From positions 1,178,001 through 1,242,000 of the forward strand of contig NZ_CP051514.1 in NCBI RefSeq assembly GCF_012689525.1: 64,000 nt of DNA, written 5' to 3'. Below, piece after piece: positions 1 to 64,000 of this stretch (its first letter is position 1; the number at the start of each line of letters is the position of its first letter). The notes beneath the pieces were generated by a model that was given only the letters and a program-made list of their open reading frames with translations, was not told where the DNA came from and made no database searches. The translations under genes and the position numbers were made by a program. Origin of the DNA: Paraburkholderia aromaticivorans. GTDB lineage: Bacteria > Pseudomonadota > Gammaproteobacteria > Burkholderiales > Burkholderiaceae.

Positions 1-5
1 CAGAA

Positions 6-377
6 TCATCCAACGAAACCTGCGCTGATGGACTCCAGATAGTCGATCGCATCCTCCGTCCGGCCGTCCTGGACCAACTGGAGGATCGTCTTGTGGCGGA
101 ATGCAGGGATCGGACTGTTTTTTATGAAAAACAGCGCGCGTTCGATGTCCGGCTGGACAGCAACAGCCGCTGATACGACGCGCATGAGGTCACGCAAGGC
201 GGCCTGCAACCTCGGTGACTCGGGATGCGTGCGCAGTGTGTTGCGGTGGACACCCGCCATAGTTGCAAGGTCCTGCTGCTGTAAGCCGAGAACGTTGGCG
301 AGATTGACCGCGGAGAGTCGGGATGTTCCCGCTTCCCGTGCAGACTCCAGAACGCCAGAAAAATTTTCAACAGTCAT
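6..377 (-). CDS. Xre/MbcA/ParS-type antitoxin (DUF2384 family)
   Basis: Encodes 123 residues. The N-terminal half reads as a helix-turn-helix of the antitoxin Xre type (LANVLGLQQQDLATMAGVHR, about residues 26-45). The C-terminal end, PIPAFRHKTILQLVQDGRTE, matches the toxin-binding domain found in MbcA, ParS and Xre antitoxins. Such proteins normally repress their own operon and neutralise an ADP-ribosylating RES-type toxin encoded just downstream. Here that partner would lie to the left of position 1, outside the window. The start is well supported by an AAGGAGG ribosome-binding site a few bases upstream. The family call is firm. That a toxin is actually present is inference from family behaviour. 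Confidence 0.8.
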   Translation of the reverse strand: MTVENFSGVLESAREAGTSRLSAVNLANVLGLQQQDLATMAGVHRNTLRTHPESPRLQAALRDLMRVVSAAVAVQPDIERALFFIKNSPIPAFRHKTILQLVQDGRTEDAIDYLESISAGFVG

Positions 378-820
378 CTCGAACCTCCTTGCTACTCACA
401 TGCACATTATATGCACAGTTCGCGCACGGTAGAAATTTCGCGCTATGTGTGAATCGCACCCGCCTTCGGCGTGCCTAGCCCCACCTGCTGGAAAAAAGGA
501 CAACTTCAATTATTCAATTCGTTCGCTGCAGGCGGGTAGCTGGATACCCTGCCGTGGGTTTGCACAACATTGTCCCTGGGTTTTCACGCTGTTCACTCAA
601 GGGACGACCTTGATCGGGTCGAACATGAGAACGCATTGAAAATCGCCAGTCAAACGCACGGGATGTGTGTCCTGTCTAACGCCATTCGCAGATCTTCGGC
701 CGTTGGACGTCCAGCGGCTCGATCGACCTATCCGATTCGCAATCCGGCGGCCAGCGAACTCTTCAAGCCCGGCATAAAACTACTACGCGACTTCACGGAA
801 GCGCCGAGCCAGGTGGCGCC
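378..820. other. Intergenic stretch with no recognisable gene
   Basis: It lies between the divergent antitoxin promoter and the first codons that align with ROK regulators (about 824). Short open frames occur, but none has a ribosome-binding site or recognisable protein. The right part may be the scar where the 5' end of the ROK gene was lost. Confidence 0.5.
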
Positions 821-907
821 GAATTCACCGGCCGCCGTCTGGAGGGCCAGCGCGGCCAGCCCGCCTCCCTGATCCGCCTGCACCCGCGCGGCGCCTTCGG
901 CATTGGC

Positions 908-1885
908 GTGCGGCTCGACCGCACCTCCATCGAGACGGTGCTGGTGAACTTTGCCGGAGAGGTGCTGGCCCGCCGCGCGCACGACGTGGTGCTGCCCCAC
1001 CCCGCGAGAGTGCTCGAAATCGTCCAGGACGATATTCACGACATCCTTCAGGTCCTCACCCCGCACGAGCGCGAGCGGCTGACGGGCGTCGGCGTTGCGC
1101 AGCCATACAACCTCGGAAGCTGGCTGCGCGAACTTGGCCTGCCGGCCGACACGTTCCGCGCCTGGGACGGCGTGGACTTCGCGGGCGAACTCGGGCGGGC
1201 CCTGTCCCTGCCGGTATTCAGCGAGAACGACGGCAACGCTGCCGCCATCGCCGAACTGTTCTACGGCCACGGACGTCAATCGGACGATTTCATCTATCTG
1301 TTTCTCGGGCCGGCGATAGGCGGCGGCATCGCGGTGGACGGCGATTGTCTGCGCGGCGTGAGCGGCAATGCGGGCGATATCGGCGTCATGCCGGTTCCGC
1401 CCAGCCGCCTGCCTTCGGCCCTTCAGCCCAGAGGGCAATGGGACATCCTGCTCTCACGCGCGTCCCTCAACGCGCTGACACGGCATCTGCGTTACAGCGG
1501 CGAGTCGATTGAAAAGCGGGCCGATCTCGAAGCCTGCATGACGCGCGGCCTGCCAGCCGTCGACGAATGGATCGACGATTGCATCGACGCGCTCGCCCCC
1601 GCCCTGCGCTCGATGCTGTGCGTGCTCGATGTTCCGGTGGTGATCCTCGACGCCGACGTCGACTGCGGTCTGCTCAATACCCTGATGAAGCGCCTGCGCA
1701 CCGCCATGATCGCGACCGCCCCGGAAGCGCGTGGCACTCCGGAGATGGTGCAAGGCACGTTCGGGCCGGATGCAGGCGCGATCGGCGCGGCAACGCTGCC
1801 GATGTTCTTCAACTTTTCGCCGCGCACGGGAATTCTCAAAGGCGCGGGTACTACACCCCAGGAGGTGACCCATGTCCAGTTCTGA
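908..1885 (+). CDS. ROK-family protein, DNA-binding N-terminus missing
   Basis: The protein is the sugar-sensing half of a ROK (NagC/XylR-type) regulator; [20 protein letters not shown] and [16 protein letters not shown] are typical. Homologous reading continues upstream of the GTG used here to about 824 (GRRLEGQRGQPASL, the wing and linker that follow the winged helix), but no helix-turn-helix is encoded before that and the frame closes at 677. It also lacks the CxCGxxGCxE zinc motif of ROK sugar kinases. It therefore looks like a 5'-truncated repressor, possibly non-functional. The start is uncertain and has no clear ribosome-binding site. Its end overlaps the next gene by 14 bases, so it was probably the local regulator of the sugar transporter that follows. 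Confidence 0.6.
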
Positions 1886-3422
1886 ATCCCGCCCCGCGCT
1901 GCTGGAAATGCGTGGCATCAGCAAAACCTTTCCCGGTGTGCGCGCGCTCGACAACGTGCGCCTCACCGTGTATCCAGGCGAAGTGCATTCGCTGATGGGC
2001 GAAAACGGCGCCGGCAAGTCGACCCTGATGAAAATCCTCTCGGGCGCTTATCAGGCGGACGCAGGCGGACAGATTCTCATCGACGGCAAGGTCGAGGTCA
2101 TTGACGGCCCGCTCGCCGCGCGAGCCCTCGGTGTAGCTGTGATCTACCAGGAATTGAGCCTTGCGCCCAATCTGTCGGTCGCCGAAAACATCCATGCGGG
2201 ACGCGAACTGCGCAAGGGCGGCCGCTGGGGCGTAATCGACCGCCCGGGAATGGAGCAGGCCTGCGAAGCCGTGCTCAAACGCCTGGGTGCCGCCTTCCGG
2301 CCGCACACCCTGGTGGGCGACCTGTCCATCGCCGAGCGGCAACTCGTCGAGATTGCACGGGCCGTGCATACCCGCGCACGTATCCTCGTGATGGACGAGC
2401 CCACTACACCGCTGTCGTCGCGCGAAACCGACCGCCTCTTCGATCTGATCCGTCAGTTGCGCACCGAAGGACTCGCGATCATCTATATCAGCCATCGCAT
2501 GGCGGAGATCTACGAGCTTTCCGATCGCGTTTCCGTGCTGCGCGACGGCAGCTATGTCGGCACGCTGGAGCGCGACCAGCTCTCCGCCGAGAGTCTCGTG
2601 AAAATGATGGTCGGTCGCGACATCTCCGGCTTCTACAAGAAGCAGCACGCGCCCTACGATCCGGGCAAAGTCGTGCTGTCGGTACGCAATGTCGCAGACA
2701 AAGGACGCGTCCGTGGCTGCAGCCTGGATCTTCACGCGGGCGAAGTCCTCGGCATCGCGGGCCTCGTGGGCGCCGGGCGCACCGAACTGGCCCGCCTCAT
2801 CTTTGGCGCCGAACCGCGCGTAAGAGGCGAAGTGGCGGTGGACGGCAAGGTTCTCGCGCTGCGCACCCCGCGTGATGCAATCGACGCGGGCCTCGTCTAC
2901 CTCACCGAAGACCGCAAGGGCCAAGGCCTCTTTCTCGACATGAGCGTGCGCGACAACATCAACGTCGCGGTCTGCAACCGGGACGCGCGGCTCGGAGTAC
3001 TCGATCTGGCACGCGGTGCTTCCCGCGCGCGCGATGCGATCGCCGCGCTATCCATCCGCGTACCGAACGCCAAGGTCAACGCGGGCGCGCTCTCCGGCGG
3101 TAACCAGCAAAAAGTGTTGCTGTCGCGCCTGCTCGAGACCAAGCCACGTGTGCTCATTCTTGACGAGCCGACGCGCGGGGTGGACATCGGCGCGAAGTCC
3201 GAGATCTATCGGATCATCAACGACCTCGCGCGCTCGGGCGTGGGCATCATCGTCATATCGAGCGAGTTGCCGGAAATCATCGGTGTGGCCGATCGCGTGC
3301 TGGTGATGCGCGAAGGCGAATTTGCAGGCGAACTCGGCGGGCACACCGGCACGCCGATTGTTCAGGAAACCATCATCGAACTGGCCACGGGCTCTCGCCC
3401 CGCGCTGGGCGAAGCTGCCTGA
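1872..3422 (+). CDS. Sugar ABC transporter ATP-binding protein (RbsA/XylG/MglA type)
   Basis: A 516-residue tandem ATPase that powers pentose or hexose uptake in the CUT2 family. The first nucleotide-binding domain has Walker [10 protein letters not shown] (residues 43-51), a degenerate signature [14 protein letters not shown] and Walker B ILVMDEPT. The second has the weakened P-loop [16 protein letters not shown] usual for RbsA proteins, an intact signature [15 protein letters not shown] and Walker [15 protein letters not shown]. Length and arrangement are normal. It overlaps the ROK gene by 14 bases and is followed 41 bases later by the permease, so the three components form one operon. An AGGAGG ribosome-binding site precedes the ATG. 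The exact sugar cannot be read from the sequence. Confidence 0.93.
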
Positions 3423-3463
3423 TTCTTAAAAGAGACAGGATCTCGAGTATTTCGGAGGACGAC

Positions 3464-4501
3464 ATGAGCAATACCACCAAGCAGCACGACGCCGACCCGG
3501 TCCCAGTCCCGAAGGCGCCCACCCAGGCCCAGCGGCAATCGCGTATCGAACACCGCGAGCGCATGCAGTCGCTGATGCGAACGGCGGGCATGCTGCCCGT
3601 GCTCGTGCTGCTGTGCATCGGCTTCGGCCTCGGGACGGACAACTTTTTCAGTCTGCAGAACCTGTCGATCGTCACGCAGCAGGCATCGATCAACATCGTG
3701 CTGGCCGCCGGGATGACCTTCGTCATTCTGACAGGCGGGATCGATCTGTCAGTCGGCTCGGTGCTGTCGGCCGCCGCGGTGGCGGCCTTGCTGGCGTCGA
3801 ACATTCCTGGCTGGGGCTGGCTCGGCATCCCGACCGCGCTCGCCGTCGGGATCGGCTTCGGCCTGATCAACGGCGCGCTGATCGCCCTCCTGAGGCTGCC
3901 GCCTTTCATCGTCACACTCGGCGCGCTCACTGCGGTGCGCGGTGTTGCCCGATTGCTCGGCCATGACACGACCGTCTTCAATCCGCAACTGTCGTTCGCT
4001 TTCATTGGCAATGGCACAGTCCTCGGTGTGCCCTGGCTCGTGGTGATCGCGATCGCCGTGGTCGCGCTGTCGTGGTTCATCCTTCGTCGCACCGTCCTCG
4101 GCCTGCGCATCTACTCGGTCGGCGGCAACCCCGAAGCCGCTCGCCTCTCGGGCATCAAGGTGTGGGGCATCGAGATGTTCGTCTACGCGATGTCGGGCCT
4201 GCTTGCCGGCCTAGGCGCCGTGATGTCCGCAGCCCGCCTGTATGCGGCGAACGGTCTGCAGATGGGACAGTCGTACGAACTGGACGCGATCGCCGCGGTG
4301 ATTCTCGGTGGCACCAGCTTCGTCGGCGGCGTGGGCTCGATCGTCGGCACGCTGGTTGGCGCGCTGATCATCGCAGTCCTGACCAATGGGCTGGTTTTGC
4401 TCGGCGTATCCGACGTCTGGCAATACATCATCAAGGGCCTCGTCATCATCGGCGCCGTGGCGCTCGACCGCTTCCGTCAACGCGGATCAGCCCGCACCTG
4501 A
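3464..4501 (+). CDS. Sugar ABC transporter permease (RbsC/AraH type)
   Basis: A 345-residue polytopic inner-membrane protein, the translocation subunit of the CUT2 sugar transporter. After a polar N-terminus of about 40 residues there are roughly nine to ten hydrophobic segments. Family landmarks are GGIDLSVGSVLSAAAVAALL near residue 90 and GGTSFVGGVGSIVGTLVGAL near residue 285, with the C-terminal YIIKGLVIIGAVALDRFRQR. A GGAGG ribosome-binding site lies seven bases before the ATG. It sits between the ATPase gene and the binding-protein gene, as in rbs-type operons. Substrate is not determinable. Confidence 0.92.
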   Translation: MSNTTKQHDADPVPVPKAPTQAQRQSRIEHRERMQSLMRTAGMLPVLVLLCIGFGLGTDNFFSLQNLSIVTQQASINIVLAAGMTFVILTGGIDLSVGSVLSAAAVAALLASNIPGWGWLGIPTALAVGIGFGLINGALIALLRLPPFIVTLGALTAVRGVARLLGHDTTVFNPQLSFAFIGNGTVLGVPWLVVIAIAVVALSWFILRRTVLGLRIYSVGGNPEAARLSGIKVWGIEMFVYAMSGLLAGLGAVMSAARLYAANGLQMGQSYELDAIAAVILGGTSFVGGVGSIVGTLVGALIIAVLTNGLVLLGVSDVWQYIIKGLVIIGAVALDRFRQRGSART

Positions 4502-4604
4502 AATACGCTTCACAAGCTGTTCCCGCCCGCTTCAAAAAACCATGGGTGCAAACCGGTCCCCTTGCGCCCCACTCACCCAATGGACCACCTTGGAGACAGA
4601 GAAA

Positions 4605-5555
4605 ATGTTCAAGCAAAAAGTTGCTTTCGCCAGCATCGCCCTCGCAATGGGCCTCAGCTTCACGCTGCCCTCGGCGAGAGCCGCCGACAAGCCGCTCAAG
4701 GCGATTGGGATCACCGTCGGGTCCCTCGGCAACCCCTACTTCGTCACGATCGTCAAAGGCGCCGAGGCGAAGGCGAAACAGATCAACCCCGGCGTGAATG
4801 TCACCGCGGTGTCGGCGGACTACGATATGAACAAGCAGTTCACGCAGATCGATAACTTCATCGCCGCTCACGTTGACATGATCCTGCTCAACGCAGCAGA
4901 CCCGAAGGCCATCGAGCCTGCTGTGAAGAAGGCCCAGGCCGCCGGCATCGTGGTCGTGGCAGTCGATGTGGCCGCCGCGGGCGCTGACGCCACGGTGCAG
5001 ACCAACAACGTCCAGGCCGGAGAAATCTCGTGCGATTACATCGCCAAAAAACTCAACGGCAAGGGCAGCGTCATCATCGAAAACGGGCCGCCCGTCTCGG
5101 CGGTGGTCGACCGGGTGAAGGGCTGCAAGTCGGTATTCGCGAAGCATCCGGATCTCAAGGTGCTGTCTGACGATCAGGACGCAAAGGGCTCCCGCGAGGG
5201 CGGCATGAACGCCATGCAAGGCTATCTGACTCGGTTCCCGAAAGTCGATGCCGTATTCGCGATCAACGACCCGCAAGCAGTGGGCAGCGATCTGGCGGCC
5301 AAGCAACTCAACCGCAAGAACCTCTTCATTACGTCCGTCGACGGCGCACCGGACATCGAAAACGCTCTGAAGACCGACACCCTGGTCCAGGCTTCCGCGA
5401 GCCAGGATCCGTGGTCCATGGCGCAAACGGCCGTGACGGTCGGCTACGCCATCATGAACGGCAAGAAGCCTGCCAACTCGATGATCCTGCTGCCGTCGAC
5501 GCTCGTGACTCGGGACAACGTGGGCAGCTACAAGGGCTGGTCAGCACCCCACTAG
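4605..5555 (+). CDS. Periplasmic sugar-binding protein of CUT2 ABC transporter
   Basis: A 316-residue substrate-binding protein of the peripheral-binding-protein-like I superfamily (ribose/xylose type). Residues 1-26 form a Sec signal peptide ending SARA before ADKPLK. Mature landmarks are GITVGSLGNPYFVTIVKGAE, DMILLNAADPKAIEPAVKKA and AVFAINDPQAVGSDLAA. The reading frame is open further upstream, but the ATG at 4605 is the one that places the signal peptide correctly, preceded by GGAGACAGAG. It completes the ATPase-permease-binding protein set. A cysteine pair (near residues 144 and 174) could form a disulfide. The ligand is unknown; neighbouring sugar enzymes suggest a hexose or pentose. 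Confidence 0.92.
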   Translation: MFKQKVAFASIALAMGLSFTLPSARAADKPLKAIGITVGSLGNPYFVTIVKGAEAKAKQINPGVNVTAVSADYDMNKQFTQIDNFIAAHVDMILLNAADPKAIEPAVKKAQAAGIVVVAVDVAAAGADATVQTNNVQAGEISCDYIAKKLNGKGSVIIENGPPVSAVVDRVKGCKSVFAKHPDLKVLSDDQDAKGSREGGMNAMQGYLTRFPKVDAVFAINDPQAVGSDLAAKQLNRKNLFITSVDGAPDIENALKTDTLVQASASQDPWSMAQTAVTVGYAIMNGKKPANSMILLPSTLVTRDNVGSYKGWSAPH

Positions 5556-5606
5556 GCTCAAACCGCCAATTGCACGCTGGACAATGATGTCAAATCTTCA
5601 CTCGGT

Positions 5607-5623
5607 CGCCCGCCTGGCGGGCG
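5607..5623. terminator. Short GC hairpin after the sugar transporter operon
   Basis: CGCCCGC, loop CTG, GCGGGCG: a perfect 7-bp stem with a 3-base loop 51 bases after the binding-protein stop codon. No T-run follows, so it is only a weak candidate for an intrinsic terminator. The rest of the gap to zwf (5556-5807) shows no gene. Confidence 0.3.
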
Positions 5624-5807
5624 CTCGTTGAACATCGCGAGAGCATCGCGCGTATTTCGATAGCCATCGCCGGCATCCCATCTGCGCTTTTCTTCCGCTT
5701 GTGCAGCCGTGGTGTGTGCACAGCAAGGAGCCTATGCTCCCACCATCGACGAGGTGATTGCGCTGGCTGATTGGTAGGATTCCTATTCGACATTTTCTTC
5801 TGAGACC

Positions 5808-7289
<1,482 letters not shown>

Positions 7290-7437
7290 GTGCAGTCCGG
7301 ACGCGGTCTGGTTGAAGCCGCCCGAACGTGCCCCAGCCACTTGCTTCTCTAACGGCACACGCTATGCGGCGACGTTGCCTTTTGACGACCGCCTGGCGAA
7401 GTGCAGCTCTAACTCATTTCCCGTCAAGACAGCGATC

Positions 7438-8466
7438 ATGGATAAATTCTGGCAACTTGAATGGCCACACGGCGCGCTTGATGTGCATGCCAGGGGCGGC
7501 ATGCTCGGCGGGGTGGCGCTCAAGCGCGGTGACCGGCAGGTCCGGCCGTTTTACGAGCCTCCGTGGATCGGCGACGGAGCGCACCAGCGGCCGGAATTAC
7601 TCAACCATATGAGAAGCGAATTCCCGTGTGTTCCCTTTGGCGTGCCCTATGCACCGGAGGCCGTCGTGGAAAGCTGGCAGGAGAGCGTCGCCACCCCCGT
7701 CCCCGAATCTCACGCCCTGCTGGATTCGAGCGATGATCTGCTGCATGGTTATGGCTGCGTGACCGACTGGACACTCGTGAGGCAGACGGACCTTGAAATT
7801 GAGATCGCGCTCGAATATCCGCCCGCCTCACCGATAGCACGTCTTGTCCGCGTGATCCGTGCCGATCCGAATGGTCCCGCGATTGATTTCTCGTTAGCAG
7901 TCGAGGCGCGCAAGGAGACACGCCGTCCGGTCGGTTTGCATCCCAATCTGGCGCTTCCATCACTCGCAGGCGCATTTCAGATCCATCCCGGCGCGTTTCG
8001 TTTTGGCGTCGTTCACCCGGGCGGGCCCGAACCCGGCGTATCTCGCGCAGAACCGGGGGCATTTTTTGACAGGCTTGATCAGGTGCCGCTGCGTGCCGGT
8101 GGCACAGCGGAGTTTGATCGCTTTCCGCTTCCTCACGATACTGAAGAAATCGTCCAGCTCTGTGGGGTAGACGGAGCGGTGATCCTGACGGATGACGAAT
8201 CTCAGGTTGCTTATCGTCTCTGTTGGGATGCCTCTGTACTCCCGTCGCTTTTGCTGTGGATCAGCAATCGGGGCCGTAGCTACGGTCCCTGGAACAGCCA
8301 CAATCTCTGCCTGGGCGTCGAGCCCGTGGCAAGTGCGTTTGAACTGGGCTGCCGTGCCGCGCTGGCGGCGAACCCGATCAATGAACGAGGTATTCCGACC
8401 GCGATAGCACTCGATCCGGGTCAACCGGTCGAAATCGCTTATCGATTCGAGGTCCTGACTCAATGA
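7438..8466 (+). CDS. Aldose 1-epimerase-like (galactose mutarotase superfamily) protein
   Basis: A 342-residue predicted cytosolic protein of the galactose mutarotase-like beta-sandwich fold. GLHPNLALP (near residue 165) resembles the conserved catalytic-histidine segment GWHPYFNL of aldose and hexose-6-phosphate epimerases. CLGVEPVASAFELG near residue 285 could supply the carboxylate. Family members interconvert alpha and beta sugar anomers. The long upstream open frame is not used: the ATG at 7438 begins the homologous MDKFWQLEW segment. It sits 149 bases after zwf and before gapN, fitting a role in presenting sugar anomers to the dehydrogenase. Overall similarity to characterised enzymes is modest, so enzymatic activity is inferred. 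Confidence 0.75.
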   Translation: MDKFWQLEWPHGALDVHARGGMLGGVALKRGDRQVRPFYEPPWIGDGAHQRPELLNHMRSEFPCVPFGVPYAPEAVVESWQESVATPVPESHALLDSSDDLLHGYGCVTDWTLVRQTDLEIEIALEYPPASPIARLVRVIRADPNGPAIDFSLAVEARKETRRPVGLHPNLALPSLAGAFQIHPGAFRFGVVHPGGPEPGVSRAEPGAFFDRLDQVPLRAGGTAEFDRFPLPHDTEEIVQLCGVDGAVILTDDESQVAYRLCWDASVLPSLLLWISNRGRSYGPWNSHNLCLGVEPVASAFELGCRAALAANPINERGIPTAIALDPGQPVEIAYRFEVLTQ

Positions 8467-8559
8467 ATACAACGCGGCCCGTTGCTTTAAACGCTGCGCG
8501 CCTTGAACGTTCTGATTCGGCACGACTGCCTTAACTTCTTCTCATCTTCCGGAGTCCTC

Positions 8560-10197
8560 ATGACGATCGACCGCAATTCGCAACTCGCCCTGCACTTCCC
8601 CGCGCCTAACGAGATTCCGGCTGAACACCGCCTCAACGCACCCGTTCATCAGCGCGGTTTCCTTATCGACGGCCAGATACCCGTATGGAACGGGCCCTTC
8701 AAGACTGTGTTCTCGCCGGTCTGCACACGCGACCCAGCCACCGGTGACGTAAGCCAGATCGAAATCGGCAGCTATCCGCTGATGAGCGAGGTGCAGAGCG
8801 ACGCCGCACTGGACGCCGCAGTAGCCGCGTACGACAACGGCAGAGGCAAATGGCCAACGATGACGGTCGCCGACCGCATCGCCTGCATGCACAAGTTCGC
8901 AAACGGCATGGTTGAGCGCCGGCAGGCGATCGTGAACCTGCTCATGTGGGAGATCGGGAAGAGCCTTGCCGACTCGTTCAAGGAGTTCGACCGGACCGTA
9001 GAATACATCCAGGCCACGATCGAGGCCCTGAAGGACATGGACAATGGCCATTCGCGATTCATGGTGGTCGAGGGGACCATCGGCCAGGTCCGCCGCACCC
9101 CACTCGGGGTGGTGCTATGCATGGGGCCATACAACTACCCGCTCAACGAGACCTTCTGCACACTCATTCCGGCGCTGCTGATGGGTAACACGGTCGTCCT
9201 CAAGCCGCCACAATATGGCACCCTGCTGTTCGAGCCGCTACTCGAGGTGTTTCGCGATGCGTTTCCACCCGGTGTTGTCAACACCATCTACGCACCGGGC
9301 GCACTGGTGGTGCCACGCATGCTGGCCTCGGGCAAGGTCAACGTGCTGGCACTGATCGGCTCGAGCCGCGTTGCGGACCATCTGAAAAAGCAGCACCCCA
9401 AATCCCACCGCCTGCGCGCAGTGTTGGGCCTGGACGCGAAGAATGCGGCCATTGTGCTGCCCGATGCTGACCTGGACCTCGCAGTCAAGGAATGCCTGCT
9501 CGGTGCACTGTCGTTCAACGGACAACGCTGCACGGCCCTCAAGATGCTGATCGTGCACAGGAGTGTCGTCGACACGTTCCTTGAACGCTTCACGGCTGAA
9601 CTGGCGCGGCTCAAGCTGGGTATGCCGTGGGAGGCCGGCGTGCAGATCACTCCGCTGCCGGGGCCGCATCGCACCGCCTACATGACCGAGGCGATCGAGG
9701 ACGCGAAGGCCCAAGGTGCGCGCGTCGTCAATGACGGCGGCGGTGACTTCTGCAGCACGCTGTTCTATCCGGCTGTGGTCTACCCGGTGCGCGAGGGAAT
9801 GAAGCTGTACCGCGAGGAGCAGTTCGGACCGGTGGTCCCGGTGATGGTCTTCGACGCCGTCGAAGAGGCACTCGACTACGTGATCACCTCTGATCACGGC
9901 CAACAGGTGAGCATCTTCGGATCCGACGCCGCGCAGATTGGTGCGCTCGTGGATCCGCTGGTCAACCAGGTCTGCCGCGTGAACATCAACTGTCAGTGTC
10001 AGCGCGGGCCGGATGTATTCCCGTTCGCAGGGCGCAAGGACTCGGCTGAGGGCACGCTGTCGGTCAGCGACGCGCTGCGCGCGTTCTCGATCCGCTCGAT
10101 GGTCGCCACCAAACAGACCGCGCCGAACAGGGAACTGCTGAATACCATCGTGCGCGAACACCAATCCAAGTTCATTAACACAGACTTCATCCTGTGA
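8560..10197 (+). CDS. gapN: NADP-dependent non-phosphorylating glyceraldehyde-3-phosphate dehydrogenase (GapN-type ALDH)
   Basis: A 545-residue aldehyde dehydrogenase superfamily protein. GapN oxidises glyceraldehyde 3-phosphate directly to 3-phosphoglycerate, making NADPH and bypassing the ATP-yielding step of glycolysis. GPYNYPLNE near residue 190 matches the GapN-type cofactor-binding region, and FNGQRCTALK near residue 321 contains the catalytic cysteine with the preceding glutamine and arginine typical of GapN and plant NP-GAPDH. The ATG at 8560 follows CGGAG; the frame extends further upstream without a recognisable protein. It is about 50 residues longer than streptococcal GapN, mainly at the N-terminus, as in long forms seen in other bacteria. 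Placement after zwf suggests NADPH supply. Confidence 0.85.
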   Translation: MTIDRNSQLALHFPAPNEIPAEHRLNAPVHQRGFLIDGQIPVWNGPFKTVFSPVCTRDPATGDVSQIEIGSYPLMSEVQSDAALDAAVAAYDNGRGKWPTMTVADRIACMHKFANGMVERRQAIVNLLMWEIGKSLADSFKEFDRTVEYIQATIEALKDMDNGHSRFMVVEGTIGQVRRTPLGVVLCMGPYNYPLNETFCTLIPALLMGNTVVLKPPQYGTLLFEPLLEVFRDAFPPGVVNTIYAPGALVVPRMLASGKVNVLALIGSSRVADHLKKQHPKSHRLRAVLGLDAKNAAIVLPDADLDLAVKECLLGALSFNGQRCTALKMLIVHRSVVDTFLERFTAELARLKLGMPWEAGVQITPLPGPHRTAYMTEAIEDAKAQGARVVNDGGGDFCSTLFYPAVVYPVREGMKLYREEQFGPVVPVMVFDAVEEALDYVITSDHGQQVSIFGSDAAQIGALVDPLVNQVCRVNINCQCQRGPDVFPFAGRKDSAEGTLSVSDALRAFSIRSMVATKQTAPNRELLNTIVREHQSKFINTDFIL

Positions 10198-10208
10198 GGG
10201 GAGCGGAC

Positions 10209-10485
10209 ATGATGCATCGCAAACGTACTGCCAGAATCGTCGCCACGCTGGGGCCGTCGAGTTCCGACCTGACCGCGGTGCGCGGCCTGTTCGATGCCGC
10301 GGCCGACGTGTTCCGTCTCAACTTCAGCCACGGCTGTCCTGGCCAAGTTCGAGAAACCCACTGCAATCGAGTCGCTGGACCCGATCATTGATGCGGCCGA
10401 CGCGATCATGGTCGCGCGTGGCGACCCGGGCGTTGAACTGCCTGCCGAACAGGAGCCGCGAATTCAGAAACACATCGTAAGGCCG
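10209..10485 (+). pseudogene. pyk: Pyruvate kinase remnant with large internal deletion
   Basis: Two separate pieces of pyruvate kinase are fused. The first, TARIVATLGPSSSDLTAVRG followed by VFRLNFSHG, is the N-terminal strand with the substrate-binding loop. Immediately after it, in a different frame, KFEKPTAIESLDPIIDAADA and IMVARGDPGVELPAEQ correspond to a region about 170 residues further on. The segment between them and everything after about residue 260 of the parent protein are missing. It starts 11 bases after gapN and was presumably its operon partner, closing lower glycolysis. It cannot encode an active enzyme. Confidence 0.85.
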
Positions 10486-11640
10486 CCACATCATCTCTCA
10501 CCGCTATCGCGGGTCCCCTTGATCTACATGCAAATATCCGGTTAGGACGATCTAAGCCCGGTGCGGCCTTGCCTTGAGGCCCCAAATAAATATTTTTTTA
10601 AATCAATGCCTTGCTGACTACCCCCGAGGACGACGCACATTCTGGTACCTCTACGTGCGTTCCGCCAAAACTGGTGGCGCAAGATGATCGATCTTGTGCG
10701 CCGCTGACGTCGAATGTTTCCGCGCCGGAAGAAAGCATTCCAGCGGGCGAGCCTCGGCGAATCTACGAGAATGTGCAACAGGCCGACAGCGCAAAAATCC
10801 AGGCAATGCCGCGTGAAGGCGTCATTAAATAGGTATCCTATGTAATTTGACATAAGGTTTTTTTATCAACCAGAAAATTCTGGGTGGCCATGTACAATGA
10901 CCGTACAGCTGGAACCAAGAATTTTATGTCAAGTTTCTTTCACGCTGATTCCGGAGCCCTCAGCCGGCCACCAGACCTTCGAACCGCTCCGACATCATGG
11001 ACATCCACGTCAGCTACGAATACAGCCATGCGTCTGACCCGCGGGCGTTCATCGGGACCGTGCCTGCACAACTGGTCGCTGATGTTCCGGCGAACATTCC
11101 GCGCGCGCTTCTACCAGAATACATCGCCGCGTTGATTCTTCAGCGATCACCAACGATGGGCGAACTCCGGAATCTGAAGATTCTCTGGACGTCCAGGCAC
11201 CGCTGCAGACCTCGAATTTTCGCGAACGACGGGCGATCGGCCGTCATCGACCCGCTCCGGCCACTGGAACCGGGTCCACTTCAATGACAGCTTCCTGGGT
11301 CCGACGGTCGACCGCGTCTTCGGCAGCGGGCAAGTCCCCGGACGGTCGCGAATTGCCACCAGAGGCCGCGCAGCACCTTAACGCGGATGTCCGCTTGCCA
11401 GAAAAGCCAAGGGATCTCGTCTGATCTTACCGACGTTTGGTGGACACCTTGAAAGGGGCCTACCATGCAGACTGAACTGCTGGATCTGATCAAAGGACGA
11501 AGACCTCGCGGCGGTTAATTGCTGAGGCTGTGTTGGATGCGCCAGACAGGCGCTTGTATGCGGTTGCCTCAGCATGCTGCTGCCGGCGCAACTGGCACCA
11601 ACAATTGGCGTTGACCGCGGGCAGACGTTTCGAATAAGCC
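10486..11640. other. Decayed, gene-poor stretch
   Basis: Base composition is lower in GC around 10560-10620 and 10820-10930. Several short frames exist (for example one beginning MDIHVSYEYSHASDPRAF at 10997), but none has a good ribosome-binding site plus recognisable sequence. The stretch probably holds unidentifiable gene debris between the pyk remnant and the patatin pseudogene. Confidence 0.45.
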
Positions 11641-12515
11641 ATGAACTCCCATCTTTCGGGTTTGACCGCTTTCGTGTTCGCTGGCGGTGGCAGCCTTGGC
11701 GCGATCGAGGTTGGCATGCTGCGCGAACTGCTCGAACGCGGTGAGCATCCGGGCTGCGTGGTGGGCGCCTCCGCAGGCGCGATCAACGCAGCGTATTTCG
11801 CCGGACAACCGGACGGCGGGGGCGTAGCAATGCTCGAAGCGCTCTGGTGCAAGATCCGGCGGCAGGACATCATGCCGCTTTCCATGCTCGGGCTGCTCGC
11901 GATGATCCTGCGCAGTCGTGCGCACCTCGTTGAGGCGAACGCGTTGCGTCAGCTGCTGGAGACGCATCTGTCGTATGAGCGGATCGAGCAGGCGACCTTG
12001 CCGCTTCACATCGCCGCGACCGATATGCTTACCGGCGACGAAATCGTTCTTTCTACCGGTCCTGTGGTGAACGCAGTGTTGGCGAGCGCAGCGATTCCCG
12101 GCGTGTTCCCGCCGTGCGTATCGACGGTGTGGATCTCATCGATGGCGGCGTCGCCAACAACACGCCTATCTCGGTGGCGGTTGCGCTCGGTGCGACGCGC
12201 ATCATCGTGCTACCGGCCGGCTTCGCGTGTGCGTTGCATGCGCCGCCGCGTAGCGCGATCGCGCAGGCCCTGCATGCGCTGACGCTCGTCATCGCACGCC
12301 AGCTCGTGCGCGACCTTGAGTTCTATTCGACGCGTGTGCAGATCTATGTCGTTCCGCCGTTGTGTCCACTCGATGTCTCGCCTTACGACTATACGCAGTG
12401 CGCGCAACTGATCGACCGGGCTGCGCAGAAGACGCGTGCATGGCTCAGCGATGGTGGCCTCGAGCGCGCTTTGATTCCCGGTGAGCTGCGCGAGCATGCG
12501 CACGCCGCGCGATAA
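11641..12515 (+). pseudogene. Patatin-like phospholipase, frameshifted
   Basis: Reads as a bacterial patatin-family lipid acyl hydrolase. The oxyanion loop AGGGSLGAIEVGML lies near residue 15, the nucleophile elbow GASAGAINAAYF (GxSxG) near residue 42 and the catalytic-aspartate motif DLIDGGVANNTP near residue 163. The first two are in the frame starting at 11641, the third in the frame closing at 12515. The break is at about 12114, where ...TTCCCGCCG is followed by TGCGT; restoring one base gives an unbroken PGVFPPVRIDGVDLIDGG. A single-base deletion has therefore inactivated an otherwise full-length gene of about 291 residues. An assembly error cannot be excluded without reads. Confidence 0.88.
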
Positions 12516-12890
12516 CGGCGCAAGCAAAAAACTGACGAGCTACTTTGTGCCAAGGGCCAGTGACCCGACGAGCATGACTGGCTGCCATTGGTCCGCTATG
12601 TGAATCGAGCCGACATTCGAATGTCCGTCTGAGACCACAGGCGAACGGCTGGAAGTGGCCGAAACCCGGCGGCCCTGTTTGCGCTCTAGAATTGCGGTGG
12701 TAGGAATCTATGCGATCAGCAGAAACCATCGAACTACTTCGGCCGCTCGGCCCGAGATCGTGGCAAAGGCCGCATTCAAGCGGCAAGGGCCGGTGGGGCT
12801 GGTCTTCGAGCGCAGCCTTGGCTTCACGGTCTTCCCATCGCATCGACTTGCAGCGGACACTCATTGGTGACGAATGGCTGAGGTCCGTCG
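12516..12890. other. Intergenic stretch with no recognisable gene
   Basis: Between the patatin pseudogene and the 3' end of the opposing lipoprotein pseudogene. Open frames present on both strands show no family features or ribosome-binding sites. Confidence 0.4.
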
Positions 12891-13408
12891 CTACCTGTTC
12901 GGAGCCGGCTGGACGCTTTGTTCTGATGGCGGTTCGACACTGTTTTCCGGGGCCGGCTGGACTTCCTCCTCCGGAAGCGGCTCGATGCTCTGCACCGCGG
13001 GTGGCTGAATGCTCTTGACCAAGACGGGCGGCTCAGCGCCTGGCACCGGCGCGCTGTGCAGGTCGGTGCTCAGGCCCGTGCCGACATTCGAGGTCGTGGT
13101 GCTTGCACTCTTGAGGACGCCGTGCGTATCGAACAGGAACACCGCCGCCGACGACCGCGTGTCGGCACCGCCAACCAGCGCCCCGATGAACGGAAGAAAG
13201 CTCTCAGGATGCGGCTCGACGTCACGAACATCTAGACGAGCAAGGTCGAACCGTCGTCCAGCGCGGTCTGCACCGACGCCGGGCCGAGCGTGGCTGTCAC
13301 GTCTTGCAGGGTCGTCACGCCACGCCTGAAGCTCGACATCTGTTCAGGCCTCACTTCGACCCCGGCCGACATGCAACCGGCAAGCAGCGCGCCGCACAGC
13401 AGCCCAAC
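12891..13408 (-). pseudogene. Lipoprotein gene truncated by an IS6 element and frameshifted
   Basis: From the right, the gene enters in the middle of a lipoprotein signal peptide (AVGLLCGALLAGCMSAG, lipobox LAGC), followed by GVTTLQDVTATLGPAS, a SmpA/OmlA-like repeat type often seen in small outer-membrane lipoproteins. At about 13231 the frame hits TAG; adding one base there restores LLVYDVRDVEPHPESFLPF and the reading continues through FIGALVGGADTRSSAAVFLF to a proline- and glutamate-rich tail ending SVQPAPNR. Two lesions are visible: loss of the start codon and n-region to the IS end at 13409, and a one-base deletion. The function of the intact protein is unknown. Confidence 0.75.
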
Positions 13409-14248
13409 GGCTCTGGTGCAAATGGCAATGCGAAATCGGTTAAGGTGTGGGACTGAACGAACTGATGGTCGCCGATGAGTAAGCTGAAGAGTCTTGACGA
13501 GTTGTTCGATGGGCGACACTTTGATCGCGAGATCATTATTCTGTGCGTGCGCTGGTACCTGCGCTACAAGCTCAGTCTACGGGATCTGGTCGAGATGATG
13601 GCTGAACGGGGTTTGTCGCTCGCACACACGACGATCCTGCGCTGGGTGCAGCGCTATGCGCCGGAGTTCGTCAAACGCTGGAACCGTTTTGGCACGCCCA
13701 CGGGACGGTCGTGGCGTGTCGACGAGACCTACCTGAAGATTCGCGGCAAGTGGGCGTATCTCTACAGGGCGGTTGATCGGGCTGGTCAGACCGTGGACTT
13801 CATGCTGCGCGCGAAGCGCGACGTTAAGGCGGCCAAAGCCTTTTTCTGCAAGGCCATCAAACATCAGGGCCAAGCGCCGAAGACCATCACGCTCGATGGT
13901 TATGCAGCCTCGCACCGCGCGGCGCGCGAAATGAAGGTCGACGGCCTGCTGCCTGAGGATACGGCGATTCGATGCTCGAAGTATTTGAATAACCTGATCG
14001 AACAGGACCATCGTAACGTCAAGTCCAGAACGAACGTCATGCTCGACTTCAAACGTTTCCGGAACGCTGCGAACACGATTTCAGGAATCGAGTTGATGCA
14101 TCGCATTCGCAAAGGACAATTTGGCCTTCCGAGATTGCGACTCGAAGATACGGCTGCTCCCGCTGTCTGGAATGCTGTCCTCTCCATTCAATAAGATATC
14201 CTATCTATAGGGGTAAGGTCGTTCCGACCGGCTATTTGCACCAGAGCC
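13409..14248. mobile_element. IS6-family insertion sequence, complete
   Basis: An 840-bp element bounded by perfect 15-bp terminal inverted repeats, GGCTCTGGTGCAAAT at 13409-13423 and its complement at 14234-14248, and carrying one intact transposase. The flanking 8-mers (AGCCCAAC left, ACCTCATC right) do not match, so there is no target duplication. This is what is left when IS6-type elements rearrange or delete neighbouring DNA after insertion. Confidence 0.9.
13475..14194 (+). CDS. IS6-family transposase
   Basis: A 239-residue DDE transposase, full length for the IS6/IS26 family. The N-terminal zinc-finger-like or helix-turn-helix region is followed by [20 protein letters not shown]. The catalytic core shows [20 protein letters not shown] (first Asp), [16 protein letters not shown] (second Asp) and [15 protein letters not shown] (Glu). 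Nothing is broken, so the element may still be active. Its 5' side overlaps the antisense remnant of the lipoprotein signal region. Confidence 0.95.
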
Positions 14249-14356
14249 ACCTCATCCACATGCGAGTTGCCCACCGCAGCGGGTCAAGACCAGCCAGATA
14301 CGGAGCAATCGTCTAATTCATAAACGACTTCGCGCCCGCAACGGTGCCCCAGATTT

Positions 14357-15583
<1,227 letters not shown>

Positions 15584-15937
15584 TCATAACCGCGCGCTCG
15601 ATCGCGGCACGCGGTCGATTCGAAACCGTCGTGTGGTCTGCAGATAGCGCGACAGACCATCTGGGTCATCCCGACGGCCCCCTCAGACAATACGGCCGTA
15701 TACCTGATCTATATCCGCTTAATTGAATTTATCCCGGTCTGCTTCCTGACAAGATCGGCTACTAGCCGCCAGCCTCGCGGCGGAGCACTACCAGACAGCG
15801 ACCGCGAATGCGGAGGAACGTCTCCCACGCGCGGACTTCCGATGATCTGCTGCGATCCATTGTATGTCACAACGTGATCTATAATCGAATACGCTTAAGT
15901 ATTGGGTCGATTTCGCTGGGATAGCAGCCCATGCAAG

Positions 15938-15953
15938 GTTCGACGCATCGAAC
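15938..15953. promoter_or_regulatory. Inverted repeat GTTCGA-CGCA-TCGAAC
   Basis: A perfect 6-bp inverted repeat with a 4-base spacer about 200 bases upstream of nnrS. It has operator-like geometry, but no cognate regulator is identifiable; it could also be chance. Confidence 0.3.
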
Positions 15954-15999
15954 TTCCCAACGTTGCAATCCAGATTGAGCCGATTCGCCGACTCAATCA

Positions 16000-16013
16000 T
16001 TGAGCTGGGTCAA
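16000..16013. promoter_or_regulatory. FNR/DNR-like box TTGAG-CTGG-GTCAA
   Basis: Matches 8 of the 10 defined positions of the TTGAT-N4-ATCAA consensus of FNR/CRP-family anaerobic and NO regulators. It is symmetric and lies 136 bases upstream of the nnrS start. NnrS genes are commonly under NO-responsive regulators in denitrifiers, which makes the match plausible but not proven. Confidence 0.4.
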
Positions 16014-16149
16014 GTTGCCGGCGCCGCTTATGGCTTTTCATACCACGATGCGTCGCAGGAATAGTGCAGCATGGACGATTTCAGGCTGGAGTTGCCGGTC
16101 ACGCCCGAAGGCTCGTTGCGATTCCCCACAGACGCATATTTTGGAGACC

Positions 16150-17352
16150 ATGTTGAGGATCACAAAATCCGTCACGGAACTGCGACCAACAGCCGCCGTA
16201 GGTCTTCCTGTTCTGCGCCTGGGTTTCCGGCCGTTCTATCTGGGTGGTGCGCTCTTTGGCGCCATTGCAATAGCGCTTTGGCTGACCGCGCTGCATGGCC
16301 ACCCAGTTGCAGGCTCTTCTCCTGCCATAAGTGGTGTGCTCTGGCACGCTCACGAAATGATCTTCGGCTTCGTCGCCGCGATCGTAGTAGGGTTTCTGCT
16401 CAACGCCGTGCGCGCCTGGACGACGCTCGAAACGCCGCGAGGCGCACCGCTCGCGGGACTATGGCTTCTGTGGGTAGCGGGACGCGTTCTGGTCTGGTCC
16501 GGCCCCGAACCCATCGCAGCTATTGTCGATTGCGCCTTCCTTCCGGTTGTCGCCATTGTGCTCCTGCGGGTGCTGATCACGGCACGCAATCGCCACAACA
16601 TTTTCCTGCCCGTCGCACTCGGAATTTTTGGTTTTCTGAATATCTGTTTTCACTGGTGGGCATGGCACGGGCGCCCCGACCTTTCAATACGGGCGTCTTA
16701 CGCAGCGATCGGACTCGTAGTGATGTTCGTCACCGTCATCGCGGGCCGCGTGGTGCCTATGTTTACAACGAACACCATTCCCGGGTTCCGGATGACGCGC
16801 TGGAAGGTGATTGAGACACTCGCCGTGCCGGTCGTCTTACTGACATTCGTTGCGGATGCGGCCAATGCCAGGCCATTACTGATCGTGGCATGTGCCTGCG
16901 CTGCGGCGGCGGTCCATGGAATCAGAGTCGCTGGATGGCATTCGTGGCGAGTGGGGCCCCGGCCAATTCTCTGGATTCTGCATGTCGCCTATGCGTGGAT
17001 TCCGATCGGTTTCGCGCTCCTTGCCTTGGCGGCCGCCGGTGCCGTCCCCCATTCGCTTGCGATTCACGCACTGACGATCGGAGCGATCGGGTGCGCAATT
17101 ATCGCGATGATTACCCGTACCGCGCTTGGACACACCGGGCGCCCGCTCGTTGCGGGACGATCCGAGATCGCGAGTTACTGCCTGATGATAGCCGCCGCAA
17201 TCATGCGAGTTTTCGGGCCTTGGATTGCCAGTGGCGCGACAGCAATCTGGATGGACATAGCAGGCATATGTTGGTCTGCCGCATTGATCGCTTACCTGAT
17301 CAAATACGCGCCCTACCTGACGACGTCACGTATCGATGGCAAAGCGGGCTGA
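16150..17352 (+). CDS. nnrS: NnrS family protein
   Basis: A 400-residue integral membrane protein with about twelve hydrophobic segments. The family signature is visible in VLRLGFRPFYLGGALFGAIA near the start, LWHAHEMIFGFVAAIVVGFL near residue 75 and IAGRVVPMFTTN near residue 200. NnrS proteins bind haem and copper and protect cells against nitrosative stress, probably by influencing iron-nitrosyl species. The start at 16150 follows TTGGAGACC; the frame is open upstream but without family sequence. It is placed between hmp and the nar operon, consistent with defence against NO formed during nitrate respiration. Confidence 0.93.
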   Translation: MLRITKSVTELRPTAAVGLPVLRLGFRPFYLGGALFGAIAIALWLTALHGHPVAGSSPAISGVLWHAHEMIFGFVAAIVVGFLLNAVRAWTTLETPRGAPLAGLWLLWVAGRVLVWSGPEPIAAIVDCAFLPVVAIVLLRVLITARNRHNIFLPVALGIFGFLNICFHWWAWHGRPDLSIRASYAAIGLVVMFVTVIAGRVVPMFTTNTIPGFRMTRWKVIETLAVPVVLLTFVADAANARPLLIVACACAAAAVHGIRVAGWHSWRVGPRPILWILHVAYAWIPIGFALLALAAAGAVPHSLAIHALTIGAIGCAIIAMITRTALGHTGRPLVAGRSEIASYCLMIAAAIMRVFGPWIASGATAIWMDIAGICWSAALIAYLIKYAPYLTTSRIDGKAG

Positions 17353-17680
17353 CAGATCCACATCGTTCGAACGTGAGATCGACGGGGGTCTACGGGTATA
17401 CCAACAACCAGTTCCATAGCAGGGACTCAGCGCTAACGTTAAGCTCGCTTCGAGTCACCGGTTCAGCGAATTCTGGGGACCAGATTTAGGAAAGCGCTTG
17501 AAATAGCCCCCTGTGGGCGTCGGCAAAAGCAGTAATTGATCATTCCAGGAAACACCCGCTTCCCGTCCGCGGTTCTTCCAGAGTGCACGCTATCGGCAAT
17601 GCCACGGAGAAAATCAGAATGTCCACAATTTCGGACAACGCGCGTAGACTGCGACCATCGAGTGCCACGGAGTCGATCAG
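17353..17680. other. narG upstream region
   Basis: 328 bases with no gene. It should contain the nar promoter, but no convincing full FNR box was found; TTGATCATTCC near 17537 has only one half-site. Confidence 0.4.
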
Positions 17681-20600
17681 ATGAGCCACTTTATCGATCG
17701 CCTGAAGTACTTCTCCACATCGAGGCCAACATTCTCCGAAGGCCATGGGATGACAACCCATGAAGACCGCGGATGGGAGGATGCCTACCGTCAACGATGG
17801 CAACATGACAAGGTCGTACGTTCGACCCACGGCGTCAACTGCACCGGGTCATGTTCGTGGAAAATCTATGTCAAAAGCGGCATCGTCACCTGGGAAACCC
17901 AGCAGACCGATTACCCGCGCACCCGCCCGGATATGCCGAATCACGAGCCCCGCGGCTGTGCGCGCGGCGCGTCTTATTCGTGGTATCTCTACAGCGCAAA
18001 TCGCCTTAAATATCCACTGATTCGCAGCGCACTGCTCAGGCAGTGGCGCGAAAAGCGCCTGACGCTCGCGCCGGTGGACGCGTGGAGCGCCATCGTCGAC
18101 GATCAGGAAGCCCGCGCCTCCTATATGCGTCGCCGCGGACTGGGTGGCTTTGTTCGCTCAAGCTGGGATGAAGTGAACGAGATGATTGCGGCCGCAAACA
18201 TCCATACGATCAAACGACACGGCCCCGACCGGATCATCGGGTTTTCACCCATCCCGGCGATGTCGATGGTGTCCTACGCGGCGGGCAGTCGCTATCTGTC
18301 ACTGATCGGCGGTGTCAATCTGAGTTTCTACGACTGGTACTGCGACTTGCCGCCGGCCTCGCCGCAAACGTGGGGCGAACAGACCGACGTCCCGGAGTCT
18401 GCCGACTGGTACAACTCGACCTTCATCATGATGTGGGGTTCCAACGTTCCGCAAACACGGACCCCTGACGCCCACTTCATGACCGAAGTCCGCTATCGCG
18501 GCACCAAAGTCGTATCGATCTTCCCCGATTACGCAGAGGGCGCGAAGTTCGGTGACATCTGGCTGCACCCCAAGCAAGGCACCGATGCGGCACTCGGCCT
18601 GGCCATGGGTCATGTCGTCCTTAAGGAGTTTCACGTCGGCGGCAAGAGCGAGTATTTCGCGGACTACTGTCGCCGCTATACCGACATGCCATTGCTCGTG
18701 CGTATCGTCAAACAGGGCGACTACTATGTACCCGAACGACTCCTGAGATCGGAAGAGTTCGGTGACGCGACAGGTCAAGGCAACAACGCCGCCTGGAAAA
18801 CTGTCGCGTTCGACGAATTGAGCGGGAAGCTTGTAACGCCGGTCGGATCGATCGGCTTTCGTTGGGGGCAAAAGGAAGGTGGCGACGCCGGAAAATGGAA
18901 TCTGAGAGAAGAGGATGACGAGGGTAATCCGATTCGACCGGTCATGTCGCTCGTGGAAAAGCACGACGAGACGATCGACGTCGCCTTCCCCTATTTTGGC
19001 AATGTTGAACAGACTCACTTCACGCATACCGGCCATGCAAGTGTCTTGCCGCGCCGCATCGGCGTACGCAAGATAGCGACTCGCGACGGCGAGGTTCTGG
19101 TCGCAACGGTCTACGATCTATTCATTGCCAACTATGGTGTCGACCAGGGACTCGGCGGCCCGAACGTCGCGGCCAGTTTCGACGATGACGTTCCGTACAC
19201 GCCTGCCTGGCAGGAGAAGATTACCGGTGTCAAACGGCATGAAGTCATCGCCGTAGCGCGAGAATTCGCCGACAACGCCCATAAAACCGAAGGCAAATCG
19301 ATGGTGATCCTCGGTGCCGGCTTGAACCATTGGTTCAATATGGACATGAGCTATCGCTCGATCATCAATCTGCTCGTCATGTGTGGTTGTGTCGGCAAAT
19401 CAGGTGGCGGCTGGTCGCACTATGTCGGCCAGGAAAAGCTCCGCCCGCAAACCGGCTGGCTCCCGTTGGCGTTCGCCACCGATTGGCACAGGCCGCCGCG
19501 CTTCATGAACGGTACTTCGTTTTTCTATGCGCATACCGATCAATGGCGCTATGAAACGATGAAAGTCACCGAACTGCTATCTCCGCTGGTCGATGGCAGC
19601 CGGTTCGCCGATAGCCCGATCGACTACAACGTCCGGGCCGAACGGATGGGCTGGTTACCATCCGCGCCGCAGTTCAAGACCAATCCGCTTGAGCTAGGCC
19701 GTCGGGTAGCTAGTTCTGACGCCGCCGCGTATGTTGCCAAGGGTCTTAAAGACGGCTCGGTTGAGATGTCATGTATCGATCCCGATGCACCCGAAAACTT
19801 TCCGAGAAACCTGTTTGTTTGGCGCTCGAATCTCCTCGGCTCGTCCGGCAAAGGACATGAGTACTTCCTCAAGCATCTTCTCGGTGCAGAGCACGGCGTA
19901 CAGGGAAAAGACCTGGGCGCGAGCGCTGGGACCTTGCCCACCGAAGTGAAATGGCATGAGAAAGCCCCCGAGGGCAAGCTCGACCTCGTTGTGACGCTCG
20001 ACTTCAGGATGTCCACCACCTGCCTGTATTCGGACATTGTCCTACCGACGGCGACCTGGTACGAAAAGGACGATATGAATACGTCCGACATGCATCCGTT
20101 CATCCATCCGCTGTCGGCGGCCGTCGACCCGGCGTGGCAATCCAGAAGCGATTGGGACATCTACAAGGGTATCGCGCAAAAATTCTCTGAACTGACCGAA
20201 GGCCACCTGGGCGTGGAACACGATGTCGTGCTATCACCGCTCCAACATGACAGCGTCGGGGAAATCGCGCAAACCGACGGGATTGCCGATTGGGGCCGAG
20301 ATGAATGCGCACCGGTTCCGGGAAAGACGATGGCGAGCGTTGCGATCGTCGAACGGGATTATCCGAACACCTGGCGCAAGTTCACTTCGCTTGGACCGCT
20401 GCTCGACTCTCTCGGCAACGGCGGAAAAGGTATCACGTGGCAAACCGGCGAGGAAATCGACCAGCTTCGCGCACTGAATTATCCGGTCACCGACGCTGGC
20501 GTATCGCACGGGCGACCGCAAATTCTTTCGGCAATTAACGCGGCCGAAGTGATTCTGTCGCTGGCTCCGGAAACCAATGGTGCCGTCGCGACTAAAGCCT

Positions 20601-21505
20601 GGCAAGCGTTGTCCGCCCTCACGGGCATTGATCACACCCATCTTTCACGCGCACGCGAGGATGAAAAAATCCGGTTTCGGGATATCCAGGCGCAGCCGCG
20701 CAAGATCATCTCGTCGCCGACGTGGAGCGGGATCGAATCCGAACATGTGTCATATAGCGCGAGCTACACGAATGTGCATGAGCTGATTCCCTGGCGTACC
20801 CTGTCCGGACGCCAACAGCTATATCAGGACCACGCGTGGATGCGCGACTTTGGCGAGTCGCTGTGTGTCTATAAACCGCCGATCGACACGCGCAGCACCT
20901 CGGGCATGGCAGGCAGCCGATCGAATGGAAACCTCGAGATCGCACTGAATTTTCTAACCCCTCATCAGAAATGGGGCATCCACAGCACCTACACCGACAA
21001 CCTGTTGATGCTGACGCTGTCTCGCGGCGGCCCGATCGTCTGGATCTCCGAGATCGATGCGAGAAAAATTGGCGTGGTCGATAACGACTGGATTGAAGCC
21101 TTCAATTTGAACGGCGCACTAACCGCTCGTGCAGTGGTCAGCCAGCGCATTCCGGTGGGCGCCGTGATGATGTATCACGCGCAGGAAAAGATCATCAATA
21201 CACCGGGCTCCGAAGTCTCCGGGGTCCGCGGCATTCACAATTCGGTCACGCGCATCATGCCGAAACCGACCCACATGATCGGTGGCTATGCACAGCTCTC
21301 GTACGGTTTCAACTATTACGGCACCGTCGGCTCCAATCGCGACGAATTTGTGATTGTCCGAAAAATGAAAACGATCGACTGGAAGGATGAGTCGACGCCG
21401 GCGTCAGTGCTGTCGGCGGCGGAGGCCGCGCGTCATCAGCACACACTCGCCCATGGCGCGCCGACACTTGCGATGGCAGACGATGAGACTGGAGAGAAGC
21501 CATGA
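17681..21505 (+). CDS. narG: Respiratory nitrate reductase alpha subunit
   Basis: A 1274-residue catalytic subunit, normal length, that reduces nitrate to nitrite with a bis-MGD molybdenum cofactor on the cytoplasmic face of the inner membrane. The FS0 iron-sulfur cluster motif appears as STHGVNCTGSCSWKIYVKSG (residues 48-67), with the last cysteine in PRGCARGASYSWY. The molybdopterin regions include WYNSTFIMMWGSNVPQTRTP and the C-terminal GGYAQLSYGFNYYG. A GGAG ribosome-binding site precedes the ATG. The last four bases overlap narH, giving translational coupling. Membrane anchoring is through NarH and NarI encoded downstream. Confidence 0.98.
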   Translation: MSHFIDRLKYFSTSRPTFSEGHGMTTHEDRGWEDAYRQRWQHDKVVRSTHGVNCTGSCSWKIYVKSGIVTWETQQTDYPRTRPDMPNHEPRGCARGASYSWYLYSANRLKYPLIRSALLRQWREKRLTLAPVDAWSAIVDDQEARASYMRRRGLGGFVRSSWDEVNEMIAAANIHTIKRHGPDRIIGFSPIPAMSMVSYAAGSRYLSLIGGVNLSFYDWYCDLPPASPQTWGEQTDVPESADWYNSTFIMMWGSNVPQTRTPDAHFMTEVRYRGTKVVSIFPDYAEGAKFGDIWLHPKQGTDAALGLAMGHVVLKEFHVGGKSEYFADYCRRYTDMPLLVRIVKQGDYYVPERLLRSEEFGDATGQGNNAAWKTVAFDELSGKLVTPVGSIGFRWGQKEGGDAGKWNLREEDDEGNPIRPVMSLVEKHDETIDVAFPYFGNVEQTHFTHTGHASVLPRRIGVRKIATRDGEVLVATVYDLFIANYGVDQGLGGPNVAASFDDDVPYTPAWQEKITGVKRHEVIAVAREFADNAHKTEGKSMVILGAGLNHWFNMDMSYRSIINLLVMCGCVGKSGGGWSHYVGQEKLRPQTGWLPLAFATDWHRPPRFMNGTSFFYAHTDQWRYETMKVTELLSPLVDGSRFADSPIDYNVRAERMGWLPSAPQFKTNPLELGRRVASSDAAAYVAKGLKDGSVEMSCIDPDAPENFPRNLFVWRSNLLGSSGKGHEYFLKHLLGAEHGVQGKDLGASAGTLPTEVKWHEKAPEGKLDLVVTLDFRMSTTCLYSDIVLPTATWYEKDDMNTSDMHPFIHPLSAAVDPAWQSRSDWDIYKGIAQKFSELTEGHLGVEHDVVLSPLQHDSVGEIAQTDGIADWGRDECAPVPGKTMASVAIVERDYPNTWRKFTSLGPLLDSLGNGGKGITWQTGEEIDQLRALNYPVTDAGVSHGRPQILSAINAAEVILSLAPETNGAVATKAWQALSALTGIDHTHLSRAREDEKIRFRDIQAQPRKIISSPTWSGIESEHVSYSASYTNVHELIPWRTLSGRQQLYQDHAWMRDFGESLCVYKPPIDTRSTSGMAGSRSNGNLEIALNFLTPHQKWGIHSTYTDNLLMLTLSRGGPIVWISEIDARKIGVVDNDWIEAFNLNGALTARAVVSQRIPVGAVMMYHAQEKIINTPGSEVSGVRGIHNSVTRIMPKPTHMIGGYAQLSYGFNYYGTVGSNRDEFVIVRKMKTIDWKDESTPASVLSAAEAARHQHTLAHGAPTLAMADDETGEKP

Positions 21506-23043
21506 AAATCCGCGCGCAGATCGGTATGGTGATGAATCTGGACAAATGCATCGGCTGCCATACCTGCTCCGTCACCTGCAAGAATGTCTGGACCTCGCGC
21601 GAGGGAATGGAGTACGCGTGGTTCAACAATGTCGAAACGAAACCAGGCGTCGGCTATCCGAAGGACTGGGAAAACCAGGATCGCTGGAACGGCGGCTGGA
21701 AACGCAAGACGAATGGCAAGATCGAGCTTCGTGCCGGCAGCAAGTGGCGTGTGCTCGCCAATATCTTCGGCAACCCGAACCTGCCGGAGATCGACGACTA
21801 CTACGAGCCGTTCACCTTTGATTACGCTCATCTGCACGATGCACCCGACGTCAAGGTCGGCCCGGTCGCCCGACCGCGTTCGCTGATCACCGGCGAGCGC
21901 CTGGAGAAAATCCAATGGGGCCCGAACTGGGAGGAAATTCTCGGCGGGGAGTTCGAGAAACGTAAGCAGGACTACAACTTCGATCAGGTGCAGACCGACA
22001 TCTACGGGGAATTCGAGAACACCTTCATGATGTACCTGCCGCGACTCTGCGAGCACTGCCTGAATCCCGCGTGCGTGGCGTCCTGCCCCTCCGGCGCGAT
22101 CTACAAGCGAGAGGAAGACGGCATCGTTCTGATCGACCAGGACAAGTGCCGCGGCTGGCGGATGTGCGTGTCCGGGTGTCCTTACAAGAAGATCTATTAC
22201 AACTGGCAAAGCGGCAAGTCGGAGAAGTGCATTTTCTGCTATCCGCGTATCGAGGCGGGCCAGCCGACCGTGTGCTCGGAAACCTGCGTCGGCCGGATCC
22301 GCTATCTCGGCGTCCTGTTGTACGACGCCGACCGGATCGAGGAAGCTGCATCGGTCAAGGATCCACAGGATCTGTACGAAGCGCAGCTTTCCATCTTTCT
22401 CGACCCGAACGACCCGGCCGTACGTGAACAGGCCGCTCGCGACGGCGTGCCGGAGAACTGGCTCGACGCCGCACGCCATTCACCGGTGTACAAGATGGCG
22501 ATGGAGTGGAAGATTGCTTTTCCGCTTCACCCCGAATACCGCACCTTGCCGATGGTCTGGTACGTCCCGCCGCTGTCGCCGATCAACTCGGCCACCAACG
22601 ACGGCCGGCTCGGCATGAAAGGCTTGCTGCCCGACGTCGATTCGCTGCGCATCCCGCTGCGCTATCTGGCCAACCTGCTCACGGCCGGGCGTGAAGCGCC
22701 CGTCCGGCTTGCGCTCAAGCGAATGCTGGCGATGCGCGCCTTCATGCGCGAGCGCCATGTCGAACGCCGTGAGAGCCCGGAACTGCTCACTGAAGTCGAT
22801 CTGACCAGCGCGCAAGTCGATGAGATGTATCGCTATCTGGCCATTGCCAACTACGAAGATCGATTCGTGATTCCGACTGCGCATCGCGAATACGCCGAAG
22901 ATGCCTTCGACCTGCGTGCATCGTGCGGCTTTTCGTTCGGCAACGGATGTTCCGACGGCACAACGGAAACCAGTGTGTTCGGCGGACGCAAGGGCATTAA
23001 CAAGGAACGAAAGACAATCCCAATTCGCGCAGCGGGTGAATGA
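21502..23043 (+). CDS. narH: Respiratory nitrate reductase beta subunit
   Basis: A 513-residue iron-sulfur subunit carrying electrons from the NarI haems to NarG. Four cysteine clusters are visible: CIGCHTCSVTCKNVW near residue 14, LCEHCLNPACVASCPSG near 182, CRGWRMCVSGCPYKK near 216 and KCIFCYPRIEAGQPTVCSET near 243. The tryptophan in CRGW is the usual NarH feature that yields a [3Fe-4S] cluster. Length is normal. It overlaps narG by ATGA and abuts narJ directly (TGAATG). Confidence 0.98.
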   Translation: MKIRAQIGMVMNLDKCIGCHTCSVTCKNVWTSREGMEYAWFNNVETKPGVGYPKDWENQDRWNGGWKRKTNGKIELRAGSKWRVLANIFGNPNLPEIDDYYEPFTFDYAHLHDAPDVKVGPVARPRSLITGERLEKIQWGPNWEEILGGEFEKRKQDYNFDQVQTDIYGEFENTFMMYLPRLCEHCLNPACVASCPSGAIYKREEDGIVLIDQDKCRGWRMCVSGCPYKKIYYNWQSGKSEKCIFCYPRIEAGQPTVCSETCVGRIRYLGVLLYDADRIEEAASVKDPQDLYEAQLSIFLDPNDPAVREQAARDGVPENWLDAARHSPVYKMAMEWKIAFPLHPEYRTLPMVWYVPPLSPINSATNDGRLGMKGLLPDVDSLRIPLRYLANLLTAGREAPVRLALKRMLAMRAFMRERHVERRESPELLTEVDLTSAQVDEMYRYLAIANYEDRFVIPTAHREYAEDAFDLRASCGFSFGNGCSDGTTETSVFGGRKGINKERKTIPIRAAGE

Positions 23044-23733
23044 ATGGAAGACAACCGACAGATTTTCAGCATGTTGAGCGCACTGCTGGATTACCCCGAC
23101 CAGGCTCTGGTCGACGCACTCGCCGGGATTCGCTCCGCGCTCGTCGAACATCGCGGTTTTCCGCCGGTCACACGCGCAGCCTTGCTCGACCTGGTAGACC
23201 GACTGTCGGCTCGGCCGCTGCTGGATCTGCAGGAAGACTACGTCGAAACCTTCGACCGTGGACGGGCAACCTCACTCTATCTGTTTGAGCACGTGCACGG
23301 TGAGTCGCGCGAGCGGGGACAGGCCATGGTGGATCTACTAGCAATGTACGAAGCGAAGGGTCTGTTTCTCAGCGCCAGCGAGTTACCTGACTACTTGCCC
23401 GTCTTCCTGGAATTTCTGGCTCACGAAACGTCGGCGCAAGCGCACGCGCTACTTGGTGAAATTGCCGACATCAACCGGCAGATCGCGACCAGACTGGCCG
23501 AGCGCGGAACACCGTATTTTGCCGCGGTTGCGGCATTGTTGCCGCTCGCTGGCGAAGCACCGCTGGTGGACGCAAGCACGGCAACATGCGACGCCGCGAC
23601 GATGCACGAAATCGATAGCGAAGCGCTCGATCGCGAATGGCAGGAGGAGCCGGTAAGTTTCATGGGCGCGCAGGCGCCTGTTTCTACGCAGCCCCAGACC
23701 GTGCAGTTTTACGACAAAAGGCCGCCACGTTAG
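23044..23733 (+). CDS. narJ: Nitrate reductase molybdenum cofactor assembly chaperone
   Basis: A 229-residue NarJ/TorD-family chaperone that binds apo-NarGH and is needed for cofactor insertion and membrane attachment; it is not part of the final enzyme. Family sequence includes LLDYPDQALVDALAGIR at the start and VETFDRGRATSLYLFEHVHG near residue 67, then ELPDYLPVFLEFLA. It begins immediately after the narH stop codon. The C-terminal tail is low-complexity, as is usual. Confidence 0.96.
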   Translation: MEDNRQIFSMLSALLDYPDQALVDALAGIRSALVEHRGFPPVTRAALLDLVDRLSARPLLDLQEDYVETFDRGRATSLYLFEHVHGESRERGQAMVDLLAMYEAKGLFLSASELPDYLPVFLEFLAHETSAQAHALLGEIADINRQIATRLAERGTPYFAAVAALLPLAGEAPLVDASTATCDAATMHEIDSEALDREWQEEPVSFMGAQAPVSTQPQTVQFYDKRPPR

Positions 23734-23801
23734 CTAGGGATGAGCAATTTTCGAGGTCCCCTCCTCGCATTCGAGAGCAACATCCTTGTTGGAGAAGCCT
23801 T

Positions 23802-24488
23802 ATGAGTCAGCACTTCGTCAACGCTCTTTTGTTTGGCATCTATCCCTACGTCTGTCTCGCAATCTGGCTGCTTGGCAGCCTGATCCGTTTCGATCGCGAG
23901 CAGTACACATGGAAGAGCGATTCGTCGCAACTGCTCAGACGTCGTCAATTGCGCCTGGGTAGCAATCTGTTTCACGTCGGCGTATTGATCGTGATCGGCG
24001 GCCACTTCGCGGGGTTCCTTGCTCCGCACTGGATGGTCTCGCCGTTCCTGAACGCCTCGCAGCATCAATGGCTCGCCGTGATGGCTGGCGGCATCGCGGG
24101 TGTCGTTGCGATTGTCGGACTGTCGATCCTGCTGTACCGGCGCCTGTCCGATCCGCGCATTCGCATCAATAGCGCTCATGCGGACATCCTGGTGCTGGCA
24201 ATTCTGTGGCTGCAACTCGCGCTTGGACTGGCCACCATACCGCTGTCTTTGGCTCATATGGACGGTGCGATGTTCGAGACCCTGAGTGACTATGTGAAGG
24301 GCGTCGTCACGTTTCAACCAGGTGCCGCAGACTTCATCGTCCAGGCTCCGCTCGTCTACAAGATCCATATTGCGCTCGGCTTCACGATTTTCCTCATTTC
24401 CCCATTCACCCGCCTCGTCCACATCTGGAGCGGCATGGCCACGCTGGGTTTTCTGGTTCGGCCTCGCCAGATCGTGCGTAAGCGCTAA
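23802..24488 (+). CDS. narI: Respiratory nitrate reductase gamma subunit
   Basis: A 228-residue membrane cytochrome b that oxidises quinol and passes electrons to NarH. Five hydrophobic segments are visible. Haem-ligand histidines are in FHVGVLIVIGGHFAGFLAPH (near residue 60) and YKIHIALGFTIF plus LVHIWSG near the C-terminus. The frame is open upstream into narJ, but ATG 23802 with TTGGAGAAG before it gives the homologous start MSQHFVNALLFGIYPYVCLA. It is 68 bases after narJ. Confidence 0.97.
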   Translation: MSQHFVNALLFGIYPYVCLAIWLLGSLIRFDREQYTWKSDSSQLLRRRQLRLGSNLFHVGVLIVIGGHFAGFLAPHWMVSPFLNASQHQWLAVMAGGIAGVVAIVGLSILLYRRLSDPRIRINSAHADILVLAILWLQLALGLATIPLSLAHMDGAMFETLSDYVKGVVTFQPGAADFIVQAPLVYKIHIALGFTIFLISPFTRLVHIWSGMATLGFLVRPRQIVRKR

Positions 24489-24503
24489 TTCGAGGAATTT
24501 CTC

Positions 24504-25301
24504 ATGTCGACAAACCACGAAATCTCAGCCACGGCCCCCAGCACTGACGAACTTAGCGTCAACGGTGCCGTGATCGATGTCGCCGCGATTGCATCCGAAT
24601 CCGCGCTGCACGCGGACGAGGCCGATCCCGGCCACGCCGCGCGTCGGACGCTGGTCGTGCGTGAACTGCTTGCCCAGCGGGCCGTTGCAACTGGTTTGTT
24701 GGCGAACGGCGCCGATCTTGACGATGAAACCCTTGACCGTCTGCTGGAAATGGAATGCGCGATCCCGGTGCCGTCCGACGAAGAATGCCAGCGTTACTAC
24801 GCAGCGAACGCGCAGAAATTCCGCAGTGCGGACCTGGTCTTCGCGCGCCACATCCTCTTTGCGCTGACCGAAAAGGCAGCGATGACGCGGGTCCGCGCCC
24901 GCGCTGAAGAAGCGCACCGCGAGCTCGCGCAACATCACGACCGGTTCGATGCGCTCGCCCGAACGTTATCCAATTGTCCGTCCGGGCAGGTCGGCGGGAA
25001 TCTCGGGCAGTTGAGCCGCGGCGAGAGCGTGCCGGAATTCGAGGCGGCAATTTTCGGCAGCCAGCACATCGGCCTGCTACCGGGGCTCGTCAATACGCGT
25101 TATGGCTTTCATATTGTCTGGGTGGAGCGCCGCGTCGCCGGTGTACCTCTTCCGTTTGAAGTGGTGCAAGCGACCGTCGGACGCTATCTCGCTGAGCATG
25201 TCCGGCACAAGTCGATTCAGCAATATTTGACCCTGCTGGCATCCAGCGCCGAACTGCGCGGCATTTCGCTGGATGTACGCCCCGGCCTGTTGTTGCAATA
25301 G
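24504..25301 (+). CDS. PpiC-type (parvulin) peptidylprolyl isomerase of the nar operon
   Basis: A 265-residue protein with a C-terminal parvulin domain (about residues 110-220), seen in LVFARHILFALTEKAAM, GGNLGQLSRGESVPEFEAAI and NTRYGFHIVWVERR. The N-terminal 100 residues are helical and lack a signal peptide, so it is probably cytoplasmic, like the NifM and NarG-associated isomerases found in several nar operons. It sits 15 bases after narI and before narK, and probably helps fold or mature the large nitrate reductase. The specific client is inference from position. Confidence 0.88.
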   Translation: MSTNHEISATAPSTDELSVNGAVIDVAAIASESALHADEADPGHAARRTLVVRELLAQRAVATGLLANGADLDDETLDRLLEMECAIPVPSDEECQRYYAANAQKFRSADLVFARHILFALTEKAAMTRVRARAEEAHRELAQHHDRFDALARTLSNCPSGQVGGNLGQLSRGESVPEFEAAIFGSQHIGLLPGLVNTRYGFHIVWVERRVAGVPLPFEVVQATVGRYLAEHVRHKSIQQYLTLLASSAELRGISLDVRPGLLLQ

Positions 25302-25418
25302 TGATTGGCCGCGCCGTTTGCAGCGTATCGGTATCTGCATTCGGCAGGCCCCGCCCGCACATCGATCGATGTCGTCCGTATAAAACCGTCATCTGCGATG
25401 CCCTGCTCTGGAGCAGCC

Positions 25419-26654
25419 ATGCGTTCACGAAGAAGCCCGATGTTGGTTCTGTGCGTTACGACTTTGGCATTTCTCGTCTGCTTCGTGGTCTGGATGATGT
25501 TCGGCGTGCTCGGCATCGAGCTACGAACCGAGCTTAACCTGAACAGTGCAGAGTTCGGCCTGCTGACGGCCACGCCGGTTCTGACCGGCGCGCTTTTGCG
25601 CGTGCCGCTGGGCATCTGGACCGACCGTTTTGGTGGCCGCGTGGTGATGACACTATTGCTGATCCTCTGTGCGATCCCGGTGTTCCTGATCTCCTACGCG
25701 ACGGCGCTCTGGCAGTTTCTCTCGATCGGCCTGTGTCTCGGCGCCGTCGGCGCGTCGTTCGCGGTGGGTACGCCGTATGTCGCGCGGTTCTTCCCGCCCG
25801 AAAAACGTGGCTTTGCCATGGGATTCTTTGGCGCCGGCACGGTCGGCGCCGCCGTGAACCTGTTCGTCACGCCTTCGCTGCAGGCTGCCTGGGGCTGGAG
25901 AGCTGTCCCGAAAATCTATGCTCTCGCCCTCCTCGTCACTGCGCTGGTGTTCTGGCTGGGCTCCGCCACCGACCCGGGCGCAGGTAAATCGTCGGGGCCA
26001 TGGTACAAGCAGTTCCAGGTTCTGAAGAACCCCAAGATATGGAAGTACTGCCAGTACTACTCGATCTGCTTCGGTGGTTTCACCGCGTTATCACTGTGGA
26101 TCCCACAATATCTGAAGGGTGAATTCGGCTTTTCGGTCGTCACCGCCGCGGCGTTAGCCGCCGGCTTTTCGCTGCCGGGATCGGTATTGCGCGCGCTGGG
26201 TGGCACCCTGTCCGACCGCTTCGGTGCGCATAAGGTGACGTGGTGGGGATTGTGGGCTGCGTGGGTATGTCTATTCCTGTTGTCGTACCCGGATACCTCT
26301 TTCGTGGTGAGCACGATCGGCGGCCCGCGCAGCTTTCATATCCATCTGGGTGTCCCGGTCTTCATCGGGCTTCTATTCGTTCTCGGCGTGGTGTTCGCGT
26401 TCGGTATGGCGTCGACGTTCAAGTACGTCGCCGACGACTTTCCGGAGCAAATGGGCGTCGTCACCGGCATCGTTGGACTGGCTGGCGGATTGGGTGGCTT
26501 CCTGCTACCGATCCTTTTCGGCGTGATTCTTGACTGGCTTGGCGTTCGCTCGAGTTGCTTCATGTTTCTGTACGGCATCGTCTGGGTGTCGCTGATTCTG
26601 CTGTATCAATCCAGCGTGCGACAGGTCCGCATCGACGGAACAGCTCCGCAGTGA
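25419..26654 (+). CDS. narK: NarK-type nitrate/nitrite transporter (MFS)
   Basis: A 411-residue major facilitator with twelve hydrophobic segments. The loop motif GIWTDRFGGRVVM and the glycine-rich signature FFGAGTVGAAVNLFVTPSLQ are characteristic of the nitrate/nitrite porter subfamily. The C-terminal half has the matching GVVTGIVGLAGGLGGFLLPI. The open frame begins upstream at a TTG, but ATG 25419 has CTGGAG before it and starts just ahead of the first membrane helix. Position at the end of the nar operon supports nitrate import and nitrite export. Confidence 0.93.
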   Translation: MRSRRSPMLVLCVTTLAFLVCFVVWMMFGVLGIELRTELNLNSAEFGLLTATPVLTGALLRVPLGIWTDRFGGRVVMTLLLILCAIPVFLISYATALWQFLSIGLCLGAVGASFAVGTPYVARFFPPEKRGFAMGFFGAGTVGAAVNLFVTPSLQAAWGWRAVPKIYALALLVTALVFWLGSATDPGAGKSSGPWYKQFQVLKNPKIWKYCQYYSICFGGFTALSLWIPQYLKGEFGFSVVTAAALAAGFSLPGSVLRALGGTLSDRFGAHKVTWWGLWAAWVCLFLLSYPDTSFVVSTIGGPRSFHIHLGVPVFIGLLFVLGVVFAFGMASTFKYVADDFPEQMGVVTGIVGLAGGLGGFLLPILFGVILDWLGVRSSCFMFLYGIVWVSLILLYQSSVRQVRIDGTAPQ

Positions 26655-26710
26655 CTGAATGAACAGTCGACTTACTGTGCCCTGCCGACACGACACCCCA
26701 TGGATGATCA

Positions 26711-27124
26711 ATGATGAGTGTTTCGAGTTTTGATGAGCTGATTCGCGTCGCGCGGCAACAACCCGAACCTCAGCGTTTGCTGTTCGTATTCACTACGGTT
26801 GAATTGCCCGAAGACTGCACGGCCGAACAGCGGGTCCGCTTCGAAGCTGGTGAGGGTGGCGTGTTGACGCCATTGATGTGCTTTGACAAAACGCCTGAAG
26901 AACTCGGCACGTTTAGCGATCTGCTCGACGAATCGCGACAGGTTCTCCAGGAATGGGCAGTCGTCTTTGTCGCGGCTCTCTCGGGTAGAAACGGGTGTGC
27001 GCCGCGGACTGAAGACGCCGAAGCGCCATTGAACAGGATGGTGGAATCGATCAAGGCTGGGACTGTCGGCATGTTTATTCCATTCGATGCGCACGGTCAA
27101 CCAGTGATATTTGGTCCGAACTGA
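26711..27124 (+). CDS. Conserved protein of unknown function in the nar cluster
   Basis: A 137-residue soluble protein with no signal peptide or membrane segment. It is acidic and begins SSFDELIRVARQQPEPQRLL, then LLFVFTTVELPEDC; a glycine-rich EAGEGGVLTPLMCFDK follows. Similar small proteins occur beside nitrate reductase genes in Burkholderiaceae and have been labelled ribonucleotide reductase alpha subunit in some databases, but nothing in the sequence (no catalytic cysteines, far too short) supports that. It lies 56 bases after narK on the same strand, suggesting co-transcription. No function is assigned. Confidence 0.75.
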   Translation: MMSVSSFDELIRVARQQPEPQRLLFVFTTVELPEDCTAEQRVRFEAGEGGVLTPLMCFDKTPEELGTFSDLLDESRQVLQEWAVVFVAALSGRNGCAPRTEDAEAPLNRMVESIKAGTVGMFIPFDAHGQPVIFGPN

Positions 27125-27157
27125 ACAGATCCGTCACTGACTGCGATCGCCTCGCCA

Positions 27158-27319
27158 ATGACGCGTTCCCCACCAAGCCAGGTCAAAGCGCAATGGAACG
27201 GTTGCTTCCGTCGCGCGATTGCGGAATCGCGGGATACCCTGCATGCCGAGCGGGGTCAGGCCGCGCCCGGGGAAGTCACGACACAGGCGGCAGCGATGCG
27301 GGGACCTGACGAGGAATGA
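27158..27319 (+). CDS. Possible small ORF coupled to the P450 gene
   Basis: 53 codons beginning MTRSPPSQVKAQWNGCF and ending in a TGA that overlaps an ATG of the P450 frame (ATGA at 27316-27319). The overlap is what translational coupling looks like, but there is no ribosome-binding site and no recognisable family, so it may be spurious. Confidence 0.25.
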   Translation: MTRSPPSQVKAQWNGCFRRAIAESRDTLHAERGQAAPGEVTTQAAAMRGPDEE

Positions 27320-27321
27320 GC

Positions 27322-28476
27322 ATGAACGACAAGCTGACAAACGATTGGGATCCGAGGTCCGATGACGTCGCGCGCGATCAGGCTGCGGCATATGATGACA
27401 TGCGGCACCGCTGTCCCGTCGCGCACAGTGACTACATGAACTTATCCCTGTTCCGCCATGAAGATGTCATTCGCGTGCTCAACGATCCTGAAACGTTCAG
27501 CAGTGCGGTCTCAAAATATCTCTCCGTGCCCAATGGCATGGATCCTCCTGAGCACACCCAGTACAGAAGCATTATCGAGCCATATTTCAGCCCGCAGCGC
27601 ATGGCGGTCTTCGAGCCGGTGTGTCGGGAGATTGCCGTCAGTCTGGTAAATGGACTTTCGAGGTGCGGTGAAGTCGAATTCAATGCCCGGTTTGCACAAG
27701 ACTTTGCAATACGGATCCAGTGCGCTTTTCTGGGCTGGCCACACGATTTGCGTACGCCGCTTCTTCACTGGATTCGCAAGAACCATGAAGCCACGCTGGC
27801 GGGTGACAGGCTCGCTCTCGACCGGGTGGCCCTCGAATTTGACACCTACATCAAGGGTTTGCTTGAGCGACTGCGGGAATCGGGTGCGGATGCACCGGAC
27901 GATATCACGACCAGCCTGTTACGTGACCGGATCGGGGACCGGCTGCTGAACGACGACGAAATTGTCAGCGTCCTGCGCAACTGGACCGTCGGCGAACTCG
28001 GGACGATTGCGGCGTGCGTGGGGATTCTCGCTCATTACCTTGCCGAACATCCCGATGTCCAGCGCCAGTTGCGGGAGCAGCCGTCGCTATTGTCAACGGC
28101 CATCGACGAAATACTCCGGATCAGGGCGCCGCTCATCGCCAATCGGCGCATCAGTACCAAACCGGTGGAAATCGGTGGTTGCGAGGTACCGGCCGGCCAG
28201 CGTATCACGCTGATCTGGGCTTCCGCGAACCGGGACGAGACGGTTTTTGGCGCCCCTGACGAATTCCGGCTCGACCGCGATCCGGCAAGTAACCTGCTAT
28301 ACGGTTCCGGCATTCATGATTGTCCGGGTGCGCCGCTCGCGCGGCTCGAACTGCGTATTGGCATGGAAGAACTGCTTGCGCGCACTACCTGGATTGCGCT
28401 CGTGCCGGGCGGCCTCGTCGCGAAAGCCGTGTATCCGGGTGCCGGCTTTTCTGTGTTGCCATTGTGCATCGAGTGA
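27322..28476 (+). CDS. Cytochrome P450 with atypical I-helix
   Basis: A soluble bacterial P450 of about 384 residues. The haem loop YGSGIHDCPGAPLARLELR near residue 330 contains the thiolate cysteine. The K-helix ExxR is EILR in IDEILRIRAP. The I-helix, where most P450s have (A/G)Gx(D/E)T for oxygen activation, reads NWTVGELGTIAACVG: the acid is Leu and the next residue Gly. GAGGA before ATG 27322 favours this start over the ATG six bases earlier. It has no ferredoxin or reductase neighbour. Being downstream of narK suggests a link to nitrogen oxides, as for fungal P450nor or nitrating P450s, but that is speculation. Confidence 0.88.
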   Translation: MNDKLTNDWDPRSDDVARDQAAAYDDMRHRCPVAHSDYMNLSLFRHEDVIRVLNDPETFSSAVSKYLSVPNGMDPPEHTQYRSIIEPYFSPQRMAVFEPVCREIAVSLVNGLSRCGEVEFNARFAQDFAIRIQCAFLGWPHDLRTPLLHWIRKNHEATLAGDRLALDRVALEFDTYIKGLLERLRESGADAPDDITTSLLRDRIGDRLLNDDEIVSVLRNWTVGELGTIAACVGILAHYLAEHPDVQRQLREQPSLLSTAIDEILRIRAPLIANRRISTKPVEIGGCEVPAGQRITLIWASANRDETVFGAPDEFRLDRDPASNLLYGSGIHDCPGAPLARLELRIGMEELLARTTWIALVPGGLVAKAVYPGAGFSVLPLCIE

Positions 28477-28512
28477 ATACCCTATTGCTCGACCAGGGGC
28501 TCACTCAAAGTC

Positions 28513-29228
28513 TCATCGACTCGTCGTGAAATGTGGTCGCGCCGATTCCGAGCCGGTTTCGAAGACGATCGCCGCTCGCGTCATCCCACGGAATGCCCGA
28601 CAGGCACGCAGCTCAGCCAGAAGCGTATCGAGCGAAGAACTCGCTTGATCTCGTCGGGCGCAGCGTCGAAGGCGGCCGCCAATGTCGAGCTCGCGAGCAC
28701 CTCCCAGTCGCGTGCAGCGCCGAGTTCGCTCGCTATCCCCTTAGTTCTTCCTGCAAAGATGGCGGGGGCGTTATCAGATCTTCGAGGAGGTCGAATGCAG
28801 AGCGCAGGCGTCGCAGACCCACCCACATCTGATGGACGCTCGAAGGGTCGTGTACTGACACCACCCTACGCTCGTTGCCGTGGATCTGTGCCAGACAGTT
28901 CTGTGCGATGGACTGGAACGCCTGCTCCACGCTAACGTCCTTCCTTAGCTTGAGCGTCTGCGCACATACCGATTGGCTGTGACCAGTTTATAGCCCCCAT
29001 CGCCCTTCCTGATGTAGCCGATCTTCAGCGGCACGGTCTCCAGCAGGTCAAGCGCGAACTGGTAGAGGTGATCGGGTTCGCCGCTCTTCAGTTCCATTTC
29101 GACCTCGTGAATCGGAGCGGTGGCGTCTCCAGCTTCGACGACGCCCTCATCCAGTGCAAGTTCGATCTCGTCGCCTTTCGGCAGACGCAGCAAGGCAACA
29201 GACCGATCCACCCGCGTGACGAAGGCAC
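28513..29228 (-). pseudogene. CYTH-CHAD domain protein remnant (triphosphatase-like)
   Basis: The right part encodes the middle and end of a CYTH domain: FVTRVDRSVALLRLPKGDEI, HEVEMELKSGEPDHLYQF. After a frameshift near 28960 a CHAD domain follows: VSVEQAFQSIAQNCLAQIHG, MWVGLRRLRSAFDLLED. After another shift near 28740 comes ASELGAARDWEVLASSTL. The N-terminal ExExK motif of CYTH is missing because the sequence is cut at about 29228 against an unrelated fragment. Intact relatives (YgiF type) hydrolyse inorganic triphosphate. At least two frameshifts plus 5' truncation make it non-functional. The exact left end is uncertain. Confidence 0.75.
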
Positions 29229-29356
29229 AGGTGAAGTTGTCATTGCAGTACACCTGGTTCCTCAAGTTCAATGGTGCACGTTTCAACTATGACGACAACG
29301 GGAGGAATGCCGGTGCCAACAACACGTCGTATCTGCTCGGATGGTTCGTATTCTGA
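29229..29356 (+). pseudogene. C-terminal remnant of an outer-membrane beta-barrel protein
   Basis: About 42 codons reading QVKLSLQYTWFLKFNG, NYDDNGRNAGANNTSYLL and ending GWFVF-stop. The alternating pattern and terminal aromatic Phe are typical of a last beta-strand of an outer-membrane protein. The rest of the gene is absent; upstream DNA is the opposing CYTH remnant. It precedes the cytochrome remnant by 54 bases, as expected for a former two-gene unit. Confidence 0.55.
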
Positions 29357-29410
29357 CGCACGGGGCTGGTGATCAGAATGTTCAACCCGCACAGTCTGAC
29401 GAGAACGCGC

Positions 29411-30029
29411 ATGAAGATGTTACTTACCTCACGGTTGCCACTGGCCGCGCTACTTGCGGGATCTGGGCTGATCTCGGTGCCAGCCCCGACCTGGGCCGAG
29501 GATCGCGGCCGCCTGGCCGCACAGCTTCGTTCGGCGTGCCACGGCGTGCATGGCCACAGCGACTCGCCAATGTTTCCGCGGCTCAATGCGCAGACGCCGG
29601 AATACCTTGTCACGCAGCTAAAGGGATTCCGCGAACACACCCACGGCGAGACCGACGCCCGCTCGTACATGTGGGCTATCGCGTCGCAACTGGATGATGC
29701 CACCATCCAGTCGCTAGCTGACTACTTCTCACATCAGCGAGCCACCCGGCGCAGCGGGTGATGCCGCTCTGCTGGCCAGTGGGCAGGAAATCTTTGAGCA
29801 CGGCGTGCCGGATCAGGGTACACCCGCATGCGCGTCATACCACGGCGCGCAGGCCCAGGGGGCCGGCACTTTTCCGCGTCTCGCAGGGCAGCATCAGGCG
29901 TATCTGCCGCGACAAATCGAGGTTTTCAAAAATGGTACGCGCGGCAACACCCCCGTGATGACAGCCGTCACGCATACGTTGAACGCTGACCAGGCCAGGG
30001 CCGTTGCAGCCTATCTGCAATCCAGATAA
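29411..30029 (+). pseudogene. Diheme c4-type cytochrome remnant, both haem motifs destroyed
   Basis: Begins with a signal peptide (MKMLLTSRLPLAALLAGSGL) and continues as a two-domain cytochrome c4-like protein. The first haem site reads RSACHG where CxxCH is expected (Cys replaced by Arg, CGT for TGT). The second reads CASYHGAQ (second Cys replaced by Tyr). Between them the frame is broken near 29745: YFSHQ continues as EPPGAAGDAALLASGQEIFE only after a shift. The C-terminal part GTFPRLAGQHQAYLPRQI is otherwise well conserved. Three independent lesions show long-standing loss of function. Confidence 0.85.
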
Positions 30030-30094
30030 ACGGCTGCCAATTTATGCGGTCGACGGGGGCGCTGACCACATGGACCACCGTGTCCGCGCGGCCC

Positions 30095-30108
30095 TTGATC
30101 ATCATCAA
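30095..30108. promoter_or_regulatory. Consensus FNR/ANR box upstream of hemerythrin gene
   Basis: TTGAT-CATC-ATCAA is a perfect match to the FNR consensus TTGAT-N4-ATCAA. It is centred about 147 bases before the start codon of the interrupted hemerythrin-like gene at 30249, in intergenic DNA. It suggests oxygen-limited activation of that gene; no -10 element was verified. Confidence 0.65.
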
Positions 30109-30262
30109 AGCCGTGGCGTTTGCGCGCTTTGATGTCGAGAGGAAAATGACTAACATTAAAGTGTCGGCGCAACTTCCTGCTCATGCAGCTGGTGTGAAGC
30201 AGCAAATCGATTCGCCCATGCTTTTCATGTACTGCTGCGGAGTTTGATATGCAGTCTCTGGG

Positions 30263-30271
30263 ATCGCGTAA
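30263..30271. repeat. 9-bp target-site duplication of the IS256-family element
   Basis: ATCGCGTAA at 30263-30271 is repeated exactly at 31696-31704, flanking the element. It proves insertion by transposition into the hemerythrin gene and implies a recent event. Confidence 0.93.
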
Positions 30272-31695
30272 GAGTTAAAGTCAAATGTGGTGTACGGGCG
30301 GCAGGCATGATCAGGCGGCCAACGGTTGCTGGGCCGGTGTGCTGTCGGTCACCGGTACGCCATCCTTGAAAGGGATTCCTTCAAGCAGCGAGGCGATCTT
30401 CTCTGGTGCGCGAATGCGTCGCCACGATTGCTCGGCCGACTCGATCAGCTTGAATGCCAGACCGAGAAAGGTCGCTCGCGAAACACAATTGCGCGTGCGC
30501 GTCGTGCGATGCCGGACGGTTGCAAACGTCGATTCAATGGGGTTTGTGGTCCGCAAGTGCTGCCAGTGCTCCCCGGGAAAATCGTAGAAGGCCAGCAACT
30601 CATTGCGATCGTTTGTGAGCTTCCCGGCGGCTTTCGGATATTTGGCCGAATAGACGTCGACGAAACGGTTGAAGGCCGCGAGCGCGTCTTCGCGCGTGGC
30701 GGCTTGCCAGATTTCCTGTAGTCCTTCCTTGGCCCGGCTGTGCTGCGATTTCGGTAATGCGTTGAGCACGTTGCCGGTCTTGTGAAACCAGCAGCGCTGG
30801 TGCCGCGTCTGCGGGAACACTTCGGCCAATGCTGCCCACAACCCCATGGCACCGTCCCCGCTTGCCAGCATCGGGCCGCCTTGCAGGCCACGCGCCTTCA
30901 GATCAAGCAACACGTCGCGCCACGCGTCCTTCGATTCGCGATAGCCGTCGGCGATCGCCACGCGCTCCTTCGTTCCGTCCGGCTTCACGCCGATGATCAC
31001 CAGCAGGCACTGGCCCTCGGAATCGTCGCTGCGCAGTCCGGTATGAATGCCGTCAGCCCACCAGTAGACCCAGCGCGCGTCTGCTAGGTCGCGTCGGTTC
31101 CATAACAGGTGCTCCTCGGCCCATTGCGCCTTCAGGCGGCTGACTACGTTCGGCGAAAGCCCTTTCGCCTGCTCGCCCAGCAGCACGCTGAGCGCCTCAC
31201 TCATGTTGCCGGTCGACACGCCGCGCAGGTAGAGCCACGGCAGCGCCGCCGACACCCGTGGTGACTTGCGGATGTAGGGCGGCACAATGTTCGAATTGAA
31301 CTTCACGCCCGAGCCTGAGCGGTCGCGTACCTTCGGCACTTTGACTGGGACCGGACCGATCGCCGTGACGACCTCACGCTCCGGCAGATAGCCGTTGCGC
31401 ACCACGGCGCGCCGGCCGTCGAGTGTCTTCACGTTCCCGTACTGTTCGAGCAATGTTGCCAATTCTGCCTCGATCGCCTGCTGGATGATCTGTCGCGCGC
31501 CTTGCTGGATCAGCTCATCAAGGCTACCAACGCTTGCTGCTGCTTTACCGTCGTTCGTTTCTTCCGTAAACTTCTTCATGGTGGTGGATTCCGGTTCGCT
31601 GGTTCGTTACTCTCGACAAGCAACATTCTCAGCTAACCGCCGCCGCCTTCTCAAATCCCCGACTCATCCCCGTACACCACTTCTGACGATAACTC
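30272..31695. mobile_element. IS256-family insertion sequence, complete
   Basis: A 1424-bp element with imperfect inverted repeats of about 27 bp (GAGTTA..GTCA...GTGGTGTACGGG at both ends) and one intact minus-strand transposase. Flanked by the perfect 9-bp duplication ATCGCGTAA. All parts needed for mobility are present. Confidence 0.93.
30311..31579 (-). CDS. IS256-family transposase (MULE-type DDE)
   Basis: A 422-residue transposase, full length for the family. Core features: VYWWADGIHTGLRSDD with the first catalytic Asp, GGPMLASGDGAMGLWAALAE with the second, then QRCWFHKTGNVLNALPKSQH (the C/H motif) and HLRTTNPIESTFATVRHRT with the conserved TNxIES Glu. The C-terminal tail is short and proline-rich. 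Nothing appears broken. Confidence 0.96.
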   Translation of the reverse strand: MKKFTEETNDGKAAASVGSLDELIQQGARQIIQQAIEAELATLLEQYGNVKTLDGRRAVVRNGYLPEREVVTAIGPVPVKVPKVRDRSGSGVKFNSNIVPPYIRKSPRVSAALPWLYLRGVSTGNMSEALSVLLGEQAKGLSPNVVSRLKAQWAEEHLLWNRRDLADARWVYWWADGIHTGLRSDDSEGQCLLVIIGVKPDGTKERVAIADGYRESKDAWRDVLLDLKARGLQGGPMLASGDGAMGLWAALAEVFPQTRHQRCWFHKTGNVLNALPKSQHSRAKEGLQEIWQAATREDALAAFNRFVDVYSAKYPKAAGKLTNDRNELLAFYDFPGEHWQHLRTTNPIESTFATVRHRTTRTRNCVSRATFLGLAFKLIESAEQSWRRIRAPEKIASLLEGIPFKDGVPVTDSTPAQQPLAA

Positions 31696-32391
31696 ATCGC
31701 GTAATGCCATAACCGTCATCCTTCATGAACACGAGCAGATGTCGACCGTGATAGAGGGCATGCGGCGCTTTGTGGGTCTGCTGGCAGCAGGTACGCCCGC
31801 TCCGGGCCTCATGGTGTTACGGGCGATGCTTTATTACATCCGCGAGTACCCTCAGCAGGTGCACCATCCTAAAGAGGATCGTTACCTGTTCACGCCGCTG
31901 CGGGATCGGACGGATGAATTTGACCACATTCTTACGGAACTGGAGTCCCAGCACGCTCGAGGTGACATGCGGTTGAGGGATATCGAGCACGCGCTGACCC
32001 GGTATGAATTGAAGGGGGCACCCGCACTTCGGGAACTGCGAGCCATGGTGGATACGTATGCCGAGTTCCATGCAGACCACCGGTGCATGGAAGAGACGTT
32101 GATCTTGCCAGCCGCCAGACGCCTGCTGACAAACGAAGACTGGGCGGAAATCGACGCCGCTTTTGGAGCGAATCGCGATCCGTTCGACGGAGTAAAAGTT
32201 GAAGACGATCTCGGCAAATTATTCTCGATGATCGTCAAAGCGATCCCTGAGACGGAAGGGTAACAGTCGGTTGGATCTTTTGATCCTTTGATGGCCGGCC
32301 GGTCACGTGATGCAAACGCGCATACGCAGGATCTGTTGCCACGCAGTTCAACAAAGAGTTTTTTGGCACCTGATGCCGACGCGGGAGGGGT

Positions 32392-32739
32392 ATGGAAACC
32401 ACTCGTCACTTTCATCTGGAACTGTGGCACGCAAGCGTGCCGACCTATGTTGCCAGTTACCTGTTTCCGATCCTGTTGCTGGTGTATGAGGTACATAGGG
32501 TGGGCAGGTGGATCTTCGATTACGGGATGCACTTCGCGAACTTCAGGTTCATGGGCTACGAGTTCCTGCTGATGCTTGTGTTCGTCGCGCTTCAGGTCGT
32601 GTTCGAAGGCGTTTTCCTCATTGGGGCATGGATGAGCCGGGATCACGATTTCGAACATCGGGTCGCAAATGTCCTGGCCGGTCTCTGCTGTTCCCTGGTC
32701 ATCATCTGCTTCGATTTGGCTTTGCAGTACGCCCTGTAG
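32392..32739 (+). CDS. Small integral membrane protein, unknown function
   Basis: A 115-residue protein with three hydrophobic stretches: YVASYLFPILLLVYEV, FLLMLVFVALQVVFEGVFLI and VLAGLCCSLVIICFDLALQY. A strong GGGAGGGG ribosome-binding site precedes the ATG. It lies 128 bases downstream of the hemerythrin gene on the same strand and may once have shared its promoter. No family was recognised. Confidence 0.7.
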   Translation: METTRHFHLELWHASVPTYVASYLFPILLLVYEVHRVGRWIFDYGMHFANFRFMGYEFLLMLVFVALQVVFEGVFLIGAWMSRDHDFEHRVANVLAGLCCSLVIICFDLALQYAL

Positions 32740-33164
32740 AGCGAGTTCAGCGGGATCGCCTATGTTGGCGGTCCCGGGATTACGATCCCCAGAACGCAGA
32801 CTTGTGCGCACTTGATGCTCCGGACCTGTCGCATGGTGGTCGCGGAAACGCTCTTCCGGTTGGATCAACACACTCGTCTTGCCGTGGTGCGACGCGCGCA
32901 GAACGATGTCGCGAGACGCTGACGCTTCGTCGTCCGACGTTCTGATGGGATCGTGGTGCAGGCGCACTCGCCGCAGTGGTCGTCACCTGAGGTTGAATTC
33001 AATCCGAACCCTCCCTAATTCCGTCGCTATGCGTTGCCACACTTTGTCTGGGCACGACAGAGCCCACGCAGTACTTCCAGCTTTGCCCTTGCCACAGCTC
33101 TCAGTATGCCGCTGACGTGACATACCATTATCATTATCTGCAAATGCCGCTAGCGAGGGACGTT
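32740..33164. other. Intergenic region upstream of maeB
   Basis: 425 bases without a credible gene on either strand. A short palindrome TTGAATTCAA near 32990 was noted, with no assigned role. Confidence 0.4.
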
Positions 33165-35477
33165 ATGCCCACTACAGCCCAAAGCAAATTCCGCGAAGCT
33201 GCTCTCGACTACCACGAATTCCCGACGCCAGGCAAAATTGCCATCGCGCCAACCAAACTGATGATCAACCAGCGCGATCTCTCCCTGGCGTACTCGCCAG
33301 GCGTCGCATTCGCGTGCGAGGAGATCGTCGAGAACCCGCTGAATGCCGCCCGCTTCACCGCGCGCAGCAATCTCGTCGGCGTCGTGACGAACGGCACCGC
33401 GGTGCTGGGTCTCGGCAACATCGGGCCGCTTGCCTCGAAGCCGGTCATGGAAGGCAAGGCCGTCCTGTTCAAGAAGTTCGCCGGTATCGACGTGTTCGAT
33501 ATCGAGCTGAACGAGTCCGATCCGCACAAGCTGGTCGAGGTGATCGCGGCGCTGGAGCCCACCTTCGGCGGTATCAATCTCGAAGACATCAAGGCGCCGG
33601 ACTGCTTCATCGTCGAACGCGAATGCCGCAAGCGCATGAAGATTCCGGTTTTCCACGACGACCAGCACGGTACGGCCATCGTCGTCGCGGCGGCCATCAC
33701 CAACGGTTTGAAGGTAGTCGGCAAGGACATCAAGCACGTGAAGCTGGTCGCCTCCGGCGCGGGTGCTGCATCGCTCGCGTGTCTTGGCATGCTCGTCGAC
33801 CTTGGCCTGCCGCTCGAGAATATCCTCGTGACGGACCTCGCGGGTGTGGTCTACAAGGGACGCACGGAGCTGATGGACCCGGACAAGGAACGCTTCGCAC
33901 GCGAAACCGACGCCCACACGCTGGCTGAGGCGATTGGCGGTGCAGACATTTTCCTCGGCCTGTCGGCCGGTGGCGTCCTCAAGACCGACATGGTTGCGCA
34001 GATGGGCAAGACACCTTTGATCTTCGCGCTTGCAAATCCGACGCCCGAAATTGAGCCGGATTTGGCGCGAGGAATTCGGCCTGATGCCATATTGGCTACT
34101 GGACGTGCCGATTATCCGAACCAGGTGAATAACGTTCTGGTGTTCCCTTTCATCTTCCGCGGCGCGCTGGATGTGGGCGCGACGACGGTCACGCGCGAAA
34201 TGGAAATCGCGGCGGTGAACGCAATCGCGGAACTGGCGCGCCAGGAGCAGAGCGACATCGTTGCGACGGCTTATGGCATTCAGGACTTGTCGTTCGGTCC
34301 GGAATACCTGATTTCGAAGCCGTTCGACCCGCGCCTGATCGTCAAGATCGCGCCGGCGGTGGCGAAGGCGGCGATGGAGTCGGGCGTGGCGACCCGTCCG
34401 ATCGAGGACATGACCGCGTACGAGCAGCATCTGCAGCAGTTCGTCTATCGCAGCGGCGCAACGATGCAGCCAATCTTCCAGCTGGCGCGCAGCGTCGACC
34501 CGGAAAAGAAGCGCATCGTGTTCGCGGAAGGGGAAGACGAACGCGTGCTACGCGCGATCCAGATCGTCGTCGACGAAAATCTCGCGAAGCCGATCCTGAT
34601 CGGCCGGCCGGCGGTGATCGAGCAGCGCATCGCGCGCTATGGCCTGCGTCTGGTCGCCGGTCAGGACTACACGGTGGTCAACACCGACCACGATGAGCGC
34701 TATCGCGACTTCTGGCAGACATATCACAAGATGATGGCGCGAAAGGGCATCAGCGAGCAGATGGCCAAGCTTGAAATGCGCCGTCGCACGACGCTGATCG
34801 GCTCGATGCTGATGCATAAAGGCGAAGCCGATGGCATGATCTGCGGCACGATCAGCACGACGCATCGCCATCTGCACTTCATCGATCAGGTGATCGGCAA
34901 GCGTGAAGGCAGCAGCGTCTACGCGGCAATGACGGGGCTGGTGCTGCCGGACCGGCAGATTTTCCTCGTGGACACGCACGTGAACGTTGATCCGACACCG
35001 GAGCAGCTCGCCGAGATCACGATCATGGCCGCGGAGGAAGTGCGCCGCTTCGGTATCGAGCCAAAGATCGCGCTGGTGTCGCATTCAAACTTCGGCACCA
35101 GCAACGCGCCGTCCGCGCAGAAGATGCGCGATGTACTCGATATCCTCAAGGAACGTGCGCCGGGCCTGCAGGTGGACGGTGAAATGCAGGGCGACGTCGC
35201 CCTCGAGGCCAATCTACGCCGTGAAGTGCTGCCCGAATCGACGCCTGAAGGCGATGCGAATCTGCTCGTGCTGCCGAACATCGACGCCGCGAACATCTCA
35301 TATAACCTGCTGAAAACGGCGGCGGGTAACAATATCGCGATCGGACCGATGCTGCTCGGCGCTGCGAAGCCGGTGCATGTGCTGACGGCATCGGCCACGG
35401 TGCGTGGGATCGTCAACATGGCGGCACTGGTCGTGGCCGATGCGGGCGCCGCAGACCGGCCGTCGCGGGACGAGTGA
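33165..35477 (+). CDS. maeB: NADP-dependent malic enzyme with C-terminal phosphotransacetylase-like domain (MaeB)
   Basis: A 770-residue two-domain protein. Residues 1-430 are the malic enzyme that decarboxylates malate to pyruvate with NADP+. Landmarks are LAYSPGVAFACEEI, GLGNIGPLASKPVMEGKAVL, the metal and active site FHDDQHGTAIVVAAAI and the nucleotide fold LVASGAGAASLACLG. Residues 440-760 resemble phosphate acetyltransferase (IVFAEGEDERVLRAIQI, VSHSNFGTSNAP, GPMLLGAAKPVHVLTASATV); in MaeB this domain is regulatory rather than catalytic. A GAGGGA ribosome-binding site supports ATG 33165. It links the TCA cycle to pyruvate and NADPH. It stands alone between decayed regions, apparently intact. 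Confidence 0.96.
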   Translation: MPTTAQSKFREAALDYHEFPTPGKIAIAPTKLMINQRDLSLAYSPGVAFACEEIVENPLNAARFTARSNLVGVVTNGTAVLGLGNIGPLASKPVMEGKAVLFKKFAGIDVFDIELNESDPHKLVEVIAALEPTFGGINLEDIKAPDCFIVERECRKRMKIPVFHDDQHGTAIVVAAAITNGLKVVGKDIKHVKLVASGAGAASLACLGMLVDLGLPLENILVTDLAGVVYKGRTELMDPDKERFARETDAHTLAEAIGGADIFLGLSAGGVLKTDMVAQMGKTPLIFALANPTPEIEPDLARGIRPDAILATGRADYPNQVNNVLVFPFIFRGALDVGATTVTREMEIAAVNAIAELARQEQSDIVATAYGIQDLSFGPEYLISKPFDPRLIVKIAPAVAKAAMESGVATRPIEDMTAYEQHLQQFVYRSGATMQPIFQLARSVDPEKKRIVFAEGEDERVLRAIQIVVDENLAKPILIGRPAVIEQRIARYGLRLVAGQDYTVVNTDHDERYRDFWQTYHKMMARKGISEQMAKLEMRRRTTLIGSMLMHKGEADGMICGTISTTHRHLHFIDQVIGKREGSSVYAAMTGLVLPDRQIFLVDTHVNVDPTPEQLAEITIMAAEEVRRFGIEPKIALVSHSNFGTSNAPSAQKMRDVLDILKERAPGLQVDGEMQGDVALEANLRREVLPESTPEGDANLLVLPNIDAANISYNLLKTAAGNNIAIGPMLLGAAKPVHVLTASATVRGIVNMAALVVADAGAADRPSRDE

Positions 35478-35552
35478 CACTTCACCCGTCAGCAGCAGGT
35501 TGGCGGGGCTGGCTAGCTTGCAATCATGCCGTGCGCCGACTGTGTGTGGTGG

Positions 35553-35739
35553 TCGAGCTGTATTACCCGAAGCGCGACAATAACCCCCAGCGATTTGTCT
35601 GGAGCGCATGTGCGGATCCACTTCATCCAGCACTGGCTCAATCTGGCGGACCTGGCGTGCGAAGAGGCGACGTACAACAACGCCAGCCTGCGTCGGTTTG
35701 TAGCTGCGAAGCTGTGCCGGACGCCACCACGTTCCTCAA
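35553..35739 (+). pseudogene. IS5-family transposase remnant
   Basis: Fragments in shifting frames resemble the N-terminal part of an IS5-type transposase: YYPKRDN, then AICLERM, then RIHFIQHWLNLADLACEEAT (matching the usual 'QHWFNLSD..EEALYD' block), then VPDATTFLN. Only about 60 codons remain, and the sequence runs directly into a recombinase remnant. Confidence 0.55.
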
Positions 35740-36112
35740 TGATGGCCGAGCTTGGGCGCTATCGCCGCGAGCATGGTCTGCCGGTCGTGCCCTCGCCTGC
35801 CGAAGACACCCCGCGCTGCTCCTGCCCATCGGCCGGCCACGCAAGCCGCTGACTCGCGCCGCGCTGCAGCAGATCGTGAAAGGGATTTTTAGAGGCGCGG
35901 CCCACTGGCTGCGCCAAAGCGCCGGCTCACATATGGCCGACCAGCAGGTCGACCTGCGCCTGGTGCACGACAACCTCGGGCACGCATCGCTGGCCACCAC
36001 CAGCCAGTGCCTGCACGTCGACGACGACCACCGCCATCGCGAGACCGAGCAAAAGCATTGCATGAAGTGGTACCGCAATTGGCCTCAGTGCGCAGGATAC
36101 TGCTGCGAATAG
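35740..36112 (+). pseudogene. Tyrosine recombinase (phage-type integrase) C-terminal remnant
   Basis: Reads MMAELGRYRREHGLPVVPSP, then after a frame change LLLPIGRPRKPLTRAALQQI, HWLRQSAGSHMADQQ (catalytic H-x-x-R) and VHDNLGHASLATTSQCLH. At the position where the nucleophilic tyrosine is expected (SxYLH) there is a cysteine codon, TGC at 36008-36010. The frameshift, missing N-terminus and lost tyrosine together rule out activity. Confidence 0.7.
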
Positions 36113-36274
36113 TGTGGACATAGCAGATGGGGCTGCTTCCGCTTTTCAACAGCATGCAACGGGGATATGCTGGGCTGATGGACAGTACCGGTAACTGCTT
36201 CGATGCTGGCCGCGGCGCGGGTGCGGCCTTCGCCATGTCTACTCCCCTCCCTGCGACTAACGGAGACTATTGCA

Positions 36275-36457
36275 ATGAGCGACCCGACAATAGAAGAAAA
36301 AATCCGTGCGCGCGCGTACGAACTCTGGCAACGGGACGGTTGCCTTGAAGGGTGCGCCGACGAGTATTGGCACATGGCACCTGCGCTCGTCGAGAAGGAG
36401 ATGGCGGTTCCAGACGCGGCTGAAACCGGTGATGCGGACGCCCCGGCGCCGGACTGA
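36275..36457 (+). CDS. DUF2934 domain protein (first copy)
   Basis: A 60-residue acidic soluble protein. IEEKIRARAYELWQRDGCLE followed by GCADEYWHMAPALVEKE is the whole DUF2934 domain, a short helical unit of unknown function widespread in Burkholderiaceae and rhizobia. CGGAG lies ten bases before ATG 36275; the longer upstream frame is not needed. A close paralogue is at 44264-44446. It is flanked by recombinase and phage remnants, so it may have been moved with them. Confidence 0.8.
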   Translation: MSDPTIEEKIRARAYELWQRDGCLEGCADEYWHMAPALVEKEMAVPDAAETGDADAPAPD

Positions 36458-36539
36458 CCGAGATTTCCAGAGCTTTGGTGCAGTTTGCCTGCCGCTACCG
36501 CGCTCCAAAGCGGTCCGGCAACGCAAACGAGGCATCTAC

Positions 36540-36721
36540 GGGGTTCAACGGCGCGATGAGACCGCGCCAACGCGGGGCCGACGCCCGCCAACCCACATGC
36601 CGCGGTAGGCGTCGTGCATCACGCTCGAGGTCATCGGCGTGCGCGTCAAGTAGCCGCAGGACATCACCTACGAAGACGCCCTGGCCGAGGGCATTTTCGA
36701 CCGCACGAGGGTCTCTGGAAA
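36540..36721 (+). pseudogene. Possible phage-protein remnant (ASCH-like)
   Basis: One frame reads RGRRPPTHMPR-stop-ASCITLEVIGVRVK-stop-PQDITYEDALAEGI. This resembles a family of small prophage proteins with a 'HMPRWASRITLEV..VRVERLQDI..EDALAEGI' pattern. Two internal stop codons, one probably from TGG, are present. It ends exactly at the IS6 terminal repeat at 36722. The call is tentative. Confidence 0.4.
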
Positions 36722-36777
36722 GGTTGTGTCGCGATAAGATCGGCAAGGCAATAAATTTCCGCGATGAGAAGGAGTCC

Positions 36778-37353
36778 TTATGCCATCAACGAATAGAATT
36801 GATCGGCTGCGGTTCGGGTAACGCCGTTGTCCTTCATCTGGCCTTTCCTGATCATATGCATGGTCTCAATGCCTGACAGGATGATGCGAGCACATCGGAA
36901 ATCCTTGAAGCCCATCATTGGCCTGATTCGGCGTTTGATGGCCCGATGATCCTGTTCGACGATGCTGTTCAAATACTTGACCTGCCGGACCTTGATGGGC
37001 ATTTCCCGTTCAGCGTTGATAGCCTGAAGGGCGGCCAGATTGGCCCCGCTTTTATCCATGGTCACGGTCTCAGGCGCACCGTTCTGATTGATGGCCTTCT
37101 CGAAATAGCGGCGCGCGGCAGCCTTGTCGCGATGCGCCCGCAACAGGAAGTCCACCGTATTGCCGGCCTTGTCCACTGCGCGATACAAGTACTTCCACTG
37201 GCCACGCACCTTGACGTAGGTTTCATCCATTCTCCAGCTCTTGCCGAGTGGGCGTTTGCGTCTGCGAAAGGCCTTCTCGAACAACGGCACAAGTTTGATC
37301 ACCCAGCGATGCACGCTCGAATGATCAACCTCGAAACCCCGTTCGGCCATCAT
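36778..37353 (-). pseudogene. IS6-family transposase, C-terminal piece
   Basis: 191 residues starting MMAERGFEVDHSSVHRWVIK, with the DDE core WRMDETYVKVRGQWKYLYRA, VTMDKSGANLAALQAI and NSIVEQDHRAIKRRI. It lacks the N-terminal DNA-binding region, which is found at 40275-40418 on the far side of the insert. The two parts join at the HLEE/MMAERG boundary of the family. Confidence 0.88.
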
Positions 37354-37642
37354 CTCTATATGAACGCGTCCCTTTGCGCTAGTTCTCGCTTGTTGTGACA
37401 GACAGGATCGGCTGCTGCTCTATATCCGGGCTTATTGCAGCCCAACAGGCTGCGGCCCCCTATGAAATCCGCTGGCCCGCGCCTCATTCTTCCAACGAGC
37501 TCGAAGCTCTGGAGATGATTCAGGCTTGGCGGGCCCCGGTCCTACCTGGCTTGAAAATCATCTAGCGGGCCTCCCACCGTCGTCATGGAGGCGGCGGGGT
37601 TAAAGTGAGTTTGCCAACTGCTTTAACCGAAGGGAGGCTGTG

Positions 37643-38656
37643 ATGAAATATAGCGGAATTGACCTGCATTCGAATAACAGCGTCGTGACTGTGACCGATG
37701 AGGCGGACCGGGTGGTCGCGGAAAAGCGCATGCCTAACGACTTGCCAAAAATCCTTGCGTTTCTTTCACCATGGCGAGCGGAGCTGGCCGGCGTCGTGGT
37801 CGAATCCACCTTCAACTGGTACTGGCTTGTCGACGGGTTGCAGGAAGCGGGCTTCAAAGTGCATCTCGCCAATACGACGGCTATCAAGAAATACGATGGA
37901 CTCAAACACAGCGGCGATGAGACCGATGCGCGTTACCTGGCTCACCTGCTGCGGCTGGGGATACTTCCGACAGGGACCATCCTGCCGCCACAACAGCGTG
38001 CCGTTCGTGATCTTGCAAGGAAACGGATGCAACTCGTACGAAGTCGCACCAGCCACATCCTCGCGGTCGAGAACATTACGGCACGCCAGTTCGGCAAGCG
38101 AATCACGAGCAACCAGGTCAAGCGACTGGACGGAGAAACCATCAAACAAATGCACCTGCCAGACGACATCGCACTCGCGGTTCAGGCCAACGTCGCGGTC
38201 ATAACAACGCTTTGCACGCAGATCGACCTCCTGGAAAAACGTCTTCACGAAAAAGTCGCACCGAACCCTGACTACACGTTGCTGACGACGGTGCCGGGCA
38301 TAGGTCAGACTCTTGCAACCGTCATTCTGCTGGAGGTGGGCACTATTGAGCGGTTCGCCAGCGCCGGCACCTTTGCTTCCTATGCGCGCTGCGTCGACAG
38401 CCAGCACATGAGCAACGGCAAGAAGAAAGGCGAAGGCAATACAAAGAATGGCAACCCGTATCTGTCCTGGGCGTTCATCGAAGCGGCCAACTTCGCGCTG
38501 CGCTATTGCGCTGAGGCCAAACGATTCTACGAGCGAAAGAAGGTCAAGACCAATACCATCCTGGCGCGCAAAGCTTTGGCGCACAAGCTCGCCCGCGCAT
38601 GCTTCCACATGCTGAAGGAGCACAAGCCATTCGATATAACGCGCTGCTTTACGTAG
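37643..38656 (+). CDS. IS110-family transposase (first)
   Basis: A 337-residue DEDD-type transposase. The N-terminal RuvC-like domain starts KYSGIDLHSNNSVVTVTDEA with the first Asp and continues DGLKHSGDETDARYLAHLLR. The C-terminal Transposase_20 domain has LLTTVPGIGQTLATVILLEV and the catalytic-serine region FASYARCVDSQHMSNGKKKG. A GGGAGG ribosome-binding site supports ATG 37643. It appears intact. The preceding 37375-37642 is element DNA without a gene. Confidence 0.93.
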   Translation: MKYSGIDLHSNNSVVTVTDEADRVVAEKRMPNDLPKILAFLSPWRAELAGVVVESTFNWYWLVDGLQEAGFKVHLANTTAIKKYDGLKHSGDETDARYLAHLLRLGILPTGTILPPQQRAVRDLARKRMQLVRSRTSHILAVENITARQFGKRITSNQVKRLDGETIKQMHLPDDIALAVQANVAVITTLCTQIDLLEKRLHEKVAPNPDYTLLTTVPGIGQTLATVILLEVGTIERFASAGTFASYARCVDSQHMSNGKKKGEGNTKNGNPYLSWAFIEAANFALRYCAEAKRFYERKKVKTNTILARKALAHKLARACFHMLKEHKPFDITRCFT

Positions 38657-39133
38657 AGCTAACGACGGCGGCCGCAAGCCTCATGTGATGACTGGTATTC
38701 AACCACTTTGGTTTGAATAGGATGCTGTGCCGCCGTCCCCGATATGCAGTAAAAGCGGATCGCCCGCAATGCGAGCCAGCTGTGGATTGGCGCCGACAAC
38801 CCGGCAGCCCTTGCACTTGTGCGAACCCCATGGACGCATTGCGGTACCAAAGTTCTTCTGGGGTGGCGCAGCCACCAGGGCGACAGGCAACCGCAGTACG
38901 CCGATCGCTTGATCCTGATGGGTGTCTGGCGCGATCCGTCGCAAGCCAGGAATTGAAGAAACGGGCGCGCTCAGCTACTGCAATCAGGCATCGAACCCGG
39001 CTGCTGACAGCCGTGGGTTTTGCTTGCTCGCTTGACACGAACCCGCTAATGGGTGTCATCACACTCGATTGCTGCGCAACCTTTCGACGTTCACCCTGTG
39101 TCAAACGTTGATCTTCTACATCGCGTGAGTCAT
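38657..39133. other. DNA between the two IS110 transposase genes
   Basis: About 480 bases with open frames on both strands but no recognisable protein. It probably comprises the 3' ends of the two convergent IS110 elements. Confidence 0.4.
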
Positions 39134-40153
39134 TCAGGCCGGTTTTACGCTCACATAGTCCTTCCGGTATGGCCGGTCATGGGCCAGTACGGCCCAGATC
39201 GTCCGCGCCATCTTGTTGGCCAGTGCGACTATCACGACATTCTTTGGCCGCCGCTTCTTCATCTGCTCGAGCCACTCACCTGGCTCCTTTGCGTGCTCAA
39301 GGACGCTACGTGCACCGTGGATCAGCAGTGTGCGCAGATACGTGTCCCCCCTCTTGCTGATCCCGTGCAGATTCACTTTGCCGCCCGAACCCGTCTGCCT
39401 CGGTACGATCCCAACCCACGCGGCAAACTCCCGCCCCGAACTGAACGCTTTCGGGTCGCCCATCATCGCGACCGCCGCTGTTGCCGTCAGCAGTCCGACG
39501 CCGGGGATCTCGCCGATTGCCTTTACCGATTTGTCTTCCTTCTTCCACTCGCTCATGCGGCGCTCAATCTGTGCTATCTGGTCGTCCAGCTTCGCCAGTC
39601 CGTTCCACTGCTCGCGAAACGTGTCAATGATCACAGCAGGCAGATGCTCGGCGATCCGTTCGAGCACCACCGGTATCTCATTGTCCAGCTTGCTCCGGCC
39701 CTTGCTCATCACTTCGCCGTATTCCGTCAGCAGTCCTCGCAGGTTATTGATCTGCATCGTTCGGAACTTGATCAGTTGCTGCCTCATCCGGTGCAGCCCA
39801 AGCATCGCCTGCTGCATCTCGGTTTTTACCGCGACCGGCTTGCCTGGCTGCTGCACCGCCAGCCAGATCGCCCGGGCGTCCGCCGCATCGTTCTTGTTAC
39901 GGATGTTGAACGCCTTCACGAACTCCCCAGGCATCAGCTTCACCTCGTGGCCCATCTTCGTCAGTTGCCTGGCCCAGTGGTGCGCACCACCGCAAGCTTC
40001 CATCCCGATCAGGCACGGCGCACGGTTCGCGAAGTGCTCAAGGAACTTTGCCCGCTTGACCGGCTTGTTCACAATCTCGCCGGTTTCCTGATCGATGTAA
40101 TGCACTTGGAACACGTTTTTCGCGATGTCTATACCGACTGCTGTACGATTCAC
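39134..40153 (-). CDS. IS110-family transposase (second, IS1111-like)
   Basis: A 339-residue DEDD transposase starting VNRTAVGIDIAKNVFQVHYI from GTG 40153, preceded by GGAGG; the open frame reaches further upstream but without family sequence. It has NIRNKNDAADARAIWLAVQQ in the RuvC-like half and IGEIPGVGLLTATAAVAMMG in the Transposase_20 half. It is divergent in sequence from the first IS110 transposase, so they are different elements. Apparently intact. Confidence 0.93.
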   Translation of the reverse strand: MNRTAVGIDIAKNVFQVHYIDQETGEIVNKPVKRAKFLEHFANRAPCLIGMEACGGAHHWARQLTKMGHEVKLMPGEFVKAFNIRNKNDAADARAIWLAVQQPGKPVAVKTEMQQAMLGLHRMRQQLIKFRTMQINNLRGLLTEYGEVMSKGRSKLDNEIPVVLERIAEHLPAVIIDTFREQWNGLAKLDDQIAQIERRMSEWKKEDKSVKAIGEIPGVGLLTATAAVAMMGDPKAFSSGREFAAWVGIVPRQTGSGGKVNLHGISKRGDTYLRTLLIHGARSVLEHAKEPGEWLEQMKKRRPKNVVIVALANKMARTIWAVLAHDRPYRKDYVSVKPA

Positions 40154-40274
40154 CACTGGATCCTCCGGTTGCCTTGGAAAAATCTCTATTTTCCACGTGG
40201 GCACATCGATGCCGTTGGCCCGTGAGGATCCACCTTGCTTTGCTCACTCGGCCACGGGGTGGGACGCGTTCATT

Positions 40275-40418
40275 TCATTCCTCCAGGTGGCGTAGGCTCA
40301 GCGGGTAGGCCACATACCACCGCACACACAGCAGGATCACGTCCAGCGGATAGTGCAGGCGCTTCAGTACCTTCGATACGCCGGCAGGCAGGGCTTTTCT
40401 CGTAGTCGCCTTCTTCAT
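40275..40418 (-). pseudogene. IS6-family transposase, N-terminal piece
   Basis: 47 codons reading MKKATTRKALPAGVSKVLKR, LHYPLDVILLCVRWYVAYPL, SLRHLEE, then a stop created by the insert boundary. It is the missing N-terminus of the fragment at 36778-37353. Confidence 0.85.
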
Positions 40419-40484
40419 ATCTCGCTTCACTTCAGGAAAATGTCCGCCTGGATTTTACTCCTGCACCCTTAGCGCGACACAACC

Positions 40485-41035
40485 GTCCCGGTTGTACCCA
40501 TGGCAGAAACGAAATGTGTCACCCGTCCCTGGGTTTCGGGTCATATTTCCGGGCCGGTTCCCTGGTAGTGCGCCAGCGGGTTATCCGGATTCGCAAACTG
40601 GTCGAGGATGGTGCCGCGACCCTCACGCTGCATTTGCGCAGCAACGTCACGCGCGCACTCCATTCCTCCCCGGGCTGGCGTCAGGATGAGCTCGGCGCCG
40701 TACGCGGTCATGCTCCGGCGGCGTTCAGTCGACACGTCCTCCGGCATCACCAGCGCCATCCGGTAGCCCCTGAGCGCGGCCACCATGGCGAGCGCGATTC
40801 CGGTGTTACCGCTTGTTGCCTCAATCAACACATCGCCGGGTCTTATCTGACCTCGACGCTCTGCACCACCGATCATCGCCAACGCGGCCCGATCCTTGAC
40901 CGAATCCGCCGGATTGGAGCCTTCGAGTTTGCCGAGAATGACATTGTTGCGACCACGAATGCCCTCGTCCGGCAAGCGGACAAGCTCAATTAGTGGAGTG
41001 TTGCCGATCGTGGCGTCGATGGTTCTGTAAGTCAT
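40485..41035 (-). pseudogene. cysM: Cysteine synthase B remnant, truncated by the IS6 element
   Basis: Encodes the first part of a PLP-dependent O-acetylserine sulfhydrylase of the CysM type. Landmarks are TIDATIGNTPLIELVRLP, KLEGSNPADSVKDRAALAMI (PLP lysine in SVKDR), IEATSGNTGIALAMVAALRG and LTPARGGMECARD. After QGTGPEI a TGA replaces the conserved Trp codon, yet the frame continues recognisably as RVTHFVSAMGTTGT until the IS6 terminal repeat at 40484. So there are two lesions: a nonsense mutation and loss of the C-terminal 40 percent. The start chosen is the ATG that aligns with CysM; a longer frame reaches 41113. Confidence 0.85.
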
Positions 41036-41156
41036 ATGCGGATGAGAGGTGAAATCTTCAATGACCGCGCTTGCGAACAGCGGGGCAATCTGGGGAGTCG
41101 ATGCATAGCTCATCGTGACCGCAGCACCCCCACTGGCACGTTCAGCAGGAAACTAT

Positions 41157-41173
41157 ATATCATCTTGTGATAT
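41157..41173. promoter_or_regulatory. Inverted repeat site A, ATATCA-TCTTG-TGATAT
   Basis: First of four similar 17-bp sites in 2.9 kb. It lies 122 bases upstream of the cysM start, in AT-rich DNA. Confidence 0.6.
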
Positions 41174-41740
41174 AGCAGATCACCTCATGGGAAAATCGAT
41201 ACCTGAACGAACGGAACGTGTCTCCTGCATGCTCTGTAAGCGATCCTGGTTTTCTTACCGGGAATCAATCGTAGGGCACGCATTGGCGACGTAGTCGAAA
41301 GATCCAATACCACTGCGTGTGTCGCGAGCGCAGCCACCCCTGTTTAACGAGGTAGCGAACAAATGACTGCGTCCGATATGGCAAGCGCCAGACACGTGAC
41401 TGCAAAGCCGTCAGGCTGGTATCACCACGCAATCGCAACCCGATAAAGCAGGCTCCGCGATGGGATTCGAGCAGGGGTGGACCTCCCTGCTCCAGATTCT
41501 GGCGTTGCGTCCCGCTGACGCGACCGACCGGTGCGAACGATTCATTGACCGTCCGGACGTCGATCAAGGTGACTATCCGTTCGATCGCGCATACATATAT
41601 ACGCAAGGTTCAGGCGCTGATGCCCCGCGCAGGAGACGCGATCCCGCGCGCAGCGCCACTTGAAGCCGACCGTCCGGCTGCACCGGACCCGTGAGCAAGA
41701 ACGCCGAATCCGCATCGCTGCCGCTGTCCGGGCAGCGGCG
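41174..41740. other. Gene-poor stretch between site A and the USP gene
   Basis: Holds overlapping short frames on both strands (for example minus 41265-41606), none with a ribosome-binding site or recognisable family. Nothing is supported as a gene. Confidence 0.4.
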
Positions 41741-42241
41741 CTATACGACCGGACGTACCGTAACGTCAGCGCTGACTGTTTCGACGCCTGCTTCACCCGT
41801 ACCCGTTTCCGGCCCCATCGTCACAAGCACGCTGCAACTGACACGGTCCAGTAACAGGCCATCGTTCCTGCCGCCCCACCAGCGCGCAAGGCGACTGGTA
41901 TGACGATGGCCAACGACGATAAGATCGGCCTTCAGGTCGTCCGCAAAGAACGGAATCTGATCCAGCGGATCGCCCAGGGCAAAGTGCCCCGTAGCCCGAA
42001 GTCCGCGCGAAGCCAGCTTCTTCAACCCTTCTTCGAGCAGACTCCTTGCCGACTCGGTGACGACCTCAGCCGCAGTAGCGGAGGTAATGTCAGCCGCGTA
42101 CGCCCAGACGGCATTGTTGACGACCGAAAGCACGTGGACTTCGGCCTTGAGATCCTGGGCCAAAGCAGCGCCGTCCTTCAACGCGTGCTGTCCCTCGCGC
42201 GTCCCGTCGTAGCAAAGAAGGATACATCTGAAGGCCGGCAT
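41741..42241 (-). CDS. Universal stress protein, UspA family
   Basis: A 166-residue cytosolic protein. FRCILLCYDGTREGQHALKD is the first strand with the ATP-contacting Asp. ADLIVVGHRHTSRLARWWGG corresponds to the nucleotide-binding loop in a variant form, and VSCSVLVTMG is the last strand. Usp proteins are induced by growth arrest, hypoxia and NO. ATG 42241 is preceded by GGAGGA; a longer frame extends upstream. Inverted-repeat site B lies 120 bases upstream. Confidence 0.9.
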   Translation of the reverse strand: MPAFRCILLCYDGTREGQHALKDGAALAQDLKAEVHVLSVVNNAVWAYAADITSATAAEVVTESARSLLEEGLKKLASRGLRATGHFALGDPLDQIPFFADDLKADLIVVGHRHTSRLARWWGGRNDGLLLDRVSCSVLVTMGPETGTGEAGVETVSADVTVRPVV

Positions 42242-42360
42242 GTGAGTTCCTCCGACGTGGTTTCCGCGGCGCTGAACTAATCTGTCGCACAATCGCGCCG
42301 ATGCATCATGTGCGACCACGGTTGCGTAGTTTCAGACAAGACTCATTACACGATTATTAT

Positions 42361-42377
42361 ATATCATTTCATGATAT
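42361..42377. promoter_or_regulatory. Inverted repeat site B, ATATCA-TTTCA-TGATAT
   Basis: Perfect 6-bp inverted repeat with the same 5-base spacer as site A, 120 bases upstream of the USP start codon. Confidence 0.6.
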
Positions 42378-42689
42378 ATATGGCGCGCCGTAGCCTGCAC
42401 TGCCAGACGCGGAGAAGATTCACTCCGTCCCGCTGCTTTGCGCTTTATTCGCGAACGACCGGGCCGATGGGGATCGCCAGCATGCGGTCTGGCAATCTGG
42501 CATGTGCCCAGTGTGGCGTATCAGATTCTGCAGTGTCGAAGCGATTGGCCGGAGCCGGGTGCCTTGGCAAAACCATCCTTCTGCACATTCGCATGCGTCA
42601 TGCTTCCTGACGATCGGACCGGGAGGCGAAGATTTTCTGGCCGCTGCCATTTTCCGGCAACGGACGTCGCCAGAATCGATCTGCTATTT

Positions 42690-42706
42690 AGATCACACTG
42701 TGATAT
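42690..42706. promoter_or_regulatory. Inverted repeat site C, AGATCA-CACTG-TGATAT
   Basis: Same spacing, one mismatch in the left half. It lies 65 bases upstream of the small membrane-peptide gene at 42771. Confidence 0.55.
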
Positions 42707-42770
42707 ATAATGGCCATCAGGTGTTCGTCTTTGGAAACTGGCGGGCATGCGATTCGCAGAGGAGGATCAA

Positions 42771-42956
42771 ATGGTCATCAATAACGATTTTGAAATCAGC
42801 TACCTGGTGGTGGCGTTTGCACTGCTCGGCATCATTCTGATCGGCAGCCTGCTCGATACGTTGCAACTCCAGAAGCTGCATCCGCAATTGATCGGCGCTA
42901 CGCTCGGCGCGCTTCTGGGCTTCGCCTTGATTGAAGCTGTACCGCTGTTCACCTGA
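42771..42956 (+). CDS. Small membrane protein, unknown function
   Basis: 61 residues with two hydrophobic segments (YLVVAFALLGIILIGSLLD and LIGATLGALLGFALIEAVPL). ATG 42771 is preceded by GAGGAGG. It is too small to assign to a family. Ten bases separate it from the next small gene, so they are probably co-transcribed from a promoter near site C. Confidence 0.65.
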   Translation: MVINNDFEISYLVVAFALLGIILIGSLLDTLQLQKLHPQLIGATLGALLGFALIEAVPLFT

Positions 42957-42966
42957 GCCGGTCACA

Positions 42967-43122
42967 ATGGATATTCTGGTGCAACTGGCAGTCGTTGGCG
43001 CGATAATTGCAATGATGGTTCTTCTCGTCGTTACCCACGAACGCCGTGCAGACCTCCGCGAGCGGATTCTTCGGGCGGGAGTGCGTCGCGACCGGTGGAA
43101 CCGACCGCGCAATCGACGCTGA
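42967..43122 (+). CDS. Very small membrane protein, unknown function
   Basis: 51 residues: one hydrophobic helix (LVQLAVVGAIIAMMVLLVVT) followed by a strongly basic tail rich in arginine. The layout is of a single-pass membrane peptide with a cytoplasmic basic end. Only its position just after the preceding gene supports it. Confidence 0.5.
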   Translation: MDILVQLAVVGAIIAMMVLLVVTHERRADLRERILRAGVRRDRWNRPRNRR

Positions 43123-43588
43123 CGGGCTTAATGAGACCGCCCCACTACGTGAGGACGACAACTCGACCGTCGGCCTGCGGCACGTTAGCCAGGCGTCGAC
43201 CAGAGAAGATATGGGCATCAGTTTTCCCGAAATTGGAAGGCATGTTCTGCGCCCCTTCCTGGCCCCCTCCTCATATTCTGGTTCGCTGATTAGTAGCTTC
43301 CGGCCAGCTCACAAGGATCAACGATCCAGCCGATAGCATATTCAGCCTGGTCACGCCGTATGCACGGACGACCGTCGTCACGGCGTCGGCAACGCGCGGC
43401 TCAGCTGGATGGCCGGCCATATGTCTGACGCATTGTAATAAATGGTGCGCATTGCTCGTTCATCCGGTCGCTATACCCGCGCTTTGACCGCAGTCGCGGG
43501 TATAACCATCCGGCGTTTTCGACAGTTTTCGTTTTACGGCTCGACCCTTCATCGAATGGCCAGACGTTGTCCTGGCCGGACCGAACGG
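43123..43588. other. Intergenic stretch with no recognisable gene
   Basis: About 465 bases between convergent units. No frame shows family features. Confidence 0.4.
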
Positions 43589-43906
43589 TTAAAGGCCCCA
43601 GATGATGTCCGCATCGCTCTTGCGCGCTTCGCGCATCATGTCCAGAAACGGCCAGGCACGTTGCGAAAGTCGGTTGCGCGATTCACGATGATTGTCGGCG
43701 GAACAGTGCAGGGGTTCGACCGTCTCCTCCGCTTTTGCGTCAGCCGAGATCGCGGCTTCCAGCCGGCCGATTGCACCCGGCAGATCATCGTGCATGATGA
43801 CACCCCGGTCGTCGAGCCGCTTTCCAATCAAACCCAGTAAATATTGAGCGAGATCCCGAAGCATGACCACATCCGGCGATGCCCTCGATTGAAATGTAAT
43901 TAGCAT
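43589..43906 (-). CDS. DUF1840 domain protein
   Basis: A 105-residue soluble protein starting MLITFQSRASPDVVMLRDLA, which together with LIGKRLDDRGVIMHDDLPGA and IGRLEAAI is the DUF1840 signature. The function of the family is unknown. AAAGGAG precedes ATG 43906. Site D lies 118 bases upstream on the divergent side. Confidence 0.8.
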   Translation of the reverse strand: MLITFQSRASPDVVMLRDLAQYLLGLIGKRLDDRGVIMHDDLPGAIGRLEAAISADAKAEETVEPLHCSADNHRESRNRLSQRAWPFLDMMREARKSDADIIWGL

Positions 43907-44023
43907 GATGGCTCCTTTGGAAGGACATGTGACAGCCGTTTCACCGATCGGACTTGTGCGCCTATTACACCGCGAGTAATCGACTGTTTGTGGTGCGCGC
44001 CTCAATCCGTTAAATGTTATTTT

Positions 44024-44040
44024 ATATCATGTTGTGATAA
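44024..44040. promoter_or_regulatory. Inverted repeat site D, ATATCA-TGTTG-TGATAA
   Basis: Fourth copy, one mismatch at the last base. It is placed between the divergent DUF1840 gene (118 bases away) and DUF2934 gene (224 bases away). Confidence 0.55.
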
Positions 44041-44263
44041 ACTAGAAACGCAGATTGTACCTATCTCGTCGGGTCTTCCGCCGCAGGTCTCACGTGTGCC
44101 TGTTTACCGGCGAGGCTCCGTTGTCTCCGCCCGATGCCCGCCGCGCCGGACGGCGGTCGCAAACTTTTCGCGCAATCGTCGGCCTGTAATTCGCTACGTC
44201 TGCGCGTCTCGTGGCGATCGTGCGGACCGGTTCCGCGCGCGCCAACTCCCTGGAGTTTCTGAG

Positions 44264-44446
44264 ATGAGCGAAATCACCCTGGAAGAAAAAATCCGCGCGC
44301 GCGCTTTCGAGCTCTGGCAAAAGGACGGCGGTCTCGAAGGATGCGCGGACGAACATTGGCGCATGGCCCGCGCGCTCGTCGAGAAGGAGATGGCTAGCCC
44401 GGACCCGGCTCCCGCGAGTGACCCGGACCTCCCGCCTCCGGGCTAG
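44264..44446 (+). CDS. DUF2934 domain protein (second copy)
   Basis: 60 residues, the same length as the copy at 36275 and very similar: LEEKIRARAFELWQKDGGLE, GCADEHWRMARALVEKE, then a proline-rich acidic tail. CTGGAG lies upstream. It is divergent from the DUF1840 gene with site D between them. Confidence 0.82.
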   Translation: MSEITLEEKIRARAFELWQKDGGLEGCADEHWRMARALVEKEMASPDPAPASDPDLPPPG

Positions 44447-44459
44447 GCGATCGTGGGAT

Positions 44460-44486
44460 GGACGCGACGCCGATGCCGTCGCGTCC
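44460..44486. terminator. Bidirectional hairpin between convergent genes
   Basis: GGACGCGACG, loop CCGATGC, CGTCGCGTCC: a perfect 10-bp stem in the 45-base gap between the ends of the DUF2934 and GH15 genes. No long T-run is present on either side, but position and stem strength fit a shared terminator. Confidence 0.5.
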
Positions 44487-44491
44487 GCTGC

Positions 44492-46309
44492 CTACTCATC
44501 ACCGTTTGCATTGGTGATGTTACCGCTCGCGCCTGCCCGGGCATGTCCGCGTGTGAGCGTCAGCCCAGTATTCACTAGCCCGACATGAGAAAAGGCCTGC
44601 GGGAAGTTTCCAACGAGTCGACGCGAATGGACGTCATATTCTTCGGATAGCAGGCCGACGTCGTTCCTCAAGGCCAGCAATCGCTCGAAGAGCGCCTGTG
44701 CCTGGTCGCGCCTGCCTTGCAGGAACAGGTTGTCGGCAAGCCAGAAGCTGCAGGCGAGAAAGGCGCCCTCGCCTTCGCCCAGGCCGTCGTCAGCGTGCCC
44801 GGGACGATAACGGAACACGAGGCCGTCGGTCATCAGATGCTGTTCGATCGCGGTCACTGTGCCCTGCATGCGTGGGTCGCCCGGCGATATGAAGCCCACC
44901 AGCGGCAGCAGCAACAGACTCGCATCAAGTTCGCGGCCGTCATACACCTGGGTGAAAAAGTTGAGATCGGTGCTAAAGGCGTGAGAACAGACGTCAGCGT
45001 GAATCCGGTCCCGCAACTGTTCCCACTCGCGCACCGGCGCTTCCTGACGGAATTGCGCCGCCGACCTGATGGCGCGGTCCACCGCAACCCAGGCCATCAC
45101 CTTCGAAACGGTATAGTGCTGCGGCTTGCCGCGACTCTCCCAGATGCCCTGATCGGGTTGCTGCCAGACCTGTGCGAGGTGCTCCACCAGCTCACCCTCC
45201 AGGGTCCACGCGGCGCCGTCCGGGCCGAGACCGCCCTGACGCGACAGGTAAAGCGCGTTCATCACTTCACCGAAGACATCGAGCTGTAACTGGCCGACAG
45301 CGCCATTGCCGAACCGTACGGGTTTTGCGCCCTGGTAGCCGTCGAGCCACGGACACTCCCACTCGGTCACATGCCTTGCTCCGTCGATGGTGTAGAGGAT
45401 CTGCAACTGTGACGGCGCGCCGGCGACCGACCGCACGAGCCAGTCGCGCCAGCGTCGCGCCTCATCAGGGTAGCCGCCTCGCAGCAGCGCAAGCAATGTC
45501 AGACTCGCGTCGCGCAACCAGCAAAAGCGGTAATCCCAGTTGCGCGAACCACCCAGATGTTCCGGCAGCCCGGCAGTCGGCGCCGCGACGATCCCGCCGC
45601 CCGGCTCATGGATCAGCACCTTGAGGGTGATCAGTGAGCGGTTGAGGGCGTCTTCGTAGGGGCCGTGTGTGTCCGCCTGGGCCGACCATGCTTCCCAGAA
45701 CGCTGTCGTGATCGACAACTGATGCTGTGCGTCGTTGCACACGGGTGGCATGTCGCGGGTATCGCTGTAGTTCAGCACGAACGACACGCACTCGCCCGCG
45801 GCCACCTCAAAGCGACCCTGGACGCCACCGGCTTCGTCGCGCAACGCTGCAGAAGAGTGCAGCGTCAGCCTGTTCGATCCGCACGCGATCGAAAGGCCTG
45901 CCTCATCATCGAGCCGGCGGATCGCGGGAATCGCGCGCCCGTAGTCAAAGCGCGCCGCGAACTGCAGATCAAATTCGACGCTGCCGGCCTCCCCGAAGAC
46001 CATACGAATCAGTTGCGGGCATTCACCGCGCATTGGCATGAAGTCAACCAGTGCGGCGGTACCAGTGGCCGTCCTGAAACGGGTCTCGAGAATCAGCGTG
46101 GGACCACGATAGCAGCGCGTGACTTCTATCGGCGCCTCTACTGGCGCGATCTGCCATCGACCGTTCCCCGCATGACCTAGCAGCGCGGCAAAGCAGGTGT
46201 CGGAATCAAAGCGCGGCCAGCACAGCCAGTCGATCGAACCGTTGCGCGCCACCAGTGCCGCGGCCTGACCGTCGCCGAGCAGTGCATAGTCCTCGATGTT
46301 CGATGCCAT
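44492..46309 (-). CDS. Glycoside hydrolase family 15 protein (glucoamylase/trehalase-like)
   Basis: A 605-residue protein with an N-terminal beta-sandwich (YALLGDGQAAALVARNGSID, then WLCWPRFDS) and a C-terminal (alpha/alpha)6 barrel. Barrel landmarks are GGSRNWDYRFCWLRDASLTL near residue 260 and GEGEGAFLACSFWLADNLFL near residue 540, where the acidic catalytic residue is expected. It has no signal peptide, so it acts in the cytosol on alpha-glucans or trehalose. The true start is ATG 46309; the long upstream frame is arginine-rich noise. It is the last gene of the 12-gene minus-strand cluster, 97 bases after the SDR. Confidence 0.92.
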   Translation of the reverse strand: MASNIEDYALLGDGQAAALVARNGSIDWLCWPRFDSDTCFAALLGHAGNGRWQIAPVEAPIEVTRCYRGPTLILETRFRTATGTAALVDFMPMRGECPQLIRMVFGEAGSVEFDLQFAARFDYGRAIPAIRRLDDEAGLSIACGSNRLTLHSSAALRDEAGGVQGRFEVAAGECVSFVLNYSDTRDMPPVCNDAQHQLSITTAFWEAWSAQADTHGPYEDALNRSLITLKVLIHEPGGGIVAAPTAGLPEHLGGSRNWDYRFCWLRDASLTLLALLRGGYPDEARRWRDWLVRSVAGAPSQLQILYTIDGARHVTEWECPWLDGYQGAKPVRFGNGAVGQLQLDVFGEVMNALYLSRQGGLGPDGAAWTLEGELVEHLAQVWQQPDQGIWESRGKPQHYTVSKVMAWVAVDRAIRSAAQFRQEAPVREWEQLRDRIHADVCSHAFSTDLNFFTQVYDGRELDASLLLLPLVGFISPGDPRMQGTVTAIEQHLMTDGLVFRYRPGHADDGLGEGEGAFLACSFWLADNLFLQGRRDQAQALFERLLALRNDVGLLSEEYDVHSRRLVGNFPQAFSHVGLVNTGLTLTRGHARAGASGNITNANGDE

Positions 46310-46406
46310 AGATATGTCCTGCGTGGTGGGTGTGTGAACGACGGAACGCGCTCGCGCGCAATGCGCTACGTCCGCCGCGCGCGCGACGGGCGGAAGACTT
46401 GCCAGC

Positions 46407-47405
46407 CTATCTGCGGCGAATGGCCAGCAGCGTCGCGATAAGCCCGGTCGCCGCGCCCGCCAGCAACCAGTTGCGATTCTGGTCGAGCCACAACGCGGTA
46501 CTCGATGGGATCGCGCGATCGCTGAACGGTCCGTGAGTCGCGTGCAAACCGGGCACCGGGGTCCAGAGATTCGAAGGGCGATCGCTGGCGACTGTGCGCT
46601 CCTGCATCTGCGCGCTATAACCGGCATGCGCAAGGTAACGGTCAAGCAGGCCCGCGATGAATTTGTTCGCCCAGATCGCCTTGACCGTGGACGAACCGAC
46701 GTAGAGTTCGCGGCGTCGGTGGGTCGCGGCCCATACGACGGCACGTGCAGCGACTTCTGGCTGATAGATCGGTGGCACGGGTTGCGGCGGGTGCGGCAGC
46801 CGGCATTCTGCCCACTCGAACTGCGGCGTGTTCAGCGCCGGCATCTGGACCATCGTCAGATGGACACGGCTATGGTCATGCATCAGTTCACTACGCACCG
46901 AATCCGTAAAACCGCGGATCGCGTACTTCGCGCCGCAATAGGGCGATTGCAGCGGAATCGAGCGGTAGGCAAGCGCCGAGCCGACCTGAACGATCGTGCC
47001 TCGATTCCGCGGCCGCATCCGGCGTAACGCTGACATCGTGCCCCAGACGTAGCCGAGATAGGTGACTTCCGTCGCGCGCCGATATTCGTCCGGCGAAATG
47101 TCATGCAGCGGCGCAAACACCGTCGTCATCGCATCGTTCACCCAGACGTCTATCTCACCCAGTTCGGCTTCCGTGCGCGTCGCGGCAGCCTCGACCGCGG
47201 CCGCGTCCGAGACGTCCAGTGGAATTGCTATCGCCTTCCCGCCGAGTTCCTCCACCTCGCGGCACACGTCATCAAGCGCCGTTTCATCGCGACCGATCAG
47301 GGCGATTTTTGCGCCCTGCCGCGCGAATTCGTGGGCGCTCGCACGCCCCACTCCGGCGCTCGCCCCGGTTATGACGACGGTCATGCCATTTCTGTTCGCT
47401 TTCAT
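46407..47405 (-). CDS. SDR family oxidoreductase with C-terminal membrane helix
   Basis: 332 residues. The NAD(P)-binding motif VVITGASAGVGRASAHEFAR is at residues 10-29, the catalytic serine in VGSALAYRSIP and the YxxxK pair in SPYCGAKYAIRGFTDSVR. A C-terminal extension of about 80 residues ends in a hydrophobic stretch (NWLLAGAATGLIATLLAI) followed by RRR, suggesting attachment to the inner membrane. The substrate is unknown. It is 57 bases after the cytochrome gene and likely in the same transcript. Confidence 0.9.
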   Translation of the reverse strand: MKANRNGMTVVITGASAGVGRASAHEFARQGAKIALIGRDETALDDVCREVEELGGKAIAIPLDVSDAAAVEAAATRTEAELGEIDVWVNDAMTTVFAPLHDISPDEYRRATEVTYLGYVWGTMSALRRMRPRNRGTIVQVGSALAYRSIPLQSPYCGAKYAIRGFTDSVRSELMHDHSRVHLTMVQMPALNTPQFEWAECRLPHPPQPVPPIYQPEVAARAVVWAATHRRRELYVGSSTVKAIWANKFIAGLLDRYLAHAGYSAQMQERTVASDRPSNLWTPVPGLHATHGPFSDRAIPSSTALWLDQNRNWLLAGAATGLIATLLAIRRR

Positions 47406-47462
47406 TTCTGCCTCGCCTGTGCGGAAAGCTTTTCGACTGCCACAAATGTCAACCTGAATTCA

Positions 47463-48809
47463 CTACTTGAGCTTCCCGCGCGCCACCGAGACGTCGCGCG
47501 TCGCAACCGGCTTTGCCTCGTTACCCCAGGTCGTGCGCACGAAGCTCAGCACACTGGCGATTTCGGTGTCGGTGAACTGATTCGCGAACGCGGGCATCTT
47601 GCGATGCGTTGGTCCATTCAGGGTCTGCGGACTGGCGCCGCCCTCCAGCACGAGCCGGATGAGTGACGACGTGTCGGGCGCCAGTACCGCGGGATTGCCC
47701 GCCAGCGCCGGGAATTTTTGTGATTCGCCATGTCCGTCAGCCTGATGACACTTCGCGCAGAACGACAGATAGAGCCCGGCGCCGGGACGTTCGACATCGC
47801 CCGTCTTCAACGATACCGCCGTCTCCCGTGCCTTCTGGGAGTTCGGGGTGAAAGCACCCGACGCTTCGCGCGGCGGGAGGCTCTTCAGATAACGGGCGAT
47901 CGCATCCAGATCATCGTCGTTGAAATATTGCGCGCTGTCCTCGACCACCTGCACCATGCTGCCAAACGTCACCACATGCACATCGACGCCGTGACCGGAC
48001 TTGAGAAACGAAGCGATGTCGCGCGGCGACAGCCGACCCAGCCCCGAACCCGGATCGCCGGTGAGGTTTGGCGCGAACCAGTGGTCGTTGGTGCCGCCCG
48101 TCAGGTACAGTCTTGACGATTCGTCATAGCCGCGTTCTTCGAAACCGGGGCCGCGAGGCGTGTGGCAGGCTCCGCAGTGGCCGAGCGACTGCACGATATA
48201 GGCGCCCCGGTTCCACTGCACGTCATGCCTCTCGTCCGGAGTGAAGCGAGCGTGCCGTACGAATGCGAAATCCCAGAAGAACAGGCCCCAACGCTGGCTG
48301 AACGGGAACGGCAGCTTCGTCTCAGGCGGCCGGTTGCTGACCGGCTGCACGCCATGCATGAAGTACGCGTACAGCGCACGCATATCCGCGTCGCTGATCT
48401 TCGTGAACGACGCATACGGCATGGCCGGGTAGAGCCGCTTGCCGCCTGGTGCCACGCCGTCGCGCAGCACATCCTCGAAGTCCGCGTAGCTGTAGCGGCC
48501 TATGCCGGTTTGCGGGTCCGGTGTGATGTTGGTCGAATAGATCGTGCCGAAGGGCGAGCCCATCGCGAGGCCGCCGGCAAATGGCGCCCCCTGCTTCGGC
48601 AGGGTATGGCAGCCGGCGCAGTCGCCGATCTTCGCGAGATATTCGCCGCGCGCAATCAGCGCCGGGGCCGTCAGCGCAGCGGCAGTGCCGGCATCAGGGG
48701 AACCACCCTGCGCGAAGGTGTGCGCAGACAGGCCCAGCACGATCATCGTGATCGTTGCGGTGAAGAGGGCGCAAGCGGCGCGCGGCAAAATCCGTTTCAA
48801 GTGCGTCAT
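47463..48809 (-). CDS. Triheme c-type cytochrome (dehydrogenase cytochrome subunit)
   Basis: A 448-residue periplasmic protein with a signal peptide and three CxxCH haem motifs: IGDCAGCHTLP, LGHCGACHTPRG and SFCAKCHQADG, spread over the length as in the cytochrome subunit of membrane-bound alcohol, gluconate and sorbitol dehydrogenases. In those enzymes it accepts electrons from the GMC or PQQ subunit and passes them to quinone or an oxidase. ATG 48809 overlaps the preceding gene by four bases. Its expected partners (GMC flavoprotein and small subunit) are upstream in the same cluster, with the oxidase genes in between. Confidence 0.93.
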   Translation of the reverse strand: MTHLKRILPRAACALFTATITMIVLGLSAHTFAQGGSPDAGTAAALTAPALIARGEYLAKIGDCAGCHTLPKQGAPFAGGLAMGSPFGTIYSTNITPDPQTGIGRYSYADFEDVLRDGVAPGGKRLYPAMPYASFTKISDADMRALYAYFMHGVQPVSNRPPETKLPFPFSQRWGLFFWDFAFVRHARFTPDERHDVQWNRGAYIVQSLGHCGACHTPRGPGFEERGYDESSRLYLTGGTNDHWFAPNLTGDPGSGLGRLSPRDIASFLKSGHGVDVHVVTFGSMVQVVEDSAQYFNDDDLDAIARYLKSLPPREASGAFTPNSQKARETAVSLKTGDVERPGAGLYLSFCAKCHQADGHGESQKFPALAGNPAVLAPDTSSLIRLVLEGGASPQTLNGPTHRKMPAFANQFTDTEIASVLSFVRTTWGNEAKPVATRDVSVARGKLK

Positions 48810-49306
48810 CGCCACACGCTGCACGGTGAGACCAGCAGGACGGCCAATCCGGTTGCGATCAGGCCGACAAGAAAGAGCAGGCTGAGTATGAGCCCTGCCA
48901 TTGCGAGAAAGCGTGTTCGTCCCTCGCCTGCATTGGACACAGGCGAAGCAGGATCCAGGCGTGCGGCGCGCGTCATGCGCCAGCCTCGCCATGCAACCCA
49001 TACGCCCGCGGTGCCGATCAGCAGCGCGACGATACTCATCACGTTTAGCGCCGGCATCAGCCACGACCATTGGGGCGCTGCCAGCGCAGCCCGATGCGGG
49101 AAACACGCCTGTGCCGCGAGCGTCTCGCCGATTTCCGTCTGCAGGACCCATGCTGCGGCCGCACCCAACAGGCCGAACAGCATCATCGGCGTCCCGCCCC
49201 GCCGTCGATACGGACCCCGGCGTCCGGGGTTGTTGCCGGAGGCCGCATGCGCCGCCGCCGGCGACGGCTCGTCAGGCGCTTTCTGATAACTGACCGCGGC
49301 TGGCAT
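48806..49306 (-). CDS. Membrane protein of the oxidase cluster, unknown function
   Basis: 166 residues with three hydrophobic segments: MMLFGLLGAAAAWVLQTEIG, LMPALNVMSIVALLIGTAGV and FLAMAGLILSLLFLVGLIAT. A proline- and glycine-rich polar N-terminus precedes them. AGGAGA supports ATG 49306. It sits between subunit III and the cytochrome, overlapping the latter by ATGA. It may be a small oxidase-associated subunit or assembly factor; no family was recognised. Confidence 0.75.
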   Translation of the reverse strand: MPAAVSYQKAPDEPSPAAAHAASGNNPGRRGPYRRRGGTPMMLFGLLGAAAAWVLQTEIGETLAAQACFPHRAALAAPQWSWLMPALNVMSIVALLIGTAGVWVAWRGWRMTRAARLDPASPVSNAGEGRTRFLAMAGLILSLLFLVGLIATGLAVLLVSPCSVWR

Positions 49307-49316
49307 CGTCGCTCTC

Positions 49317-49916
49317 CTAGAAAAGAAAAGGCGTGATGTACAGCGTCGTGAAAATAAAGAGCCACACGACATCCACAAAATGCCAGTACAGGCCACCGAT
49401 TCTCAGCGCGGCACAACGCTTTTCGTCGAAGTAACCCAAGGCAGTCCAGGTCATGAGTGCTGCCAGCACGACGAGTCCGACGAGCACGTGAATCACGTGA
49501 AAACCGGTGATCGTGAAGTACAGCGACCCGTACAGATGCGTGGCGATGCCGTAGGGATGGTCATGCCACTCCTTCATCTGGATGCCGACGAAAACGATCC
49601 CCAGCACAATCGCCAGCGCCATCGAAGCGACCGCCCAGCGGATCCTGCGCCGGCGCACCAGGCGCTCGCACAGCCACACGAACACGCTGCTCGAGAGCAG
49701 AACACAGGTATTGAGCGCCCCGATGCCGATCTTCGGCAGTCCTTCGGGGGGCCAGTGCAGTTCGGTCTGCGAGCCAAGGTACAGATACGAAAAAATCAGA
49801 TAGCCGAATAGCGACGCTTCGGTGGCGACCGTCGCCATCATGCCCCACCAGCCGCTCGATAACTTGCCTGCGCTACCGACCGGAAGGACCAGTTCGCTAT
49901 CGGTCAGCTCACTCAT
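49317..49916 (-). CDS. Cytochrome c oxidase subunit III
   Basis: 199 residues with five hydrophobic segments, the short form found in caa3- and bo3-type oxidases. Typical sequence: WWGMMATVATEASLFGYLIF, GALNTCVLLSSSVFVW and YFTITGFHVIHVLVGLVVLA, ending LYWHFVDVVWLFIFTTLYI. ATG 49916 overlaps the end of the subunit I gene by eight bases, giving translational coupling. Subunit III stabilises the proton-uptake side of subunit I. Confidence 0.93.
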   Translation of the reverse strand: MSELTDSELVLPVGSAGKLSSGWWGMMATVATEASLFGYLIFSYLYLGSQTELHWPPEGLPKIGIGALNTCVLLSSSVFVWLCERLVRRRRIRWAVASMALAIVLGIVFVGIQMKEWHDHPYGIATHLYGSLYFTITGFHVIHVLVGLVVLAALMTWTALGYFDEKRCAALRIGGLYWHFVDVVWLFIFTTLYITPFLF

Positions 49917-51900
49917 GGCCGGCTCCCACATCCCGCACGGTCTCGGGTTCCCGCTGTATCAGCAAGCGCTCGGGCCAAAGCCATAGCAGGATCGCGGCGC
50001 CGCATGCCACCACCGTGAATCCCGCGAAGATCCACGCGTGCAGCAGCATGGCGACGAACAGCAGCGCACTGAACAAGCCGAGCAGGAACGGCGCATAGGA
50101 GTCGGACGGCATCTTCAGGATGATGTCGGGTCTCGCGTCGAGCGATGTCGTGCCTAGGGCCTCACGGCCATGATCAAGCACGAACCCTTCATCGAGCTGT
50201 GATTGGGCGCCCTCCCCGATCCGGTCTTCCCACAGCGGATTGCGGCTCGCCACGACCGGCACGACGGCGAAATTGTAGGGCGGCGGCGGCGACGGCACCG
50301 ACCATTCGAGCGACGCGCCGTCCCACGGATTGTCGCCCGCTGGCTGACCGCGCCGCAGGCTCACAGCCACATCGATCAGAAAGATCAGAATGCCGATGGC
50401 GAACACGAACGAGCCGATCGTCGTGATCATGTTGGTCGTGTCCCATCCCATGTTCGCCGGGTATGTATAGATCCGGCGCGGCATGCCCAGGAGGCCTGAA
50501 ACGTGCATCGGGAAAAAGCCCACGTTGAAGCCGATAAAAGTGACCCAGAACGAGAGCTTGCCGAGCCTCTCACTGGTCATCCGCCCGGTGAACTTGGGAA
50601 ACCAGTAATAGATGCCGCCCAGCACGGGAAATACGTTAATGCCCAGCAGCACGTAATGCAGATGCGCAACGACAAAATAGGTATCGGTGAGTTGCCAGTC
50701 AAATGGCACCGCGGCTGTCATGACACCCGAAACGCCGCCGATCACGAACATCAGCACGAAGCCCGCGAAAAACAGGAATGGGACGCGGTAGACCGGACGT
50801 CCGAGCCAGATCGTTGCAATCCACGCGAAGGTGGCCACCGCGCTCGGGATCGAGATGAGCGTACTGGCGGCGCCGAAGAAAGCCAGCGCGAGCGGCGCAA
50901 TCCCAGTCGCGAACATGTGATGAATCCAGACCACGAAGCCGATCATCATCGTTGCCACAGTGGAGATCGCGACGGGCGTATAGCCCACGAGCGGCCGGCG
51001 GCAGAAGGTTGGCAGCGCATCGGACACGATGCCCATCGCCGGCAGCACGACGACGTACACCCAGGGATGAGCAAAAATCCAGAACATGTGCTGCCACAAC
51101 ATCGGGCGGCCGCCATTGGCGACATCGAAGAAGTGTGTGCCGACCTGCCGGTCGAGCCACAACATGAGGAATGCAAGACTCACCGATGGGACTGCCACCA
51201 GATTGGCCGCCGACGCAGTCAGCGTGCCCCACACCAGGATCGGCAACCGGTCGATCGACATGCCGGGCGCGCGCATGCGCAGCAGCGTGATGACGAAATT
51301 GACGGAGCCCACTGTCGTCGAGACACCGAGCAGCACCATGCCGAGCGCGTAGACATCGACGTTCGGCCCGGTGTTGTATTCGAGACTCGAGAGCGGCACA
51401 TAATTGAACCAGCCGGCGTCGGGTGCCTGACCGAGCGGAAAACTGGCATAGAGAAAGAGCCCTGCGAAGAGGAAGACCCAGTATGACAATGCGTTGAGAC
51501 GCGGAAATGCCATGTCGCGCGCACCGAGCACGAGCGGCCACAGATAGTTCGAGAATCCCGACAGAACCGGCAACGCGTACAGGAAAATCATCGTGATGCC
51601 GTGCATCGTGAAGAGCTGGTTGTACTGCTCCGGCGACAGCAGATGAGAATCTGGCCGCGCAAGCTGCACACGCATCACGAGCGCCTCGACGCCGCCCGCG
51701 ATCAGAAAGATGAACGCGGTCACGATGTAGCGCATGCCGATCTGCTTATGGTCCACCGTGGAGAGCCACCCGCGCCAGCCCGGTTCGCTTTCCCACAGTT
51801 CACGCAGACGCTGCTCGCGCTCCGAACCTTGCGGCACGCGGCCAACTTCCGGCCGGCGTGCGAGCCGTAGATCGGGCGGATTGGGTGCGAGGTCGGCCAT
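49909..51900 (-). CDS. Cytochrome c oxidase subunit I, variant lacking channel Glu and Lys
   Basis: 663 residues, heme-copper oxidase superfamily. Metal ligands are present: FTMHGITM (low-spin haem), the crosslinked His-Tyr pair in AHPWVYVVV (His278, Tyr282), VWIHHMF (CuB) and VVAHLHYVL (both haems). The D-channel entrance GARDMAFPRLN is kept. But the helix-VI motif is HPWVY, not HPEVY (A1 type) nor YSHPxVY (A2 type), and the K-channel helix reads IPSAVATFAW with Ala356 where Lys is usual. A C-terminal extension adds PPPPYNFAVVP and two more membrane helices, as in fused I/III types. It must reduce oxygen, but how it takes up protons is unclear. Confidence 0.95.
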   Translation of the reverse strand: MADLAPNPPDLRLARRPEVGRVPQGSEREQRLRELWESEPGWRGWLSTVDHKQIGMRYIVTAFIFLIAGGVEALVMRVQLARPDSHLLSPEQYNQLFTMHGITMIFLYALPVLSGFSNYLWPLVLGARDMAFPRLNALSYWVFLFAGLFLYASFPLGQAPDAGWFNYVPLSSLEYNTGPNVDVYALGMVLLGVSTTVGSVNFVITLLRMRAPGMSIDRLPILVWGTLTASAANLVAVPSVSLAFLMLWLDRQVGTHFFDVANGGRPMLWQHMFWIFAHPWVYVVVLPAMGIVSDALPTFCRRPLVGYTPVAISTVATMMIGFVVWIHHMFATGIAPLALAFFGAASTLISIPSAVATFAWIATIWLGRPVYRVPFLFFAGFVLMFVIGGVSGVMTAAVPFDWQLTDTYFVVAHLHYVLLGINVFPVLGGIYYWFPKFTGRMTSERLGKLSFWVTFIGFNVGFFPMHVSGLLGMPRRIYTYPANMGWDTTNMITTIGSFVFAIGILIFLIDVAVSLRRGQPAGDNPWDGASLEWSVPSPPPPYNFAVVPVVASRNPLWEDRIGEGAQSQLDEGFVLDHGREALGTTSLDARPDIILKMPSDSYAPFLLGLFSALLFVAMLLHAWIFAGFTVVACGAAILLWLWPERLLIQREPETVRDVGAGHE

Positions 51901-51926
51901 GTTCTTCCTTGTCGGGTGGCGATGCG

Positions 51927-52952
51927 CTAGTGGAGCGTCGCGAGATAGGCGGAGAGCGCAGCGGCCTCCTGCACGGTCAGCGTGATACTGGGCATCAGCG
52001 AATCCGGTTTGATCTGTTGTGCGTGCTGCACCCAGTCGAGCAGGTGCTCTGAGGTATTCGTCAACGTGCCCGCTGCGAGCTGCCCGCGCGAGCCCACATG
52101 CGTGAGGTCCGGCGCCTGGACGCCGGCAGCGTCGCTGCCCCGTACCGCATGGCAGCCAGCACAGCGATCCATGAAAATCTTCTGTCCGGTTTGCACCTGA
52201 CCATCAGCGGGAAACGCTGCCCGACGGAGCTGCGCGCCGCGCCACGCGTCAAAATCCGCCTGCGGCTGCGCAACGACGTCGAACGCCATGTGCGCATGCT
52301 GGGCGCCACAGAACTGCGTGCACTGACCGTGATAGACGCCTGGGGCGTCGGCCTGAATCCATTGCGTGTTGACCTGGCCGGGGATCGCCTGGGTCTTGCC
52401 GGCAAGGCGCGGCACCCAGAACGCGTGAATCACGTCCGCGCTCCTGAGTCCGATCCTGACCGGCACACCTACGGGGATGTGAATCTCGTTCGCTGTGACG
52501 AAATGGCCCGCCGGATCGGAGTCGTCGCCATAGTCGATCTTCCACCACCAGTCGTACGCGGTGACGGTAATACTCAGGCCCGGCGATAGCGAAGGTTGTG
52601 CGACCGCCTGCAAGGTGACGAGTGTGTAAAAGAGCGACACCAGCAGCGCCAGCGTCGACACGCCGACGCCGATGTAGATCCACCCCATTCCACCCTCTTC
52701 CTTGCCCAGCGCGCGCGGCGGGGCCGCGGGACGACGCCGCACAAGCGCGGCCACGAGCAGGACCGCAATGATGGCGACAACCGCGACGCACAGTGCCGTC
52801 AGACCCCAGCCAAGATGCATCGTGGGCGTCGCCGCGGGGCCGGCGGAGTGCAGGAGATATTCGAGTGGTGCGTCGGCGTGTGCCAGCGGCGACACGAAAG
52901 GCACCGTCAGCGCTGCGAGCAAACGCCCCTTCCGGATCAGCGCGGGGCGCAC
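51927..52952 (-). CDS. Cytochrome c oxidase subunit II with C-terminal cytochrome c domain
   Basis: 341 residues: a signal peptide, two membrane helices (LTALCVAVVAIIAVLLVAAL and WIYIGVGVSTLALLVSLFYT), then a CuA cupredoxin domain. CuA ligands are visible in DVIHAFWVP and HGQCTQFCGAQHAHM; the usual glutamate between the cysteines is Gln here. The tail is a cytochrome c domain with CAGCH and a methionine ligand candidate in SLMPSITL. This makes the enzyme caa3-type, able to take electrons from another c-type cytochrome. The start overlaps the GMC gene by 16 bases. Confidence 0.94.
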   Translation of the reverse strand: MRPALIRKGRLLAALTVPFVSPLAHADAPLEYLLHSAGPAATPTMHLGWGLTALCVAVVAIIAVLLVAALVRRRPAAPPRALGKEEGGMGWIYIGVGVSTLALLVSLFYTLVTLQAVAQPSLSPGLSITVTAYDWWWKIDYGDDSDPAGHFVTANEIHIPVGVPVRIGLRSADVIHAFWVPRLAGKTQAIPGQVNTQWIQADAPGVYHGQCTQFCGAQHAHMAFDVVAQPQADFDAWRGAQLRRAAFPADGQVQTGQKIFMDRCAGCHAVRGSDAAGVQAPDLTHVGSRGQLAAGTLTNTSEHLLDWVQHAQQIKPDSLMPSITLTVQEAAALSAYLATLH

Positions 52953-54595
52953 GACAGTTCTCCACGCGCGGCGAGCGCTTCAATACGATCCGCGGTCCGG
53001 CAGGCGATCGCCTGAATCGTCAGCGACGGATTGACACCGCCCACGGTTGGAAACACCGAACCATCGCAGATCCACAGATTGGGTATATCCCAACTGCGGC
53101 AATCGCTATTCACGACACTTGTGCGCGGATCATCGCCCATGCGCGCGGTGCCGTTCAGATGGCAGGTATCGTAGTCCTGGTTCCAGATTTCACGTGCGCC
53201 CGCGGCCTGCAGGTGCTGGCCCATGAAGTCGAGCGCGTGTCTGACGAGGCGCGTGTCGTTGTCGCACAGCGAATAGGTGACGCGGGCGATCGGCAGGCCG
53301 TACTGATCTTTCTCGTCAGCGAGGGTGACGCGGTTTCGCTCCTGAGGCAGCGTCTCGCCTACGATCTTCAGCCCCGCCTGATGATTGTATTTTTCCATTT
53401 CACGAAGCAGCGCGTCGCCCCATAACCCGCGACCATTCTGCGTCGACGCCCACGCGCCCGGGAGCGCCCCCTGGCTCATGTAACAATATCCGCCGAAGAA
53501 ATCCTTGCCTGTGTCGGTGTAGTTCCAGTGCTCGGTCATGGCAAGCGATGGCGGCCCTTTGTACCAGCGGATCTCTTCGTCCATCACGCCCCATGCCGCC
53601 TGATTGGTCTGCACCATCAGGTTCTTGCCGACCAGTCCCGAACTGTTCGCGAGCCCGTCGGGGAACGCGGCGTTGGCGGACATCAGGAGCAGGCGCGGCG
53701 TCTCGATCGCATAGCCGGCAACCACCACGTTGCGCGCCCGCTGAAACTGCCACGCGCCTTCGCGCAGATAGTGCACGCCGGTTGCGTGGCCAGCGTCGTC
53801 CGTTTCGATGCGACCCACCATGGCCAGATCGCGGACCTCCGCGCCTGCCTGCACCGCCCACGGAACCCAGGTCACCAGCGCGCTCTGCTTCGCATTCGTT
53901 GAACAGCCCGTCACGCAAAACCCGCGATAGACGCACTGATGCGATTCGCCGCGCGGCGCCGACACCGTGGCGAGCGGCGTCGGTGTCCAGTCAATGCCCA
54001 GCGCCTCGGCGCCGCGCGCCAGCACCAGCGCCGCGGCGTTCAGTTCGTGGGCACGATACGGATAACGGGGACGCGGCGGGCCCCATGGATAATTCACGGG
54101 GCCGGAGATTTTCAACGCATCTTCGACCTGCGGGTAGTAGCGCCACATCTCGCGCCAGTCCAGCGGCCAGTCCGCGCCGTAGCCGAGTTTCGTACGCGCC
54201 TTGAACCATTCGGGCCGAAAGCGCAGCGACACCATCGCAAAGTGGACGGTGCTCCCGCCGACCGCCTTGCCGCTATTATTGTTGCCAAGCCGCAGCGGCG
54301 TTTCTCCATCGACGATGCGCTCGTCGGTCCAGTAGAGCTTCTCCTGATGCGTTTCGTCCGAGGCAAACTCTTCAAGTGGCCGCCACCAGGCGCCGGCGTC
54401 GAAGGCGACGACCGAGAAGCCCTTTTGTGCGAGGCGGCATGCCAGCGTGCCGCCGCCCGCACCCGTGCCGACGATGACGAAGTCGACAGCCTCGTTCTGC
54501 GGATACTCACGCATCGGCAGCCACCCACCGACCCGATGCACATCGGGTGCGCGCCCATCCTTGCCGCGAGGCGTGTGCAACGCATCATCGAACAC
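52937..54595 (-). CDS. GMC-family flavoprotein oxidoreductase (dehydrogenase large subunit)
   Basis: 552 residues with the FAD-binding motif DFVIVGTGAGGGTLACRLAQ near residue 36 and, toward the C-terminus, DTCHLNGTARMGDDPRTS with the catalytic histidine and NLWICDGSVFPTVGGVNPSL. This matches the large subunit of membrane-bound gluconate, sorbitol or related sugar and alcohol dehydrogenases rather than oxygen-dependent oxidases. GTG 54595 is chosen because AAGGAGA lies just upstream; a longer frame reaches 54820. It overlaps the small-subunit gene by eleven bases and the oxidase subunit II gene by 16. Confidence 0.92.
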   Translation of the reverse strand: MFDDALHTPRGKDGRAPDVHRVGGWLPMREYPQNEAVDFVIVGTGAGGGTLACRLAQKGFSVVAFDAGAWWRPLEEFASDETHQEKLYWTDERIVDGETPLRLGNNNSGKAVGGSTVHFAMVSLRFRPEWFKARTKLGYGADWPLDWREMWRYYPQVEDALKISGPVNYPWGPPRPRYPYRAHELNAAALVLARGAEALGIDWTPTPLATVSAPRGESHQCVYRGFCVTGCSTNAKQSALVTWVPWAVQAGAEVRDLAMVGRIETDDAGHATGVHYLREGAWQFQRARNVVVAGYAIETPRLLLMSANAAFPDGLANSSGLVGKNLMVQTNQAAWGVMDEEIRWYKGPPSLAMTEHWNYTDTGKDFFGGYCYMSQGALPGAWASTQNGRGLWGDALLREMEKYNHQAGLKIVGETLPQERNRVTLADEKDQYGLPIARVTYSLCDNDTRLVRHALDFMGQHLQAAGAREIWNQDYDTCHLNGTARMGDDPRTSVVNSDCRSWDIPNLWICDGSVFPTVGGVNPSLTIQAIACRTADRIEALAARGELSCAPR

Positions 54596-55250
54596 GTTCG
54601 TTCTCCTTGCGTGCTCCGTCCTCGCCACCCGGCGTGGCTTCGACCGCTTCCCAGGGATCGCGTCTGTTCGCAACCAGCCGCACATAGCCGCGCGGACTAG
54701 CAGGACCGCCGAAACCGATCTCACTCCACGACGAAGGATGCGAGTAATACGCGCCGCAGATATCGTGCAGCACCCGATCCGCGAAAAACAGTTGCGGCGG
54801 CATATCGTGCCAGGCGGCATCGGTCAGCTCGCCCTTCTGCATTTTCACAATCAGGGCGTCCTGCTCGCCGCCGTCGAGCTGATGAAACAGCACGTTGAAA
54901 CGGCCCTGGGCTTCGGCATCGAGTGCCGCAAGGCCGCGCTGCCACGCGGCGCGAGTGGGTGGCAGCCGCGCATCGCGATAGCCGTCGCCCTGGTCGCGCT
55001 GCAACCGCGCATCGACGAGCGCCGCGACCGGCACGGGCGGCCGGCCAGGAGGCTGGGGGACGACGCGCGCGCACAGCGCGTCCAGCGTGCGCCACGCGGC
55101 GTCATCGAGAAACGTTGGCTCGCGCCGGATGGCCAGCCGCTCGTCGACAACCCGCCGGGTCGGTTCGTTCCAGGACGGCGTGTGGCGTTTGCGCAGCACG
55201 TCGTAGCCGGGATAGCGCGGAGCGCGCGGGATTTTCTTTTGATCAGTCAT
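54585..55250 (-). CDS. Gluconate 2-dehydrogenase subunit 3 family protein
   Basis: 221 residues; the core FLDDAAWRTLDALCARVVPQ, FNVLFHQLDGGEQDALIVKM and FFADRVLHDICGAYYSHPSS, with SEIGFGGPASPRGYV, defines the family. In three-component sugar dehydrogenases this gamma subunit helps export and assemble the GMC subunit, often carrying the Tat signal for the complex. No twin-arginine signal is evident here, which is odd; export of the pair may differ. It overlaps genes on both sides. Confidence 0.9.
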   Translation of the reverse strand: MTDQKKIPRAPRYPGYDVLRKRHTPSWNEPTRRVVDERLAIRREPTFLDDAAWRTLDALCARVVPQPPGRPPVPVAALVDARLQRDQGDGYRDARLPPTRAAWQRGLAALDAEAQGRFNVLFHQLDGGEQDALIVKMQKGELTDAAWHDMPPQLFFADRVLHDICGAYYSHPSSWSEIGFGGPASPRGYVRLVANRRDPWEAVEATPGGEDGARKENERVR

Positions 55251-56193
55251 CCGCTTCCCCTTCCCTCAGACCAAGCGCCGCGAGACCCGCCAGCGCGAGC
55301 GCCGTGAAGCTCGGCGGCGCCGGGAGCGGTGGTCCGCTGAAGATGTTCTGTGACCAGTTGCGCCAGCCGCCCATGTTGCGCGCGACCCCGAACGTGTGAA
55401 ACCCGACGCCCGCAAAGCCGAGCAGCGCGGTACAGCGAAGCCAGAAGCGGGTGAACCAGCGCTCCGGCTGCGGCGCGGCGAGCGCGGCATGGGCGAGCAG
55501 CGCGGCGGCCATTGGCGGAATCGCAACCGGCGCGTACATGGCCGGGTTGTGGAATGCGCCCCTGAAATGCAGCAGCGCAGCTTCGCCGACCGTACCGATC
55601 AGCGCGACACTTGCGAGCAGGGCCAACGCACGGCCAGCCGGCATGCCGTACAGGCGCGGATTGCGCGCCGGCTCATCGCGCAGCCGCTCGGCAGCCGCGC
55701 CGAGTGCACCCGAGAGCAGCATCGCGATCGGAGCGCCAATCGGCGCCGCGTAAAACAGGTTGTCCCAGCCAAGCCCACCCGGTCGTTTCACTATGTTGTA
55801 CAGATGAAAACCGTTGCCGATCATGCCGGTGGCGGCGGCCGTCAGATAGATTGCGTCACGCACATGATGAGCGGCCGGATTGCTGTCCATGCCACCATGC
55901 ACGCCGGCGCCAAACGACAGCAGCGACACGACAAGCGGCGTATACATTGCGCGATTCTCGAATGAGCCGCGATAGTGTTCCATCCCGCTGTCGGCAAGTA
56001 CCGATAGCGCCAGCAGCGCGGAGCTGCGGTTGAGCTTCCTGGCAGCGTCCAGATGCGCCGGGACGTCGCCGCGCGTCACGCACAAGCGCCCTGAATGGCG
56101 CGGCGCTGCACCGGTACGCGTCAGCGCGACGGTTGCAGCGAGCGCGGCGGCTGCGCTCACGATTCCCAGCCCGATCATTTCCGCCTTCTGCAT
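55243..56193 (-). CDS. Polytopic membrane protein of the dehydrogenase-oxidase cluster
   Basis: 316 residues with about seven hydrophobic segments, including MIGLGIVSAAAALAATVALT, IGAPIAMLLSGALGAAAERL and ALALLASVALIGTVGEAALL. Several histidines lie near helix ends (HHVRDAIYL, GNGFHLYNI, GFHTFGVARN), which could bind haem, but this is only a possibility. Two internal segments repeat a pattern (EHYRGSFENRAMYTPLV and LHFRGAFHNPAMYAPVA), indicating an internal duplication. AAGGAG precedes ATG 56193. It overlaps the small dehydrogenase subunit gene by eight bases. The function is unknown; a quinol or cytochrome linking role would fit its position. Confidence 0.78.
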   Translation of the reverse strand: MQKAEMIGLGIVSAAAALAATVALTRTGAAPRHSGRLCVTRGDVPAHLDAARKLNRSSALLALSVLADSGMEHYRGSFENRAMYTPLVVSLLSFGAGVHGGMDSNPAAHHVRDAIYLTAAATGMIGNGFHLYNIVKRPGGLGWDNLFYAAPIGAPIAMLLSGALGAAAERLRDEPARNPRLYGMPAGRALALLASVALIGTVGEAALLHFRGAFHNPAMYAPVAIPPMAAALLAHAALAAPQPERWFTRFWLRCTALLGFAGVGFHTFGVARNMGGWRNWSQNIFSGPPLPAPPSFTALALAGLAALGLREGEADD

Positions 56194-56215
56194 CGCTACT
56201 CCTTCAATGGGCGCT

Positions 56216-57322
56216 TCAATGCGCACGATAACGCTGCGCATCCGCGTATTTGAATTCGAGGCCACAGCCCGGTCGTGAGAGGTCGGGCGTGATCACACCA
56301 CCGTGCGGCGTCGGTGCGCCGTCAAACAGCATGCGTTCGATGCGGACGTGGTCATGAAACCATTCCTGATGCCGAAGGCGCGGCACCGCGCAGGCCACGT
56401 GCAGGTGCAACGCCGGCGCGCAGTGGGCGGAGAGCGCGATGTGATGGGCGTCCGCCAGATGTGCTGCCTGCATGAAGCCTGTGATGCCACCGCACCGGCT
56501 TGCGTCGGCCTGCAACACGTCCACCGCACCGGCTTCGAGCATGCGGCGGAAATAGTCGGTGGTGTATCCGTATTCGCCGGCTGCCACTTCCATGTCGTGC
56601 GGTAGCAGATCACGCAGTCGGCGCAGCCCTTCGAGATCATCTGAGGACACCGGTTCTTCGAACCAGCTGACCTGTTGCTCGCCAAATACAGCCGCCAATC
56701 CTGCCGCCTGTTTTACGTCGAGGGCGCCATTCGCATCGACGAACAGGCCATGTTCGCCGATCGCGGCGCGTGCGACTTCCACGCGATGCGGATCACCCTC
56801 GGGATCGGAGCCGATCTTCATTTTTACCCAGCGACAGCCGCCGTCGGCAATCCAATACGAGAACTGCTCGCGCAGATCGTCGTCCGTATAGGTCGTAAAT
56901 CCGCCACTGCCGTAGATGGGCACAGCATCGCGCAGCCGGCCGAGCAACCGTACCAGCGGCAGGTCGAGCAGCTTCGCCTTCAGGTCCCACAGCGCGCAGT
57001 CGATCGCGGAGATGGCGGTCGCGGCGAGTCCTTCCCGTCCGAGATTGCGCACGCTGCGCTGCATCGCCAGCCAAGCACCGGGTATATCGAACGCGTCGCG
57101 GTGCTGGATGGCTTGCGCCAGTATCTGCTCGACGAGTGGCACCACGGACGCACTCGCATACGTATATCCGAGCCCTGTCTTGCCGCCGGCTTCGATCTCG
57201 ACGACGACCAGCGTCGTCGAGTTCCACGCGATGGTGCCGTCTGCCTCAGGCTTGTCGGTCGGAATGATGTAAGCCTGCGCCCGCATCCGACCAATCGGCG
57301 CCTCAGTTGGGTAAGCACGCAT
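56216..57322 (-). CDS. Enolase-superfamily enzyme (mandelate racemase/muconate lactonizing type)
   Basis: 368 residues. Catalytic features: WVKMKIG (KxK base), metal ligands in FVDANGA, WFEEPVSSDD and AAGEYGY, and the histidine in IALSAHCAP, placing it in the mandelate racemase subgroup that includes sugar-acid dehydratases. N-terminal capping sequence TTLVVVEIEAGGKTGLGYTY is normal. With a sugar dehydrogenase complex downstream, dehydration of an aldonic acid product is a reasonable guess, but the substrate cannot be read directly. The start lies five bases after the stop of the ThDP enzyme gene. Confidence 0.9.
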   Translation of the reverse strand: MRAYPTEAPIGRMRAQAYIIPTDKPEADGTIAWNSTTLVVVEIEAGGKTGLGYTYASASVVPLVEQILAQAIQHRDAFDIPGAWLAMQRSVRNLGREGLAATAISAIDCALWDLKAKLLDLPLVRLLGRLRDAVPIYGSGGFTTYTDDDLREQFSYWIADGGCRWVKMKIGSDPEGDPHRVEVARAAIGEHGLFVDANGALDVKQAAGLAAVFGEQQVSWFEEPVSSDDLEGLRRLRDLLPHDMEVAAGEYGYTTDYFRRMLEAGAVDVLQADASRCGGITGFMQAAHLADAHHIALSAHCAPALHLHVACAVPRLRHQEWFHDHVRIERMLFDGAPTPHGGVITPDLSRPGCGLEFKYADAQRYRAH

Positions 57323-57326
57323 CGCC

Positions 57327-59174
57327 TCAGCCCTTCTTCCCGTCCGGCGTCCCTTCGGGCTTCCCGTTGACTTCGTCGTGATCCTTGTGGCCGTGCGGCA
57401 GCACCGCGCTCAGCACCTGCTTCATCGCGCCCATCAGCATGCCGCTTTCCTGCGGGTCGCCCTTGATGAGCGTTTCCGCAAAGGCCCTGGCTTCCTTCAG
57501 CGTGATGTGTGGCGGCAGTGGCGGGACGTTGGGGTCCGACTTCACTTCCAGGACCACGGGGCGATCCGCTGCGAGCGCCTCTTCCCAGGCCGCGCCAAGG
57601 CGTTCGGGATCGTCGACGTAGATGCCCTTCAATCCGATCAGTTCCGCGAACTTGTGATACGGCACGTTGGGAATCTGCTGCGATGCATTGAACTTCGGGT
57701 CGCCCTCTATCACGCGCTGTTCCCAGGTCACCTGATTCAGATCCTCATTGTTCAGAACCATGCAGATCCAGTGCGGATTCGACCATTGTTTCCAGTACTT
57801 CGAAACCGTGATCAGCTCGGCCATGTTGTTCATCTGCATGGCGCCGTCGCCGACAAGCGCGATCACCGGCCTGTCCGGATAGGCGAATTTTGCAGCGATT
57901 GCATACGGCACCGCCGCACCCATCGACGCGAGGCCGCCGGATAGCGAACACATCATGCCTCGGCGGATCTTGAGATCGCGTGCATACCAGTTGGCGCACG
58001 AACCCGAGTCGCTCGTGATGATTGCGCGTTCAGGCAGCCGCGGGGAAAGCTCCCACATCACGCGCTGCGGGTTCACGTTGGTTTCGGCTTTTTCCATCGC
58101 CCGCGCTTCGAGCGTCTTCCACCACTCGCTCACCCAGCCTTCAATTTTCTTACGCCACGCACGGTCGGTTTTTTCCTGCAGCAGCGGCAGGAGCGCCTTT
58201 AACGTATCGACGCTGTCGCCGACCAGATTGACCTCCATCGGATAGCGCAGGCTAAGCATGTCCGCCTTGAGGTCGATCTGCACGCCACGCGCCTGCCCTT
58301 CTTCCGGCAGGAATTCCGAGTAGGGAAAACCGGAACCGATCATCAGTAGCGTGTCGCACTCTGTCATCATGTCCCAGCTCGGTTTGGTGCCGAGCATGCC
58401 GATCGAGCCCGTGACCCAAGGCAACTCGTCAGGCAACGCCCCCTTGCCGAGAAGTGCCTTCGCGACGCCTGCGCCGAGTTTGTCAGCCAGCGCGATCACT
58501 TCGTCCGTGGCGTGCAGGGCGCCTGCCCCGACCAGAATCGCGATCTTTTCGCTCGCGTTCAGCACGTCGGCCGCACGACGCAGGTCGTCATCCTTTGGCA
58601 CCACCTTGGGCGCGGAGTACCCAATGCCCGAATGAACCGTGCCGTGCTGGCGCGGTGGATCCTGATAAGGCTCGTCCTGAAGGTCATTAGGTAGCACGAT
58701 CGCAGTCACGCGTCGCTCGGATAACGCGGTGCGGATGGCGCGGTCGACAAGATGCCGCACCTGCGGCGGCACGCTCGCCTGTTGGACGAACGCGCCGGCC
58801 ACGTCCTTGAACAGCGAAGGCAGATCGAGTTCCTGCTGGTAATGGCCGCCGAGCGACGCGCGCGCCTGCTGGCCGGCGATCGCAAGCACCGGCATGTGAT
58901 CCATGCGTGCGTCATACAGGCCGGTGACGAGGTGTGAGGCGCCGGGACCCGAGGTCGCAAGACATACGCCGAGTTCCCCGGTGAATTTCGCATGCGCCGA
59001 GGCCATGAAGGCGGCCATTTCTTCGTGCCGGACCTGAATGAACTCAATCTTTCCCTCGGCTCGGTTCAGCGCACCCAGGATGCCGTTAATGCCGTCCCCG
59101 GGGTAGCCGTAGATGCGCTTGATGCCCCATTGGTGTAGACGTTCCACAAGAAAATCGCTGACCGTCTGACTCAT
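57327..59174 (-). CDS. ThDP-dependent enzyme, pyruvate oxidase/acetolactate synthase-like
   Basis: 615 residues with the three-domain layout of the family. The N-terminal pyrimidine domain holds the catalytic glutamate in QVRHEEMAAFMASAHAKFTG. The central FAD-like domain has ILVGAGALHATDEVIALADK, and the C-terminal diphosphate domain shows VGDGAMQMNNMAELITVSKY with the GDG...N motif. Closest in character to PoxB-type pyruvate:quinone oxidases, which yield acetate, CO2 and reduced quinone. A charged C-terminal tail (HGHKDHDEVNGKPEG) is present. It begins the 12-gene cluster; ATG 59174 follows AGGAGACC. Confidence 0.88.
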   Translation of the reverse strand: MSQTVSDFLVERLHQWGIKRIYGYPGDGINGILGALNRAEGKIEFIQVRHEEMAAFMASAHAKFTGELGVCLATSGPGASHLVTGLYDARMDHMPVLAIAGQQARASLGGHYQQELDLPSLFKDVAGAFVQQASVPPQVRHLVDRAIRTALSERRVTAIVLPNDLQDEPYQDPPRQHGTVHSGIGYSAPKVVPKDDDLRRAADVLNASEKIAILVGAGALHATDEVIALADKLGAGVAKALLGKGALPDELPWVTGSIGMLGTKPSWDMMTECDTLLMIGSGFPYSEFLPEEGQARGVQIDLKADMLSLRYPMEVNLVGDSVDTLKALLPLLQEKTDRAWRKKIEGWVSEWWKTLEARAMEKAETNVNPQRVMWELSPRLPERAIITSDSGSCANWYARDLKIRRGMMCSLSGGLASMGAAVPYAIAAKFAYPDRPVIALVGDGAMQMNNMAELITVSKYWKQWSNPHWICMVLNNEDLNQVTWEQRVIEGDPKFNASQQIPNVPYHKFAELIGLKGIYVDDPERLGAAWEEALAADRPVVLEVKSDPNVPPLPPHITLKEARAFAETLIKGDPQESGMLMGAMKQVLSAVLPHGHKDHDEVNGKPEGTPDGKKG

Positions 59175-59607
59175 GATGGTCTCCTGGGTCGGCGCTCGAG
59201 CCGGCTCAAAAGCGGGTGCGTGGTTGCCTTACCACGTACCGCGTTAAGTGAATGGACGACAACCGGTTCGGATGTCCTGGGCTGCGTCGTCGTGCCGACA
59301 AACAAACCGGGTCCCCCAACGTGCCTGCCGCTGATTCAAACTGTGATCGTTAAGGCATCGCCAGGTCGGCCATTTGGCCGATCCCGCGGGCAGCAAAATG
59401 TCACAGCGTGATACATGCGCAAAAAATATGCCGACGGCATCGTTTTCGAATCGTTCAACGTTTGCGCCGCCTGGAGGCCTTGCGCTCTGGCGTACAAGCG
59501 ATATGTAAGTGGATGGACCGCAAGCTGACAGCAGGTAAAAAGGTTCACGTTGTGTAGATCGGACCTCATCAGGCGACCGCGTCGACGGGCCCGGCGCAAC
59601 TTCGACC
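59175..59607. other. Promoter region of the 12-gene cluster and flanking non-coding DNA
   Basis: 433 bases with no supported gene. It must contain the promoter for the minus-strand cluster; no FNR box or copy of the ATATCA-N5-TGATAT repeat was found here. Confidence 0.4.
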
Positions 59608-60077
59608 TCATGCTTTGAGCAGGTCGCTCCAGACGGTCGTCTCCCGGCGCCTGACGGACGCAGGGTCCCCGCTTAACACGTCGAACTGTGTCGCCCCATC
59701 AGCGCACCGGAACCGGTTATCGAACGCCTGCTTGCCGACACGCAACTCGCGAAGCGTCAGATCGCTGATCCACGGCGGCAGCACAGGGTCCACGTAGAGC
59801 ATCGCGTTCGGCGCATCCGGCTGCAGGCCCAGGATCGCCTGCAGCAACGAGAAGACCGCTCCTGCAGCCCACGCCTGCGCTACATTTGCGCCGACGCACT
59901 GAACGGGAAAGTTCGCAGCGTCCCGATGCAGGCCCGTGTAAAGCTCGGGCAACTGGTTGAGCGTGAAAAAGCCTCCAGCTCCATACACGTCGCGTGCGAT
60001 GCAACCCGCTTCTTCTGTGAAACCATAACGCCTGAATCCCAGCGCAATCAGCCCGTTGTCGTGCGGCCAGACGGAGC
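59608..60077 (-). pseudogene. C-terminal remnant of a glycogen-debranching (amylo-alpha-1,6-glucosidase-like) enzyme
   Basis: About 156 codons reading SVWPHDNGLIALGFRRYG, LNQLPELYTGLHRDAANFP and AQAWAAGAVFSLLQAILGLQ, the last third of the (alpha/alpha)6 barrel of bacterial debranching-type proteins. It ends with a normal stop at 59608 but is cut at its 5' side exactly where the IS6 element begins (60078). The rest of the gene is not found on the other side. It was probably once a partner of the GH15 enzyme in alpha-glucan use. Confidence 0.78.
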
Positions 60078-60910
60078 GGCTTTGTCAGGTTGAGGGGAGG
60101 CGGCGGTAGAATGAAGTGATGAAGAAGACGAAATCGCTTTACCACGGTCGCCGTTTCCCCGCCATCGTCATCAGCTGCGCGGTTCGCTGGTATTTCCGGT
60201 TCAACCTGAGCCTGCGCGATATCGAGGAGTTGTTGCTCGAACGCGGTGTCGTGGTCAGCTACGAAACGATCCGTTGCTGGTGCGAGAAGTTTGGCGCTGG
60301 ATTTCGCCCAGCGCGCCAAAGCCGGACGGCGCAAGCCGGGTAGCACATGGCATCTGGACGAAATGTTCGTGACGCTGCGCGGCGAGCCGTATCTGCTGTG
60401 GCGAGCGGTCGACGAGCATGGTGCTGAACTCGACGTGCTGGTGCAAAAGCGGCGCGACAAGGCTGCGGCAAAGCGCTTTTTCCGGAGGGTGCTACGTTCA
60501 AACCCGGTGCCGCGCAAGATCGTCACCGACCAGCTACGCAGCTATCCAGCGGCAAAAGGCAGAGATTCCCGAACTTGTTCATGTGAAGCACGTTTTCGTC
60601 AAGGCGGCTGCACGGGTGAACAACCGCGCAGAGAACACCCACCAACCGACCCGCAGGCGCGAACGGCAGATGTGTGGCTTTCGCGATGCGCGTCGCACGC
60701 AGGCGTTTCTCTCATGCTTCGGACCGATCCGGCAGCACTTCGCGTTGCCCAGACATCTGATGAACGCAGCATGTCATCGCGGAATGCTGCAGGAACGCTT
60801 CGCCAAATGGTATGACTGGACAGTCACCACCGCGGTATCCAACACTATCTGATAAGGATAACTACGTTTTAAGGGCGTTTGTTGGTGGCACCCGTCAACT
60901 TGACAATGCC
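60078..60910. mobile_element. IS6-family element, decayed
   Basis: 833 bp, with related ends GGCTTTGTCAGGTTGAGGGG at 60078-60097 and the complement of GGCATTGTCAAGTTGACGGG at 60891-60910 (17 of 20 identical). Flanking 8-mers GACGGAGC and GACGTGGC agree at six positions, perhaps an old target duplication. The transposase inside is frameshifted. Confidence 0.78.
60119..60852 (+). pseudogene. IS6-family transposase with two frameshifts
   Basis: Reads across three frames as one transposase: KKTKSLYHGRRFPAIVISCA and LSLRDIEELLLERGVVVSYE first; then, after an extra base near 60301, GSTWHLDEMFVTLRGEPYLL and KIVTDQLRSYPAAK; then, after another near 60560, AEIPELVHVKHVFVKAAARV and NNRAENTHQPTRRRE to the end. 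The DDE residues are still encoded. Both lesions are single-base insertions. The element is not autonomous. Confidence 0.85.
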
Positions 60911-61361
60911 GACGTGGCAGCTCGTTGCGGTTTCCGGAGGGTTCGCGTTTCGTTGCGGAAATATGTAATCTGCCTGTTCTTTCGGCCGCAGGTCGGCGTA
61001 CAGAACGACCTGCAACCGAACACCGACAGAGCACTTGCCCTCTACGGGTCTTATCCGTGGACAACGTCAACTACGAAGTCCGCCCGCAGTCGAGTGGCCC
61101 GAGGGAACTGCCCCCCTCAGGCTCTAGCAGATCCGTCCGTGAATCTCTCGATTCATAAGGCTCTTCGTGTCCGCCGTTCTTCGAAAGAGAAATCCCACTG
61201 CGCGAACAACCGCACCGTACCAGTCAGCCTTATATCGTTGATATCCGGGCGCGTAAGTTCGCCATTCGGTGTATCGGAATACCTGGGTCGCTCAGCATCG
61301 AAGCGATCACGCTGGAATCCAGGTACACCATTCGCCAGCGGCGGATATGACCAACACGGCA
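60911..61361. other. Intergenic stretch with no recognisable gene
   Basis: About 450 bases right of the IS6 element. Frames on both strands lack family features. Confidence 0.4.
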
Positions 61362-61625
61362 TTAAACTCCCTGCCTCGTGCCTTGCGATGTTTCGCGGGG
61401 CTGCCAGTCCGGCTCTGGCAATCGGCTAGCATCGATCTCAGTCATCCCGTGAGCAATCGCAAACGTGCACGCCTCCAAAGCACTATAGAACCGCCCTAGC
61501 TCCTTCGTTGCGCGCTGGGTACCGTCAGGCTTCCGTACTATGAGGAGAGCCGCATACATGCCCTCGTCATACGCCGCAAGAGGCGTGAGGATGAAAGTCT
61601 TATGGGTTACCTCAACGTTTTGCAT
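61362..61625 (-). CDS. Small conserved protein of unknown function
   Basis: 87 residues starting MQNVEVTHKTFILTPLAAYD; GMYAALLIVRKPDGTQRATK and FYSALEACTFAIAHGMTEID follow. It resembles small soluble proteins common in Burkholderia genomes, without known function. GGAGG just before ATG 61625 supports the start; a longer frame reaches 61676. Confidence 0.72.
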   Translation of the reverse strand: MQNVEVTHKTFILTPLAAYDEGMYAALLIVRKPDGTQRATKELGRFYSALEACTFAIAHGMTEIDASRLPEPDWQPRETSQGTRQGV

Positions 61626-61965
61626 CAACTTCCTCCGTGCAAAGAATTGACGCGCGGGCAGCGGGCGATTTGACAACTCTTTAATTACGAATTGTAAGGA
61701 TTACGGTCAGGGACGTCTCTCAGTAATAGCCCCAATTCTTCAGATAAATTTATACGTATTGCCCGCAATCGGCCAGCGCGGGATTTCATGAAATGATTGC
61801 CCGGCGCTGAGACTGCAACAATCCATGCCTGGATGGCTTCGCGAATACAGACTGATGAAACCATGCTTGTCTGTTCGGATAGAGGTGGCCCCATTCGTTC
61901 AGACAGGATCCGCGAGTTTTTAAGTGGAATCGCTGAGACAATCAAGCTGCCGATTGTTGAATCGC
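61626..61965. other. Intergenic stretch with no assignable gene
   Basis: Contains open frames on both strands (for example plus 61797, minus 61685-62023), none recognisable. The right end merges into porin debris. Confidence 0.35.
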
Positions 61966-62200
61966 AGCGACGAAAGTGTCGCCCCGCCCGGCGGGGTAAT
62001 AGCACCGACATACCCCGAGCCAAGCGGCTCGGTCACGTAAGTGCTGGTGTATGTGAAGCCGGCCGTGGCGTCGCCAAAGCTGTAGTTGATACCCGCACCG
62101 AATATCTGGAGCGATTTCCTGACAAAATTTTCGTCGCCACCGTTGTTAATCGCCCCGCCACCGGTAGTAGAAGGATTGTTGACGCGCCATAGTGAAAACT
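61966..62200 (-). pseudogene. Gram-negative porin fragment
   Basis: One minus-strand frame reads GGGAINNGGDENFVRKSLQI, FGAGINYSFGDATAGFTYT and YVTEPLGSGYVGAITPPGGA, alternating beta-strand sequence typical of the middle of a Burkholderiales trimeric porin (OmpC-like). No start, N-terminus or C-terminal phenylalanine strand is present, so only about 75 codons survive. Confidence 0.65.
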
Positions 62201-62282
62201 GGTCAGGTGGCGTTCGGTGCCGAGCGCCGGGGAAATGAGCGGATGCGTTCTGGTTTGCACGGATTCAGGCGGCCTCGCAACG

Positions 62283-63050
62283 TTATTTGAGGCTGCCGGT
62301 AAGAAACTGGCCTAACCGTTCGCTTTTCGGGTTGACCAGAACGTCTTGAGGATGGCCTTCTTCTTCGATTTTTCCCTTATGTATAAAGACCACATGATTC
62401 GACACGTTGCGGGCAAATCCCATCTCGTGCGTGACCACGATCATCGTACGGCCTTCTTCAGCCAGGGCTTGCATCACTTTCAAGACCTCACCGACCAGTT
62501 CCGGGTCGAGCGCCGACGTGGGTTCGTCAAACAGCATGACTTCGGGCTCCATTGCCAGTGCGCGCGCAATGGCCACCCGCTGTTGCTGGCCGCCAGAAAG
62601 ATGGGCCGGATACTTGCTTTCCATGCTGGCGTTGAGCCCGACCTTGGTCAGGTACTTGCGAGCCCGGGTCTCCGCTTCAGCCCGGCTCAACCCCAACACG
62701 CTGATGGGCGCTTCGACGATGTTTTCCAGCACGGTCATGTGCGCCCACAGGTTGAAGTGCTGAAACACCATCGACAGCCTGGTGCGCATCTTCTGTAGTT
62801 GCTTGTGATCGCTAACCCGCAAGGAGCCATTTCGATCCGGCTTGGTCCGGATCTCTTCTGCGTTGAGGGTGATGCGCCCCGAGCAAGGCTGCTCAAGAAA
62901 ATTGATGCAACGCAGAAACGTGCTTTTTCCTGAGCCGCTAGAACCGATGATGCTGATGACATCGCCGGCTTTCGCCTTGAGCGACACGCCCTTCAGGACC
63001 TCGTTGTCACCGAACTTCTTGTGCAGGTCGTCGACGATCAGCTTATACAT
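62283..63050 (-). CDS. Polar amino-acid ABC transporter ATP-binding protein (HisP/OccP type)
   Basis: 255 residues. Walker [10 protein letters not shown] near residue 39, Q-loop [18 protein letters not shown], signature [20 protein letters not shown] and Walker [15 protein letters not shown], then the switch histidine in [13 protein letters not shown]. The frame is open upstream, but ATG 63050 gives the family start [14 protein letters not shown]. It powers import of basic or polar amino acids or opines together with the two permeases that follow in the minus direction upstream. Confidence 0.92.
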
Positions 63051-63088
63051 ATCCCGATACACTCCATCTTGGCTGTGGGTAGCCAGGT

Positions 63089-63802
63089 TCAATGCCCTTG
63101 CGGCTTCAAATAGGCCAGCATGCGTGTTTCCATTCTGCGGAACGTCCATACCAGCGCAAACACGATGCAGGCGTACAGCACGGCGGCAATGCCGTACGCC
63201 TGGAAGGACGCGTAGGTTGCCGAGTTCACGTCACGCGTCACCTTCAGGATGTCGGGGACGGTGGCCGTGAAAGCGAGCGTCGTCGCGTGCAGCATGAGGA
63301 TGACCTCGTTGCTGTAGTTGGGTAGCGCGCGCCGCAACGCGGACGGCAGGATGATCCGGGTGTAGAGCTTGAATCGGGACATCCCGTAGGCCTGCGCGGC
63401 CTCGATTTCGCCATAGGCGGTCGCTTTGATCGCGCCGGCAAATATCTCCGTGGCGTAAGCACATTCGTTCAACGCAAAAGCAAGCAGCGTACAGTTCATC
63501 GCGTTACGGAAGAACGTGTCGAGCAGGGCGTGCGAGTGGACGAACTGAAGGCTGTAGAGCCCCGTATAGCAAAGCAGCAACTGCACGTAGAGCGGTGTGC
63601 CGCGGAACACATACGTGTAAAGCCAGACGGGTCCGGAGATAAAGCGGTTGCGCGACGACCGGGCCACTGCTAGCGGGACGGCGAGGCAGAAGCCCAGTCC
63701 AATCGACGCGACCAGCAACCATAAGGTGACCACAAGGCCGCTGTACCGGTAACCGTCGGTGTACAGATAGGCTTGCCAGTATTGCCTGACGAGTTCGATC
63801 AC
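63089..63802 (-). CDS. Polar amino-acid ABC transporter permease (HisM type)
   Basis: 237 residues with about five hydrophobic segments. The family region [20 protein letters not shown] followed by [20 protein letters not shown] is the EAA loop that contacts the ATPase. The GTG start at 63802 overlaps the stop of the neighbouring permease gene (GTGA), and the ATPase gene follows 38 bases later. Confidence 0.92.
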
Positions 63803-64000
63803 AGTACAGCCCTCCGGACACCTGTCGAGTAGCGTTTTTCCAGCCAGATCAACACCAGGTTAGACACCGTCGTGATCACCAGATAGATCGCGCCTGCCGT
63901 CAGCGTGAAAAAGAAAAATTCAAGCGTGCTCTTGCCCGCGTCCTGCGACGCCTTGACCACGTCGGCGAGACCGATGATTGAGACCAGCGCGGTGGCTTTG
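63799..64000 (-). CDS. Polar amino-acid ABC transporter permease (HisQ type), partial
   Basis: Only the last 67 codons are inside the window: KATALVSIIGLADVVKASQD, STLEFFFFTLTAGAIYLVIT and [15 protein letters not shown]. The start lies beyond position 64000. With the HisM-like permease and ATPase it forms a standard amino-acid uptake operon; the periplasmic binding protein gene should be further right. Confidence 0.85.
   Translation of the reverse strand, partial: KATALVSIIGLADVVKASQDAGKSTLEFFFFTLTAGAIYLVITTVSNLVLIWLEKRYSTGVRRAVL

Follow-up and report, generated by a model that had tools for sequence, protein, structure and literature searches.

Organization of the locus

The window analysed here is a stretch of 64,000 nucleotides of Paraburkholderia aromaticivorans (assembly GCF_012689525.1, contig NZ_CP051514.1, positions 1,178,001 to 1,242,000 of the forward strand), and all coordinates refer to it. 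Positions 47463-56193 carry the gene set MEM-SUB3-GMC-COX2-COX1-COX3-SMALL-CYTC on the minus strand. Pfam searches bore out the gene families assigned in the initial annotation, as well as the overlaps of 4 to 16 bases that it reported for most junctions. Such overlaps are present at five of the seven junctions (MEM/SUB3 8, SUB3/GMC 11, GMC/COX2 16, COX1/COX3 8 and SMALL/CYTC 4 bases), and gaps of 26 and 10 bases separate COX2 from COX1 and COX3 from SMALL. The tight gene run continues past this segment on both sides: a TPP enzyme and a mandelate-racemase-like gene lie upstream of MEM (gaps of 4 and 22 bases), and an SDR gene followed by a GH15 gene lies downstream of CYTC. The features are as follows.

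57327-59174, minus strand: TPP-requiring enzyme, pyruvate-oxidase-like, PRK08273 family (NCBIfam NF006129, 1127 bits, cut-off 724)
56216-57322, minus strand: enolase/mandelate-racemase superfamily protein (PF13378, E 1.4e-58)
55243-56193, minus strand: MEM, internally duplicated polytopic membrane protein (without a Pfam or NCBIfam family)
54585-55250, minus strand: SUB3, gluconate 2-dehydrogenase subunit 3 family (PF13618, E 1.5e-23)
52937-54595, minus strand: GMC flavoprotein, GTG start at 54595 (PF00732/PF05199)
51927-52952, minus strand: COX2 with fused cytochrome c domain, GTG start (PF00116 and PF00034)
49909-51900, minus strand: COX1, 663 aa, with C-terminal extension (PF00115; TIGR02891, 711 bits, cut-off 671)
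49317-49916, minus strand: COX3, 199 aa (PF00510, E 2.4e-28)
48806-49306, minus strand: SMALL, hydrophobic protein, 166 aa (no Pfam or NCBIfam family)
47463-48809, minus strand: CYTC, triheme cytochrome c, starting at 48809 (PF00034/PF13442; three CXXCH motifs)
46407-47405, minus strand: SDR oxidoreductase (PF00106, E 3.8e-39)
44492-46309, minus strand: GH15 glycoside hydrolase with trehalase-like N-terminal domain (PF00723, E 3.4e-80; PF19291, E 1.3e-19)

Dehydrogenase subunits

By sequence, GMC has the FAD fold of the catalytic subunit of FAD-GDH/FDH-type complexes; it matches the alpha subunit of BcGDH, the glucose dehydrogenase of Burkholderia cepacia (6a2u, E 7e-50), and fructose dehydrogenase (E about 7e-46). 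Its residues C221, C227 and C231 align with the [3Fe-4S] ligands Cys212, Cys218 and Cys222 of BcGDH and provide the three-cysteine ligand set of these complexes. This triad and H118 are conserved in 91 of 91 GMC sequences, none of which has a cysteine at the position of Cys213, the inter-subunit disulfide residue of BcGDH.

SUB3 matches PF13618; comparisons by sequence and with Foldseek retrieved no solved gamma subunit. It lacks the Tat signal that characterizes the gamma subunit of FAD-GDH/FDH-type complexes. A Tat-like signal was found on 0 of 87 SUB3 sequences, that of the present locus included, whereas all five SUB3 paralogues from the same genome, used as a control, carry one; on GMC it was found in 0 of 91 sequences. 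Because SUB3 lacks the signal that its paralogues possess, the sequences suggest that GMC:SUB3 probably works in the cytoplasm. From this predicted location a direct hand-over of electrons to the periplasmic CYTC or to CuA would not be expected, and the bypass of the quinone pool proposed in the initial annotation is therefore left without support, the topology arguing against it.

A triheme cytochrome as third subunit, as in FAD-GDH/FDH-type complexes, was not found for this GMC. In the same genome a triheme cytochrome adjoins four of the five Tat-type GMC genes, and MEM was not detected next to any of the five.

Membrane partner

MEM matched no Pfam or NCBIfam family, and across 71 members of its family Pfam matches were weak and scattered. 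PF09678 (Caa3_CtaG copper assembly protein) was absent among the families matched by these members at E<=1. The AF2 model of MEM has a pLDDT of 87.7, and a structure search gave no convincing match. The two halves of the protein align with each other (hhalign probability 99.2), which reveals an internal duplication of 2x4 helices. Four histidines, two per repeat, are invariant: H73 (70/70), H130, H209 and H266 (71/71 each). They are also invariant in nine sequences from three phyla, down to 28% identity. Arg, Gly and Pro are conserved besides His. On the strength of this pattern MEM may carry hemes, and a diheme cytochrome b quinone reductase with bis-His heme ligation was considered as a candidate for it.

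Oxidase module

The closest PDB match of COX2 is subunit II of the Thermus caa3 oxidase (2yev_B, E 8.5e-45). The translation combines the fused cytochrome c domain with CTQFCGAQHAHM, which we take to be the CuA motif, and thus shows both marks of a caa3 / a-II subunit. With 663 aa, COX1 falls within the 630-670 aa of COX operon type a-II. That type also has a five-helix COX3; the COX3 encoded here is 199 aa long. The HPEVY glutamate, the K-channel lysine and the channel-entrance aspartate are proton-channel residues of such oxidases; in 31 of 31 COX1 sequences the glutamate is replaced by Trp and the lysine by Ala, and the aspartate is retained in all 31. With respect to the glutamate and the lysine COX1 thus departs from the A1 pattern of A-family heme-copper oxidases.

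CYTC contains the heme motifs CAGCH, CGACH and CAKCH, and residues 43-440 of its 448 align with the cytochrome subunit of an alcohol dehydrogenase (8gy2_B, E 1.4e-104); the E values against the cytochrome subunits of glucose and fructose dehydrogenase are 5e-98 and 1e-81. CYTC lies downstream of COX2 in 38 of 39 loci (16 of 17 in a second count), and in eight genomes without GMC it still follows COX2 in eight of nine COX2 loci. COX2-COX1-COX3-SMALL-CYTC is a unit of its own, and the triheme cytochrome, previously assigned to the dehydrogenase, belongs with the oxidase and not with this GMC. Where an oxidase operon ends in a cytochrome gene of the dehydrogenase type, that gene is not necessarily part of a dehydrogenase encoded upstream of it.

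Distribution of the two modules

Relatives were compared in 80 named loci, with flanks fetched up to 10 kb, some of them short. MEM-SUB3-GMC is contiguous in 74 of these. In three of the other six (L057, L060, L079) GMC lies at or near a contig edge; L062 keeps MEM at a spacing of about 260 bases, L029 keeps MEM with an interrupted SUB3, and L021 is broken. The TPP enzyme and the mandelate-racemase-like gene (each at >=45% identity) accompany the set in 62/80 and 64/80 loci, COX3 (>=45% identity) in 22/80 and a SMALL relative in 18/80. The locus of Paraburkholderia xenovorans LB400, a soil strain used in laboratories, holds the TPP enzyme, the mandelate-racemase-like gene, MEM, SUB3 and GMC. 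Among the genes of the set that come next after GMC on the same strand within 1.2 kb, the SDR is the commonest (37/80 loci). Direct GMC-COX2 junctions occur in seven of the 80 loci; the COX1 tree (31 rows) divides these between two distinct clades, the simplest reading being that this joining arose twice.

Among 150 genomes of the family, 27 have both GMC and COX2, one has GMC only, eight have COX2 only and 114 have neither. MEM was found in 27 of the 150 and adjoins a GMC in every case. The sole GMC genome without a MEM match has its SUB3-linked GMC copy at a contig end, and beside its second, partial copy no SUB3 or MEM was found. MEM, regarded in the initial annotation as an extra part, is the constant partner of SUB3-GMC and the third part of the dehydrogenase. 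MEM-SUB3-GMC occurs in Pseudomonadota, Deinococcota and Acidobacteriota. Seven plasmid records, from three phyla, were examined out of 23 matches, and all seven carry TPP enzyme, MEM, SUB3 and GMC in this order (homology checked). A search of the 9 kb or so around the module for relatives of CYTC (E<=1e-4) found none in any of the seven.

The linkage of dehydrogenase and oxidase described earlier holds in so far as the two are neighbours in Burkholderiaceae, where they stand near each other in several arrangements; GMC and COX2 share a contig in 24 of the 27 genomes with both, the nearest pair being 0-12 kb apart. They do not form one chain. The single substrate-to-oxygen complex that had been proposed is contradicted by MEM-SUB3-GMC loci without such an oxidase: no COX1 of this type was found in the fetched flanks of 49 of the 80 named loci, all 27 named loci from other or unclassified groups among them, and six of the seven plasmid modules have no COX1, COX2 or CYTC relative within about 9 kb. 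The oxidase likewise occurs on its own, in 8 of 35 COX2-bearing genomes. In the remaining record, a Methylocystis plasmid, the MEM-SUB3-GMC module lies divergent from a PQQ dehydrogenase and an oxidase whose COX1 is 71% identical.

Proposed electron path

We favour, at a probability of about one half, two independent modules joined by rearrangement, with a cytoplasmic GMC:SUB3 feeding quinone via MEM. Module A comprises the TPP enzyme, the mandelate-racemase-like enzyme, MEM, SUB3 and GMC; its product would be a FAD dehydrogenase of the same type as glucose and fructose dehydrogenase, lacking a Tat export signal and presumably facing the cytoplasm. Electrons would pass from the substrate to FAD, the [3Fe-4S] cluster and MEM, an eight-helix protein in which the His pair of each four-helix repeat may bind a heme b or another metal centre. 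MEM would then reduce a putative quinone acceptor, standing in for the triheme cytochrome c of the exported relatives. Module B, COX2-COX1-COX3-SMALL-CYTC, is an oxidase of the caa3 type that resembles COX operon a-II and brings a periplasmic triheme cytochrome c of its own; it would obtain electrons of module A solely indirectly, through quinone and then periplasmic cytochrome.

That GMC, SUB3 and CYTC form one exported dehydrogenase passing electrons directly to the adjacent caa3 oxidase, with quinone bypassed, appears highly improbable. The homology of CYTC to dehydrogenase triheme subunits over nearly its whole length, the overlapping genes in this genome and the shared contigs would agree with such a chain, but SUB3 is devoid of a Tat-like signal throughout, CYTC goes with COX2 and not with GMC, and most named loci and plasmid modules lack the oxidase in the regions covered. 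A looser connection is possible, though we do not favour it: separate complexes might form one functional set, with quinone fed by the dehydrogenase and the matching outlet supplied by the caa3 oxidase and CYTC in the same state of slow growth or stress, selection keeping the genes close while the order is shuffled. The co-occurrence among the 150 genomes, the proximity kept through several arrangements, the direct junctions in two clades and the Methylocystis plasmid all speak for this, against which it must be held that related genomes are not independent, that the 27 loci of other or unclassified groups show no such COX1 in their flanks, and that every locus may just sit in one and the same rearranging part of a secondary replicon. 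Such a functional set is compatible with the two-module reading.

MEM could also be redox-inactive and serve as a scaffold for assembly, for metal handling or towards the lipids, by which GMC:SUB3 is held at the membrane; electrons would then leave the [3Fe-4S] cluster directly for quinone or for a soluble acceptor. The missing heme family and structural matches and the conserved Arg, Gly and Pro fit a scaffold, yet we consider it unlikely given the two histidines per repeat that persist at 28% identity, as scaffolds rarely keep such conserved His patterns. Returning to the two-module reading, MEM as a heme- or metal-binding, quinone-feeding anchor of a cytoplasm-facing dehydrogenase is our best guess. 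More tentatively, MEM may represent an undescribed class of membrane electron-transfer proteins and MEM-SUB3-GMC a complex-II-like sugar/alcohol:quinone oxidoreductase with one heme b per four-helix repeat, descended from an exported FAD/[3Fe-4S] dehydrogenase that lost its Tat signal and took on a membrane cytochrome b in place of the triheme one, and distributed over three or more phyla, on chromosomes as well as plasmids. If true, electrons would enter respiration through the MEM family in many soil bacteria, and there would be a cytoplasmic counterpart, with another electron exit, to the exported dehydrogenases employed in biosensors. The biological interest of the locus is MEM rather than the link to the oxidase.

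Comparison with known systems

BcGDH and fructose dehydrogenase share with the present locus the GMC subunit with aligned [3Fe-4S] cysteines and, judged by the Pfam family, a PF13618 small subunit, and their triheme subunit is of the same family as CYTC. Here, in contrast, there is neither a Tat signal nor a Cys213-type disulfide partner, and the triheme gene sits with the oxidase instead of the dehydrogenase. We know of no MEM-like constant membrane partner in these complexes.

According to Degli Esposti 2014 (PMC4013037), COX operon type a-II encodes a C-terminally extended COX1 of 630-670 aa and often includes a PQQ dehydrogenase, so a dehydrogenase beside the oxidase is already known; compared with the operons described there, the neighbour here is a GMC enzyme, directly joined in few lineages. 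The replacement of the HPEVY Glu by Trp and of the K-channel Lys by Ala in COX1 may be a further difference. The caaBAC operon of Burkholderia cenocepacia (caaB-caaA-caaP-caaC), as given in PMC11742914, resembles module B in that the genes after the caa3 oxidase encode a small membrane protein and a cytochrome c (caaC), but its subunits I and III are fused, unlike the separate COX1 and COX3 here. It probably matches a second kind of COX2 (39-52% identity) and not that of this locus. The Thermus caa3 oxidase (2yev) likewise has a COX2 with fused cytochrome c and differs by its I+III fusion (2yev_A); PMC11742914 describes its operon as lacking such small-protein and cytochrome genes. Members of the MEM family are mostly annotated as 'hypothetical protein', beside a 'gluconate 2-dehydrogenase subunit 3'.

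Organization of the gene run

The genome comprises 10.84 Mb in four contigs, with the window on contig C1, and the closest named relatives of the window's flavoprotein belong to Paraburkholderia (93-94% identity).

Minus strand, in gene order:
TPP-requiring enzyme (TPP)
Mandelate-racemase-like enzyme (MR)
Polytopic membrane protein (MEM)
PF13618 (gluconate 2-dehydrogenase subunit 3) protein (SUB3)
Flavoprotein (GMC)
caa3-type oxidase subunit II with cytochrome c domain (COX2)
Oxidase subunit I (COX1)
Oxidase subunit III (COX3)
Hydrophobic protein (SMALL)
Triheme cytochrome c (CYTC)
Oxidoreductase (SDR)
Glycoside hydrolase with trehalase-like N-terminal domain (GH15)

The tight packing described in the initial annotation was recovered, with overlaps of 4-16 bases at five of the seven junctions inside its span, and its observation of the genes and overlaps stands. 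The neighbors TPP, MR, SDR and GH15 suggest carbohydrate metabolism but do not single out a substrate.

Conservation of the dehydrogenase module

With GMC as anchor, one genome per species was scanned, which gave 264 confirmed places. In the best 80 of these, which were analyzed, SUB3 immediately precedes GMC in 77 and MEM immediately precedes SUB3 in 74. Among the six loci lacking a contiguous MEM-SUB3-GMC, GMC lies at or near a contig edge in L057, L060 and L079, whereas MEM is retained in L062, where a spacing of about 260 bases exceeds the threshold, and in L029, where SUB3 is interrupted. Paraburkholderia sp. CNPSo 3272 (L021) retains, ahead of GMC, just residues 170-221 of SUB3, its last quarter; MEM is missing, different sequence lies upstream of the remnant, and the oxidase still stands behind GMC. 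This is either a broken module or an assembly fault. In 150 evenly drawn family genomes GMC is present in 28 and MEM in 27, every one adjoining GMC; in the genome with GMC and no MEM match (G503), one GMC copy lies with its SUB3 at the end of a contig, and the other copy is partial and lacks both SUB3 and MEM.

MEM was matched in 23 of 72,556 plasmid records, seven of which (Lichenicola, Nitrobacter, Komagataeibacter, Methylocystis, Croceicoccus, Deinococcus and Granulicella) were chosen for diversity and checked by tblastn. TPP, MEM, SUB3 and GMC occur in this order in all seven, and an MR-like gene in five, Methylocystis and Croceicoccus excepted. On the Granulicella plasmid a cyclase-family gene separates MR from MEM, and GMC is split in two pieces. 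No relative of COX1, COX2 or CYTC was detected by tblastn in the stretch examined in six of the seven. On the Methylocystis iwaonis plasmid TPP-MEM-SUB3-GMC is divergent from an operon with COX1 (71% identical), COX2 (40% identical), a c-type cytochrome and, upstream, a PQQ (methanol/ethanol) dehydrogenase. Judged by sequence, an oxidase of the window's kind here accompanies a different dehydrogenase, a result that speaks for a looser functional link of the module with this oxidase kind. Upstream on the opposite strand, Nitrobacter hamburgensis plasmid 1 carries NrfD, 4Fe-4S dicluster, cytochrome c3 family and DUF3341 genes, a set which we take to resemble alternative complex III. No description of the MEM-SUB3-GMC module was found in the literature searched.

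Position of the oxidase

In 31 of the 80 GMC loci the fetched flanks, which reach up to 10 kb and are short in some cases, hold a COX1 of the window's kind (>55% identity); in the flanks of the other 49, among them all 27 loci titled as other families or unclassified Proteobacteria, none was found. Of the gene set, COX2 comes first after GMC in only seven of the 80, and these counts speak against the single dehydrogenase-oxidase unit initially proposed. A same-strand SDR within 1.2 kb takes that place in 37. The window's COX1 has a near sister, 91% identical, in P. mimosarum (L036; only L010 is nearer by tree path), where the oxidase lies upstream of TPP and not behind GMC; in Caballeronia L013 it follows GH15, with equal spacing in L014 and L046. 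The simplest reading of these arrangements is therefore that, in the lineage leading to the window, the oxidase became inserted between GMC and SDR.

Of the 150 genomes, 35 carry a window-type COX2 (at least 55% identity). GMC and COX2 occur together in 27, GMC alone in one, COX2 alone in eight and neither in 114 (Fisher 1e-21, descriptive only since the genomes are related). The two share one contig in 24 of the 27.

Nearest COX2 to GMC (29 GMC loci)
Upstream, opposite strand: 16
Downstream, same strand, within 1 kb: 3
Downstream, same strand, 2.5-3.1 kb: 3
Downstream, opposite strand: 3
Other contig: 3
Absent: 1

The direct GMC-COX2 junction falls in two separate clades of the COX1 tree (31 rows), whose starred branches require a minimum of two changes of junction state; most simply, it would have been gained twice. 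In the second clade the genes lie 0.2-0.6 kb apart where measured, without the window's overlap.

Triheme cytochrome and oxidase

CYTC had been counted as a dehydrogenase part, yet it lies same-strand behind COX2 in 38 of 39 loci of the window's COX2 kind in the 150 genomes, and a homologous cytochrome is same-strand downstream of a second COX2 kind (39-52% identity) in 16 of 17. Among the best 60 CYTC matches listed, 54 have a listed COX2 within 7 kb, and no match has a GMC within 15 kb unless a listed COX2 is near as well; CYTC is therefore the oxidase's cytochrome. The second operon kind, seen at two fetched loci (L085, L088) and 17 places among the 150 genomes, is probably of the caaBAC type.

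Published work describes COX operons of type a-II, in which COX1 is long and PQQ dehydrogenase genes are frequent (Degli Esposti 2014, PMC4013037), and the caaBAC of Burkholderia cenocepacia H111 with a small membrane protein and the caaC cytochrome, barely expressed save on minimal agar, with 11-fold induction (PMC11742914). An oxidase with a neighboring dehydrogenase and an extra cytochrome is thus already known.

In COX1 (49909-51900) and 30 relatives Trp replaces the HPEVY glutamate and Ala the K-channel lysine (31/31 each), and the channel-entrance Asp is retained. COX1 is an A-family oxidase whose proton-path residues are unusual.

Membrane protein, probable cellular location and proposed electron path

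The AlphaFold model of MEM (71 sequences; pLDDT 87.7, pTM 0.84) has eight long helices, one N-terminal helix and one short helix, and its halves align mutually (hhalign probability 99.2; best of 20 column-shuffled controls 3.5). The first helix of each half ends in His (H73, H209) and the third has His near its end (H130, H266), so the four should lie close to a single face. Their conservation is 70/70, 71/71, 71/71 and 71/71 alignment rows, and all persist in nine sequences representing three phyla, with identity as low as 28%, which would fit two putative bis-His hemes b. Fold searches gave no convincing relative.

By a simple pattern (RRxF together with a hydrophobic segment close to the N-terminus; not a trained predictor), Tat-like signals were found in none of 87 SUB3 sequences, the window's included, and none of 91 GMC N-termini; Deinococcus and Granulicella SUB3 have none by eye. 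Starts were paired automatically in 56/78 loci; in these the MEM end and the SUB3 start are at most 17 bases apart, usually with a 4- or 8-base overlap, which leaves little space for a longer SUB3 N-terminus. According to PMC6719666, the small subunit of the Burkholderia cepacia FAD glucose dehydrogenase (BcGDH) is the Tat hitchhiker. Cys213 of BcGDH forms a disulfide with this subunit, and the aligned GMC position is Val, Ala or Ile in 91/91, never Cys. Because of the missing signals, the tight spacing and the unkept Cys213 partner, the window-type flavoprotein is probably cytoplasmic. The genome encodes five other PF13618/GMC pairs (C1:138287, C2:3051654, C2:1048038, C1:2103599, C1:169966), which are of the ordinary exported type and serve as a built-in control: all five PF13618 proteins have RRxF and an N-terminal hydrophobic stretch, a triheme cytochrome gene adjoins four of the five GMC genes, and no MEM was detected beside them.

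As known for the family, substrate would reduce FAD in GMC, and electrons would pass to its [3Fe-4S] cluster, whose ligands are kept in 91/91 GMC and in Granulicella. Given the strict partnership of MEM with SUB3-GMC, the cluster may reduce MEM, which in turn would reduce quinone; from there a path to CYTC and caa3 is possible.

Other features

A PLP-dependent (cysteine-synthase-like) ORF at 40541-41113 matches only the first half of its Pfam profile (3-150 of 295) and looks truncated; an IS110-family transposase (39134-40204) lies close by. The ORF at 60246-60815 resembles, by eye, an IS6-type transposase fragment.
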